From NCBI GenBank assembly GCA_017545045.1, contig JAFYDA010000131.1, positions 1 through 44,858 on the forward strand: a stretch of DNA of 44,858 nucleotides, written 5' to 3'. Source of the stretch: Prevotella sp. Lineage in GTDB: Bacteria > Bacteroidota > Bacteroidia > Bacteroidales > Bacteroidaceae. A program made the position numbers and the translations under genes. The notes beneath the pieces are model-generated. The model was given only the letters and a program-made list of their open reading frames with translations. It was not told the origin of the DNA and searched no databases. Positions 1-44,858 of this stretch are shown one piece after another (positions within the stretch are counted from its first letter, which is position 1; every line of letters begins with the position of its first letter).

Positions 1-16
1 ACTGAGCTATTTCCGC
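1..16 (-). tRNA. tRNA 5' end, probably tRNA-Gly, cut by window edge
   Basis: Read on the minus strand, the last 16 bases are GCGGAAATAGCTCAGT, the acceptor 5' strand and start of the D arm of a tRNA. This 5' sequence fits bacterial tRNA-Gly(GCC), and Thr-Tyr-Gly is a common tRNA order. The anticodon lies outside the window, so identity is inferred. It follows tRNA-Tyr by 17 bases and is probably on the same transcript. Confidence 0.7.
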
Positions 17-33
17 AAAACACCTCTTGAGAG

Positions 34-116
34 TGGGTGGAGATGGATTCGAACCACCGAAGGTAAAAACCAGCAGATTTACAGTCTGCCCCATTTGGCC
101 ACTCTGGTATCCACCC
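34..116 (-). tRNA. tRNA-Tyr (GTA)
   Basis: On the minus strand a 7-bp acceptor stem GGGTGGA/TCCACCC with discriminator A encloses an 83-nt class II tRNA. The anticodon stem GCAGA/TCTGC carries loop CTGTAAA, anticodon GTA (Tyr). A long variable arm and the T-loop GGTTCGAATCC are visible. CCA is not encoded. It is the second tRNA of the minus-strand Thr-Tyr-Gly series. Confidence 0.96.
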
Positions 117-173
117 GAATGTCTGTTTTACCAGACCGGATTGGCTAATGCCTATCCTTTTTTCCTCCTTTTG

Positions 174-247
174 AGCCTCTTGTCGGATTCGAACCAACGA
201 CCCCGAGATTACAAATCACGTGCTCTGGCCAACTGAGCTAAAGAGGC
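174..247 (-). tRNA. tRNA-Thr (TGT)
   Basis: On the minus strand the acceptor stem GCCTCTT/AAGAGGC, D arm TAGCTCAGTTGG and T arm TTGGTTCGAATCCGA define a 74-nt tRNA. The anticodon loop TTTGTAA gives TGT (Thr). The anticodon stem appears to hold one T-T mismatch. It is the first tRNA of the series, about 50 bases downstream of a strong promoter. Confidence 0.95.
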
Positions 248-255
248 TTCTCAAA

Positions 256-302
256 GCAGCCGTTCTCTGTTTCAGATTTACGACCTGTCGGAAAACGGCT
301 GC
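256..302 (-). repeat. Inverted repeat flanking the tRNA leader
   Basis: A perfect 9-bp inverted repeat, GCAGCCGTT at 256-264 and AACGGCTGC at 294-302, encloses the leader ahead of tRNA-Thr. The promoter-proximal arm touches the -7 element, so only part of the stem would be in RNA if transcription starts near 296. It could be an operator or a leader hairpin; no function is shown. Confidence 0.5.
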
Positions 303-331
303 AAAGTTACAACTTATTTTTGAATTACCAA
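302..331 (-). promoter_or_regulatory. Promoter of the tRNA-Thr-Tyr-Gly operon
   Basis: Minus-strand TAACTTTG at 302-309 is the Bacteroidetes -7 element (TAnnTTTG). TTG at 329-331 is the -33 element, with a 19-bp spacer. It sits between the end of hpf and tRNA-Thr, so the tRNAs have their own start in addition to any read-through from hpf. Confidence 0.8.
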
Positions 332-349
332 AACTTTTCGTACTTTTTT

Positions 350-649
350 TTAGTAATTTCTCAATTTTTCCTTAAATTTCTGGAGTTGTCCCCGCATAGA
401 ATCGACGCACAGGTCAATACTTTCCTCAAAGGTGTCGCTGGTCTTCTCTACAAACAGCGTACTTCCTGGAACGCCCACGGAAAGACTTGCTTCCTTGTTT
501 TGGGCAGTTGCGGGCTTCACAACTTTCAATTGCACCTCAACTTTCTGTATATCTTCAAATGACTTTTCCAACTTGGCGACCTTCTTTTCGATGAACGCCT
601 GTAATTTCTCGGTGGCGTCGAAGTGAATCGACTGAATTTTGATTTCCAT
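350..649 (-). CDS. hpf: Ribosome hibernation promoting factor (short HPF/RaiA family)
   Basis: The 99-residue protein starts MEIKIQSIHFDA and has the beta-alpha-beta-beta-beta-alpha pattern of the ribosome hibernation family. Its length equals the short form, consisting of the ribosome-binding domain without the C-terminal dimerisation domain of long HPF. Members bind the decoding centre of idle 30S subunits and block mRNA/tRNA entry in stationary phase. It lies 36 bp downstream of xerC on the same strand and upstream of three tRNA genes. The start is fixed by a perfect AGGAGG five bases before the ATG, a rare sight in this phylum. Confidence 0.93.
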   Translation of the reverse strand: MEIKIQSIHFDATEKLQAFIEKKVAKLEKSFEDIQKVEVQLKVVKPATAQNKEASLSVGVPGSTLFVEKTSDTFEESIDLCVDSMRGQLQKFKEKLRNY

Positions 650-654
650 AAATA

Positions 655-660
655 CCTCCT
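655..660 (-). promoter_or_regulatory. Perfect Shine-Dalgarno of hpf
   Basis: Minus-strand AGGAGG lies five bases before the hpf ATG. Starts elsewhere in the window generally have A-rich leaders with no such motif, as expected in Bacteroidetes where the 16S 3' tail is held away by ribosomal proteins including bS21. An exposed strong site may therefore be regulatory here. Confidence 0.7.
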
Positions 661-685
661 AATTTTTTATAGTTATTAAATAAGG

Positions 686-1567
686 TTATGCCCGTGGATG
701 GGCTTCGTTGTAAACTCGTTTCAACTGCTCGAACGTGGTGTGTGTATATATTTCTGTTGTGCCCAGACTTTCGTGTCCTAACAGTTTCTTGACACTTTCC
801 AGTCCTGCACCGTTGTTCAGCATAGCTGTGGCAAAACTGTGTCTTAGCACGTGGGGCGACCGTTTCTTCAGCGTCGTAATCCCCGTGAGCTGCTTCTTCA
901 CAAGATACTGCACATGCTTGCGGTTGATTCGCAGCCCTTTGTTGCTCAAGAACAATGCTGGCGACTGCTTGGCAATCTCTGCGTCTCGTCGTGCCATGTA
1001 TGTGTGCAGTTCTTCGGACAATTCACTTCCAAATGGAATGATGCGTTGCTTGTCGCGTTTGCCAGTCACTTTCAATTGCATAGCTGCAAAATCCACGTCT
1101 TCATCGTTCAGTCCTACTAATTCGCTCAAACGAATGCCTGTTTCATAAAACAAAAATATAATGGTACGCGCACGTACATTATTTAATGTGTCGCCTTGCA
1201 GCTTTTTGTCAAGCAACTCATCCATCTCGGCTTCCCGTACAAATTGCGGTAGTGGTTTTGGCTTCTTCGGACCAGTGACGCAGTGAGCCGGGTCGTGTTC
1301 AACCAGATGACGTGAAAGAGCATATCGATAAAACGTCCGTATGGCACTGAGGGCCAAATTGACCGTTGTGGGTTTCTTCCCATCGTCCATCAGACGTTCC
1401 ATCCACCCCCTGATTACATCAGAATCGACAGACTGGAACGTAAGACAATCGTCCAACTCCAGAAAGTACGCTTCAAACTCCCGCAGGTTCTTTTCGTACG
1501 TCTGCACCGTCAGCGGACTTCTGTTCCGCTCGTAGCGCAGGTAATTCAGGAACTGGCCGATCATCAT
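686..1567 (-). CDS. xerC: Tyrosine recombinase XerC-type
   Basis: The 293-residue protein has an N-terminal SAM-like core-binding domain (about 1-95) and a catalytic domain with the full tyrosine recombinase set: R146 (GIRLSEL), K170 (TGK), H239 and R242 (PHVLRHSFA), H265 (LLGHESL) and nucleophile Y274 (EIYTHT). Length and lack of an extra N-terminal integrase domain fit XerC/XerD rather than a mobile-element integrase. It would resolve chromosome dimers at dif. Conserved placement between rpsU and hpf supports a housekeeping role. Which of XerC or XerD it is cannot be fixed without the paralogue. ATGs at codons 1 and 2 are both possible starts. Confidence 0.9.
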   Translation of the reverse strand: MMIGQFLNYLRYERNRSPLTVQTYEKNLREFEAYFLELDDCLTFQSVDSDVIRGWMERLMDDGKKPTTVNLALSAIRTFYRYALSRHLVEHDPAHCVTGPKKPKPLPQFVREAEMDELLDKKLQGDTLNNVRARTIIFLFYETGIRLSELVGLNDEDVDFAAMQLKVTGKRDKQRIIPFGSELSEELHTYMARRDAEIAKQSPALFLSNKGLRINRKHVQYLVKKQLTGITTLKKRSPHVLRHSFATAMLNNGAGLESVKKLLGHESLGTTEIYTHTTFEQLKRVYNEAHPRA

Positions 1568-1644
1568 AAAACGTTACCTTTATTGAATTCGGCAACGAAT
1601 TTACGGAAATTTATTCAATCCACCAAATTTTCAGGGAACTTTTT

Positions 1645-1836
1645 TTATTCCTCGTTGGTACGGAGCTTCTGTACGTAGATGGCGTGCTCCATCTTCAGGC
1701 GCTTCAGGACAGAGGGCTTGTCGAACTGCTGGCGGCGACGGAGTTCCTTCACAACGCCGGTCTTTTCAAACTTTCTCTTAAACTTCTTGAGAGCCTTCTC
1801 AATGTTCTCGCCTTCTTTTACAGGTACAATAATCAT
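1645..1836 (-). CDS. rpsU: 30S ribosomal protein bS21
   Basis: The 63-residue, very basic protein begins MIIVPVKEGENIEKALKKF and includes FKRKFEKTGVVKELRRRQQ, the hallmark of bS21, at the normal length. In Bacteroidetes bS21 helps sequester the 16S anti-Shine-Dalgarno tail. Its own start has an A-rich leader without a Shine-Dalgarno, unlike hpf two genes downstream. It is the first gene of the rpsU-xerC-hpf series, with 77 bp to xerC and no obvious terminator, so co-transcription is likely. Confidence 0.96.
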   Translation of the reverse strand: MIIVPVKEGENIEKALKKFKRKFEKTGVVKELRRRQQFDKPSVLKRLKMEHAIYVQKLRTNEE

Positions 1837-1876
1837 TTTGTTTTTGCTTTAAATTTTTTTGTTAAACTTCATGCTT

Positions 1877-1934
1877 GTGGCCAAGGGCCACGAAAAGCGG
1901 GTGCAAAGTTACAACTTTTTTACGAACCAAACAA
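1877..1934 (-). promoter_or_regulatory. rpsU promoter and leader hairpin
   Basis: Minus-strand TAACTTTG at 1904-1911 with TTG at 1932-1934 (20-bp spacer) forms a good promoter. The transcribed leader then holds a perfect hairpin GTGGCC-CTT-GGCCAC at 1877-1891, about 40 bases before the ATG, with no T tract behind it. It may be an operator, an RNA stabiliser or an autoregulatory site; none is proven. Confidence 0.7.
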
Positions 1935-1996
1935 ATCTTTCACTAAATTTTATTGAAAAACCATGCAAATTTGCTAAGAACGAAGGTTCTTTCCCC

Positions 1997-2083
1997 TCAT
2001 TCGTCCCTGTATTCAAGTATGTCTCCCGGCTGGCATCCCAATTCGCGGCAGATCGCTTCGAGGGTGGTGAAGCGGACGGCTTA
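1997..2083 (-). pseudogene. C-terminal remnant of a small XRE/Cro-type regulator
   Basis: Directly after the DUF58 stop, in the same frame, 27 codons read AVRFTTLEAICRELGCQPGD and end ILEYRDE before TGA. This matches the last helices of small Cro/C1-type HTH proteins (LEAIC..L.CQPGDILEY). The N-terminal two-thirds, including the recognition helix, are absent, so this is a relic. Base use resembles the host genes. The match is from memory of the family, so moderate certainty. Confidence 0.6.
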
Positions 2084-3397
2084 CAGGTTTCTGATGGCGA
2101 GATAGCGGTTGATGACGCCGATCGAGAGTTCTTGGGGGGTGGTGAGGAGTGAGAGGATGCCGTGCTGGCGGAGGGTTGCACTGATAAGTTGTTTCTCGGC
2201 GGCAAACTTCTCTGCTACCTCATGCTGGCAGACTTCTTCCTTGGTGGCAGCAGGAGTAGCTATGAATTGCTGGAGTTCGACATCCTCGAAAAAAACGACG
2301 AGCAGGCGGTGACGGCGTGCTATCTGCTGTAGGAATGGTAATTGCCGTTGTAAGGATACAAGTCCTGTGAAATTGGTGTAGAGTATCAGCAGGGAGTGCT
2401 TGCTGATATGCCGGCCGATGGCTACAGAAAGAGCGAAAAAGTCGGTCTCTCCAAAATCTGTCTGCTCGGCATAGAGTGTTTCCATGAGTTTGTTGATATG
2501 GCCTGAACGGCGGTCGGCAGCGACGAAAGTCTCTACGCTGTCGGCAAAGGTGATGAGTCCGGCACGGTCCTCTTTGCGCATTGCCACATAGCTGAGTGCC
2601 AGCGAGGCATTGATGGCATAGTCGAGCAATGTCATGCCCTCAAAAGCCCGCTGCATGACGCGGCCTTTATCGACAATAGAGAAGACCTGTTGCGAACGTT
2701 CGTCCTGATAGACATTCACCATCGGGCGACTCAATCGTGCCGTGGCTCTCCAATTGACGGTGCGGTAGTCGTCGCCCCGCAGGTAATCACGAATATGTTC
2801 GAAATCGGTATTGTGACCAATGCGCCGCACTCGTTTGATGCCCAACTCCTGTAAATTGCGGCAGGCAGCCAGCAATTCGTACTGGTGAAGTTTTGCAAAG
2901 GAGGGATAGACGCTGATCTCGCACGGAGCCGCACAACGATAGCGCCGCTCTACCAGTCCCAGTCGGGTAGAGGCATATACGAGCACGTGGCCGAAGGCGT
3001 AGACTCCTCGTCGGGTGGGATGGAGAGAAAATGAGAAGGAGGAAGGGTGAGAAGATGAAAGGATATGGGCAGCTCCGCTGCACAGTGAATGGAAGTCGCG
3101 ACACTGGAATTGGAAAGGGAGTTCGTCGATGAGCTTTATGCGGACGGGGAAGGGGTAGCTGCTTTCTACGTTGATGGTGACGGGGTTGTCGTCTCCATTG
3201 CTGAAACGGCTGCTGAGTTTGCGATCGGCGGTGATGGCTCGCTTGTGCCACAGCATGGTAATGTCTGCTACTACGGCCATAAAGAGCAGTAATGTCAGTG
3301 CCCGCCCTACCGTGTAGAGTGGGGCGTAAGCATAGCCGAGACCCGTGACGAGGGCGATGGCGAGCAATAGCAGGTAGAAGCGGGTACGTAGGAACAT
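2081..3397 (-). CDS. DUF58 family protein
   Basis: The protein has 438 residues from the chosen ATG; a GTG at 3430 would add 11. Two hydrophobic segments lie near the N-terminus (RFYLLLLAIALVTGLGYAYA and TLLLFMAVVADITML). The DUF58 signature is clear: FEHIRDYLRGDDYRTVNWRA followed by SRPMVNVYQDERSQQVFSIVD, leading into a von Willebrand A-like fold. DUF58 proteins accompany MoxR ATPases and are thought to act with them in assembling or remodelling envelope complexes; the substrate is unknown. It is the last gene of the six-gene operon, shortly after moxR. The stop abuts a regulator remnant. Confidence 0.88.
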   Translation of the reverse strand: MFLRTRFYLLLLAIALVTGLGYAYAPLYTVGRALTLLLFMAVVADITMLWHKRAITADRKLSSRFSNGDDNPVTINVESSYPFPVRIKLIDELPFQFQCRDFHSLCSGAAHILSSSHPSSFSFSLHPTRRGVYAFGHVLVYASTRLGLVERRYRCAAPCEISVYPSFAKLHQYELLAACRNLQELGIKRVRRIGHNTDFEHIRDYLRGDDYRTVNWRATARLSRPMVNVYQDERSQQVFSIVDKGRVMQRAFEGMTLLDYAINASLALSYVAMRKEDRAGLITFADSVETFVAADRRSGHINKLMETLYAEQTDFGETDFFALSVAIGRHISKHSLLILYTNFTGLVSLQRQLPFLQQIARRHRLLVVFFEDVELQQFIATPAATKEEVCQHEVAEKFAAEKQLISATLRQHGILSLLTTPQELSIGVINRYLAIRNL

Positions 3398-3441
3398 GGG
3401 TCTCTGTTTTGTCTGTTGTGGGAGTGCCACAACGAACGTTG

Positions 3442-4419
3442 CTACTTGGGAACTTCTACTTTGTCGAGCAGACGTCGGGCAACCTTCTGCGGTGTGTAGC
3501 CCTCCATTTCGGCCTCGGCGGTGAGGACAAGGCGGTGCTGGAGCACAGCGGGTACGATTTGTTTCACGTCATCTGGTGTCAGGAAATCTCGTCCCTGCAG
3601 CAGGGCGTAGGCCTTGGCCGACTGCAGAATGGCCACTGAGGCGCGGGGCGAGGCACCGAGATAGACCACGCGGCTTTTGCGCGTCTGTTGTACGATGTCG
3701 ACAACATATTGTAACAGTGATGGTTCTGCAAAGACCTCTCCAAGCAGGGTGCGCAACTGTAGCAGTTCGTCCTTGGTGATGACGGGCTTTACGCGAGTTA
3801 GGTCGGTGAAAGCCGTGTTTTCATGATGACGCTGCAGAATGCGCAGTTCTTCCTCGGCCGACGGGTAGTCCATTATGAGTTTCATCAGGAAACGGTCGGT
3901 CTGTGCCTCCGGCAGTTTGTAAGTGCCTTCCTGCTCCACCGGGTTCTGGGTGGCGAGAATGGTGTATAGTGGCGACATGGGGTGCGTCGTACCGTCGATG
4001 GTGGCCTGCCGTTCCTCCATTACCTCAAAGAGGGCGGCCTGTGTCTTGGCGGGGGCACGGTTCACCTCGTCTACTAACACCATGTCGGCAAATACGGGGC
4101 CGGCATGGAACTGGAACTCCTGCGTCTTCATGTTAAACACGCTGGTGCCCAGTACGTCGCTGGGCATGAGGTCGGGCGTGAACTGTACGCGGCTGAACTT
4201 GGCGTCGATAAGGCGGGCCGTTAGCTTGGCCAACAGCGTCTTGGCCACGCCAGGCACACCCTCTATCAGTACGTGGCCGCCGGCCAGGATGGCTGTCAGC
4301 AGCAGTTCAACGTTCTCCTCCTGACCGACGATGACTTCACCGATCGACTGGCGCAGTGTTTTTACTTTCTCGGCGAATGCCGTCAGGTCTAAGCTTCTTC
4401 TTTCTTCTCTTTCTTCCAT
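3442..4419 (-). CDS. MoxR family AAA+ ATPase
   Basis: The 325-residue protein has a Walker A GVPGVAKT (about 54-61), Walker B MVLVDEVNRAP (113-123), sensor region LATQNPVEQEGTYKLPEAQ and a C-terminal lid with the typical GASPRASVAILQSAKAYALL. This is the MoxR class, chaperone-like ATPases that work with VWA/DUF58 partners. The ATG start overlaps the upstream DUF4350 gene by 31 bp, so translation is probably coupled. Partners are likely the DUF58 and DUF4129 proteins encoded on either side. Confidence 0.94.
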   Translation of the reverse strand: MEEREERRSLDLTAFAEKVKTLRQSIGEVIVGQEENVELLLTAILAGGHVLIEGVPGVAKTLLAKLTARLIDAKFSRVQFTPDLMPSDVLGTSVFNMKTQEFQFHAGPVFADMVLVDEVNRAPAKTQAALFEVMEERQATIDGTTHPMSPLYTILATQNPVEQEGTYKLPEAQTDRFLMKLIMDYPSAEEELRILQRHHENTAFTDLTRVKPVITKDELLQLRTLLGEVFAEPSLLQYVVDIVQQTRKSRVVYLGASPRASVAILQSAKAYALLQGRDFLTPDDVKQIVPAVLQHRLVLTAEAEMEGYTPQKVARRLLDKVEVPK

Positions 4420-5372
4420 ATCTTGTTCTGTTTTTGTTTCATATATTGCAGGGTGCCTATGTGGCGTATAAAGTCCAGTTGGTAGTTGCGAGGTGGTGTC
4501 TCAACGGGAATGGCGCGCTGGCGGCGGCGGGCGTTGAAGCCCATCATCAGCACAACACCGAGCAGTACGAGGTAGAGCGCCCAGCGCAGGGGCGGACGCT
4601 TCAGCAGTTCGCGGAAAGGTGAACTCTCTGCTACGTTGTAGTTAGGCATATAGGCCTCCGTGCGCACCACGGGCAGTGGCTTCAGGCGGTTCATCAGGCG
4701 ATGGACGTATTCCGTATAGTTGAGCATTCCGTAGTTGGTGAACATCAGCGGTGTGGTGACGAGAATCAGCTCACCCTTGCCAATGGGGTAGCTGAGGGCC
4801 ACGACGTCCCGGTAGTGAATCTTGGCCAAGGGGACGGCAGGTATCGTGTCAAGGATGCACGCATTGATGAACTGGGGATGGACGCTGGTGATGGAGGGCT
4901 GATAGACGGTCGAGTCACCTGTCCAGTGAATGGTATCGTAGGGCGTATCCCGTTCCATGCTTTTTCGGAAGTTGGACTCGCTAAAGTAGTTTTCCGAACT
5001 ACAATGGATGCGTAGCGTGTCACAGAGTTCACTACTGAAATAGGAATCCGCATAGAGGATGCGGTTGCCCCGACTGGCTAAGGCAATCAGGGTGTCATTG
5101 TTCACCCGTTCTCCCTGATAACCAGTCTGGATGATGATGATGGAGCGTGGCGATGCCTTCTCCAGGGCCAACTGCGAGAGCGACTTTCGACAGACGGTGT
5201 AGCCGTGGGGCATCGTGGTGGCAAGCACGCTGTCGAAAACATAGCAGCCGAAGGGCTGACGGTCGTCGTGGGCGAATGTCGGATTCCACACGAAACGGCG
5301 TGGCATCTGGTACTCTAAGGCGAGCAACAGCACCATCAGTGCAACGATGAACAACCAGAACTTACGGCTCAT
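4389..5372 (-). CDS. DUF4350 membrane protein
   Basis: The 327-residue protein has an N-terminal membrane anchor (FWLFIVALMVLLLALEY), a periplasmic domain of about 240 residues, and a second membrane helix WALYLVLLGVVLMMGF followed by a basic tail. The periplasmic part (YTVCRKSLSQLALEKASPRS, then IIIIQTGYQ, GNRILYADSYFS, GKGELILVTTPLMFTNYGML) fits DUF4350, a GATase-like fold found in MoxR/DUF58 operons. Function is unknown. The end overlaps moxR by 31 bp and the start overlaps the DUF4129 gene by 11 bp. Confidence 0.8.
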   Translation of the reverse strand: MSRKFWLFIVALMVLLLALEYQMPRRFVWNPTFAHDDRQPFGCYVFDSVLATTMPHGYTVCRKSLSQLALEKASPRSIIIIQTGYQGERVNNDTLIALASRGNRILYADSYFSSELCDTLRIHCSSENYFSESNFRKSMERDTPYDTIHWTGDSTVYQPSITSVHPQFINACILDTIPAVPLAKIHYRDVVALSYPIGKGELILVTTPLMFTNYGMLNYTEYVHRLMNRLKPLPVVRTEAYMPNYNVAESSPFRELLKRPPLRWALYLVLLGVVLMMGFNARRRQRAIPVETPPRNYQLDFIRHIGTLQYMKQKQNKIWKKEKKEEA

Positions 5373-5991
5373 GGTGCACCTCCTTTCTCAATTGTTCCAC
5401 CTCGTCGTAGAGTAAACGGGTGGCTTGGTAGTTGCCATAGCGCACACGCAGGAAATGGGCGGTGAGGGTGCGGAAAGCGGAGTTGGCAGTGGCAGTGTCA
5501 CTACCCACAGGACAGGAGGATAACTCGCGTACATACTGAGAGGGAGTCTTATAGGGCTGCCAGTCAATGAGACGGGCATCAGTGAGAGCCTTGAGCGTCT
5601 TGAGATAGACGAGGCGGACGGCTTCGCGGTAGTCTTCATGGCCGACGGCGCTGATGATGGCGGTGTCGAAGTCTATGCCATAGATGGTGTCTTCCGTGTC
5701 TTCGTATGCTTGTTGCGTATCGTCCACCTGTGTAAACAGACCGGGATGGTAGCGCCATAGATACCAGACGACAACGCCCACGACGACAACGCCCACGATG
5801 GTTAATAGCCACCACGTATACTCGCTCTGCCATGCCTGGTCGAAGAGTTCTTCAAACAGTTCATGGAGTTGTGCTTTCAGCCACTCGGTAAACGTCATGC
5901 CTTCTCCGACCAACTCGCGGTTGTAGTCGAAGTCCTGCTGAACCTGCCATCGGGATATCTGTGCGCTGTCTATGACGAGTGTATCGGACAA
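5362..5991 (-). CDS. DUF4129 domain protein, single-pass membrane
   Basis: The 209-residue protein has a short N-terminal domain with YNRELVGEG, one transmembrane helix near 62-82 (WWLLTIVGVVVVGVVVWYLW) and a cytoplasmic domain ending in a DUF4129-like helical segment (YREAVRLVYLKTLKALTDA, then DWQPYKTPSQYVREL). DUF4129 often occurs alone or fused to transglutaminase-like proteins in MoxR clusters. The start is TTG at 5991; no ATG exists before residue 32, and the conserved YDYNREL motif argues for the longer form. The start is therefore less certain than the gene. Confidence 0.78.
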   Translation of the reverse strand: MSDTLVIDSAQISRWQVQQDFDYNRELVGEGMTFTEWLKAQLHELFEELFDQAWQSEYTWWLLTIVGVVVVGVVVWYLWRYHPGLFTQVDDTQQAYEDTEDTIYGIDFDTAIISAVGHEDYREAVRLVYLKTLKALTDARLIDWQPYKTPSQYVRELSSCPVGSDTATANSAFRTLTAHFLRVRYGNYQATRLLYDEVEQLRKEVHHEP

Positions 5992-6021
5992 TTTACAAAT
6001 GGATGATTTGCGGTTTACTAT

Positions 6022-6945
6022 TTAGTTTAAACTCTCGAAGTTCTCGATGTCGCGGTCAACAGTCACGCCGTCCACCTTGTCGCAGGCGTGGCCGTATTGA
6101 TAGGCGGTGCCGATGGTAACGAACGACAGCAGGCAACTGCCGCAGAAGCTGGCAATCACCCCCAGCAGATATTGAACGGCCGAGTAGCCGAACGAAGAGA
6201 CGAAACCAGCTCCGTCTCCTTTGGCGGTCAGCACTTCCTTTATTCCCATCATGATGTACGCGGGCATGGATATGACGGTCTGAAGGATGATGGCAATGGT
6301 ATATAGCACTATCGTGACGGCAACAATGCCGGCCCACGTCTTCCATCCTAAGCGTACGGACTTGGCGTAGGTACTGATGATACCCCTATCCTCAAACAGG
6401 TAGATGGGAGTGACCAGAATTAAGAGCGGATAGACAAGGATCGCCACCAGAATGACGGGAAATATCATGAAAGGACTGATGGTTATCATGAGTGCAAAAA
6501 AGATGAAAAAGACAACAATCAGTACAATACTTATCGCAAACAGTATCATCTGGCGAGCCGTCATGCGTAGTATGCCAGGCTTCAAGTCGGCGAACGTAAC
6601 ACCCTGCAGACCTTGACGCTGCTCATACTGCTGCATCATCGTGTAGACCAGTGCATTGAGCAGAATGAAGCCCACATACGTGAACAGCATCATTCCGATC
6701 AGCGACGACAACCATGGCATCATCTCTGTAATGTCGTTTTTTCCTATTATATTGGCAAATCTTATATTGCCTGTCATGAAGTTGTCTCCCAAAAAAGTTT
6801 CTATCAGCGCCACTGGCAGCAGCAAGTAGGTGATGTACTTTATTAGTGGGCGCCAGTTCTCGCGCACGAAGTCAAACGTGTCGGACATCTTCTCACTGAA
6901 CGTTCGCGTCCGATAGAGTTTAATCAGTCTGGATTCTGTGTTCAT
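6022..6945 (-). CDS. Multi-pass membrane protein of the MoxR/DUF58 cluster
   Basis: From the ATG at 6945 the product has 307 residues and about six hydrophobic segments, among them WLSSLIGMMLFTYVGFILLN, ILFAISIVLIVVFFIFFALM, ILVAILVYPLLILVTPIYLF and GIVAVTIVLYTIAIILQTVI. It has no motif that I can tie to an enzyme. Polytopic proteins of this kind recur next to SpoIIM and RDD genes in this cluster. A longer reading frame to 6987 exists but would overlap the upstream gene more and lacks support. The chosen start overlaps the SpoIIM gene by 26 bp. Confidence 0.75.
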   Translation of the reverse strand: MNTESRLIKLYRTRTFSEKMSDTFDFVRENWRPLIKYITYLLLPVALIETFLGDNFMTGNIRFANIIGKNDITEMMPWLSSLIGMMLFTYVGFILLNALVYTMMQQYEQRQGLQGVTFADLKPGILRMTARQMILFAISIVLIVVFFIFFALMITISPFMIFPVILVAILVYPLLILVTPIYLFEDRGIISTYAKSVRLGWKTWAGIVAVTIVLYTIAIILQTVISMPAYIMMGIKEVLTAKGDGAGFVSSFGYSAVQYLLGVIASFCGSCLLSFVTIGTAYQYGHACDKVDGVTVDRDIENFESLN

Positions 6946-7888
6946 TGCTTTTCTTTTTGGGTAGTACAATATAATAATAGGTGACAAATGCCAGCGATGC
7001 GAGGATAATGCTCAGCCTCAGCAGGTCGGGCCATTCGGTGTGGCGTGTAAAGAAACTCTCAATGAAGCCGGCTACGATGAACACCGGCACCGTGCCCACG
7101 ACGATGCGCAGGCCTCGGCGAGCCCCGCGACGAAACGATGTGAGCCGCGGATAGGTGCCGGGGAACAGCCAGCCGTTGCCCATGGCGATGCCGGCGGCTC
7201 CGGCTATGACGATGGCTGAGATCTCGAGTGTGCCGTGCAGCCAGACGGCGAGCACCGATTGCCCCAGCAAGCCGTGCTGAGCGAAAAATGTCTGGAAAGA
7301 ACCGAGCATCACACCGTTCTGGAACAGGACGAAACCCGTGCCAAGGCTGGTGAACACGCCTAAAACGAAAGTGACGAACGATACTCTGACGTTGTTCAGC
7401 GTGATGTAGCCGAACATCTCGTCCTCTTCATCGCCATTATAGACGGCCATAGGTTCGCCATTGGCTATGTTTTGCAGCGTCATGTCCACATAGCTGTCGC
7501 CAAGGATGATGCGGCAGAACTCCGGGTCGAGCAGTTGCGACAGAAAACCGACAAAAACACTGGCAGCGAACACCACAAACGACAGCAGCAGTTCGCGCCG
7601 TGCCTCCCACATTGTGCGCGGCACATCGTCAGTCCAGAACGTCAGCAACCGCGACCAGCGGTAGCGGTGTGAGCGGTATATCTCATTGTGCAGGGCCGAG
7701 GACAGATTATTCAGGTAGCGGGTAATCTTCGACTCTGGATAATGGGTCTGTGCATAGGACAGGTCGCTGGTCACGTCGATATAGGTGTCGGCCAGTTCTG
7801 TGGCGGCGGCATCGTCAGCGGTTTCCACCACGATTTCCGCACCCCGCCATTTCGAGATGTTCTGCCTGATAAACGTCACTTCCTTCAT
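6920..7888 (-). CDS. Stage II sporulation protein M-like (SpoIIM/DUF95) membrane protein
   Basis: The 322-residue protein starts MKEVTFIRQNISKWRGAE and has five or so membrane helices. The SpoIIM-type core is seen in VSFVTFVLGVFTSLGTGFVL, FFAQHGLLGQSVLAVWLHGT, LEISAIVIAGAAGIAMG and WLFPGTYPR. The organism is not expected to sporulate; in Bacteroidetes and Actinobacteria this family sits beside RDD, MoxR and DUF58 genes. The frame stays open upstream to 8005, but that part runs through the promoter and inverted repeat, so ATG 7888 is preferred. First gene of the six-gene minus operon. Confidence 0.85.
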   Translation of the reverse strand: MKEVTFIRQNISKWRGAEIVVETADDAAATELADTYIDVTSDLSYAQTHYPESKITRYLNNLSSALHNEIYRSHRYRWSRLLTFWTDDVPRTMWEARRELLLSFVVFAASVFVGFLSQLLDPEFCRIILGDSYVDMTLQNIANGEPMAVYNGDEEDEMFGYITLNNVRVSFVTFVLGVFTSLGTGFVLFQNGVMLGSFQTFFAQHGLLGQSVLAVWLHGTLEISAIVIAGAAGIAMGNGWLFPGTYPRLTSFRRGARRGLRIVVGTVPVFIVAGFIESFFTRHTEWPDLLRLSIILASLAFVTYYYIVLPKKKSNEHRIQTD

Positions 7889-7967
7889 AACGTCTGCAAA
7901 GTTACGAAAAAATATGCATTGTGCATTGAGCATTGTACATTTTTTTTGTACCTTTGCAGACGTTATG
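7886..7967. promoter_or_regulatory. Divergent promoter region bounded by a 16-bp inverted repeat
   Basis: CATAACGTCTGCAAAG (7886-7901) and its exact reverse complement CTTTGCAGACGTTATG (7952-7967) bound the region; each arm holds a start codon, the leader and most of a -7 box. Plus strand: TACCTTTG 7949-7956 with TTG 7926-7928, 20-bp spacer (RDD gene). Minus strand: TAACTTTG 7897-7904 (SpoIIM operon), no clear -33. The two genes would thus have near-identical leaders and could share a regulator or be invertible. Confidence 0.75.
7916..7943 (+). repeat. Heptamer tandem repeat inside the divergent promoter
   Basis: Four 7-bp units, GCATTGT, GCATTGA, GCATTGT and ACATTTT, follow each other. Each of the first three brings a TTG, and the middle one lies exactly 20 bp from the plus-strand -7 box. 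A change in copy number would shift which TTG is used. Confidence 0.7.
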
Positions 7968-8663
7968 GCAGAAAAAAGCATCGTCACAGGACAATATGTA
8001 CGCATTCGTCAGACGCCGGCCAGTGTCGGCGAGCGCATGCTGGCCCAGTTGATTGACTGGGCGGTGCAGGCGGGCTATGTCGCATTATGGATATACCTCG
8101 ACATTCATCTCGGCACATTGCTGGTTATCTTGTTGGTGGTGTTGCCCGCTTTATTATATGGTCTGCTGTGCGAGCTTTTCACGGGGGGACAGACTATCGG
8201 CAAGTGGATTGTCAAGTTGCGGGTCATCATGGCCGACGGCACATTGCCCTCCCTCAGTGCCTACCTGCTTCGATGGCTGCTGATGATGGTCGACGGTCCC
8301 ATGCTGGGCTGCGTCGGTGTGCTTGTCATGATCCTCAACCGCAACAACCAGCGCTTTGGCGACATGGCAGCAGGTACGCTGGTGGTCAAGCTGCGCAGCT
8401 ATTCCAAGATACAGGTCAGTCTCGACGAATACGACTATCTGACGAAGGATTACCGTCCCTCTTATCCCCAGGCCTCCGACCTCTCGTTAGAGCAGATAGA
8501 CGTTATCTGCCGGACTCTGGACGGCGATGTGGAAGATCGCATCTGTCAGCTGTCGCAAAAGGTGCAGCAGCTGCTTGGCGTTGAACGGCGTGAAACCAAC
8601 GACGAAAACTTCCTGCGCCGTATTGTCCGCGATTATCAGTATTATGCGTTAGAGGAAATCTGA
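7965..8663 (+). CDS. RDD family membrane protein
   Basis: From the ATG in the inverted repeat the product has 232 residues. The RDD core is present: R in VGERMLAQLIDWAV, D in the same stretch, two membrane helices (GTLLVILLVVLPALLYGLLC and a second after LSAYLLRW), GGQTIGKWIVKLRV and NQRFGDMAAGTLVVKL. A roughly 90-residue cytoplasmic tail follows. RDD proteins are associated with transport in some bacteria, but no role is known in this cluster. It is divergent from the SpoIIM operon and converges on pepP with stop codons 2 bp apart. Confidence 0.88.
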   Translation: MAEKSIVTGQYVRIRQTPASVGERMLAQLIDWAVQAGYVALWIYLDIHLGTLLVILLVVLPALLYGLLCELFTGGQTIGKWIVKLRVIMADGTLPSLSAYLLRWLLMMVDGPMLGCVGVLVMILNRNNQRFGDMAAGTLVVKLRSYSKIQVSLDEYDYLTKDYRPSYPQASDLSLEQIDVICRTLDGDVEDRICQLSQKVQQLLGVERRETNDENFLRRIVRDYQYYALEEI

Positions 8664-8665
8664 CG

Positions 8666-10474
8666 CTATTTTTGTAAAGGGGCGCAGGCCTCGCGCAGCC
8701 AATCCACCTCATCGGCGGCAAGAAGTGGCGACAACTTGTCGAAGACCGTCTGGTGGTATTGGTTCAGCCATTCGGTTTCTTCTTGTGTCATCATTCCTGC
8801 GACGATAGGACGCTTGTCGATGGGACAGAGCGTGAGCGACTCAAATTGCAGGAATTTGCCAAACTCCGTTTCTTTGTAAGGCACGATGAGCAGCGTGTTT
8901 TCAGTGCGGGCTCCACAGCGGCCTGGCAGATAGATACCAGGTTCGTCGGTAATGGTCATGCCTGCCACGAGGGGGGCTGGCTTCCATTCCATGCGGAACT
9001 GGTGAGGCCCTTCGTGAACATTCAGGTAGGTGCCCACACCGTGCCCCGTGCCGTGCAGGTAGTTAAGGCCTTCTCGCCACATGTCCTTGCGTGCCAGTAT
9101 GTCAATCTGTGTGCCGCTGGCTCCGCTGGGGAACTTGCACAGCTCAATCTGGATATGGCCTTTCAGCACCAGCGTATAGATTTTCTTCTCCTCGTCGGTC
9201 AGTGGGCCGAGGGCAATCGTCCTTGTGATGTCTGTCGTGCCGTCGAGGTATTGTGCACCGCTGTCGAGCAGCAGCAGACCGTGAGGCTCTATCGGAATGT
9301 CAGTCTCAGGCGTAGCCTCATAGTGTACGATGGCGGCATGTGCGCCGTAGCCGGCAATGGTATCGAACGAGATGTCGCGGTAGAGTGGTTGTTCGGCGCG
9401 TAGGGCGGTGAGTTTGCGGTCTACTGAGATCTCTGTGAGGGTGCTGGTGGGGGAAGCACCAGCCTCGAACTGGTCGTCCAACCACTTCAGGAACTTCACC
9501 ATGGCGATGCCGTCTTTCAGCATCGCCGACCTAAAACCCGCAATCTCTGTGGCATTCTTCACGGTTTTCATCCGCTTGACGGGCGACTCCTCGGCCACGA
9601 TGTCGCGGGTGACGGCTTTGTACAAGGTGTAGTTCACCTCGTCGGGGTCGAGCAGGATGTTATACTCGAAGTAGTCCTTCAGTCCGCGGGCGACGTTTTC
9701 GTAGTCGTCCACGCTGATACCCTCGTCCTGCAGGTATGCCGATACCTCGGGCGTCAGCTTCACCTTATTTATATAAAGGGTGACGTCCTTCGACGATATC
9801 AGCAGGTACGACACGAAGACGGGGTTGCAGTGTACGTCCGTACCCCTGAGGTTCAGCGTCCATGCGATGTCGTCGAGGGCTGCCATCAGCATGCCGTCGG
9901 CGTGGCGTTCGCGCAGTGCCTGCCGGATGCGGGCTATCTTGTCACGGGTGCTCTCGCCGGCATACGCCATGGGGAATAGTTCGACGGGATCAGACGGGAT
10001 GGGCGGACGGTCAGTCCAAACCTGACTGAGCGGGTCCAGATTGGTGCGCAGCGTGATGCCTCCTCGTTTGCGGAGGTCGGCTATCAGTTCCTTCACGGCA
10101 TTGGCTGAGGAGCACCATCCGTCGACGCCTACTTCAGCACCTGCACCACATTCCTTGCCTATCCACTCGGCGATGGTGGGCGTACCCTCTATCTTGAGCT
10201 TCTGTAGTTGGAACTCTGTGCCACGGAGCTGTTCTTCGGCGGCAATGAAGTAGCGCGAGTCTGTCCACAGGGCGGCACTGGTCATGGTGACGACGGCCGT
10301 GCCGGCAGAACCGTTGAATCCTGAAATGAACTCGCGTCCCTTCCAGTGGTCGGGGATATACTCGCCCTGATGAGGGTCTGTGCTGGGGAAGATGAAGGCC
10401 GACAGATGCTCACGGCGCATCACTTCGCGGAGGTCTTCTAACCGCTGATTTACTTTCTCCGTCATAATCATCAT
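8666..10474 (-). CDS. pepP: Xaa-Pro aminopeptidase, long three-domain form (M24B)
   Basis: The product is about 602 residues: two creatinase-like N-terminal domains and an M24 pita-bread domain, the layout of eukaryote-type aminopeptidase P (about 600-620 aa). Metal ligands are seen in LLDSGAQYLDGTTDITRT (two Asp), HGTGHGVGTYLNVHEGPH (His), TDEPGIYLPG (Glu) and GARTENTLLIV (Glu). It removes an N-terminal residue before proline and is probably cytosolic, as no signal peptide is seen. A TTG at 10486 is in frame but sits in the T tract of the mdh terminator, so ATG 10474 (or 10471, 10465) is preferred. Confidence 0.92.
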   Translation of the reverse strand: MMIMTEKVNQRLEDLREVMRREHLSAFIFPSTDPHQGEYIPDHWKGREFISGFNGSAGTAVVTMTSAALWTDSRYFIAAEEQLRGTEFQLQKLKIEGTPTIAEWIGKECGAGAEVGVDGWCSSANAVKELIADLRKRGGITLRTNLDPLSQVWTDRPPIPSDPVELFPMAYAGESTRDKIARIRQALRERHADGMLMAALDDIAWTLNLRGTDVHCNPVFVSYLLISSKDVTLYINKVKLTPEVSAYLQDEGISVDDYENVARGLKDYFEYNILLDPDEVNYTLYKAVTRDIVAEESPVKRMKTVKNATEIAGFRSAMLKDGIAMVKFLKWLDDQFEAGASPTSTLTEISVDRKLTALRAEQPLYRDISFDTIAGYGAHAAIVHYEATPETDIPIEPHGLLLLDSGAQYLDGTTDITRTIALGPLTDEEKKIYTLVLKGHIQIELCKFPSGASGTQIDILARKDMWREGLNYLHGTGHGVGTYLNVHEGPHQFRMEWKPAPLVAGMTITDEPGIYLPGRCGARTENTLLIVPYKETEFGKFLQFESLTLCPIDKRPIVAGMMTQEETEWLNQYHQTVFDKLSPLLAADEVDWLREACAPLQK

Positions 10475-10484
10475 ATTTGATAGC

Positions 10485-10515
10485 AAAAAAAGAGGATGTG
10501 CCGGAACACACCCTC
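10485..10515 (-). terminator. Rho-independent terminator of mdh
   Basis: On the minus strand GAGGGTGTG, loop TTCCGG and CACATCCTC form a 9-bp stem (one G-T pair) followed at once by TTTTTTT. It lies 15 bases after the mdh stop and before pepP, so pepP must use read-through or an unseen promoter. Confidence 0.9.
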
Positions 10516-10529
10516 ATGGATTTTATTTT

Positions 10530-11522
10530 TTAGAGGTTTGGATTAATCTTGCTCCACTCCGAGATGGGCGGTACGATGTTCAGCGTCACCAGCTCGTCGC
10601 GCATCTTGCACAGGTGCTCGTAGCTCTGATCCAGCTTAGCGTTCTCCTCGGCAGTCCCCTGAGGAACCTCGAACTTAGCACCCTCGGCAGTCATGGTGGT
10701 CTTCATAGCCATCATGATGTGGTCGTACTTGTCGGTCTTCACGTATGTGCCAACGGGGAAGCGGAAAGGTTCGCCGCCCATGGCTGCACGGATCATCTCA
10801 ACGCTGAGATATGAAGGGCTCTGGAATGAGCTGCGTCCGCGAAGCTCGATAATCTTGGCACCGCCCTTGGTGACGTCAACCTTCATCTGCTCCCACTCCT
10901 CAGCGGGGAACTCAGCCGTACCGATGATGTCGGTCAGCTTGCGACCGGCAATCTCTACGTGGCTGCCGAAGACGGCCATCTGCTCACCGTGGCCACCGTA
11001 GGTAGCGCAACCGGTAATCTCGTTCTGCATCACACCGAACTTCTTAGCCAGTGCACTCTGCAGACGGGTGGTGTCGAGACCTGCGAGGGTAGTCACCTGT
11101 CCGGGCTTCAAGCCAGAATAGAGCAGGGTTACCAGACCAGTGAGGTCGGCGGGGTTGAAGATGATGACGACATGCTTCACGTCGGGGCAGAACTTTTTGA
11201 TGTTCTGACCGAGTTCCTCAGCAATCTTACAGTTACCGGCCAGCAGATCCTCGCGGGTCATGCCTGCCTTACGGGGAGCACCACCTGAAGATATGATATA
11301 CTTTGCATTCTTGAAAGCCACTTCAGCATCCGTTGTAGCCACGATGTTCACATCGTCGAAGCCACTCTGGCGCATTTCCTCGGCTACACCTTCGGGTGAG
11401 AATACATCGTAGAGACAGAGTTCGCTTGTCAGGCCCATCATCAGGGCGCACTGAGCCATGTTTGATCCGATCATGCCTGCTGCGCCGACAATGACCAGTT
11501 TGTCATTTGTTAATGTTGCCAT
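10530..11522 (-). CDS. mdh: Malate dehydrogenase (NAD)
   Basis: The 330-residue protein has the Rossmann NAD motif GAAGMIGS near residue 13, the mobile-loop arginines (GGAPRKAGMTRED), NPAD, LDTTRLQ with the second substrate Arg, and the catalytic His in YGGHGEQMAVFG. This is the lactate/malate dehydrogenase superfamily; the loop RKAGMTR fits malate specificity. In Bacteroidales it reduces oxaloacetate to malate on the reductive branch to succinate and propionate. It is a single gene with its own promoter and terminator. Confidence 0.95.
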   Translation of the reverse strand: MATLTNDKLVIVGAAGMIGSNMAQCALMMGLTSELCLYDVFSPEGVAEEMRQSGFDDVNIVATTDAEVAFKNAKYIISSGGAPRKAGMTREDLLAGNCKIAEELGQNIKKFCPDVKHVVIIFNPADLTGLVTLLYSGLKPGQVTTLAGLDTTRLQSALAKKFGVMQNEITGCATYGGHGEQMAVFGSHVEIAGRKLTDIIGTAEFPAEEWEQMKVDVTKGGAKIIELRGRSSFQSPSYLSVEMIRAAMGGEPFRFPVGTYVKTDKYDHIMMAMKTTMTAEGAKFEVPQGTAEENAKLDQSYEHLCKMRDELVTLNIVPPISEWSKINPNL

Positions 11523-11558
11523 AATTCTTATGTTTTTGATAGTTATTTAAAAGTGCTG

Positions 11559-11566
11559 CAAAGATA
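11559..11566 (-). promoter_or_regulatory. mdh promoter -7 element
   Basis: Minus-strand TATCTTTG (TAnnTTTG) lies about 37 bases before the mdh ATG. No TTG at the usual 19-21 bp is seen; the upstream stretch is an A/T run. Confidence 0.65.
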
Positions 11567-11648
11567 CATAAAAAAAAACATAGTATCGAACTATTAACAG
11601 AGATTAATATTTCGTACTATGACTTTTGTCAGGTAGACTTGTCAAAAG

Positions 11649-11819
11649 CTATCTTATGACCTTCCTGCCGTTGATGATATATACGCCCTTCGGCAGATTG
11701 TCGAACGATGTCGCATTATGGCGTATCTTCTGACCACGAATGTCGAAGACATCGAATGATTGTCCGTCAAGAGGCAGATTTCTGATGCCAGTATTCTCTG
11801 CAACTCTTGTGAAGAGACG
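11649..11819 (-). pseudogene. Fragment of a T9SS type A sorting domain
   Basis: On the minus strand 56 codons end in TAG and contain FDVFDIRGQKIRHNATSFD followed by NLPKGVYIINGRKVIR. This is the typical end of Prevotella-type T9SS C-terminal domains (V.D..G..V....L..GiYii.g.Kv..). An in-frame TAA stands just before RLFTRVAENTG and no start or cargo domain is present, so only the tail of a secreted protein survives. It lies in the gene-poor stretch 11523-12583. Confidence 0.75.
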
Positions 11820-11922
11820 TTAGATCTCATGGCAAGGAACAGATTCTGTACCTCCTAAAATCCGCAGATAATTTTTCAATGGTCTAATTTTGCCGTCCTT
11901 TGAGACATGTCTGTCTGTTTTT

Positions 11923-11941
11923 GAGCAACTTTTTGTTGCTC
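11923..11941. other. Perfect small hairpin
   Basis: GAGCAAC-TTTTT-GTTGCTC is a perfect 7-bp stem with 5-nt loop in the gene-poor stretch. No T tract follows on either strand, so it is not a standard terminator. The 10-bp palindrome AGACATGTCT lies just upstream at about 11903. Confidence 0.45.
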
Positions 11942-12113
11942 AGGTACTTATAAAGAAAGTTAAATTAAAGTGCTGCGGGATTTAGGTATTATTGATAACG
12001 TTCACTTCATTATCTAACGTTTTCACTCGCAAGGTTGGCACATGATGCTCCCATTCTCGCTGACGCGCCTACCCACAGCCTTTCTGCTGAGCGGATTATC
12101 TTCGCTCCGTTTG

Positions 12114-12143
12114 CAAAGATAGTATAAACTGAGCAAAGTACAA
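12114..12143 (-). promoter_or_regulatory. Orphan leftward promoter
   Basis: Minus-strand TATCTTTG at 12114-12121 and TTG at 12141-12143 (19-bp spacer) make a full Bacteroidetes promoter. It would transcribe leftward from about 12108 into sequence without a recognisable protein, so it may drive a small RNA or be left from a deleted gene. Confidence 0.6.
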
Positions 12144-12283
12144 AAAAAATAGTGAAGATAATGCAATTTTCACTCGTCATCAGTCCAACGCGGAAACTGC
12201 CGATGCCAGCAGGGGCGTATAAGCAAAAAAAGGCTGTGTAAAAAGAAATAAAAACAATGCGCAAAATTCCCGTCCGAAGCCGT

Positions 12284-12355
12284 CGGACTGTCAGTCCGAC
12301 GCAGGACGGACAAAAAGTCCGAAGCGGGACGGACTGTCAGTCCGAAGCCTTCGGA
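12284..12355. repeat. Array of 23-bp palindromic units
   Basis: Three units begin with CGGAC at 12284, 12307 and 12330, exactly 23 bp apart. Each holds a 5-bp hairpin CGGAC-N5-GTCCG with loop TGTCA, AAAAA or TGTCA, then a spacer like AAGCGGGA. The first is extended to the 19-bp palindrome GTCGGACTGTCAGTCCGAC (12282-12300), and the end forms TCCGAAG-C-CTTCGGA (12341-12355). Confidence 0.8.
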
Positions 12356-12450
12356 TTGGTTCAAACAAATAATCCGCCGCCGCGATGCAGCTCACCCTCG
12401 TCATGACCTTCGTGGTGCAGACGGCGGGGGCGGCAACGGCGGCGATTTAG

Positions 12451-12493
12451 GCGGGCGAAAGTGACAAGTGACACGGCACTTTCGCCCGCTTTT
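12451..12493 (+). terminator. Strong terminator-like hairpin
   Basis: GCGGGCGAAAGTG (12451-12463) and CACTTTCGCCCGC (12477-12489) form a perfect 13-bp stem with 13-nt loop followed by TTTT. It abuts the stop of a 21-codon GC-rich reading frame (12385-12450, starting MQLTLVM) that I cannot identify, perhaps the tail of a lost gene. Confidence 0.6.
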
Positions 12494-12523
12494 CCGTTAA
12501 ACTTTGTCACATTTTCCGTGCGA

Positions 12524-12556
12524 TTGCAGTTTTTTTTTGAAAAATGTATACCTTTG
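12524..12556 (+). promoter_or_regulatory. Promoter upstream of the DUF4160-like remnant and fhs
   Basis: TACCTTTG at 12549-12556 is a -7 element; TTG at 12524-12526 could be the -33 with a 22-bp spacer. No better promoter lies between here and fhs, so fhs is probably expressed from it with a leader of roughly 200 bases. Confidence 0.65.
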
Positions 12557-12583
12557 CACTCGAAATCTAAACAACAAATAATC

Positions 12584-12736
12584 ATGGGACAACTCGCATT
12601 CCTGAGACTATTCATCCTTGTGGCCATCTCGCTCGACAGGAACGATAACCGGCGGCACGTCCACGTGTTCTACAAGGGCAAGCGCCACCAGCACTCTGTG
12701 GCCTAGATTTGGATAGAGAAGAACGGCGAGCCGTGA
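12584..12736 (+). pseudogene. Truncated DUF4160-like small gene
   Basis: An ATG reading frame gives a 40-residue product with RRHVHVFYKGKRHQHSVA, then TAG; in the same frame it continues IWIEKNGEP to TGA. HVHVF...AKIWIE..GE is the pattern of small DUF4160 proteins, in which a Lys or similar residue would replace the stop. The remaining C-terminal half is missing. It is preceded by a promoter and followed 24 bp later by fhs, so it now may serve as a leader ORF. Family assignment is from memory. Confidence 0.55.
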
Positions 12737-12760
12737 TGGAGACGATTTTTTGTAGCCATT

Positions 12761-14437
12761 ATGAAGACAGACATACAGATAGCACGCGAATGTGAATTGA
12801 AGCCGATAGGCGACATCGCCGCACAGTTGGGAATTGAACCCGAGAAAATAGAACCGTACGGACGCTACATGGCTAAGGTGCCAGTATCGCTCATAGACGA
12901 GGAGAGAGTCAAACAGAGCCGTTTGATTCTGGTGACTGCTATCAGCCCTACGAAGGCTGGCATCGGCAAGACGACGGTCAGTATAGGCCTGACGCTGGGC
13001 CTGAACAAAATTGGCAAGAAAGCGGCCGTGGCCCTGCGAGAACCCTCGCTGGGTCCCTGCTTCGGTATCAAGGGCGGTGCTGCCGGTGGTGGCTATGCGC
13101 AGGTGTTGCCAATGGAGAAGATTAATCTGCATTTCACGGGTGACTTCCATGCCGTGACATCGGCCCACAACACCATCAGCGCGCTGCTGGACAACTATAT
13201 CTATCAGCACCGCAAAGACGGATTTTCGCTCCGAGAAGTCTACTGGAAGCGCGTGCTCGACGTGAACGACCGTGCCCTGCGCAACGTGGTGACGGGACTG
13301 CGGGGCGACGGAGTGGTTTCGGAGACGGGCTTTGACATCACACCCGCGTCGGAACTGATGGCCATTCTCTGTCTGGCCACAAGTGAGGAGGATCTGCAGC
13401 GCCGCATCGAGAATATCTTGTTGGGTATTACTTCCGACGGCAAGCCTTTTCGCGTTCGCGACCTCGGTGTGGCGGGCGCTATTACCGTGCTGCTGAGCGA
13501 TGCCCTTTCGCCTAATCTCGTGCAGACAACAGAGCAGACACCGGCTTTCATCCATGGCGGTCCGTTTGCCAACATCGCCCACGGATGCAGCAGCGTGCTG
13601 GCCACGAAAATGGCCATGAGCTATTGTGACTTTGTGGTGACGGAGGCTGGCTTTGGAGCAGACTTAGGAGCGGAGAAATTCTTCGACATCAAATGCCGCA
13701 AAGCCGGGCTGCAGCCCCGGTTGGTGGTTATCGTGGCCACGACGCAGGGCCTGAAGATGCATGGCGGCGTGGCTTTGGAGGCCATCAAGGAGCCAAACAG
13801 CAAGGGACTGACAGAAGGATTGAAGAACCTGAATCGCCATATTAACAATATGCAGGGCTTCGGACAGCCCGTCGTCGTTACGCTGAACCGCTTCGATTTT
13901 GATACGGACGATGAGATTGACATCGTCCGTAAGAACTGCGAGGACCTGGGGGTAGGCTTTGCCGTGAACGAAGCTTTCCTGAAAGGCGGCGAGGGTGCTG
14001 TAGATTTGGCCCAGAAGGTGGTAGAGACCATTGACCGAATACAGCCGCTGCCCATTCACTTTACCTATCCCGAGAACGACACGATAGAGGGAAAGATTGA
14101 GAAGGTTTGCAAACGCATCTATGGCGCTGCCAACATGGTGTTCACCAAGACGGGCAAGAAGCGACTGGACGCTATCAGGGAGATTTTCGGGGACGACAAG
14201 GACATCAACCGCTATCCCGTCTGCATCGCCAAGACGCAGTTCTCCTTCACTGCCGACTCAACAATCTACGGTTCGCCCGAGGGTTTCACCATCCGCATCC
14301 GCGACGTCATTCTGAACTGCGGCAGTGAGATGATTGTTGCTATCGCTGGCGACATGGTCCGTATGCCCGGACTGCCGAAGAGTCCGCAAGCCGAACGCAT
14401 CACCATCGAGAACGGTGTCATCGAAGGACTGTCCTGA
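12761..14437 (+). CDS. fhs: Formate-tetrahydrofolate ligase
   Basis: The 558-residue protein is the normal length for Fhs and shows the P-loop [11 protein letters not shown] (62-72), [19 protein letters not shown] and the family block [14 protein letters not shown]. It makes 10-formyl-THF from formate, ATP and THF. In a formate-producing anaerobe this supplies one-carbon units for purines and other uses. It converges on hypD with stops only 2 bp apart and no hairpin between. Expression probably starts at the 12549 promoter. Confidence 0.96.
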
Positions 14438-14439
14438 CG

Positions 14440-16836
14440 TTACACTTCTTCGTTTTCCGTGCGGGCGATAATCTCGTTCTGCAGTTGCTCCGTCATGTCG
14501 TTGAAGTAGTCGCTGTAGCCCGCAACGCGCACCAAAAGGTCGCGGTACTCTTCAGGATGTTTCTGGGCATCGTGGAGCGTGGCGGTGTCGACAATGTTGA
14601 ACTGGATGTGGTGACCGCCGAACTTGAAGTAGGTGCGGATGAGCGAGGCCAGCTTCTTCATGTCTTCCTCACGCTTGAGCAGGGCAGGCACGAAGCGGAC
14701 GTTGAGCAGGGTACCGCCGCTCTTGGTCTGGTCGAGCTTGCCAAGCGACTTGATGACGGCGGTGGGGCCGTGGGTGTCAGAGCCGTGGGCGGGCGAGGTG
14801 CCGTCGCTGATGGCGAAGTGGGCGAAGCGGCCGTTGGGCGTGGCACCGCAGACAGAGCCGAAGTAGTTATGGCAGGTGGTGCTGAGCATGTTGAGCTGCG
14901 TCTTGCCGCCACGGGTGTTCGGCCGTCCCTCGATGGCTTTCACCAGATCGTCATAGACGCGCACGGCAATGTCGTCGGCGTAGGGGTCGTCGTTGCCGAA
15001 GAAGGGCGTGTGATTGCGGATGTAGGTGCGCATCACCTCGTTCCCCCAGTTGCATTTGCAGGCCTCTAATATCTCGTCCATCGTATATCGCTTGTCTTCG
15101 AAGACGTGCTTCTTGAGGGTGGTGAAGCAGTCGGTGATGGTGCCGAGGCCGGTGCACTGGATGTAGGTGGTGTTGTAGCGTGCGCCGCCGCTGTAGTAGT
15201 CCTTGCCCTTCTCAATGCAGTCGTCGATGTAGAGGCTGAGGAAGGTGGCAGGGGCGTAGAGTGAGAACATACGCTCGATGTAGTTGTTGACGCTGAGCTT
15301 CAGGTTCACGAAATAGACCATTTGCTTGTGCCAAGCATCGTAGAGCTCTTCGAAGTCCTTGAAAGTGCGAGGGTCACCGGTCTCAAGGCCGAGGCGCTTG
15401 CCCGTCTTCGGGTCAATGCCGTTGTTAAGGGTAATCTCTAGAATCTTGGGCGTGTTGAGGTAGCCGGTCAGCAGATAGGCCTCTTTACCGAAGGCACCCA
15501 CCTCGATGCAGCCGGAGCAGCCGCCCTCGCGGGCATCCTCCAGGCTCTTGCCCTCGCGTACCAATTCTTTTATATAAGTGTCGGGATTGAAGATGCTGGG
15601 ATAGCCATGTCCCTGGCGGATGACCTTGATGCCTTCCAATAGGAAGTCGTCGGGCGTGTTCCCGGCGATGTGGATACTGAGGCCTGGCTGCAGTTCGTGC
15701 AGCTCTTCCTGAATCTCAAGAATCATGTACGACAGCTCGTTGGTAGCACTCTTTCCATCGCGGTCGACACCACCGATATTGATGTTGGTGAAGTCGTTGT
15801 AGGTGCCGCTCTCCAATGCCGTCACGCCTACCTTCGGCGGTGCAGGCTGGTTGTTGAACTTAATCCAAAGACAGGAGAGCAGCTCCTTAGCCTTGTCGCG
15901 GGTCAGTGTGCCATCGTCTACTCCCTTTTTATAGAAAGGATAGAGATGCTGGTCAATGTGACCAGGGTTCATCGAGTCCCATCCGTTCAGTTCCGTCACC
16001 GTACCGAGGTGGACGAACCAGTACATCTGGATGGCTTCCCATAAGTCGCGTGGGGCATGAGCGGGGACATGATGACAAACATCGGCAATCTTTTCCAACT
16101 CCTTCTTCCGCTGTGGGTCTTGCTCCTTGGCTGCCAACGACTCTGCAAGTTCTGCATGACGTTCGGCGAAGAGAATGGCTGCGTCACATGAAATAGCCAT
16201 CGCCTCCAGCTCCTGCTGTTTGTCAGTGGCCTCGGGGTCGTTGATGTAGTCCAGTTCACTGATACGCTTCTCTATCCGTGCCTTCACGTCCAGCAATCCC
16301 TCGTGGTACATCTTGCCGTCCATGGCCGTGTGGCCGGCGGCGCGTTGCTCCATGAACTCCGTAAAGACACCGGCGTGGTAGGCCTCTTCCCACTCCTTGC
16401 TCACGTGGTTGAAGATGCGCTCGCGCTGCGTCTTTCCCGTCCAGTAGGGGATGACCTCGCGCTCATAAGTGTCGATGTCTTCTTGGGCGATGGTGTAGCG
16501 CTGCAACTCGCGTTCGTTCAGTGTGTGCAAGTCTTCCACCGAGTGACACGTCAACTCGGGGAATGTCGGCACCGCCTTCGGCTTAGGCCCTCGCTCACCT
16601 ACAATCAGTTCGTCCTCACCGATGTAGATGGTCTTCTTCTTGCAGATCTCATAGAAGTTCCTGGCTCGCAGCACAGGCGTTGGCATCGTGCCATAGTACT
16701 CCTTGTAGAAGGCTGTCTCTATCAGTGCGCGTTCTATGGAGAGCGTCGTCGGTGTGTCGAAGTTTTGCTGGCGCAGGCGGCGTATGCGCTCGTTCATGCC
16801 GTTGATATTTTCTGGATGCTTGATGCTATAGTTCAT
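14440..16836 (-). CDS. hypD: trans-4-hydroxy-L-proline dehydratase (glycyl radical enzyme)
   Basis: The 798-residue protein is a PFL-like glycyl radical enzyme. The thiyl site is GGCSGCIEVG (Cys443, Glu445) and the C-terminal radical site is RVAGYSDYF (Gly773). Flanking blocks WFVHLGTVTELNGWD, WIKFNNQPAPPKVGVT, GKEAYLLTGYLN and YSGGARYNTTYIQ agree, from memory, with HypD rather than pyruvate formate-lyase, choline lyase or glycerol dehydratase. HypD removes water from trans-4-hydroxyproline to give pyrroline-5-carboxylate. The ATG at 16836 is chosen; a TTG extension would run into the upstream gene. It is the last gene of a three-gene operon, 13 bp after an aminopeptidase P. Its activating radical SAM enzyme is not in the window. 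Confidence 0.88.
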   Translation of the reverse strand: MNYSIKHPENINGMNERIRRLRQQNFDTPTTLSIERALIETAFYKEYYGTMPTPVLRARNFYEICKKKTIYIGEDELIVGERGPKPKAVPTFPELTCHSVEDLHTLNERELQRYTIAQEDIDTYEREVIPYWTGKTQRERIFNHVSKEWEEAYHAGVFTEFMEQRAAGHTAMDGKMYHEGLLDVKARIEKRISELDYINDPEATDKQQELEAMAISCDAAILFAERHAELAESLAAKEQDPQRKKELEKIADVCHHVPAHAPRDLWEAIQMYWFVHLGTVTELNGWDSMNPGHIDQHLYPFYKKGVDDGTLTRDKAKELLSCLWIKFNNQPAPPKVGVTALESGTYNDFTNINIGGVDRDGKSATNELSYMILEIQEELHELQPGLSIHIAGNTPDDFLLEGIKVIRQGHGYPSIFNPDTYIKELVREGKSLEDAREGGCSGCIEVGAFGKEAYLLTGYLNTPKILEITLNNGIDPKTGKRLGLETGDPRTFKDFEELYDAWHKQMVYFVNLKLSVNNYIERMFSLYAPATFLSLYIDDCIEKGKDYYSGGARYNTTYIQCTGLGTITDCFTTLKKHVFEDKRYTMDEILEACKCNWGNEVMRTYIRNHTPFFGNDDPYADDIAVRVYDDLVKAIEGRPNTRGGKTQLNMLSTTCHNYFGSVCGATPNGRFAHFAISDGTSPAHGSDTHGPTAVIKSLGKLDQTKSGGTLLNVRFVPALLKREEDMKKLASLIRTYFKFGGHHIQFNIVDTATLHDAQKHPEEYRDLLVRVAGYSDYFNDMTEQLQNEIIARTENEEV

Positions 16837-16849
16837 TTTTCGAGTTTTT

Positions 16850-18250
16850 TTATTTGTTTTTTGCTGTATAGACCTCTTCAATACTCATAGGCTTTTTGAT
16901 GGTGCCGAGAAGGCGAACTTCACCATTGGGCATCACGGCGTAGTTCAGTTCATTGCGCAGGCCGGTGAAGTCGCGCCAGGGCTTTAGCTTGTCGTAGCAG
17001 ATGAAGTCGGTGAACTGCTTTTCAGCTTCCCATTTATCCATGAGTTCGGGGATGAAGTAGATGCCTGGCTCGACGGTGAATACAAACCCAGGCTCAAGGG
17101 GGCGTGCCAGACGCAGGCTCTTGAAGCCAAACTGCGTAGACTTTGCCGCACCGTCGGGGTAGCCAACGTATTGTTCGCCAAGGTTCTCCATGTTGTGGAC
17201 ATCCAAGCCTACCATGTGTCCGAGGCCGCAGGGGAAGAAGAGGGCGTAGGCTCCGATGCGGGCGGCCTCGGCGGGATCGCCTTTCATCAGTCCGAGGTCT
17301 TTCATGCCCTCGCAGATTTTGGTAGCGGCGGCAATGTGAGCGTCGTAGAACGGTATGCCGACGGCCAATGTGTCGACGGCAGCGTAGAAGCTGGCGAGAT
17401 GGATTTCATAGATGGTTTTCTGTCGCTCGGTGAAGCGGTCGCCCACGGGCATCGACGAAGAGAGATCGCCGGCATAGTGCGACTTGGTCTCGGCACCGGC
17501 GTCGAGGAGAAAGATGTCACCCTCACGGCAGGTGTGTATGAAGCCGTGGTTGTGCAATACCTGTCCCTGCACGGTGGCAATGGTTGGGAAGGAGAGGGCG
17601 TTGCCGTGGCGGCAGGCCACCTCCTCGACGGCGGCGGCCACCTCGCTCTCATGAATGCCGGGACGCACGGTGCGGTAGGCGGCGAGGTGCATCTCTGTGC
17701 TCAGGTCTACGCTCTCTTCAATGAGCGCAATTTCCTCTAAGTCCTTGTGGTTGCGCTGCGCAACGATGGCTTTGATAAAAGGAACGCTTGCGCCTGATGG
17801 TTGTGCGGCTGGCTCTACGCCAAGCAGTTCCAAGAGCCATACGCGATGGTCGCCGCGATAAGGCGGAAGGAAGTGCACGGGCTGATGCTTCTGACGGGCA
17901 CGGTCAAGATAGGTCTTGAGTTCCTTCATCGGAAGTACGTCGGTAATTCCAACGGGGCTGCATTTCTCGTGCAGCGAGGGTTGTGTGCCTGTCCAGACAA
18001 TGTCGTCGATAGTCAGTTCATTGCCGAAGACGATTTCACGGTTCTCGTCGACATCGATGACGGCAGCCAGGCCGGCATAGTCGAGGCCAAAGAAATAGAG
18101 GAACGTGGAGTCTTGACGGAAGCGGTAGGTGTTGTCGGCGTAGTTCATGCCCACCTCGTCGTTGCCAAGGAAAAGCAGCAGGCCGCTGCCCATGTCGTGG
18201 GCAAGCCGGGCACGGCGGCGGACGTATGTGTCCTTACTGATATTTACCAT
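16850..18250 (-). CDS. Aminopeptidase P (M24B, AMP_N domain)
   Basis: The 466-residue protein has an N-terminal AMP_N domain (1-140, with DNTYRFRQDSTFLYFFGLD) and an M24 domain. Metal ligands: D250 (LLDAG), D262 (AGDLSSS), H345 (GLGHMVGLDVH), E394 (TVEPGIYF) and E434 (LRNELNY). It releases the N-terminal residue from Xaa-Pro peptides and, in some members, from Xaa-hydroxyproline. No signal peptide. The start ATG overlaps the last 17 bp of the lipoprotein gene; hypD follows 13 bp downstream. This gene set suggests that it frees Pro or Hyp from imported peptides for HypD. Confidence 0.9.
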   Translation of the reverse strand: MVNISKDTYVRRRARLAHDMGSGLLLFLGNDEVGMNYADNTYRFRQDSTFLYFFGLDYAGLAAVIDVDENREIVFGNELTIDDIVWTGTQPSLHEKCSPVGITDVLPMKELKTYLDRARQKHQPVHFLPPYRGDHRVWLLELLGVEPAAQPSGASVPFIKAIVAQRNHKDLEEIALIEESVDLSTEMHLAAYRTVRPGIHESEVAAAVEEVACRHGNALSFPTIATVQGQVLHNHGFIHTCREGDIFLLDAGAETKSHYAGDLSSSMPVGDRFTERQKTIYEIHLASFYAAVDTLAVGIPFYDAHIAAATKICEGMKDLGLMKGDPAEAARIGAYALFFPCGLGHMVGLDVHNMENLGEQYVGYPDGAAKSTQFGFKSLRLARPLEPGFVFTVEPGIYFIPELMDKWEAEKQFTDFICYDKLKPWRDFTGLRNELNYAVMPNGEVRLLGTIKKPMSIEEVYTAKNK

Positions 18251-19082
18251 ATTCGTTTATTTTTTTGTGTTTACTAATCTGAAGTGGTGTCTGTGGGAAA
18301 TATTCGGCTAAAAGATTATACAAGTCGGGGTCGAATTCCAGAAGTTCCTCGCGGGTGTTGCACCAGTTATGCTTGCCGTCGGTATGGGGCATCTCGGCAT
18401 TCACATTGAACCAGTCCTGTACGGCTTCGGCAAAGTATTCCTCTTTGTCTGTCTCACGGTAGGTGTTTTTCAGAATGCCTTTTTCCTTGGCGTTCTCGAA
18501 ACATTGTTTCAGGCGTGCATCGAAATCGGGCGCGGCAAGCATCAGACCGATGAGATGGATGCTGTGGGCAAACTCGTGGATGAGAATGTCTTCAGCATGG
18601 TATTTGTCTATTTGGTAGGCCAGCACGTTTTCCTCAGCACAGCTGGTGAGAGGTAATTCCAAATCACCACCCAGCCCACGGGCGCGTAAGTCCCAGTTCA
18701 GGGCCGTGTCGTTCACTAAGTAATGGTGCTCGGGAATGTCTGTCGTCCCTTCGTAGCGGGCCATGATGGCGATACGGGTACCACGGGCCACCATGGAGTC
18801 GAGGACGGCCTTGGGCAGCATCGACGTCATGGCATAGAGCGTGCGATGGGCGGCAACAAAGGCAGAGTCGGGCACACGCCATGAGGAAATGAGCGGCAGT
18901 CCGTTCACGTCGACATATTTCTTGTAGAACGGGTCTAAGTGCAAGGAATCTGGCGGCGTTGTCACAATACAGGTTGGCACTTCAAACTCTTCGGCCGTTG
19001 CCTCACAACTCTCTTGCTGTGTAGTCCTTTTGCAGGAAGACAGCACCAACAGGCAGCAAAATGGAATGAGAAAAGATTTCAT
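18234..19082 (-). CDS. Putative exported zinc metallopeptidase lipoprotein
   Basis: The 282-residue protein begins with a lipoprotein signal (lipobox LSSC, Cys17). A zincin motif HEFAH (169-173) lies in AEDILIHEFAHSIHLIGL, and a downstream acidic segment EEYFAEAVQDWF could give the third ligand, as in gluzincins such as the anthrax-lethal-factor-like group. The block RARGLGGDLELPLTSCAEEN recurs in uncharacterised zinc proteins of many bacteria. Upstream in-frame codons to 19136 include the -7 box, so ATG 19082 is the start. First gene of the operon with aminopeptidase P (17-bp overlap) and hypD. Substrate unknown; peptide supply is inferred. Confidence 0.8.
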   Translation of the reverse strand: MKSFLIPFCCLLVLSSCKRTTQQESCEATAEEFEVPTCIVTTPPDSLHLDPFYKKYVDVNGLPLISSWRVPDSAFVAAHRTLYAMTSMLPKAVLDSMVARGTRIAIMARYEGTTDIPEHHYLVNDTALNWDLRARGLGGDLELPLTSCAEENVLAYQIDKYHAEDILIHEFAHSIHLIGLMLAAPDFDARLKQCFENAKEKGILKNTYRETDKEEYFAEAVQDWFNVNAEMPHTDGKHNWCNTREELLEFDPDLYNLLAEYFPQTPLQISKHKKINEYGKYQ

Positions 19083-19122
19083 GAATAGATTTTTTTTCGT
19101 AATTAGTGTCTTTTCTGAGTTG

Positions 19123-19153
19123 CAAAGATAGCGCATTTATCGGACAATCCCAA
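19123..19153 (-). promoter_or_regulatory. Promoter of the metallopeptidase-aminopeptidase-hypD operon
   Basis: Minus-strand TATCTTTG at 19123-19130 and TTG at 19151-19153 with a 20-bp spacer form a complete promoter about 41 bases before the lipoprotein ATG. The 125-bp gap also separates this operon from porP. Confidence 0.8.
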
Positions 19154-19207
19154 ATCTTTTACAGAAAAGTTACACAATAAAACAGCTTTTCACCCGTTAT
19201 TCTTTCT

Positions 19208-20143
19208 GTGTTTAGACGTTGGCTTGCATTATTTGTCGTGTTAGCTGCTGTTTTTGAGACAAAGGCACAATACGATCCGTCGTTCAGTCATTACTGGGCG
19301 ATGGAGACATCGTTTAATCCTGCAGCAGCTGGTAAGGACTCGAAACTGAATGCTGTGGGAGCCTATAATATGACGCTTACAGGATTTGAGAACAATCCCA
19401 AGACCATGTATATCAGTGCTGACATGCCGCTCCAATTACTTGGAGCCCTTCATGGCGTGGGACTGCAGATAATCAACGATGAAATAGGCTTGTTCTCACA
19501 CAAGAAAGTAGGAGGACAGTATGCTTACAAGCAGAAACTGTTGGGCGGAACACTAAGCATAGGCCTGCAAGCCAGCATGCTGAGCGAAAGCTTCAAAGGT
19601 TCAAAGCTTGACTTGGATGACGACAATGACCCTGTCTTTAGCAAGTCGGACATAACGGGAACGGCCTTTGACCTGGCAGCAGGACTCTATTACAAACACA
19701 AGAACTGGTATGCCGGATTGTCCATACAGCATGCGCTGGCGCCTACTATTGAATTGGGCGAAACAAACGAGTTGGAGACCAGTCAGAGCTATTATTTTAC
19801 TGGAGGATACAATATTCGGCTCAAAAATCCGTTCTTAACAATACAAACCTCTGTATTGGGACGTACTGACGGCGTGGCCTATCGCGGTGACGTGACAGCG
19901 CGGGTGAGGTACACCCATGAGCAGAAGGTGATGTATGCCGGCCTTTCCTACAGTCCCACAAACTCAGTGACGCTGTTGGTTGGCGGCCATTTTCACGGCA
20001 TCATGGTGGGCTATAGTTACGAAGCCTACACAACGGCCATCAGCATAGGCAACGGGAGCCATGAGTTGTTCGTAGGATATCAGACGGACATCAATTTATC
20101 AAAAAAAGGAAGAAACAGACATCAATCGGTAAGATTACTATAA
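19208..20143 (+). CDS. porP: T9SS outer-membrane protein PorP/SprF family
   Basis: The 311-residue protein has a signal peptide ending near ETKAQ and then QYDPSFSHYWAMETSFNPAA, the hallmark of PorP/SprF. Amphipathic beta strands run through to the C-terminus. PorP-type barrels belong to the type IX system and pair with PorK/GldK rings or with specific cargo. The start is GTG; no in-frame ATG exists after the upstream TAA. It is the first of five T9SS genes and gldK follows 5 bp later. Confidence 0.9.
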   Translation: MFRRWLALFVVLAAVFETKAQYDPSFSHYWAMETSFNPAAAGKDSKLNAVGAYNMTLTGFENNPKTMYISADMPLQLLGALHGVGLQIINDEIGLFSHKKVGGQYAYKQKLLGGTLSIGLQASMLSESFKGSKLDLDDDNDPVFSKSDITGTAFDLAAGLYYKHKNWYAGLSIQHALAPTIELGETNELETSQSYYFTGGYNIRLKNPFLTIQTSVLGRTDGVAYRGDVTARVRYTHEQKVMYAGLSYSPTNSVTLLVGGHFHGIMVGYSYEAYTTAISIGNGSHELFVGYQTDINLSKKGRNRHQSVRLL

Positions 20144-20148
20144 AAAAT

Positions 20149-21603
20149 ATGAAAAAACTGACAATAGGAATTTGCGCCATCACAGTGTTGCTGTTGTCCA
20201 GCTGCTTTGGCAGCAAAGTGGCATCAGGCAATGGTGGCGAGCTGACAGGATCGGGTGGACGGTCGTTCGCCGAACCGGCTCCTTTTGGCATGGTACTTGT
20301 CAAACGCGGACACTTGAAAATGGGTATCGAGAATCAAGACTCTCTCTGGGGTAAACAGACTCCAGTGAGAGACATCTCTGTCGATGGATTCTGGATGGAC
20401 GATACAGAAATTACGAACTCGGAGTACCGACAGTTTGTCAACTACGTGCGTGACAGTATCTTGCGTGAACGCTTAGCTGATCCAAATTACGGCGGCGACG
20501 AGAGCTACAAGATAGAGGAAGACAAGAACGGAGACCCCGTTACGCCGCACCTCAACTGGAAAAAGGCTCTGCCGCGCAAGCCTAATGAGGATGAACTGCG
20601 CGCTATTGAGAGCTTGTATGTGACCAACCCCGTCACGGGCGAAAAAATGTTGGACGCTTCTCAGATGAATTACAAATATGAGATTTATGACTATACAACG
20701 GCCGCCTTGCGCCGTAACCGTCTGAACCCTGAGGAGCGCAATCTCAATACCGACATTGCCGTTGATCCCAATGAAAAGGTCTGGATATCGAAAGATACGG
20801 CCTATATCGACGATGAGGGAAAAATTGTGCGTGAGACGCTCAACAGGGAACTGAGCGGACCGTGGGACTTCCTGAATACGTACATTATTAATATATATCC
20901 TGACACGACGTGCTGGGTGAATGACTTCCCCAATGCAGACAATGAGGTGTATATGCGCAACTACTTCTCAAACTCTGCCTATAACGACTATCCCGTTGTG
21001 GGTGTGACGTGGGAGCAGGCCAATGCCTTCTGTGCATGGCGTACGGAATATTTACTGAAGGGACTTGGACCGGCAGCTCGCTTCGTGCAGCGTTACCGTC
21101 TGCCGACAGAGGCTGAGTGGGAATATGCAGCCCGAGGCAAGGACGGCACGGAATTCCCATGGGAGAACGAGGATGTGGCTTCGGGCAAGGGATGCTTCTA
21201 TGCTAATTTCAAGCCAGATAACGGTAACTACACCAAGGACGGAAACTTGATTACGTCGAAGGTGGGTATCTATAGCGTCAACAGCAACGGTCTGTACGAC
21301 ATGGCCGGCAATGTGGCCGAATGGACTTCGACCATCTATACAGAAGCGGGCGTAGATGCCATGAACGACGTGAACCCGCAGCTGAAGTACAATGCTGCTA
21401 AGGAAGACCCCTACAGGCTGAAGAAGAAATCGGTGCGTGGTGGTTCGTGGAAAGACCCCGAGAGCTATATCCGCTCAGCATGGCGCAGCAGTGAGTTTCA
21501 GAACCAGCCCCGTTCCTATATAGGTTTCCGTTGTGTGCGGTCATTAGCCAACACGACAAGTGAGAAGGCTAAACTGCAGTCGGTAAAGAAAAAACGGAAG
21601 TAA
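20149..21603 (+). CDS. gldK: T9SS ring lipoprotein GldK/PorK
   Basis: The 484-residue protein carries a lipoprotein signal (LLLSSC, Cys19) and a sulfatase-modifying-factor/FGE-like fold: FWMDDTEITNSEYRQFV, YPVVGVTWEQANAFCAWR, YRLPTEAEWEYAARG, GLYDMAGNVAEW, SVRGGSWKDPESYIRSAWR and IGFRCVR. The order and length match GldK/PorK, which forms the outer-membrane-tethered T9SS ring with GldN/PorN. It is not expected to act as an FGE. A C-terminal lysine-rich tail follows. Embedded in porP-gldKLMN. Confidence 0.95.
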   Translation: MKKLTIGICAITVLLLSSCFGSKVASGNGGELTGSGGRSFAEPAPFGMVLVKRGHLKMGIENQDSLWGKQTPVRDISVDGFWMDDTEITNSEYRQFVNYVRDSILRERLADPNYGGDESYKIEEDKNGDPVTPHLNWKKALPRKPNEDELRAIESLYVTNPVTGEKMLDASQMNYKYEIYDYTTAALRRNRLNPEERNLNTDIAVDPNEKVWISKDTAYIDDEGKIVRETLNRELSGPWDFLNTYIINIYPDTTCWVNDFPNADNEVYMRNYFSNSAYNDYPVVGVTWEQANAFCAWRTEYLLKGLGPAARFVQRYRLPTEAEWEYAARGKDGTEFPWENEDVASGKGCFYANFKPDNGNYTKDGNLITSKVGIYSVNSNGLYDMAGNVAEWTSTIYTEAGVDAMNDVNPQLKYNAAKEDPYRLKKKSVRGGSWKDPESYIRSAWRSSEFQNQPRSYIGFRCVRSLANTTSEKAKLQSVKKKRK

Positions 21604-21657
21604 TGGTATGATGCCGTCATAACGAAATATCATAATAACGAAATAACGCTCATCGAA

Positions 21658-22458
21658 ATGACTAAATACAGCAAATTCAATATTATCTACCGCTTGCAGA
21701 AGTGGTTGGACAGCGTTCCTGGACAGACGTTCATGAACTACGCCTATAGCTGGGGTGCATCGATTGTGATTCTGGGTACGCTCTTCAAGCTGACCCACTT
21801 GCCAGGAGCTAACTTCATGCTGTTCCTTGGAATGGGTACAGAGGTGGTGGTGTTCTTCATTGCGGCCTTTGACCGTCCGTTCGACAAAACGGCTGACGGT
21901 ATGGAACTGCCTACCCACATTGGTGAGGAACCTGAGAACTCTGAGTCTACCGAACAAACGGAAACTCCCGTGGGCACTGTCGTCGGTGGAAATGGCGGTA
22001 CGATTATCATTGGCGGCGGTGTCATGGGACAAGAGGCACCGACGGTCGACACAGAAGCGATTGCAGCCGTCTCCTCATCGGTGACGACCATGGCCGGTGG
22101 TTCTGTGGTTTCGCCTGTACCGCAGGTAAACCCCGAACTGGAAGAGGCTACGGCTAACTACGTGGACGAGCTGAAGAACCTGACAGAAATGCTGCATAAG
22201 GTGTCGGAGCAGAGCGAACGGCTGGCTCGCGACTCTGAGGAGATGGAGAATTTGAATCGCACACTGACGGGTATCTGTAAGATATATGAAATGCAGCTGA
22301 AGGGTGCCAGCCAGCAGATTGGTACCATCGATGAAATCAACGAACAGACAAAACGCATGGCTGATCAGATAGCCGAGCTGAACCAGATTTATGCCCGCAT
22401 GATAGAAGCCATGACGGTAAACATGCCTTCTGCTTCGCAAGTGAAGAGTGAAAAGTGA
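21658..22458 (+). CDS. gldL: T9SS motor protein GldL/PorL
   Basis: The 266-residue protein has two closely spaced N-terminal helices (GASIVILGTLFKLTHLPG and FMLFLGMGTEVVVFFIAAF). The Glu in GTEVVVFFI is the conserved membrane glutamate used in proton-driven motion with GldM. A long cytoplasmic region with coiled-coil character (VDELKNLTEMLHKVSEQSER and on) follows. The end of the gene is made of 7-bp repeats that also cover the stop codon. Confidence 0.95.
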   Translation: MTKYSKFNIIYRLQKWLDSVPGQTFMNYAYSWGASIVILGTLFKLTHLPGANFMLFLGMGTEVVVFFIAAFDRPFDKTADGMELPTHIGEEPENSESTEQTETPVGTVVGGNGGTIIIGGGVMGQEAPTVDTEAIAAVSSSVTTMAGGSVVSPVPQVNPELEEATANYVDELKNLTEMLHKVSEQSERLARDSEEMENLNRTLTGICKIYEMQLKGASQQIGTIDEINEQTKRMADQIAELNQIYARMIEAMTVNMPSASQVKSEK

Positions 22459-22468
22459 AAAGTGAAGA
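22441..22468 (+). repeat. Heptamer tandem repeat across the gldL stop
   Basis: Four 7-bp units GTGAAGA, GTGAAAA, GTGAAAA, GTGAAGA run through the last five codons and stop of gldL up to 3 bp before the gldM ATG. Gain or loss of a unit would shift the frame at the gldL end and change the gldL-gldM gap. Confidence 0.85.
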
Positions 22469-22471
22469 ATA

Positions 22472-24040
22472 ATGGCAATTAAGAAAAGACCAGTCTCTCC
22501 GCGCCAAAAGATGATCAACTTGATGTATGTCGTCTTGATGGCCATGCTTGCGCTGAACGTCTCGAATGAGGTGCTCAATGGTTTCTCCATTGTGGAGGAA
22601 AGCTTGAAGCGTACGACGGCCAACGCCACCAGAGAGAATCTTGCAATATACGATGATTTTGGGACGCAGATGAAGGCCAACCCTCAAAAGGTGAAAGAGT
22701 GGTACGACAAGGCCATGCAGGTGCGCGAGCTGAGCGATTCTCTCTACAATATGGCAGAAGGTCTGAAGCACGCCATCGTAAAAGAGGCTGACGGAAAGGA
22801 CGGCGACTTGCACAATATCCGCAACAAAGAGGACATGGAAGCAGCCAATCAGGTGATGCTGGCTCCGGGACGCGGTCGCGGACAGGAACTGTACGACGCT
22901 ATCAATGCCTACAAGAAGCAGATGTTGGAGATGGCCATCGGTACACGCCAGAAGAAAACCATCTCTGAAATCCTGTCGACCACCATTCCAGAGGATATGC
23001 AAACCCTTGGCAAGAACTGGCAGGAGTATATGTTTGAGTCGATGCCTGCTGCTGCTGCCGTCACTCTGCTGTCGACCCTGCAGAGTAATGTACGCTATAC
23101 TGAGGGTGAAATCCTGCATACGCTGAAACAGAATATTGACGTGAAGGACATCCGTGTCAATGCACTGGAAGCTTTTGTCATTCCGAACTCACAAACTATC
23201 GTGCGTGGCGATAAGTTCTCTGCCCATATCGTGATGGCCGCCGTTGACACCACGCAGGTGCCCGACATATACATAGGCAACCAGAAGGTGACGCTACGTG
23301 ACAATGTCTACGAGCGCATCTGTGGCTCAACAGGTGACTTCACCTTGGCCGGCTATATTGAGACCGTCAATGGTAACGGTGACAGGATAAAGCGTGACTT
23401 CTCGCAGAAATACACAGTCGTCGATCCTTCAGCCACCGTTTCTGCCGACTTGATGAACATGCTCTATGCCGGCTATTCGAACCCTATCAGTGTGTCGGTG
23501 CCTGGTGTTCCCTTGAACAAGATTCAGGCCTCGATGAGCGGTGGAGGAACGCTACAGCCCACAGGCCCTGGTAAATATATTGCACGCCCTTCGAAGGTGG
23601 GCGAGAATGTCACCATCACCGTTACTTCAACCAACACAGGCCGTCCGCAGCAGATGGGACAGTTTACATTCCGTGTGCGTAAATTGCCAGACCCGACACC
23701 GTTTATTGCTATGAAGGATGAGCAAGGCAACCCTTCTCGCTTCAAGGGAGGCGGTTTGGCCAAGGGTAGCCTGATGGGCATTAACGGCATTGGCGCCGCC
23801 ATTGATGATGGTATTCTCGACATAGCCTTCAATGTGGTGAGTTTTGAGACCGTCTTCTTTGACAACATGGGTAACGCCGTGCCCATGGCCAGTAACGGCG
23901 CCCAGTTCAGTGAGCGTCAGAAGGACACTTTCCGCAAGCTGGCACGCAACCGCCGTTTCTACATTTCGCGTGTGACGGCCGTTGGTCCTGACGGCATCCA
24001 GCGCACCTTGCAGAATCCAATGGAAATTATTGTAAAGTAG
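22472..24040 (+). CDS. gldM: T9SS motor protein GldM/PorM
   Basis: The 522-residue protein has a single N-terminal membrane helix after SPRQKMINLMYVVLMAMLAL and a long periplasmic region of four domains, ending KDTFRKLARNRRFYISRVTA. This matches GldM/PorM, which pairs with GldL and spans the periplasm to the GldK/N ring. The GldM block PDPTPFIAMKDEQGNPSRFK and GGGLAKGSLM is present. The start lies 3 bp past the heptamer tract; gldN follows 8 bp downstream. Confidence 0.96.
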   Translation: MAIKKRPVSPRQKMINLMYVVLMAMLALNVSNEVLNGFSIVEESLKRTTANATRENLAIYDDFGTQMKANPQKVKEWYDKAMQVRELSDSLYNMAEGLKHAIVKEADGKDGDLHNIRNKEDMEAANQVMLAPGRGRGQELYDAINAYKKQMLEMAIGTRQKKTISEILSTTIPEDMQTLGKNWQEYMFESMPAAAAVTLLSTLQSNVRYTEGEILHTLKQNIDVKDIRVNALEAFVIPNSQTIVRGDKFSAHIVMAAVDTTQVPDIYIGNQKVTLRDNVYERICGSTGDFTLAGYIETVNGNGDRIKRDFSQKYTVVDPSATVSADLMNMLYAGYSNPISVSVPGVPLNKIQASMSGGGTLQPTGPGKYIARPSKVGENVTITVTSTNTGRPQQMGQFTFRVRKLPDPTPFIAMKDEQGNPSRFKGGGLAKGSLMGINGIGAAIDDGILDIAFNVVSFETVFFDNMGNAVPMASNGAQFSERQKDTFRKLARNRRFYISRVTAVGPDGIQRTLQNPMEIIVK

Positions 24041-24048
24041 AAAAAGAT

Positions 24049-25116
24049 ATGAAAAGACTTTTGTTCTTGTTAATGATAACGCTGACGGCTGGTGCAGTCT
24101 TCGCACAGCCCAAGAAAAGCCGTGTACAGCAGACTCAGAAGAATCAGTCCCAACAGGCACAGCAGAAACAAAGTACGTCATCGCAGGGCATGACGCGCCG
24201 CATGCAGATTAGCTATCCCGTAGCGCTCGACATGCCTGAGGACGTGGTGTGGCGTCGCGACATCTACCGTGAGATTGATCTCAATGACGATGCCAACGCA
24301 GGATTGTACTATCCAGTGCAGCCGCAGGGCAAGCAACTGAACCTGTTTACCTATATTTTCAAACTGGCGTTGAACAACTACATCCCCGTTTACGAATACA
24401 GTGTAGCCAACGACGGTAACGATGACTTCTCGGAGACAGCGAAGATCCAGTTGAAGACGGTGCTCGATAATTATCACATATTTTATGAGGAGCAGGACGG
24501 AAAAGTAAAAGTCGACAATAGTGACATTCCATCTGCAGAGGTGATGAAATACTTCTTGAAAGAGAGTGCTTATTACGACCAGAGCAATGCCACGTTCCAC
24601 ATTAAGCCTTTGGCACTGTGTCCCGTCATGCTACGTGAGGATGACTTTGGCGGTGAGGCCGCCCAGTATCCGCTCTTCTGGGTGAAGTACAGTGATCTTG
24701 AACCATTCCTCAGTCGGCAGACTGTCATGACGTCGAATGTCAACAATGCTGCCGTCATGTCAATGGATGACTATTTTACCCTGAATAAATATAAAGGAAA
24801 AATATATAAGACGAATAATATGCTTGGCAAGACACTGGCGCAGATTGCAGGAGGTGATACGGCCAAGCTGTCGCAGGAGCAGAAGCGCATTGAGGCTGAG
24901 CTGGCTGCTTTCCGCAACAATATTTTCGGCGATCAGGAGAAGAAAGATTCACTCGACAGCATTGCTGACTTGAAGAATATGAAGAATGTAGGCAAGGTGA
25001 AAAAGGAGCGGACACCGCGTGCAAAGCAAGAGAAGTCTTCCCGCCGTACAAAGTCGACCACTTCGTCATCTTCCAATTCAAGTGCCCGTGTGTCTGTACG
25101 TAGGCAGAGGCATTAA
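24049..25116 (+). CDS. gldN: T9SS ring protein GldN/PorN
   Basis: The 355-residue protein has a signal peptide (LLMITLTAGAVFAQ), the GldN core DVVWRRDIYREIDLNDDANA, GLYYPVQPQGKQLNLFTYIF and YDQSNATFHIKPLALCPVML, and a basic Lys/Ser/Arg tail of about 60 residues. GldN/PorN is the periplasmic partner of GldK in the ring. The tail is low-complexity and may vary between strains. Confidence 0.95.
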   Translation: MKRLLFLLMITLTAGAVFAQPKKSRVQQTQKNQSQQAQQKQSTSSQGMTRRMQISYPVALDMPEDVVWRRDIYREIDLNDDANAGLYYPVQPQGKQLNLFTYIFKLALNNYIPVYEYSVANDGNDDFSETAKIQLKTVLDNYHIFYEEQDGKVKVDNSDIPSAEVMKYFLKESAYYDQSNATFHIKPLALCPVMLREDDFGGEAAQYPLFWVKYSDLEPFLSRQTVMTSNVNNAAVMSMDDYFTLNKYKGKIYKTNNMLGKTLAQIAGGDTAKLSQEQKRIEAELAAFRNNIFGDQEKKDSLDSIADLKNMKNVGKVKKERTPRAKQEKSSRRTKSTTSSSSNSSARVSVRRQRH

Positions 25117-25160
25117 GGTAATCGTCAAGAACAATTGTTTCACTAATATAATAACGCGTT

Positions 25161-25799
25161 ATGAAGAGAATTTTTACTGCAGTGTTGTTGATGCTGGCTG
25201 TTGTGAATACAACTCAGGCACGGTCGTTAAAGTTTGGCTTGAAAGGCGGTCTGAATGTTACCTCGATGTCGTTCGACGAGAAAGTGTTCGACTCTTCAAA
25301 CAAAGCCGGTTTCTTTATTGGTCCGACGGCTCAGATTTCGCTGCCGCTCGGTGGGCTGGGTGTCGACATTTCCGCTCTCTACGACCAGAAGGAGTCAAAG
25401 GTGAATGACAATTCCATCAAGCAGCAAAGCATTCTGATCCCTGTAAATCTCCGTCTCAAGTTAGGTCTTGGTAGTCAGGCAGGTGTCTATCTCGCTGCAG
25501 GTCCTCAGTTTGGTTTCAATGTAGGTGATAGCAAGTATACGTGGCAATCGCTGAAAGATATCAAGGGAACACAGCAGCAGATCGATAATGAGTTCCAGTT
25601 GAAGAAGTCGAACTTCAGCATCAATCTTGGAGCCGGTATCTACCTGAACAAGCACTTCGAGATAGGCTTTGCATACAATATAGCTATGGGAAAGACTGCT
25701 GACGCTACGTTCAAGGAAGCTGTCAATACGGCTATAGGCAAAACGGAAGATGATGCCAAGGCCAAGACTTGGACGATCTCTGCAGCCATTCTGTTCTGA
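25161..25799 (+). CDS. Outer-membrane beta-barrel protein (PorT-like OMP family)
   Basis: The 212-residue protein has a signal peptide ending TTQA and a small barrel pattern: KFGLKGGLNVTSMSF, GFFIGPTAQISLPLGG, LGVDISALYDQKESKV, SILIPVNLRLKLGLG, VYLAAGPQFGFNVG and a final WTISAAILF ending in Phe. This is the common Bacteroidetes OMP_b-brl/PorT family; orthology to PorT itself cannot be claimed. It follows gldN by 44 bp, perhaps in the same transcript, and precedes priA by 8 bp. Confidence 0.82.
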   Translation: MKRIFTAVLLMLAVVNTTQARSLKFGLKGGLNVTSMSFDEKVFDSSNKAGFFIGPTAQISLPLGGLGVDISALYDQKESKVNDNSIKQQSILIPVNLRLKLGLGSQAGVYLAAGPQFGFNVGDSKYTWQSLKDIKGTQQQIDNEFQLKKSNFSINLGAGIYLNKHFEIGFAYNIAMGKTADATFKEAVNTAIGKTEDDAKAKTWTISAAILF

Positions 25800-25807
25800 C
25801 GAGTGAC

Positions 25808-28027
25808 GTGTTTGCCGATATCATCTTGCCCCTGCCGCTCGACGGCCTTTTTACCTATGCCGTACCCGCATTGATGGGAAATGACATGAGGGTAGGGGTG
25901 CGTGTACTTGTTCCTTTCGGACGCAATAAGCAGTATGTCGGCATTGTTGCAGAATTACACGATCGTAAGCCTGAAGGGTATGAAGTCAAGGCTATCCTTC
26001 AGGTCATGGATACACAGCCGATACTGCTTCCAGAGCAGTATCGGCTGTGGCGGTGGATAGCCGACTATTATATGTCGCCTATCGGTGAAGTCTACAAGAC
26101 TGCACTACCCGCCGGTCTAAAAGCCGAGAACGGCTACCGCCCGAAGACCGAAACCTATATTCGCCTGACCGAGGCCTATCGTACAGACCGGGCCCTGCAT
26201 ATAGCCCTCGACATGCTGAAGCGCGCACCGAAACAGCTCAAGGCCTTTACTGACTTCCTTTATTTGGTAGAGCAGGGCGACATTACTCGCGATGAACTGC
26301 TCAACGAGGGACATGCGCTTCAAACTATTTCGATGCTCATCAAGCGTGGCATACTTGAGACTTACGAGGTAGAGATCGGACGATTGAATCATGGCGGTGA
26401 GCCCCATCCGGAACTGGTCAAGAAACTTAGTCCAGCTCAGGAAACAGCCTATAACGAGATTCTTCTGTCGATGATCAGAAAGCCGGTCACGCTGCTTCAC
26501 GGTGTCACGTCCAGTGGCAAGACCGAGATTTATATCCACCTCATACAGCGTGAGATTGACCAACACCGACAAGTGCTCTATCTGTTGCCAGAGATAGCCT
26601 TGACAGTCCAAATGATGGACCGTTTGCGTCGCGTCTTTGGCAACCGTCTGGGTATCTACCATTCCAAGTACAGCGATGCCGAACGGGTGGAAATCTGGCA
26701 GAAACAGCTGTCGGGTAATCCCTATGATGTCATCCTTGGTGCCCGCTCTGCCGTCTTTCTGCCCTTTCAGCGCCTTGGCCTTGTCATTGTCGACGAGGAG
26801 CACGAGACCAGTTTCAAACAGCAGGACCCCATGCCTCGTTACCATGCCCGCAGTGCGGCTATCATGCTGGGGGCAAAGGTCATCCTTGGCACTGCAACAC
26901 CTTGTATGGAGTCTTATCACAATGCACGGACGGGTAAATACGGTTACGTACAGCTGACACAGCGGCACGCGGGACTGGAATTGCCTGAAATACAGATTGT
27001 TGATATTAAAGACCTGGCTCACCGCAAGATGATGAACGGTCCTTTCTCACCCTTATTGCTTACGCGTGTCCGTGAAGCCTTGGAGCGGGGCGAACAGGCC
27101 ATTCTCTTCCAAAACCGTCGTGGCTATGCACCCATGATTGAGTGCAAGCACTGTGGATGGGTGCCTCATTGCCAGAACTGCGATGTGTCGCTTACGCTGC
27201 ACCGCCAGTTCAATCAGTTACAGTGCCATTATTGTGGGGCTGTCTATCAGGTGCCTGTTGAGTGTCCCAATTGCGGTGGCACCGAGTTGCAGACTCATGG
27301 CTATGGTACTGAGAAAATTGAAGCTGCCGTGCGGGACATTTTTCCAGAAGCACGTATCAGCCGTATGGATCTTGACACCACACGTACACGAAACGCCTAT
27401 GAACGCATCATCAGCGACTTCGCCAGTGGACGAACCAATCTGCTTATCGGTACGCAGATGATTTCCAAGGGACTGGATTTCGACCGCGTCAGCGTGGTAG
27501 GCATCCTCAATGCCGACACCATGCTCAATTATCCGGACTTCCGCGCCTACGAACATGCCTTCATGATGATGGCACAGGTAAGTGGGCGTGCTGGTCGCAA
27601 AGGACGTCGTGGAGTGGTCATGCTGCAGACACGCCAACCTGACCTTCCGATTATCCAGCAGGTGGTGCGCAATGATTACGAAAGCTTCTACAATTTGCTC
27701 TGTGCAGAACGTCAGAAGTTTCACTACCCACCTTACTATCGCCTCATTGCAGTCTACTTGAAACATCGGTCTGATATACTCGTCGAGACTGCAGCCCAAG
27801 AGTTAGGCTTCCGGTTGCGCGGGTGGTTCGGAGGCCGTGTCCTTGGCCCCGACAAGCCAGGCATCTCAAGGATTAAGTCTCTCAACATCCGCAAACTCGT
27901 TGTCAAACTTGAAAACGGTCTCAACATGGCTGATGTGCGCCGCTATCTGAAACTGGCGCAACAACAAATGCTGCAAGACAAGCGTTACGCCTCGCTGCAG
28001 ATATATTACGACGTCGATCCGCTATAG
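25808..28027 (+). CDS. priA: Primosomal protein N' (replication restart helicase)
   Basis: From GTG 25808 the product has 739 residues and starts with FADIILPLPLDGLFTYAVP, as PriA proteins do. An N-terminal DNA-binding domain precedes the helicase: Walker A GVTSSGKTEIY, DEEHETSFKQQ and QVSGRAGRKGRRGVV. The zinc region has eight Cys in CKHCGWVPHCQNC and CHYCGAV...CPNCGG. A TTG at 25769 is in frame but overlaps the upstream gene. PriA reloads the replicative helicase at stalled forks. The stop is followed by a T run and a 21-bp repeat array. Confidence 0.94.
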   Translation: MFADIILPLPLDGLFTYAVPALMGNDMRVGVRVLVPFGRNKQYVGIVAELHDRKPEGYEVKAILQVMDTQPILLPEQYRLWRWIADYYMSPIGEVYKTALPAGLKAENGYRPKTETYIRLTEAYRTDRALHIALDMLKRAPKQLKAFTDFLYLVEQGDITRDELLNEGHALQTISMLIKRGILETYEVEIGRLNHGGEPHPELVKKLSPAQETAYNEILLSMIRKPVTLLHGVTSSGKTEIYIHLIQREIDQHRQVLYLLPEIALTVQMMDRLRRVFGNRLGIYHSKYSDAERVEIWQKQLSGNPYDVILGARSAVFLPFQRLGLVIVDEEHETSFKQQDPMPRYHARSAAIMLGAKVILGTATPCMESYHNARTGKYGYVQLTQRHAGLELPEIQIVDIKDLAHRKMMNGPFSPLLLTRVREALERGEQAILFQNRRGYAPMIECKHCGWVPHCQNCDVSLTLHRQFNQLQCHYCGAVYQVPVECPNCGGTELQTHGYGTEKIEAAVRDIFPEARISRMDLDTTRTRNAYERIISDFASGRTNLLIGTQMISKGLDFDRVSVVGILNADTMLNYPDFRAYEHAFMMMAQVSGRAGRKGRRGVVMLQTRQPDLPIIQQVVRNDYESFYNLLCAERQKFHYPPYYRLIAVYLKHRSDILVETAAQELGFRLRGWFGGRVLGPDKPGISRIKSLNIRKLVVKLENGLNMADVRRYLKLAQQQMLQDKRYASLQIYYDVDPL

Positions 28028-28087
28028 TTTTTTTTTCCAAGGCTGTCCGTCCGTAAAATGCGGAGCACTTCCCAGATAAATTCCAAG

Positions 28088-28170
28088 GCCTGGGACAAAT
28101 GTCCCAAGCTGTGGGACAAATATCCCAAGCCGTGGGACAAAGCTGGGGAGGCTCTACAGAATTTTTTAGA
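28088..28170. repeat. Array of 21-bp palindromic units, locus 1
   Basis: Units begin GCCTGGGACAAAT, GCTGTGGGACAAAT, GCCGTGGGACAAAG and GGCTCTACAGAATT; TGGGACAAA recurs at 28091, 28112 and 28133, exactly 21 bp apart. The first unit is a palindrome TGGGACA-AA-TGTCCCA (28091-28106), the second TGGGA-N6-TCCCA. Two unit types, TGGGACAAA and CTCnACAGAATT, also occur in the array at 42826. Confidence 0.85.
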
Positions 28171-28230
28171 GGCTTTTGCTCCTTGCTTTTGTCGTTTCGC
28201 ATCTTTATGCAAAGAAATACATTCTTTTCT

Positions 28231-28261
28231 TTGGAGGTTATTTTTTTTTTTCGTAACTTTG
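28231..28261 (+). promoter_or_regulatory. Promoter of the tandem sensor kinase operon
   Basis: TAACTTTG at 28254-28261 and TTG at 28231-28233 with a 20-bp spacer. The leader to ATG 28275 would be only about 7 bases; starts at 28284 or 28290 give slightly longer leaders. Confidence 0.75.
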
Positions 28262-28274
28262 CGGTCACGACCTA

Positions 28275-31112
28275 ATGAATCGGATGGAAATGATACTTAG
28301 GAGGGTGTTTGTTGCTATCTTTATAGCGTGCATTACACCTCTTTATGCTATAGATGATAGACCTGTAGCCAGGCAGTATACGGCAGCAGATCCACTTGTG
28401 TATGAAGATGCGTGGGATTTATGGCCTTACGTCTTCTTGAATGAGCATGGTGAGCCTGAAGGTTTCAACGTTGACATGCTGAAAGCCATTTTCGAGGAAC
28501 TGAATATTCCATACGTGATTAAGTTGAAACCAACGAAAGAAGCATTAAAAGACTTGAAAGAAGGAAAGTCGGACTTGATGCTTGGCATGTATGCTGCGTT
28601 TCATGATGAATATGCTCAATACGGTGAGGAAATCATCCAAAAGTTTACTCACAGCGTTGTGAGTCCGAAATCAGAACCCGTGAGAATCAAGAAAATCGAG
28701 GATTTGGGCAAATACCGTGTCATACTCCATGACGGCAGTTTCAGTCATCACATGATGTTAGACCGCGGTTGGCGAATCAATTGTGTGCCTTATGACGACA
28801 TGAAAGAAGCCATCCAGAAAGTAAGTTCTGAAAACAGTGGTCAGATTGTTTGGAATACACAATCGCTGAAATGGCTGATGAATAAATTCCAGACCACCAA
28901 TCTGCAGATAAACCCTGTAGATATTCCCTACGGAGAATATCGTTTTATGTCCAACGATTCTGTTTTACTCCACAAAGTCGACAGCGTCTATGCCAGGCTT
29001 TGTTCCATGGATCGTATGCAACCCATATTAAACAAGTGGTTTTATCCCGATCGAGTTGATTCCGGTATTCCTGCGTGGGTAGGTTATTTGGCTGCTATCA
29101 TTGCCTTGTTGGCATTTCTGATGGTATATTATGTACTGATGCTTCGTGTGCGTGAGCGGAAAATGGCAAAACTGATAGCCCAACATAATCAGCGGCTTGC
29201 TCTCATTCTGCGTACTACCAAGATCAGGGTATGGCTATACGATGTCCAGAAAAAAACGTTCAGGTGGATGAAAGAAAACGGCGAAATGGAAGACGAGGAA
29301 CTCCCTATAACAGTTTTCGGCCAGCATTATTCTCCGTTATCATTCAGGAACTTGACTAACCAATTGTCGCAGATGGGTATGGGAGAGATGGAGAACACCG
29401 TAACAGAACTGACCTCCAACGACGATAATACATATCAGCAATACATCTTGATTTTGTCGGTATTCCGACGTTCGAAGGAAAATGTTCCTCTCGTTATTGT
29501 GGGTATGATGAATGACAAGACGGAGCAATTGCAGCAACAGCAAAAATCTAAAGACGACATGCTGCGATTCAAGTCGATTTTCTCATCTTCCATGATTGAC
29601 ATGACCTATTACAATGAAAAGGGAATACTGTCGGATATTAATCAGAAAGCATGCGAGACCCTTCACTGCGACCGCGAAGCAATATTGGCAGAGCATGTAC
29701 CCTTTACAGCAGCTTTGGAAGAAAATAATGTCGAATTGGATACCTTTGAAGGTTGTCATAGCACTCACATCATCGACTCCAACGATAGGAAAAAACTTTC
29801 AGCCTCTATTCGTTTAACCAAAAAAATCTTCTACGAACAACTGCTGACCCCTGTGCATGACAAGAAGGGACGTTTCCTCGGTATTTTTGGTTCCGCACGT
29901 GATGTGAGTGAGTTTGTCAGCTCCTATCATCAGTTGAAGGAGAGCATCAGCCAACTTACATCTGCGGCTGAGGGCGTCACAGAGTACATCAACAATATTA
30001 ATTTCGCATTGCACGTCGGTGGCCTTAGAATGATTGAGTATTCACCCAGTACCCGCATTCTCACCGTCTATGAGGAAATGCACAAGGTACAGTTGAAATT
30101 GACACAGTCACGATGCTTGTCATTGGTTGATGAAGGATACAAGCGCATGGCCATGAGAATCATGGACAACATGGACCAGCATGTCGCAGAAGTTGACGAG
30201 GCGGAGATAATGACAGTCGTTCATACTAAGAACCACATGCCGTTGGCATTGCATTTCCATTTTGTACCCATCCGCAATGCGAAAGGCGATATTCACCATT
30301 ATTTCGGGCTGTGTCGTGACATCAGTCAGGAGAAGGCCACAGAGAAAGAACTTGAATTTGAGAAATCCAAGGCCCAGGAAGTGGAGAATGTCAAGAATGC
30401 ATTCCTGCGTAATATGAGCCACGAAATCCGTACTCCAATCTCTACTGTTGTGGGATTTGCCGAATTGTTTGTTGAAGAGCACGATGATGAAGACGAGGAA
30501 AGCTTCATTATGGAAATAAAGAAAAACGCCACCTATCTGCTGAAACTGGTTAACGATATTCTGTTCCTTTCGCGGTTGGATGCCCGCATGATTGAATTCA
30601 ACAGGGCTCCCATTGACTTTGCCTATGCCTTTGAAGGCCATTGTCAGATGGGATGGGCCAAGCAGATGAAAGCCGGCGTGAAATATGTGATGGAAAATCC
30701 TTATGAACATCTTATTGTCGACATTGACGAGTCCAACGTTGGACGTATCATAGAGCAGGTGGCTGAAAATGCCGCGCACAACACTGACCGTGGTACTGTC
30801 AGAACCCGCTACGACTATATCGAAGACAAACTCCTGATAACGATTGATGACACAGGAAGTGGCATCAGTAGAGAGAAGCAGAAAAGCATTTTCGAGCGGT
30901 TTAATAACTCGGGCGGCAATGACGGAACGGGGTTAGGACTTCCTATTTGTCAGGAATTGGCTACGCAGATGGGTGGTTCCGTCTACATCAATTCTGCTGA
31001 AGGTTGTGGTACCACCGTTTGGATTACCATACCCTGTAAGGCCTCTCTCATAGAAAAGAAGCACATTATCAATTCGGAAGAAATAGAACCGACATGGGAA
31101 GAACAACCATAG
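28275..31112 (+). CDS. Sensor histidine kinase with periplasmic solute-binding (SBP_bac_3) domain
   Basis: The 945-residue protein has a signal-like N-terminus, an SBP_bac_3 domain (about 40-260: WPYVFLNEHGEPEGFNVDML, KSDLMLGMYAAF), a membrane helix near 265-290 (AAIIALLAFLMVYYVLML), two or three PAS-like regions, and a kinase core. HisKA: NMSHEIRTP with His716. ATP domain: N box EQVAENAAHN, DDTGSGIS, F box FERFNN and GTGLGLPI. No receiver domain is present. BvgS-like layout suggests ligand sensing in the periplasm. The next gene, a paralogue, overlaps by 19 bp; no response regulator is in view. Confidence 0.93.
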   Translation: MNRMEMILRRVFVAIFIACITPLYAIDDRPVARQYTAADPLVYEDAWDLWPYVFLNEHGEPEGFNVDMLKAIFEELNIPYVIKLKPTKEALKDLKEGKSDLMLGMYAAFHDEYAQYGEEIIQKFTHSVVSPKSEPVRIKKIEDLGKYRVILHDGSFSHHMMLDRGWRINCVPYDDMKEAIQKVSSENSGQIVWNTQSLKWLMNKFQTTNLQINPVDIPYGEYRFMSNDSVLLHKVDSVYARLCSMDRMQPILNKWFYPDRVDSGIPAWVGYLAAIIALLAFLMVYYVLMLRVRERKMAKLIAQHNQRLALILRTTKIRVWLYDVQKKTFRWMKENGEMEDEELPITVFGQHYSPLSFRNLTNQLSQMGMGEMENTVTELTSNDDNTYQQYILILSVFRRSKENVPLVIVGMMNDKTEQLQQQQKSKDDMLRFKSIFSSSMIDMTYYNEKGILSDINQKACETLHCDREAILAEHVPFTAALEENNVELDTFEGCHSTHIIDSNDRKKLSASIRLTKKIFYEQLLTPVHDKKGRFLGIFGSARDVSEFVSSYHQLKESISQLTSAAEGVTEYINNINFALHVGGLRMIEYSPSTRILTVYEEMHKVQLKLTQSRCLSLVDEGYKRMAMRIMDNMDQHVAEVDEAEIMTVVHTKNHMPLALHFHFVPIRNAKGDIHHYFGLCRDISQEKATEKELEFEKSKAQEVENVKNAFLRNMSHEIRTPISTVVGFAELFVEEHDDEDEESFIMEIKKNATYLLKLVNDILFLSRLDARMIEFNRAPIDFAYAFEGHCQMGWAKQMKAGVKYVMENPYEHLIVDIDESNVGRIIEQVAENAAHNTDRGTVRTRYDYIEDKLLITIDDTGSGISREKQKSIFERFNNSGGNDGTGLGLPICQELATQMGGSVYINSAEGCGTTVWITIPCKASLIEKKHIINSEEIEPTWEEQP

Positions 31113-33886
31113 ACACGATACGCCCTGTGCTGCTATTCCTTGCCTTACTGTTGCAATCTCTTGCGGCAGAGGCGAAGTTTACGGACCGCTACAACGAGCG
31201 GAATCCGCTCATCATCGTCTGCGACTGGGATTTGCCCCCTTACGAGTTCTTAAATGACATGGGACAACCTAGCGGATATCACGTAGACTTGTTGGATGTA
31301 ATTCTTGATAAGCTGGACATTCCCCACCAGTTTGTCATGAAGGAGACGCCACAGGCCATCGCCACGTTTGAGCAGCGTAAAGCCGATCTCTTTGCTGCTC
31401 CCAGCTCGTTGTTCAAAGGGAAAGAATGCTATTTGTCAAGCAGTATACTGTCTTACTATCGAATCAAAGTGGCCACACGTTCCGATGCACCACGGCTAAA
31501 ACTGATTAGCGACAGTATTGACATCAAGCACTTGGTGTTAAGAAGAAAGGGCCATTTGGCTCGTCAGTTGGAACAGTTTTCCACCATCCGTTATAAAATA
31601 AGCTATCGTGCCCCGATGGAGGCCCTGGGCGGTATCGTCAGTGGTAAATATGATTATTTCATCTGGGGTGAAGAACCTATGAAGTGGAAAATCAAAGAAT
31701 TGAATCTGCAGGAGGAACTTCGTATCGATGATGCCAATATGCCTGTTCAGGAAATTCATCTTGCTGGATACGACAAAGAACTGATTAATAGTATTGACGA
31801 CCAGTTTGCACGTATGGAACAGAACGGTGAACTCCCTTTGTTATACGACAAATGGTTCCGCCCGGAACACCCACATGATAATACTTCACCCGTGGCTCTC
31901 TATATCACCATTGCAGCTGTTATCCTATTGTTGGTGCTGGTATTGATTCACAAGTTGGTTACAAATAATGTCAAGCGGATGCTGCAAAAGAGTTTTGATC
32001 AGACGCGACTGATGAACATGACTCTTGACATGGGTGGCTATATGGTTTCAGAGTACGATCCCAAGAGCAATTCCTTCAAGAATCTGAGAGGTGAGTTGAT
32101 GGATGAGTCATCCACTCTCAGGCGGGCTATCGATAGTATCCATGAGGACGATCAGCCCATCATCAAAGAAAGGATAAAGGAAATTAATTCTGGGGTTACT
32201 GATAGTTCTGACATACAGTTGCGTAGGCTTGTAACGCAGGATGGAGTATCCAAATGGCAGTATTTGACTGGAAATTGTATTAAGGAGCAGGACAAGGATG
32301 ACCACATCGCCTACTTGTTGGTAAGTAAAGATATTACCAATGAAATAGAGGAAAAAGAAAAGAACGATGAGCTTTTTATTAAGTACAGCAAGTCGTTTGA
32401 CGTACTGTTGACAGCCATGTCGTTTTACGATCAGGACGGAAAATTGCTCAGCATCAACCAGCGCATGAAGCAGGTTATTGGCATCAATCCTGAAAATCAG
32501 AAATTTTTCTACGAAACCAGTTTGTTCGATGCTCCGCTTTTCAAGAATGTGCTCTATTATGGTATGCGTGATGTGGTGCATGCTTGCCAGCACATGTATT
32601 ATCCAGACATCAATTTGGACAAATATCTGGAATATCGTATCCGACCCATATTGGCAGAAACGGGCGAGATACGCTATTACACTGTGACGGTAAGAGACAT
32701 TTCTGACGAGCGCAATATCTACCATGAACAGCAATCCATTGCACGTCAGTTGAATGTAACAAACGCGGAGACTCAGAAGTTTGAAGAACAGCTTCATTAC
32801 ATGTTGTCAAACAGCAATATGTTTATCTGGAATTGCAACTATCAGAATTCCACCATCCAGATATCACGCTCACTGCGCAAGGTAGAGTTCACCATGACCT
32901 TTGATGAATATCTGGCAGGTATTTCGTCCGAAGACCGTGTCGATGCAACTTCTTTCTTAAAAGACGCATACAAGAGAGTACAGGACATTAATATGATACG
33001 TCACTTCCACAGGTCGCCGCTGACTAAACGCGAATCGTGGTATGCTATCAGTGGATTGCCTGTCTTCGACAAGAAAGGCTTGATGACGAGTCATGTAGGT
33101 GTTATACGTGACGTCTCACAACTGATGCGTTCTCAGGAAGAACTTCGACTGGAAACGATACGTGCAGAGGAATCGGGTAAGCAAAAAGCCTCCTTCCTGG
33201 CCAACATGACGCATGAAATCAGAACACCGTTGAATGCTATTGTCGGTTTCTCTGACTTGCTGCACATGACTGATAATCCAAATGATCGAAAGGAATACAT
33301 CAACATTATCCGCCAGAACTGTAATCTGCTGCTCAGGCTGATTGACGACATCCTTGAAACATCTACAATGAACGAGCGCCCGCAAAGTATTAAGCCGGAA
33401 GATATGGACTTCGCTAAATTCTTCGATGAAGTATGCCAGATTGTTGCCCAGCGTGTTCAGGCACCTGATATCGAGTTTATTATCGATAATCCCTTCTCCA
33501 CGCTGAAAGCATGCTCCGACAAGGAGCGTATCCAGCAGGTTCTCACCAATTTTGTGACCAATTCAGTGAAGTACACCCATCAAGGACACATCAAGGTCGG
33601 TTACAGAAGCGAGACACGCGAAGTGAATGGTACGGAGACCGACGGCATATACATCTATTGCGAGGACACAGGTGCCGGTATTCCAAAAGACAAGCAGGGC
33701 TGCGTCTTCGACAGGTTTGTCAAACTCAACGATTATGTGCAGGGCACAGGCTTGGGGCTTAGCATCTGTAAATCCATTGCAGAGCGTTGCGGTGGTCAGA
33801 TAGGATTGATAAGCGAAGGCGAAGGAAAAGGCTCCACTTTCTGGTTTTGGATTCCCCGCTACTTGACTTCAAGCAATTTATCATGA
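31094..33886 (+). CDS. Second sensor histidine kinase with SBP_bac_3 domain
   Basis: The 930-residue protein mirrors its neighbour: signal peptide (LLFLALLLQSLAAEA), SBP_bac_3 domain (WDLPPYEFLNDMGQPSGYHV, KADLFAAPSS), helix VALYITIAAVILLLVLVLIH near residue 275, PAS regions (SFYDQDGKLLSINQRMKQVI), HisKA NMTHEIRTP with His707, N box VLTNFVTNSVKYTH, DTGAGIP, F box and GTGLGLSICKSIA. No receiver domain. The start lies within the end of the first kinase gene, so translation is probably coupled, and the two may form heterodimers. A terminator follows. Confidence 0.93.
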   Translation: MGRTTIDTIRPVLLFLALLLQSLAAEAKFTDRYNERNPLIIVCDWDLPPYEFLNDMGQPSGYHVDLLDVILDKLDIPHQFVMKETPQAIATFEQRKADLFAAPSSLFKGKECYLSSSILSYYRIKVATRSDAPRLKLISDSIDIKHLVLRRKGHLARQLEQFSTIRYKISYRAPMEALGGIVSGKYDYFIWGEEPMKWKIKELNLQEELRIDDANMPVQEIHLAGYDKELINSIDDQFARMEQNGELPLLYDKWFRPEHPHDNTSPVALYITIAAVILLLVLVLIHKLVTNNVKRMLQKSFDQTRLMNMTLDMGGYMVSEYDPKSNSFKNLRGELMDESSTLRRAIDSIHEDDQPIIKERIKEINSGVTDSSDIQLRRLVTQDGVSKWQYLTGNCIKEQDKDDHIAYLLVSKDITNEIEEKEKNDELFIKYSKSFDVLLTAMSFYDQDGKLLSINQRMKQVIGINPENQKFFYETSLFDAPLFKNVLYYGMRDVVHACQHMYYPDINLDKYLEYRIRPILAETGEIRYYTVTVRDISDERNIYHEQQSIARQLNVTNAETQKFEEQLHYMLSNSNMFIWNCNYQNSTIQISRSLRKVEFTMTFDEYLAGISSEDRVDATSFLKDAYKRVQDINMIRHFHRSPLTKRESWYAISGLPVFDKKGLMTSHVGVIRDVSQLMRSQEELRLETIRAEESGKQKASFLANMTHEIRTPLNAIVGFSDLLHMTDNPNDRKEYINIIRQNCNLLLRLIDDILETSTMNERPQSIKPEDMDFAKFFDEVCQIVAQRVQAPDIEFIIDNPFSTLKACSDKERIQQVLTNFVTNSVKYTHQGHIKVGYRSETREVNGTETDGIYIYCEDTGAGIPKDKQGCVFDRFVKLNDYVQGTGLGLSICKSIAERCGGQIGLISEGEGKGSTFWFWIPRYLTSSNLS

Positions 33887-33895
33887 AAAAAATAT

Positions 33896-33936
33896 AAAAA
33901 GTAGCTGTCAACTACCTGTAAGTCGCTACTTTTTTA
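33896..33936 (+). terminator. Terminator of the kinase operon
   Basis: AAAAAGTAGC (33896-33905) pairs with GCTACTTTTT (33925-33934), with a 19-nt loop; the descending arm runs into a T tract (TTTTTTA). It ends just before the next promoter. Confidence 0.8.
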
Positions 33937-33937
33937 T

Positions 33938-33945
33938 TATCTTTG
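33938..33945 (+). promoter_or_regulatory. Promoter -7 element upstream of the IMP cyclohydrolase gene
   Basis: TATCTTTG (TAnnTTTG) lies 41 bases before the ATG and directly after the kinase terminator. No TTG at the standard distance. It probably serves the IMP cyclohydrolase-mre operon. Confidence 0.65.
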
Positions 33946-33986
33946 CAGCCTGTTACAAGATTATATATTTATAACGTTATAAAGAA

Positions 33987-34580
33987 ATGGCAGAAACAAA
34001 GAAGATTAATACCGCATTGGTGTCGGTATTCCACAAAGACGGCCTTGATGAGTTGCTGAAGAAGCTGAATCAGGAAGGCGTAAAGTTCCTGAGTACGGGA
34101 GGTACCCAGAGTTTTATCGAGTCACTTGGCTATGAGTGTCAGAAGGTTGAGGATGTGACGACATATCCCTCCATCTTAGGCGGCCGTGTGAAGACGCTCC
34201 ATCCGAAAGTGTTCGGAGGAATCCTTGGACGACGCGACAATGAAGGCGATCGCGAGCAGATGGCGCAATACGAAATTCCTGAAATCGACTTGGTCATAGT
34301 TGATCTCTATCCCTTTGAACAGACAGTGGCAAGCGGCGCTGGCGAGGATGATATTATTGAGAAAATTGATATTGGCGGCATCTCTCTTATTCGTGCTGGT
34401 GCCAAGAATTTCAAGGATGTGGTTATTGTTCCGTCCAAGGCCGAATATTCGGTATTGCTTGACATCCTAAATGCTCAGGGAGCAGAGACTACTCTTGAAC
34501 AGCGTAAGGCTTTCGCCGAGAAGGCGTTTGGTGTCAGTTCGCACTACGACACAGCCATTCACAACTGGTTCGCAAAATAA
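33987..34580 (+). CDS. IMP cyclohydrolase (stand-alone N-terminal PurH domain)
   Basis: The 197-residue protein matches the MGS-like IMP cyclohydrolase half of bifunctional PurH: ALVSVFHKDGLDELLKKL, STGGT, YPSILGGRVKTLHPKVFGGI, IDLVIVDLYPFEQTVASGA and DIGGISLIRAGAKNFKDVV. Residues matching the known active site are K69, Y108, D128 and K140. It closes the imidazole ring of FAICAR to IMP. The AICAR transformylase half (about 310 residues) is absent: the ORF stops cleanly after SSHYDTAIHNWFAK and mreB starts 33 bp later. Full-length purH precedes mreB in Bacteroides, from memory, so a split or loss is likely. A separate transformylase is expected elsewhere. Confidence 0.9.
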   Translation: MAETKKINTALVSVFHKDGLDELLKKLNQEGVKFLSTGGTQSFIESLGYECQKVEDVTTYPSILGGRVKTLHPKVFGGILGRRDNEGDREQMAQYEIPEIDLVIVDLYPFEQTVASGAGEDDIIEKIDIGGISLIRAGAKNFKDVVIVPSKAEYSVLLDILNAQGAETTLEQRKAFAEKAFGVSSHYDTAIHNWFAK

Positions 34581-34613
34581 AAGTTTAGGATCAATTAAAG
34601 AAGTTAAGAACAA

Positions 34614-35636
34614 ATGGGATTTCTTAGTTTTGTCCAGGAGATAGCCATGGACCTTGGCACTGCCAATACGATTATTATCAGCGATGACAAAATCGTTGTC
34701 GATGAACCTTCCGTTGTTGCTCTCGACCGCCGTACTGACAAGATGATTGCCGTGGGCGAGAAGGCCAAGATGATGTACGAGAAGACGCACGACAATATTC
34801 GTACCGTCCGCCCGTTGCGCGACGGTGTGATAGCCGACTTCTCTGCCTGTGAGCAGATGATGCGTGGCCTTATCAAAATGGTGCACACCGGCTCGCGTCT
34901 CTTTCCTTCCACGTTGCGTATGGTCATTGGCGTCCCTTCGGGCTCTACTGAAGTGGAGTTGCGTGCTGTGCGTGATTCTGCCGAGCATGCCGACGGCCGT
35001 GACGTCTATCTTATTTTTGAGCCTATGGCTGCTGCCATTGGTATTGGCATTGACGTAGAGGCTCCTGAAGGAAACATGATTGTCGACATAGGTGGCGGTA
35101 CCACAGAAATTGCTGTCATCTCGCTGGGCGGCATTGTTGCTAACACGAGTATCAAGGTGGCTGGCGATGATCTGAATACAGATATTCAGGAGTATATGTC
35201 GCGCCAGCACAATGTGAAGGTGTCTGAGCGCATGGCCGAGCGCATCAAGATTAATGTGGGCTCTGCCTTGACCGATCTGGGCGACAGCGCTCCAGAAGAC
35301 TACATCGTTCATGGTCCTAACCGCATCACAGCCCTTCCCATGGAGGTTCCTGTATGCTATCAGGAAATAGCCCACTGCATCGACAAGACCGTAGCCCGTA
35401 TTGAGGCAGCCGTGTTGGCCGCTCTGGAGAATACGCCTCCTGAGCTGTATGCAGATATTGTTAAGAATGGCATCTACCTCACTGGTGGCGGTGCTCTGCT
35501 GCGTGGTCTCGATAAACGTCTGACTGATAAGATCAGCATTCCCTTCATTGTGGCCGAGGATCCCTTGCACTGTGTGGCCCGGGGTGCCGGTATTGCGCTG
35601 AAGAACGTTGATCGCTTCTCGTTCCTGATGCGCTGA
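34614..35636 (+). CDS. mreB: Rod shape-determining actin homologue MreB
   Basis: The 340-residue protein has the actin-fold nucleotide motifs MDLGTANTIII near the N-terminus, PSGSTEVELRAV, EPMAAAIG, VDIGGGTTEIAVISLGG and YLTGGGALLRGLD. The hydrophobic N-terminus GFLSFVQEIA may bind membrane. MreB filaments organise lateral wall synthesis with MreC, MreD, PBP2 and RodA, all encoded downstream. The mreC start is 3 bp after the stop. Confidence 0.97.
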   Translation: MGFLSFVQEIAMDLGTANTIIISDDKIVVDEPSVVALDRRTDKMIAVGEKAKMMYEKTHDNIRTVRPLRDGVIADFSACEQMMRGLIKMVHTGSRLFPSTLRMVIGVPSGSTEVELRAVRDSAEHADGRDVYLIFEPMAAAIGIGIDVEAPEGNMIVDIGGGTTEIAVISLGGIVANTSIKVAGDDLNTDIQEYMSRQHNVKVSERMAERIKINVGSALTDLGDSAPEDYIVHGPNRITALPMEVPVCYQEIAHCIDKTVARIEAAVLAALENTPPELYADIVKNGIYLTGGGALLRGLDKRLTDKISIPFIVAEDPLHCVARGAGIALKNVDRFSFLMR

Positions 35637-35639
35637 TAA

Positions 35640-36509
35640 ATGAAAAACCTGCTGGCGTTTGTCATCAAGAACTACCACTGGCTGATGCTCCTGCTGTTGG
35701 AGACGGTCAGTGGTGTATTGCTGTTCAAGTACAATAGCTATCAGAGTAGTGTGTGGTTCTCCTCTGCCAATGTCGTTGTTGGGAAAGTCTACGAGTGGGA
35801 CGCCGTTGTTCGCTCCTTTTTCTCACTAGGCCGTGTCAACGAGGAGCTTACTCTGCGCAATTTCTATCTTGAACGGCAGGTGACGCAGCTGCGCCGTCTC
35901 TACGGAGACCTTACGCAGGACACGTCTATCGTGCAACGTCAGCAGTTGGAGTTTCTCAATCAGTATCAGTTAATTCCGGCTAAGGTCGTGTCCAATACGG
36001 TGAACAAAACGGACAATCTCATCACGATTGACCGTGGACGCGCCGACGGCGTGGAAAAGGATATGGGAGTGGCTTGTGGAAATGGAGCTGTCGGTGTGGT
36101 CTATCTCGTTTCCGACCATTATTCCGTGGTGATTCCCGTATTGAATGCCACCTCGTCGCACATAAGCTGTGCTATCCGTGGTCGTGGCTACTTTGGCTAT
36201 CTGCAGTGGTACGGAGGCGATCCTACGGTGGCCTATGTAGAGGATATTCCCCGCCATGCCCGTTTCAAACGTGGCGATTGGATAGAGACCAGCGGCTATT
36301 CTGCCATTTTCCCGCGTGGCATTCTGGTAGGTAAGATAGAGAAGATATACAACTCTGCCGACGGTTTGTCCTATCGTTTAAAGATACGACTGTCAACCGA
36401 CTTCGCCTGTTTGCGTGATGTGGTTGTCATCAGCGACAAGGGCATTGGTGAGCGACTCCGTCTGCAGGAGGAAGCGAAGGATTCTATTACGATGTCTCCA
36501 AATAAATAA
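35640..36509 (+). CDS. mreC: Rod shape-determining protein MreC
   Basis: The 289-residue protein has an N-terminal membrane helix (WLMLLLLETVSGVLLF), a coiled-coil stretch (NEELTLRNFYLERQVTQLRR) and the periplasmic beta domains with LITIDRGRADGVEKDMGVAC, FKRGDWIETSGYSAIFPRGI and LVGKIEKI, typical of MreC. It links MreB-MreD to PBP2. Position 3 bp after mreB and 10 bp before mreD supports the call. Confidence 0.93.
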   Translation: MKNLLAFVIKNYHWLMLLLLETVSGVLLFKYNSYQSSVWFSSANVVVGKVYEWDAVVRSFFSLGRVNEELTLRNFYLERQVTQLRRLYGDLTQDTSIVQRQQLEFLNQYQLIPAKVVSNTVNKTDNLITIDRGRADGVEKDMGVACGNGAVGVVYLVSDHYSVVIPVLNATSSHISCAIRGRGYFGYLQWYGGDPTVAYVEDIPRHARFKRGDWIETSGYSAIFPRGILVGKIEKIYNSADGLSYRLKIRLSTDFACLRDVVVISDKGIGERLRLQEEAKDSITMSPNK

Positions 36510-36519
36510 AGAATTGGCT

Positions 36520-37017
36520 ATGGCAATAGATACACTTCATAGGGCTGTTGTCTTTGTGGTACTTGTACTGGCACAGGTGTTGATTTTCAACCACACCCAT
36601 CTGCTTGGTTGTGCTACGGTATTGCTTTATGTCTATTTTGTCATCACCATCCCTCGCAATTATCCGAAGTGGGCAATGCTGTTGTGGAGTTTTGTGCTGG
36701 GACTGGTGGTCGACATGTTCTCCAATACGCCAGGCATGGCAACTGCTTCGTTGACATTCGTTGGCTTTGTCCAGCCTTACCTGCTGGAATCGCTTATTAC
36801 ACGCGAGGCTCCTGAAAACATGAAGTCGTCAATATCCGCTTTAGGGTTTACCAAGTTCTTAACCCTAACGTCGATATTAGTATTTATCCATTGTCTGCTC
36901 TTCTTCACGATAGAGGCCTTTAGTTTCTTCAACTGGCAACAGTGGCTACTGAATATAGGCGGCAGTACCGTCTTTACGGTTCTTGTGTTGATGGCATTGG
37001 AGAGTGTGCGCAAATAA
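36520..37017 (+). CDS. mreD: Rod shape-determining protein MreD
   Basis: The 165-residue protein from ATG 36520 is hydrophobic with five or so helices, including VVFVVLVLAQVLIFNHTHLL and the conserved WSFVLGLVVDMFSNTPGMAT. MreD proteins are short and poorly conserved, and the position between mreC and PBP2 is decisive. The open frame upstream to 36415 overlaps mreC and has no support. Its stop directly abuts the next ATG. Confidence 0.9.
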   Translation: MAIDTLHRAVVFVVLVLAQVLIFNHTHLLGCATVLLYVYFVITIPRNYPKWAMLLWSFVLGLVVDMFSNTPGMATASLTFVGFVQPYLLESLITREAPENMKSSISALGFTKFLTLTSILVFIHCLLFFTIEAFSFFNWQQWLLNIGGSTVFTVLVLMALESVRK

Positions 37018-38871
37018 ATGAAAGAATACGGATTAGAGAATCGGCGCTATGTCATTGGCGGGGTAGCTACATTGATAGTGGTTATCTATATTATCCGTTT
37101 GTTCTCACTCCAGATAACCAGCGACAACTACAAGAAAAGTGCCGATTCCAATGCTTTTCTCAAGAAAATCGACTTTCCTTCACGCGGCATTATCACCGAT
37201 CGCAACGGCCAGCTCTTGGTGTTCAACCAGCCGGCCTATGATATCATGGTGGTCATGAATGAAGCCAAGGATCGTCTCGACACGTTGGAGTTCTGTGATG
37301 CACTGGGCATTACGCGTGAGGAATTCGACAATCGCATGGAGACCATCAAGGATCGTTCGCGTAATCCCGGCTATTCACGTTTCACGGAGCAGTTGTTCAT
37401 GAACCAGCTCTCTGATCGTGATTTTTCCGTTTTTCAGGAGAAGATGTACCGTTTTCCTGGTTTCTATGTCCAGCGCCGCAGTATCCGTCAGTACAAGTAT
37501 CCCTTTGCCGCTCATGTCTTAGGTGATGTGGCCGAGGTGTCGCCGTCCGACATTGAAAATGACGACTACTATCAGCCTGGCGACTATATCGGCAAGCTCG
37601 GCGTTGAGCGCAGCTATGAGAAACAGTTGCGCGGCGAGAAAGGTGTCAAGATTCTCTTGCGCGATGCCCATGGTCGTATTCAGGGCAGCTATCAGAACGG
37701 TGCCCTTGACCGTCGGCCCAAGCCTGGCAAGAATCTGACGCTGGCCATCGACTACCAATTGCAGGAACTTGGCGAAAGGTTGCTGCAAAACAAAATCGGC
37801 TCTATCGTGGCCATCGAGCCGTCAACGGGCGAAGTGTTATGTATGGTATCATCGCCAACTTATGATCCGCGGCTGATGGTGGGACGCCTGCGTTCAAAGA
37901 ATCATTTGGAGTTGAGTAGAAACGTATGGAAGCCTCTTCTGAATCGCTCTATCATGGGACTCTATCCCCCCGGCTCCACCTTTAAGACTTCGCAAGGACT
38001 TACCTTCATGAGCGAGGGGGTTATCACACCCACGACACAGTATCCTTGCGGCCATGGTTTCAACTTCAAAGGTTTGCACGTAGGATGTCACGGACATGGT
38101 TCGCCGTTGGCACTCGTTCCCGCCTTGAGCACCTCATGCAATGGCTATTTCTGCTGGGGGCTCTATCACATGATCAATACAAACATCTCGAAATACGGCT
38201 CTGTCCAGAACGCCATGAACACCTGGCGCGACTATATGGTCAGCATGGGGTTTGGCTATCCGCTTGGCATTGACTTGCCCGGTGAGAAGCGTGGCCTCAT
38301 TCCCAATGCACAGTACTATGACAAGGCTTACAAAGGTCAGTGGAACGGGCTGACCATCATCTCTATCTCCATCGGGCAGGGTGAAGTGCTGCTCACACCC
38401 CTGCAGATAGCCAATCTTGGCGCTACCATCGCCAACCGTGGCTACTATTATGTGCCTCACGTTGTACGCAAGGTGCAGGGCGAGCCTCTTGATACCGTCT
38501 TTACCCGTAAACACTACACCAAGGCTAGTCGTGAAGCTTACGACTATGTGGTGCAGGGCATGCGCTCTTCAGCACTTGGCGGCACCTGTCACGCATTGGC
38601 CCATTACGATTTCGAGGCCTGCGGCAAGACGGGAACAGCCCAGAACCGCGGTCACGACCATTCCGTCTTCATGGGGTTTGCGCCGATGACCAATCCAAAG
38701 ATTGCTGTTGCTGTCTACGTCGAAAATGGAGGATGGGGAGCTACCTACGGTGTGCCTATCGGTGGGCTTATTATGGAACAGTATATTCACGGCAAACTGT
38801 CGGATGCGTCGGCGAAGAAGGCCGATGACATTCAGCATAAGGTTATCAATTATGGTGCAACCGAAAGATAA
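37018..38871 (+). CDS. mrdA: Penicillin-binding protein 2 (elongasome transpeptidase)
   Basis: The 617-residue protein has one membrane helix (VATLIVVIYIIRLFSLQI), a PBP dimerisation domain with FPSRGIITDRNGQLLVFNQP, and a transpeptidase domain. Active-site motifs: S320-T-F-K in YPPGSTFKTS, SCN in LSTSCNGYF and KTG in ACGKTGTAQN. It crosslinks peptidoglycan during cell elongation with RodA. It begins at the base after the mreD stop and ends 20 bp inside rodA. Confidence 0.96.
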   Translation: MKEYGLENRRYVIGGVATLIVVIYIIRLFSLQITSDNYKKSADSNAFLKKIDFPSRGIITDRNGQLLVFNQPAYDIMVVMNEAKDRLDTLEFCDALGITREEFDNRMETIKDRSRNPGYSRFTEQLFMNQLSDRDFSVFQEKMYRFPGFYVQRRSIRQYKYPFAAHVLGDVAEVSPSDIENDDYYQPGDYIGKLGVERSYEKQLRGEKGVKILLRDAHGRIQGSYQNGALDRRPKPGKNLTLAIDYQLQELGERLLQNKIGSIVAIEPSTGEVLCMVSSPTYDPRLMVGRLRSKNHLELSRNVWKPLLNRSIMGLYPPGSTFKTSQGLTFMSEGVITPTTQYPCGHGFNFKGLHVGCHGHGSPLALVPALSTSCNGYFCWGLYHMINTNISKYGSVQNAMNTWRDYMVSMGFGYPLGIDLPGEKRGLIPNAQYYDKAYKGQWNGLTIISISIGQGEVLLTPLQIANLGATIANRGYYYVPHVVRKVQGEPLDTVFTRKHYTKASREAYDYVVQGMRSSALGGTCHALAHYDFEACGKTGTAQNRGHDHSVFMGFAPMTNPKIAVAVYVENGGWGATYGVPIGGLIMEQYIHGKLSDASAKKADDIQHKVINYGATER

Positions 38872-40321
38872 TAATACGAGCGTCATACGCTCCATTGACT
38901 ATTGGACGATTCTCATCTACATCGCCCTGCTCACCTTTGGATGGCTCAGCGTTTGCGGTGCCAGCTATTCCTATGGCGAAACCGACATCTTTGCGCTTTC
39001 CACCCGCTCTGGCATGCAGATTATCTGGATTGCTACCAGCATCTTGCTTGGCTCTGTCCTGCTGATGCTCGACGACCGATATTACGATATCTTCGCGTAC
39101 ATTATTTATGGATTGATGCTCATACTGCTTTTTGCCACTATCTTTAATCCTCATACCATCAAGGGCTCCCGCTCGTGGCTCATCTTGGGGCCGCTGAGGT
39201 TGCAGCCGGCAGAATTCGCAAAGTTTGCCACTGCCTTGGCGTTGGCCAAGCTGATGACCATCTATAATTACGACATCCATAACTGGCGACATTTTGGCGC
39301 CGCACTGGTCATCATCCTGCTTCCCATGACCTTTATCGTGCTACAGCGCGAGACGGGTTCGGCACTTGTCTATTTTGCTTTCTTCCTGATGTTCTATCGC
39401 GAGGGCATGCCGGGCAGCATCCTGTTTACCGCCGTGGCTATGGTCATCTATTTTGTCGTGGGCATACGGTTTGCCGACGTGATGATGGCTGAAACGCCCA
39501 CGTCTGTAGGCAAGTTCACCGTCCTTCTGCTTATTCAGCTGTTCTCGTCTGCTATGGTCTGGGTCTATTGCCGCGACCGTTCTGATACTTATCGGCTTTT
39601 CGCTCTGACGATTGGCGTCACGCTTGTTGCACTTCTTTTCTCGTTATATGTCGTCCCCTTCGATGTTGTCTGGGTGCAGTTGGTGCTGACAGCTCTGCTC
39701 ATAGGCTATCTGCTGTGGCAAGGGCTGGGTACGCGCATACGGAACTACTTTTGGATTGCCCTCTTTGCATTAGGTTCCTTGATATTCTTCAATGTGGCCG
39801 ACTATGGTCTTAACCACGTCCTGGAGCCTCACCAGCGCACCCGTATCAACGTGTTGCTGGGACTGGAGGAAGACTTGAAGGGAGCTGGCTACAACGTTCA
39901 CCAGAGTGAGATAGCCATCGGCTCTGGCGGGCTGGAGGGCAAGGGATTCCTCAACGGTACGCAGACCAAGCTGAAATATGTGCCAGAACAGGACACCGAC
40001 TTCATCTTCTGTACTGTCGGCGAGGAGGAAGGCTTCCTTGGCTCTGCCGGTGTGCTGTTGCTCTTTCTTGCCTTGATACTCCGGCTTATTTATTTGTCAG
40101 AGCGCCAGCCCTACCGTTTTGGCCGTGTCTATGGCTATTGTGTCCTTTCCGTCTTTTTGTTCCATGTCTTCATCAACGTCGGCATGGTATTGGGCCTTAC
40201 GCCTGTTATCGGCATTCCGTTGCCATTCTTCAGCTACGGCGGCTCGTCGCTTTGGGGATTCACGTTCCTGCTTTTTATCTTCCTGGCCCTCGACGCCCGC
40301 CGCAACTTGGTGCGTACCTGA
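38852..40321 (+). CDS. rodA: Peptidoglycan glycosyltransferase RodA (SEDS)
   Basis: The 489-residue protein has about 11-13 helices and SEDS motifs: ILGPLRLQPAEFAKFATALA, LQRETGSALVYFAFFLMFYR, QSEIAIGSGGLEGKGFLNGT, LKYVPEQDTDFIFCTVGEEE and GIPLPFFSYGGSSLWGF. Slightly long for RodA because of extra helices in the middle, a common feature in Bacteroidetes. The ATG at 38852 overlaps the PBP2 gene by 20 bp; the longer frame to 38702 is not used. It polymerises glycan strands with PBP2. It converges on gldH with a 40-bp gap lacking a clear terminator. Confidence 0.95.
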   Translation: MVQPKDNNTSVIRSIDYWTILIYIALLTFGWLSVCGASYSYGETDIFALSTRSGMQIIWIATSILLGSVLLMLDDRYYDIFAYIIYGLMLILLFATIFNPHTIKGSRSWLILGPLRLQPAEFAKFATALALAKLMTIYNYDIHNWRHFGAALVIILLPMTFIVLQRETGSALVYFAFFLMFYREGMPGSILFTAVAMVIYFVVGIRFADVMMAETPTSVGKFTVLLLIQLFSSAMVWVYCRDRSDTYRLFALTIGVTLVALLFSLYVVPFDVVWVQLVLTALLIGYLLWQGLGTRIRNYFWIALFALGSLIFFNVADYGLNHVLEPHQRTRINVLLGLEEDLKGAGYNVHQSEIAIGSGGLEGKGFLNGTQTKLKYVPEQDTDFIFCTVGEEEGFLGSAGVLLLFLALILRLIYLSERQPYRFGRVYGYCVLSVFLFHVFINVGMVLGLTPVIGIPLPFFSYGGSSLWGFTFLLFIFLALDARRNLVRT

Positions 40322-40361
40322 CGGTCGGCTGCAATTTAGCACACCCCCGCCGCCGTATTCC

Positions 40362-40835
40362 TTAGTACGATGTCAGGCTGACACCGATGTCGGTAATCCC
40401 GGGCAGTTCTTCGCTTCTCATCAGGTGGCGGATGCAGAAGTGCATGGAGTCTCCCTCGTTCACGCTGATGTCGGGTAGCGGGAAGCTGTATTGGTAAAGG
40501 CTGATACCCTTTCCGCCATTGTTGTCCTTGGCGTTGACGAGGTCGCATCGTAGCGTGTCGCGAAGGAAATAGTGGGAAGGGAATGTCGTCTGCTCAACAA
40601 CGATACAAAGGTTACGGTACGGATAGGATCCGGATGTCCGCAGCTCAATGTGGCGTTGCACGACAGCCCGCTGGCTAACAGGAGGAACGTAGAAATGCAG
40701 CGTGTATTCCCGTTCCCATCCGCTGACAGGTGTATGTTCGTAATGATGGAAAATCATCTTACGGTTGCAGCTGCTTGTCAGCAGAGCAACCGTAATAACA
40801 AGCAGCAGACCTATAAGATGATTAGTTCTTTTCAT
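40362..40835 (-). CDS. gldH: Gliding motility lipoprotein GldH
   Basis: The 157-residue lipoprotein (lipobox TSSC) has the GldH pattern of a beta-sandwich: WEREYTLHFYVPPV, YPYRNLCIVVEQTTFP, LRDTLRCDLVNAKDNNGGKG, LYQYSFPLPDISVNEGDS and a final GITDIGVSL. In Flavobacterium GldH is needed for gliding and associated secretion; in non-gliding Bacteroidales it is kept with an undefined envelope role. Its start overlaps the end of ricT by 14 bp. Confidence 0.88.
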   Translation of the reverse strand: MKRTNHLIGLLLVITVALLTSSCNRKMIFHHYEHTPVSGWEREYTLHFYVPPVSQRAVVQRHIELRTSGSYPYRNLCIVVEQTTFPSHYFLRDTLRCDLVNAKDNNGGKGISLYQYSFPLPDISVNEGDSMHFCIRHLMRSEELPGITDIGVSLTSY

Positions 40836-41940
40836 CTTTCTTCACCTGCTGGGGCTTTTTCTTCTTTTTCTTTTTCTTGGCCTTGTCGAAGCGGCTGATG
40901 TCTCCTGCCGCCAGGTCCACGTGCATTTTCTGAGGTTTCTGTTTGCCCCCTTCCTGCAGCGATTCCGGCTTCTCGCCACGACGGTTCATCTCGATAATCT
41001 GCTTGGCGCGTTCGGCCGTGATGGTCTCCACGTTGGCGGCCATGTTCTTGTCGGTGGAGTAGGTGACGAGTCCTGCCAGAATGTCGCTTTTGAAGAGGTA
41101 GTAGTCAGCATCCATCGTCTGCAGTATCACCTCGCGGCTCGGCAGCCTGCGGCCGGCCTCCACGTAATTGTCCACCTCGTAGTTCAGACAGCACTTCAGC
41201 TTTGCGCACATGCCTGCCAGCTTCTGCGGGTTCAGCGAGATGTCCTGGAAACGGGCGGCATTGGTCGACACGGATACGAAGTTCTTCATCCATGTGGCAC
41301 AGCACAGTTCACGACCGCAGGGACCCGTTCCGCCAATGCGTCCGGCCTCCTGGCGCGCACCTATCTGCTTCATCTCTATGCGCACGTGGAAGGCGTTTGC
41401 CAAGTCCTTGATAAGCTGTCGGAAATCAACGCGCTCGTCGGCAATGTAGTAGAAAATGGCTTTTTGGCCGTCGCCCTGATACTCCACGTCGCCAATCTTC
41501 ATGTCGAGCCCCAGACCCTTGGCTATCTCACGACTCTCAATCATCGTGTCGTGCTCGCGGGCTTTCGCTTCGCGGAACTTGTCCAAGTCCACCTGCCTCG
41601 CAATGCGATAAATGCGCTTGATGTCGTCGGCCGATTTCAGGTTGGCCTTCTTGATCTGCAGATTTACCAGGCGTCCCGTCAGCGTGACCACGCCGATGTC
41701 GTGTCCAGGATTGGCTTCCACGGCTACGATGTCGCCCTTCTTCAGCGGCAGGTTGTTCACGTTATGGTAATACCCCTTGCGGGTGTGCTTGAATTGCACC
41801 TCCACAAGATCTGTTGTCTGCTGGTTTCCTGGAACGTCGGCCAGCCAGTCGTATGTGTTCAGCTGACGATCCTGCCGACCTACTGCCAAATGGCAGAGTC
41901 CGCGGTCGCAACTCGTACGTATATCGTGCTTTTTTTCCAT
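40822..41940 (-). CDS. ricT: RicT/PSP1 family protein (YaaT-like)
   Basis: The 372-residue protein has the PSP1 domain with Cys motifs GRELCCATW and LAGMCAKLKCCLNYE, after TGPCG. In Bacillus, RicT (YaaT) with RicA and RicF forms a complex with iron-sulfur clusters that affects RNase Y and phosphorelay. No RicA/F is known in Bacteroidetes, so the role is open. A Lys-rich C-terminus (nine or more in a row) ends the protein. ATG 41940 is used, since upstream codons cover the -7 element. gldH follows with a 14-bp overlap. Confidence 0.87.
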   Translation of the reverse strand: MEKKHDIRTSCDRGLCHLAVGRQDRQLNTYDWLADVPGNQQTTDLVEVQFKHTRKGYYHNVNNLPLKKGDIVAVEANPGHDIGVVTLTGRLVNLQIKKANLKSADDIKRIYRIARQVDLDKFREAKAREHDTMIESREIAKGLGLDMKIGDVEYQGDGQKAIFYYIADERVDFRQLIKDLANAFHVRIEMKQIGARQEAGRIGGTGPCGRELCCATWMKNFVSVSTNAARFQDISLNPQKLAGMCAKLKCCLNYEVDNYVEAGRRLPSREVILQTMDADYYLFKSDILAGLVTYSTDKNMAANVETITAERAKQIIEMNRRGEKPESLQEGGKQKPQKMHVDLAAGDISRFDKAKKKKKKKKPQQVKKDEKN

Positions 41941-41948
41941 ATTCGCTG

Positions 41949-41977
41949 CAAAATTACGAATAATTTCCGACAATCAA
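41949..41977 (-). promoter_or_regulatory. ricT-gldH promoter
   Basis: Minus-strand TAATTTTG at 41949-41956 fits TAnnTTTG; TTG at 41975-41977 gives an 18-bp spacer. The -7 lies 8 bases before the ATG, so the leader would be very short or absent. Confidence 0.6.
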
Positions 41978-42086
41978 GACAAAAACGACGAAATCTTTTC
42001 AGCGTTTTTATTGCAAACAATACTTAATTGCCATCCCTTTTTGTTAATATTTGTCATTGCTGACCGTTTAAGCGAAACTTCCTTTG

Positions 42087-42094
42087 TATATTTG
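42087..42094 (+). promoter_or_regulatory. Cyclophilin gene promoter -7 element
   Basis: TATATTTG (TAnnTTTG) lies 18 bases before the ATG at 42113. No TTG at the standard distance was found. Confidence 0.6.
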
Positions 42095-42112
42095 AACCCT
42101 AAAACAGATTCT

Positions 42113-42796
42113 ATGTATAAGCTGTATATTCTGACGCTCGGCCTTCTGGCCACACTTCCTCTCTTTGGCCAGCGTAGCCAGGTGCTCTTAGAGACCACGG
42201 AGGGCAATATCCTGTTGGAGCTTTATGATGATACGCCCAAGCATCGCGATAATTTCCTGCGGTTGGTGGATGAACAGTTCTACGACTCGCTGCTGTTCCA
42301 TCGTGTCATCAAGAGCTTTATGATACAGTGTGGCGACCCCACCAGCCGCCATGCCGAACCAGGTATCCAGTTGGGCGAGGCCGACTCGGGCTATACACTT
42401 GAACCAGAGCTCTTTGCCGGCGACGGACGCCTGCTCCACCATCATAGCCGTGGCGCGTTGGCGATGGCACGCGAGGGCGACGATGTGAACCCCGAACGCC
42501 GCTCCAGTGGTTCACAGTTCTATATCGTATGGGGAAAAACCTTCTCCACCAAGGATATGGAATCCATCGGTGAGCGTCTCGACACCATGACCCAGCATCG
42601 TGTGACGATGACTCCCGACATGATGAACCTCTATCGTAAGACGGGCGGCTCTCCCCATCTTGACGGACAGTACACCGTGTTCGGAAAAGTCGTCGAGGGG
42701 CTTGACGTCGTCAAGCGCATCCAGCAGGTTTTCACCGACGACTACGACCGTCCCGTTGATGACGTCCGCATCATCCGTGCCCGCTTGGTGCGGTAG
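42113..42796 (+). CDS. Secreted cyclophilin-type peptidyl-prolyl isomerase
   Basis: From ATG 42113 the product has 227 residues: a signal peptide (YILTLGLLATLPLFGQ), then the cyclophilin fold with TTEGNILLELYDDTPKHRDN, FYDSLLFHRVIKSFMIQCGD, RGALAMAREGDDVNPERRSS, GSQFYIVWGKTFS and DGQYTVFGKVVEGLDVVKRI. The catalytic Arg and the QF motif are present. An insert of about 25 residues after FSTKDM separates the last strands. It acts in the periplasm on proline-containing client proteins. The longer frame to 42011 would skip the promoter and spoil the signal peptide. Confidence 0.92.
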   Translation: MYKLYILTLGLLATLPLFGQRSQVLLETTEGNILLELYDDTPKHRDNFLRLVDEQFYDSLLFHRVIKSFMIQCGDPTSRHAEPGIQLGEADSGYTLEPELFAGDGRLLHHHSRGALAMAREGDDVNPERRSSGSQFYIVWGKTFSTKDMESIGERLDTMTQHRVTMTPDMMNLYRKTGGSPHLDGQYTVFGKVVEGLDVVKRIQQVFTDDYDRPVDDVRIIRARLVR

Positions 42797-42825
42797 CCCT
42801 GTCATATTGATCAAAATCACAGGGA

Positions 42826-42951
42826 GCCTCCGCAGATTTCTGTAGCGCCTCCGTAGATTTCTGGGGAGCCTCCGCATTTTTGTCCCAGGCCGTGGGACAA
42901 AAATCCCAGGGCCTGGGAATTTTCCGTGGAGCCTCCACAGAATTAGAGACG
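42826..42951. repeat. Array of 21-bp units, locus 2
   Basis: Six consecutive units span 126 bp after the cyclophilin stop. Starts at 42826, 42847 and 42868 read GCCTCCG; the fourth (42889) reads GCCGTGGGACAAAAATCCC, the fifth holds CCTGGGAATTTTCC, the sixth (42931) GCCTCCACAGAATT. TGGGA recurs at 42893 and 42914. Spacing is 21 bp throughout. Unit 4 nearly repeats the units at 28112 and 28133, and unit 6 resembles 28150. Confidence 0.85.
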
Positions 42952-43096
42952 GAATCCGCGTCGTGCCCTGTCTCAGTAGGTTTCTTGAAATAACGGACGG
43001 TTTTTATGCGTAAACAGTGTTAATATCCTCAAATAAATGCGGGCTATTTGCAATATATAATAATACAAGGTAAAATTTTCCGAAGGATTGCTGCGA

Positions 43097-43246
43097 ATGT
43101 GCAAAACCGAGACGGACGACGTGAGGAAGATTCTGTTCCTACTGGCAGGGTCGGTAACAAGCGTGACGACCACTGGCCTTGACGAAATAGACCTGATAAT
43201 CGGCGAGTACGGGAAGACAGGCGACACCTGGACTGACGCCCAGTAA
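43097..43246 (+). CDS. Small ORF of 49 residues, unknown
   Basis: ATG to TAA gives a peptide beginning MCKTETDDVRKILFLLAG and ending GKTGDTWTDAQ. The GC-rich third positions resemble host genes more than the flanking AT-rich DNA, which is the only reason to list it. No ribosome site, promoter or family match is seen. It may be a real small gene or a coding remnant. Confidence 0.3.
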   Translation: MCKTETDDVRKILFLLAGSVTSVTTTGLDEIDLIIGEYGKTGDTWTDAQ

Positions 43247-43279
43247 AAGCCCGTGCGGACTGTCCGCAACAACAGAACG

Positions 43280-43310
43280 GCGGCGCATCCACATTAGTTG
43301 GGTGCGCCGC
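43280..43310. other. Strong GC-rich hairpin
   Basis: GCGGCGCATCC (43280-43290) and GGGTGCGCCGC (43300-43310) form an 11-bp stem with one T-G pair and a 9-nt loop. No T tract follows on either strand. The 15-bp palindrome TGCGGAC-T-GTCCGCA lies just upstream. A possible -7 box TAACTTTG (43317-43324, plus) follows 6 bp later. Confidence 0.55.
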
Positions 43311-43401
43311 TTCGTGTAACTTTGCGACAGAGGTTGCGAAGTTTTTCGCTTTGCTCAAGGAAACTCCTCCGTCTCGGAAGAAAAAAACAAACGCTTTTGT
43401 T

Positions 43402-43431
43402 TTGTTCTTCGCTCGACTTTTCGTAACTTTG
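43402..43431 (+). promoter_or_regulatory. Orphan rightward promoter
   Basis: TAACTTTG at 43424-43431 with TTG at 43402-43404 (19-bp spacer). It precedes the 50-codon frame 43459-43611, for which I see no family match and which may not be a gene. Confidence 0.55.
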
Positions 43432-43458
43432 GAAGAATTCTCAGCTTTTCTTTGTATA

Positions 43459-43611
43459 ATGGCAGTCTGGGAGATTGAGGAAAAACTGGGTTACGAATTG
43501 GCAACCGTACTCAATTCCACATTCTGCGATAAACTGCATCAAAGAACACCCGACGGTGAGCCACCAGCCATTTTATGGCTCATCATCAGGTGCAAAGTTA
43601 CGAATAAGTGA
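43459..43611 (+). CDS. Doubtful small ORF of 50 residues
   Basis: ATG frame starting MAVWEIEEKLGYELATVLNS, 27 bases after a complete promoter. It has no recognisable domain, and its last third overlaps an inverted repeat and an opposing promoter. Listed only because of the promoter. Confidence 0.2.
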   Translation: MAVWEIEEKLGYELATVLNSTFCDKLHQRTPDGEPPAILWLIIRCKVTNK

Positions 43612-43623
43612 GCAAAATACCAA
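43593..43623 (-). promoter_or_regulatory. Orphan leftward promoter
   Basis: Minus-strand TAACTTTG at 43593-43600 with TTG at 43621-43623, spacer exactly 20 bp. Just downstream the transcript would contain AGCCAT-AAA-ATGGCT (43566-43580) and only very short frames, so a small RNA or a decayed gene is possible. Confidence 0.6.
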
Positions 43624-43915
43624 ATTTATTTGAGTATTTTCGAACGTGAGTAACTTCGAGACATCGTCTCAAAGGTAATCATTCTTTTTGAAAGAACCAA
43701 ATCTATTCATTCCTTTTTTCCTCTGAGCTTGCTCAACCCTTTTGAACGCTTATGGAATGACTGTGGCATCTTTTGTGGCACCTGCCAGAAAAGTGCGTAT
43801 TAGGCTACGTCCTTCCGTCATTGGGATGTGCTGTCTTTTCTTCTTGTTCGTTATATATAACTATTGTCTTATAGATCAAAAGGCTTTTATGGCACTCCTC
43901 AATAAAGGCTATCTT
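43612..43915. other. Intergenic stretch without a supported gene
   Basis: AT-rich, with a small hairpin GAGAC-ATC-GTCTC at 43658-43670. A 71-codon plus frame (43742-43957) overlaps the end of the next gene and has no recognisable content. No insertion-sequence ends or att-like repeat could be shown. Confidence 0.5.
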
Positions 43916-44858
43916 CTAGTTCGGCAGAATATTAGACTTGCCCGCCTCGTCTGCTAACCTGTAGAAATCATAGCATAATTGGCTCTTCGTATCAATACTT
44001 GAAAAATCAACAGTATATCTCCCTTTGAACGTAACAGATTTGATGTTGTTAGTAGAGAACTGACCAACAAGATATTGAATACTCGAAATATCACCACGGA
44101 GAGAACGCTTGTCACTTCTCATAGAGACCAGACTCGTGGATAGTCTAAAACCTATGCCAAGCCAACTTTTATATATAGCCATTTTGCTTGAGGTTATTGT
44201 CTCTCCATTGGCCAATTCTAACTTCAAAGACATATTCTCTAAACCTTCTTCAGAAAGATTCTTCAAAATGCCATCAAAATCTGTTTCAGAAATAGCATGA
44301 AAATCAATATTCAGTGTTGGAGCAGCATTGTAATCTGTAGCAATACTGGTTTGCAATGAAACGAACTTTCCATCAATTATTTCCACTCCACACCATACTC
44401 GATGGACTTTCTTTTCGTCATTGAAATTATAATATGCCTTGCTGTTCCATTTTGCATAAGCCTTTTCTTTAGCCTTCTTAGTTCGCTCTTTAGCCCAGTC
44501 ATAAAAAACTGTTGAAGAATTACTTCCTGTATCAGCATCACCTATGGAATATGAGTAAGAACCATATTTGTCACAGATAAGATAATCACCATGCTTATTG
44601 AACTTCACAAATTTTGCCGTATGCGAGAAACTACGAATGGCAGATTCAACCTCATTTGGAATACGGCCACAATATCTTGTTCCATTAGAATAGCAAAACA
44701 CAGCACCGTCGCCACAAATGTTCACAGAATACAACTCTCCATAGTCATCGACATTTTCATCGTAAAAAGACTGATAGATGGAATTGTTACTCTTGAATCC
44801 ATCAGATGTTGTAATGGCATAAGTCCCACTCTCGTTAAATGATATTGACTTGAACTTG
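43916..44858 (-). CDS. Hypothetical repeat-containing protein, 5' end outside window
   Basis: The minus frame is open from the window edge to a TAA, 313 residues visible. The N-terminal part shows a loose repeat of FN..G.Y.I.....G.YS type (ISFNESGTYAITTSDGFKSN; VNICGDGAVFCYSNGTRYCG; VKFNKHGDYLICDKYGSYSY), suggestive of a beta-propeller or similar repeat fold. After a Lys-rich segment (KERTKKAKEKAYAKW) a separate domain follows, with VEIIDGKFVSLQTS, LNIDFHAISETDFDGILKNL and VTFKGRYTVDFSSIDTKSQL. Base composition is clearly AT-richer than the rest of the window, hinting at transfer. Function unknown. Confidence 0.7.
   Translation of the reverse strand, partial: KFKSISFNESGTYAITTSDGFKSNNSIYQSFYDENVDDYGELYSVNICGDGAVFCYSNGTRYCGRIPNEVESAIRSFSHTAKFVKFNKHGDYLICDKYGSYSYSIGDADTGSNSSTVFYDWAKERTKKAKEKAYAKWNSKAYYNFNDEKKVHRVWCGVEIIDGKFVSLQTSIATDYNAAPTLNIDFHAISETDFDGILKNLSEEGLENMSLKLELANGETITSSKMAIYKSWLGIGFRLSTSLVSMRSDKRSLRGDISSIQYLVGQFSTNNIKSVTFKGRYTVDFSSIDTKSQLCYDFYRLADEAGKSNILPN

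Follow-up and report, generated by a model that had tools for sequence, protein, structure and literature searches.

A probable three-gene operon in Prevotella that would exploit proline- and hydroxyproline-rich proteins

Genes and features of the locus

The window analysed is the whole 44,858-nt stretch of contig JAFYDA010000131.1 (Prevotella sp.). All parts of the locus lie on its minus strand:

8666..10486, minus strand: XPNPEP1-type aminopeptidase P, which may assist the operon from outside it (top PDB hit 3ctz, Xaa-Pro aminopeptidase 1, with 405 bits)
14440..16836, minus strand: HypD, trans-4-hydroxy-L-proline dehydratase, a glycyl radical enzyme (NF043068, best PDB match 6vxc, active site)
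16850..18250, minus strand: M24 peptidase, prolidase (Xaa-Pro dipeptidase) type (AMP_N and Peptidase_M24 above gathering score)
18234..19082 (open frame to 19136), minus strand: PPEP-like zinc metallopeptidase lipoprotein (open reading frame, lipobox LSSC, fold match)
18438..18440, minus strand: Glu215 of the lipoprotein, invariant, the presumed third zinc ligand
18564..18578, minus strand: HEFAH zinc-binding motif of the lipoprotein, residues 169-173 counted from the 19082 start (H169, E170, F171 and H173 invariant)
19123..19154, minus strand: Bacteroidetes-type promoter, TTTG-N20-TATCTTTG, an exact match to TTTGN{19,21}TANNTTTG

The promoter consensus has eight matches in the window, where shuffling predicts 0.26. 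The end of the lipoprotein gene overlaps the start of the M24 gene by 17 bp, and 13 bp separate the M24 stop from the HypD ATG (16836), so that the promoter and tight packing described in the initial annotation hold. The HypD gene stops at 14440, facing the end (14437) of a formate-THF ligase gene that converges on it. The lipoprotein probably starts at the ATG at 19082 (MKSFLIPFCCLLVLSSC) and not at 19136, because the upstream start falls inside the promoter.

Cys17, H169, E170, H173, Y208 and E215 of the lipoprotein are invariant in 51 of 51 sequences (that of the window plus 50 from the loci of the best 80 of 453 relatives), which bears out the HEFAH motif noticed earlier. Tyr208, seven residues ahead of Glu215, would be the oxyanion tyrosine; the spacing of the two resembles that of Tyr190 and Glu197 in PPEP-3, as given in the cited part of PMC12828418. 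We did not file the protein in Pfam PF07737 (ATLF), since its match (E 3.4e-4, 20.8 bits) lies below the gathering threshold of 27.4. A search of PDB sequences with a 16-sequence profile gave a best E of only 0.036, and a fold search was therefore needed. The predicted model matches the fold of PPEP-1, PPEP-2 and PPEP-3, with 19-23% identity in structural alignments. The marks of these enzymes, i.e., the PPEP fold, the HEXXH motif, the ligand Glu and the Tyr seven residues before it, are present, which suggests that the lipoprotein may work like a Pro-Pro endopeptidase.

The second gene had been called an aminopeptidase P. It is an M24 peptidase, but the aminopeptidase P type is weakened by the closest solved relative, an Xaa-Pro dipeptidase (it scores 150 bits against 124 bits for aminopeptidase P), and by the prolidase arginine loop: the position of PepQ Arg370 reads Leu-Arg in 63 of 63 sequences (the window and 62 relatives), where E. 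coli PepP has a gap. Its partner Asp45 is Asp in 57 of these 63 and Gly in six. The metal ligands D246, D257, H339, E384 and E423 are each kept in 63/63, and E. coli PepP keeps all of them too. Plain identity (24% to E. coli PepQ, 29% to PepP) and NCBIfam score point toward PepP over PepQ, with 133.8 bits for the PepP equivalog NF008131 (cut-off 465) and 118.6 for the prolidase equivalog NF010133 (cut-off 339). Because the NF010133 cut-off is missed, we name the enzyme prolidase-type only. The evidence is not one-sided, and the protein is better read as a prolidase-type enzyme that would split Xaa-Pro and Xaa-Hyp dipeptides than as an aminopeptidase P.

The HypD assignment of the third gene was confirmed: it scores 1152.4 bits with the NCBIfam equivalog NF043068 (cut-off 1100). 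Other glycyl radical enzymes are ruled out, as NF043068 alone is above its cut-off. The window has 14 of 14 substrate and catalytic residues (F152, R156, H160, W277, D278, K326, S334, D339, F340, C434, E436, Y450, T645 and the radical Gly, at its presumed residue number), each kept in 54/54 relatives. The middle residue of the CXE motif, V435, is replaced by Ile in the window. The family assignment is strong, and the expected reaction is the conversion of hydroxyproline (Hyp) to pyrroline-5-carboxylate (P5C).

We found no HypD activase linked to the operon within the window. A 284-aa frame elsewhere in the same genome reaches 437 bits against a profile built from activases linked to HypD, but stays under the NF043069 cut-off. 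The HypD-linked activase of one relative is likewise under that cut-off.

Conservation and co-occurrence in relatives

We fetched 80 loci by the lipoprotein alone, the best 80 of 453 relatives; genes were called on stop-to-stop frames and neighbour families recounted over all frames. All three genes are on one strand in 50 of these 80 loci. Adjacency counts omit loci with short flanks: the M24 gene is directly downstream of the lipoprotein in 50 of the 76 loci with at least 1.8 kb downstream, and a strict spacing rule recovers the triple in 36 of the 68 with at least 5 kb. The proposed gene order is therefore conserved in relatives. The lipoprotein occurs without HypD in 24/80 loci. An activase is found in 46 of the 80 and PruA (P5C dehydrogenase), often the upstream neighbour of the module, in 43. 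Below these genes in frequency come lactate/malate dehydrogenase (17/80), the XPNPEP1-type aminopeptidase P family (14/80) and DUF6055 (10/80); the median distance of the aminopeptidase P gene from the start of the lipoprotein is about 5.8 kb, on the downstream side. Gene orders vary, with, among those listed, HypD-activase divergent in two loci (L161, L167) and upstream in another (L129).

By title, the best 80 of 453 loci are all Bacteroidales or Bacteroidetes. Ruminant or rumen is named in 20 of the 80 (counted by eye), 33 more carry RUG labels, which we take to stand for rumen uncultured genomes, and 27 have neither. Relatives without a ruminant label include Phocaeicola oris and a horse-faeces MAG.

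Of 40 loci that lack pruA upstream, 6 have the promoter consensus near the start of the lipoprotein; of 39 that have pruA there, none does. Among the control tiles, 68 of 2949 contain it. The consensus occurs at 0/52 lipoprotein-M24 junctions and 1/39 M24-HypD junctions, in stretches shorter than the control tiles. This distribution hints at one shared transcript for the three genes.

Of 198 genomes sampled from the window's order, 68 have HypD, including 4/4 with a lipoprotein above 360 bits (one being the window's own) and 1/3 with a weaker one. Within genera, the co-occurrence of lipoprotein and HypD gives 5.8e-4 by a hand-built stratified product, in which the list of 37 HypD genomes was read by hand and includes five with partial matches only (32/151 are above the cut-off), the 280-bit boundary separating close from distant lipoproteins was chosen once the scores were known, seven genomes with a weaker lipoprotein (HypD in 0/7) are left out of the 19, and the strata come from the listed rows, which leave out 24 genomes without a match.

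Proposed pathway and its alternatives

We propose that the three genes form an operon by which the cell exploits proline- and hydroxyproline-rich proteins, a reading that we regard as likely, plant glycoprotein being likelier than collagen as the source. The lipoprotein would use its Pro-Pro-endopeptidase-like zinc domain to cut Pro/Hyp-rich chains outside the cytoplasm. Peptides would be taken up, and the cytoplasmic prolidase-type M24 peptidase would split Xaa-Pro and Xaa-Hyp, probably with the aid of the XPNPEP1-type aminopeptidase P (8666-10486). Once activated by a radical-SAM activase, the candidate for which is encoded elsewhere in the genome, HypD would then dehydrate free trans-4-hydroxy-L-proline to P5C, which PruA could convert to glutamate or ProC to proline. 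The glutamate route is likely in relatives, given PruA. In the window's own genome (59% complete) pruA was not found, and of the onward-route genes there is only a ProC-like match, just under its cut-off and flagged with one TAA. The single Pro/Hyp pathway of the initial annotation gains from gene order, co-occurrence and the PPEP-like fold, and is changed in the M24 type, the onward route, the substrate and the activase, usual in the module but absent here.

Paralogous PPEP-like domains occur as fusions with GH97 and GH127, and the GH97 forms lie beside GH43. HEXXH is present in 17 of 17 further domain copies, one of which (G330) misses the Tyr-x6-Glu pattern. In one of seven distant genomes (G105), none of the genes for GH97, GH43, GH127 and DPP-IV is seen, and a weak match to DUF6055 is all that it shows. 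Collagen-like protein and plant extensin had both been suggested as substrates; because of the paralogue context, relatives from the ruminant gut probably have a plant hydroxyproline-rich glycoprotein such as extensin as their natural substrate, and less surely collagen.

It is rather unlikely that the same pathway is aimed at animal collagen, gelatin peptides or mucosal protein. The GH97 and GH127 fusions with GH43 alongside form a plant-wall set, and ruminant and RUG titles dominate the relatives, although P. oris and the horse-faeces MAG would suit an animal source. The collagen triplet Gly-Pro-Hyp offers one Pro-Hyp bond each, whereas extensin has runs of Hyp. On the other side, Hyp is abundant in collagen (PMC7077986, in the part cited), and the enzyme that deals with Gly-Pro and Gly-Hyp from collagen is prolidase (PMC8438212, likewise).

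We consider it improbable that the lipoprotein is a regulatory or processing enzyme that cuts one surface protein of its own, its proximity to HypD reflecting shared regulation or drift. PPEP-1 does cut two adhesins, and PPEP-2 is believed to act alike, with the substrate genes next door (PMC12828418, in part), and 24 of the best 80 loci have the lipoprotein without HypD. Yet what recurs beside it are peptidases and enzymes of Pro/Hyp metabolism (rarer neighbours were covered in part, so an adhesin at a single locus is possible), and in relatives some glycoside hydrolases carry the domain as a fusion. Plain synteny, in which genes of one clade stay adjacent through shared ancestry and have no joint function, is more improbable still: the loci are all from one group and their events not independent, but other neighbours are kept in 17/80 at most, so that the gene set sits in many contexts, gene orders differ, and lipoprotein and HypD co-occur within genera.

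With the operon read as a Pro/Hyp pathway, a wider scheme is conceivable, which we advance tentatively: a so far undescribed Bacteroidales branch of PPEP-like metallopeptidases specialised for the peptide backbone of plant hydroxyproline-rich glycoproteins, in which a GH97/GH127-fused limb would strip galactose and arabinose, and the operon limb would process the Hyp peptides by prolidase and HypD, yielding P5C and then glutamate. If true, the two limbs together would be a complete anaerobic route for extensin protein breakdown.

Comparison with known systems

We found no description of such an operon in the open-licence literature, among the matches listed. The supply of hydroxyproline to HypD in the window's order has not been evident; the module supplies candidates for the exported peptidase, the dipeptidase and the onward route. 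The question can now be put to Prevotella communis E15-14, a strain whose genome is complete and whose lipoprotein is 84% identical to that of the window. With many carriers from the rumen, it would explain bacterial use of a tough protein class and would offer enzymes against extensin, the breakdown of which is a matter of limited knowledge according to the cited part of PMC4454575. It would also give Pro-Pro-type endopeptidases a nutritional role; the members to which a role has been assigned act on adhesion proteins (PMC12828418, in part).

With PPEP-1, -2 and -3, as covered in the cited part of PMC12828418, the lipoprotein shares the predicted fold, HEXXH, the Tyr seven before the ligand Glu, and export. 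The Bacteroidales protein differs in being a lipoprotein, only 19-23% identical, part of a catabolic gene set and sometimes tandem or fused to GH97/GH127; its Pro-Pro cleavage is predicted. The M24 enzyme shares family, five metal ligands and the dipeptide-selecting Arg loop with prolidase PepQ/PEPD (parts of PMC4213023 and PMC8438212), but is 24% identical to PepQ (29% to PepP) and above neither NCBIfam cut-off.

The HypAA/HypBA2/HypBA1 system of Bifidobacterium longum acts on arabinosides of hydroxyproline-rich glycoproteins, the same polymer as proposed here, and GH43 and GH127 recur beside the GH97-fused paralogues; it takes the sugars, and the cited part of PMC7263609 describes no peptidase or HypD. 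In silico work on Latescibacteria proposed GH127 and peptidases acting on cell-wall glycoproteins (extensin among them) in an anaerobe, but with general peptidases scattered in the genome and, in the part cited, no PPEP-like peptidase or HypD (PMC4454575). The HypD and HypD activase of Clostridioides difficile and gut microbes (PMC7077986, in part) are alike in HypD residues and in the expected conversion of Hyp to P5C, whereas the Prevotella HypD is encoded together with an exported PPEP-like peptidase and an enzyme of prolidase type, and its activase is unlinked.

Gene order and its conservation

The window carries a compact gene set on its minus strand and a separate aminopeptidase gene:

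19154-19123, minus strand: Bacteroidetes-type promoter consensus preceding three packed genes
Likely 19082-18234, minus strand: lipoprotein gene
18250-16850, minus strand: M24 peptidase gene, overlapping the lipoprotein gene by 17 bp
16836-14440, minus strand: glycyl radical enzyme gene (HypD), 13 bp after the M24 gene
8666-10486: XPNPEP1-type aminopeptidase P gene (best match 3ctz, 405 bits)

The initial annotation had described the promoter, the packing, the overlap and the gap exactly; for the lipoprotein, 19082 is the likely start and a better placement than 19136. Type IX secretion genes (PorP/SprF, a GldK-like gene with an FGE-sulfatase domain, GldL, GldM and GldN; 19208-25116) run divergently, starting about 53 bp away from this promoter, and in one sampled genome (G143) HypD adjoins genes from the same clusters. 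At 2084-8005 the window encodes, in a row, DUF58, a MoxR-type AAA ATPase, DUF4350, DUF4129, a gene without Pfam match and SpoIIM.

Genome contigs were searched with conserved peptides of the lipoprotein alone, which gave 80 loci (the best 80 of 453); family counts leave out the window, and adjacency counts leave out loci with short flanks. M24 peptidase was found in 63 of these 80 loci, HypD in 56, an activase (inside the fetched stretch) in 46 and PruA in 43. The same four families led when neighbours were clustered and recounted over all frames, followed by lactate/malate dehydrogenase (17/80), aminopeptidase P (14/80) and DUF6055 (10/80). The three-gene order recurs in relatives: lipoprotein, M24 and HypD lie on one strand in 50 of the 80 loci, and under strict adjacency we found the full triple in 36 of 68, M24 directly downstream of the lipoprotein in 50 of 76, and PruA directly upstream in 35 of 71. 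PruA passes TIGR01236 (747 bits against a cut-off of 613.6, one member searched). One locus (L063) has PruA, lipoprotein, M24, HypD and activase in a row, and the complete genome of P. communis E15-14 encodes lipoprotein-M24-HypD-activase, the first three being 84%, 83% and 93% identical to those of the window. Four of the 80 loci encode a fused Fer2_4/Pyr_redox_2/DAO oxidoreductase (Pfam, one member), which could oxidise proline to P5C (pyrroline-5-carboxylate).

In variant clusters (L065-L067, L184-L187) the lipoprotein is a tandem two-domain form, accompanied by a CotH-kinase protein and by a fused ferredoxin/FAD oxidoreductase of 1,100 aa (Fer2_4, Pyr_redox_2, Fer2_BFD, DAO). Other lipoproteins of two-domain length (L089-L092) carry HEFSH once, in the second half, and the first half has no HEXXH where one would be expected; in L090 a HEXXH-like HESKH occurs elsewhere.

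HypD and the M24 enzyme

The third gene had been read as HypD, and its sequence establishes this identity. It scores 1152 bits against the NCBIfam equivalog cut-off of 1100 for trans-4-hydroxy-L-proline dehydratase, its closest solved relative is HypD 6vxc, and the residues that passages of PMC7077986 describe as binding Hyp or doing chemistry are conserved in it and in 54 of 54 relatives. The window's own genome (59% complete) yielded no second PFL-like gene. HypD depends on a radical-SAM activase. In loci holding both (among the best 80 of 453), the activase lies directly behind HypD in 35 of 45. The window has no linked activase, HypD abutting a formate-THF ligase gene of convergent orientation. 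Elsewhere in this genome, on a different contig, there is a full activase frame, with 437 bits to a profile of HypD-linked activases and a P. communis protein (73% identical) as best match among relatives. This unlinked activase presumably serves the window's HypD; in a genome 59% complete it could instead serve an unseen enzyme. In L098 the fetched stretch showed no lipoprotein, and HypD has a 1,165-aa neighbour that resembles PutA (a proline dehydrogenase joined to a P5C dehydrogenase) but scores under the cut-offs.

The M24 enzyme had been called an aminopeptidase P. Its top solved relatives are Xaa-Pro dipeptidase chains (the human enzyme), at 150 bits against 124 for aminopeptidase P. According to PMC4213023, prolidase owes its selectivity for dipeptides to a loop arginine, PepQ Arg370; the window enzyme shares the Leu-Arg of this loop with all 62 relatives tested, and E. 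coli PepP has a gap there. The earlier call keeps some ground, however, as the enzyme is nearer in identity to PepP (29%) than to PepQ (24%), and the NCBIfam aminopeptidase model scores it slightly above the prolidase model. Because it passes neither equivalog cut-off (prolidase, aminopeptidase P), we call it only prolidase-type, with a predicted function. Prolidase frees C-terminal Hyp (PMC8438212), which would tighten the link between the M24 enzyme and HypD.

In 14 of the best 80 of 453 loci a member of the XPNPEP1-type aminopeptidase P family is encoded downstream of the lipoprotein. In the window such a gene adjoins a lactate/malate dehydrogenase-type gene (8666-11522); since the dehydrogenase and aminopeptidase P families lie near the module in 17/80 and 14/80 relatives, the window may be rearranged.

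Co-occurrence and putative substrate

Among 151 genomes of the family, 37 encode HypD when partial matches are counted. A close lipoprotein (280-bit line) occurs in 19, always with HypD (19/19; Fisher 2.8e-14, kinship ignored; within-genus product 5.8e-4). The seven genomes in which the lipoprotein has just a distant relative had no HypD match of counted strength. In the order sample, 7 of 198 genomes carry the lipoprotein family and 68 HypD; close lipoproteins come with HypD in 4/4 genomes, one being the window's own, and the other three carry the two on different contigs. HypD is common without the lipoprotein (18/37 family genomes), whereas every close lipoprotein in these samples came with HypD; the lipoprotein thus tracks HypD, and the reverse is untrue.

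In five of the seven distant genomes the PPEP-like (Pro-Pro endopeptidase-like) domain forms the C-terminal portion of a GH97 protein, and genes for GH43, GH127 and an S9 peptidase of DPP-IV type lie alongside in 5/5 (Pfam for two). In a sixth it is fused to GH127 itself, and in the seventh (G105) none of the GH97, GH43, GH127 and DPP-IV genes was seen. Extensin serines bear alpha-galactose, and GH97 includes alpha-galactosidases.

L093, L094, L192, L193, L194, L191: PPEP-like domain fusions, to GH97 at its C-terminus (five genomes) or to GH127 (one)
L181:6248-8290, L093:3917-5269, L193:5098-6432, L199:4234-6615: DUF6055

Stand-alone lipoproteins adjoin a DPP-IV-type gene (G257) or a partial, weakly matching one (G182), or lie beside or near GH43 genes (G255, G083). 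DUF6055, of unknown function, adjoins four of the five GH97 fusions and turns up close to the operon in 10 of the best 80 of 453 loci; it thereby links the two settings and is a candidate component of each system. In B. longum, three enzymes strip arabinose off the Hyp of hydroxyproline-rich glycoproteins, and GH43 and GH127 are two of them (PMC7263609). The distant relatives give an independent hint, from gene context, that fits a lipoprotein family cutting plant hydroxyproline-rich glycoprotein. The context stops short of proof: the beta-linked arabinose that GH127 targets is also part of other plant glycans (PMC10850190), and most operon loci (best 80 of 453) have no recurrent glycoside hydrolase neighbour.

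Proposed route and known systems

The lipoprotein has PPEP catalytic residues and a predicted PPEP-like fold. It would be exported and cut Pro/Hyp-rich chains; the peptides would be taken up, free Hyp released, and P5C converted to glutamate or proline. For these last steps, the window's own genome has a ProC-like match (193 bits against a cut-off of 197), whose row is flagged with one TAA; a search of the genome's 59% complete sequence found no PruA. The gene set is real and better supported than the initial annotation could know, with the corrections made here. Among the literature matches listed, we found no description of the operon or of the Bacteroidales PPEP-like branch; its enzymes belong to known kinds.
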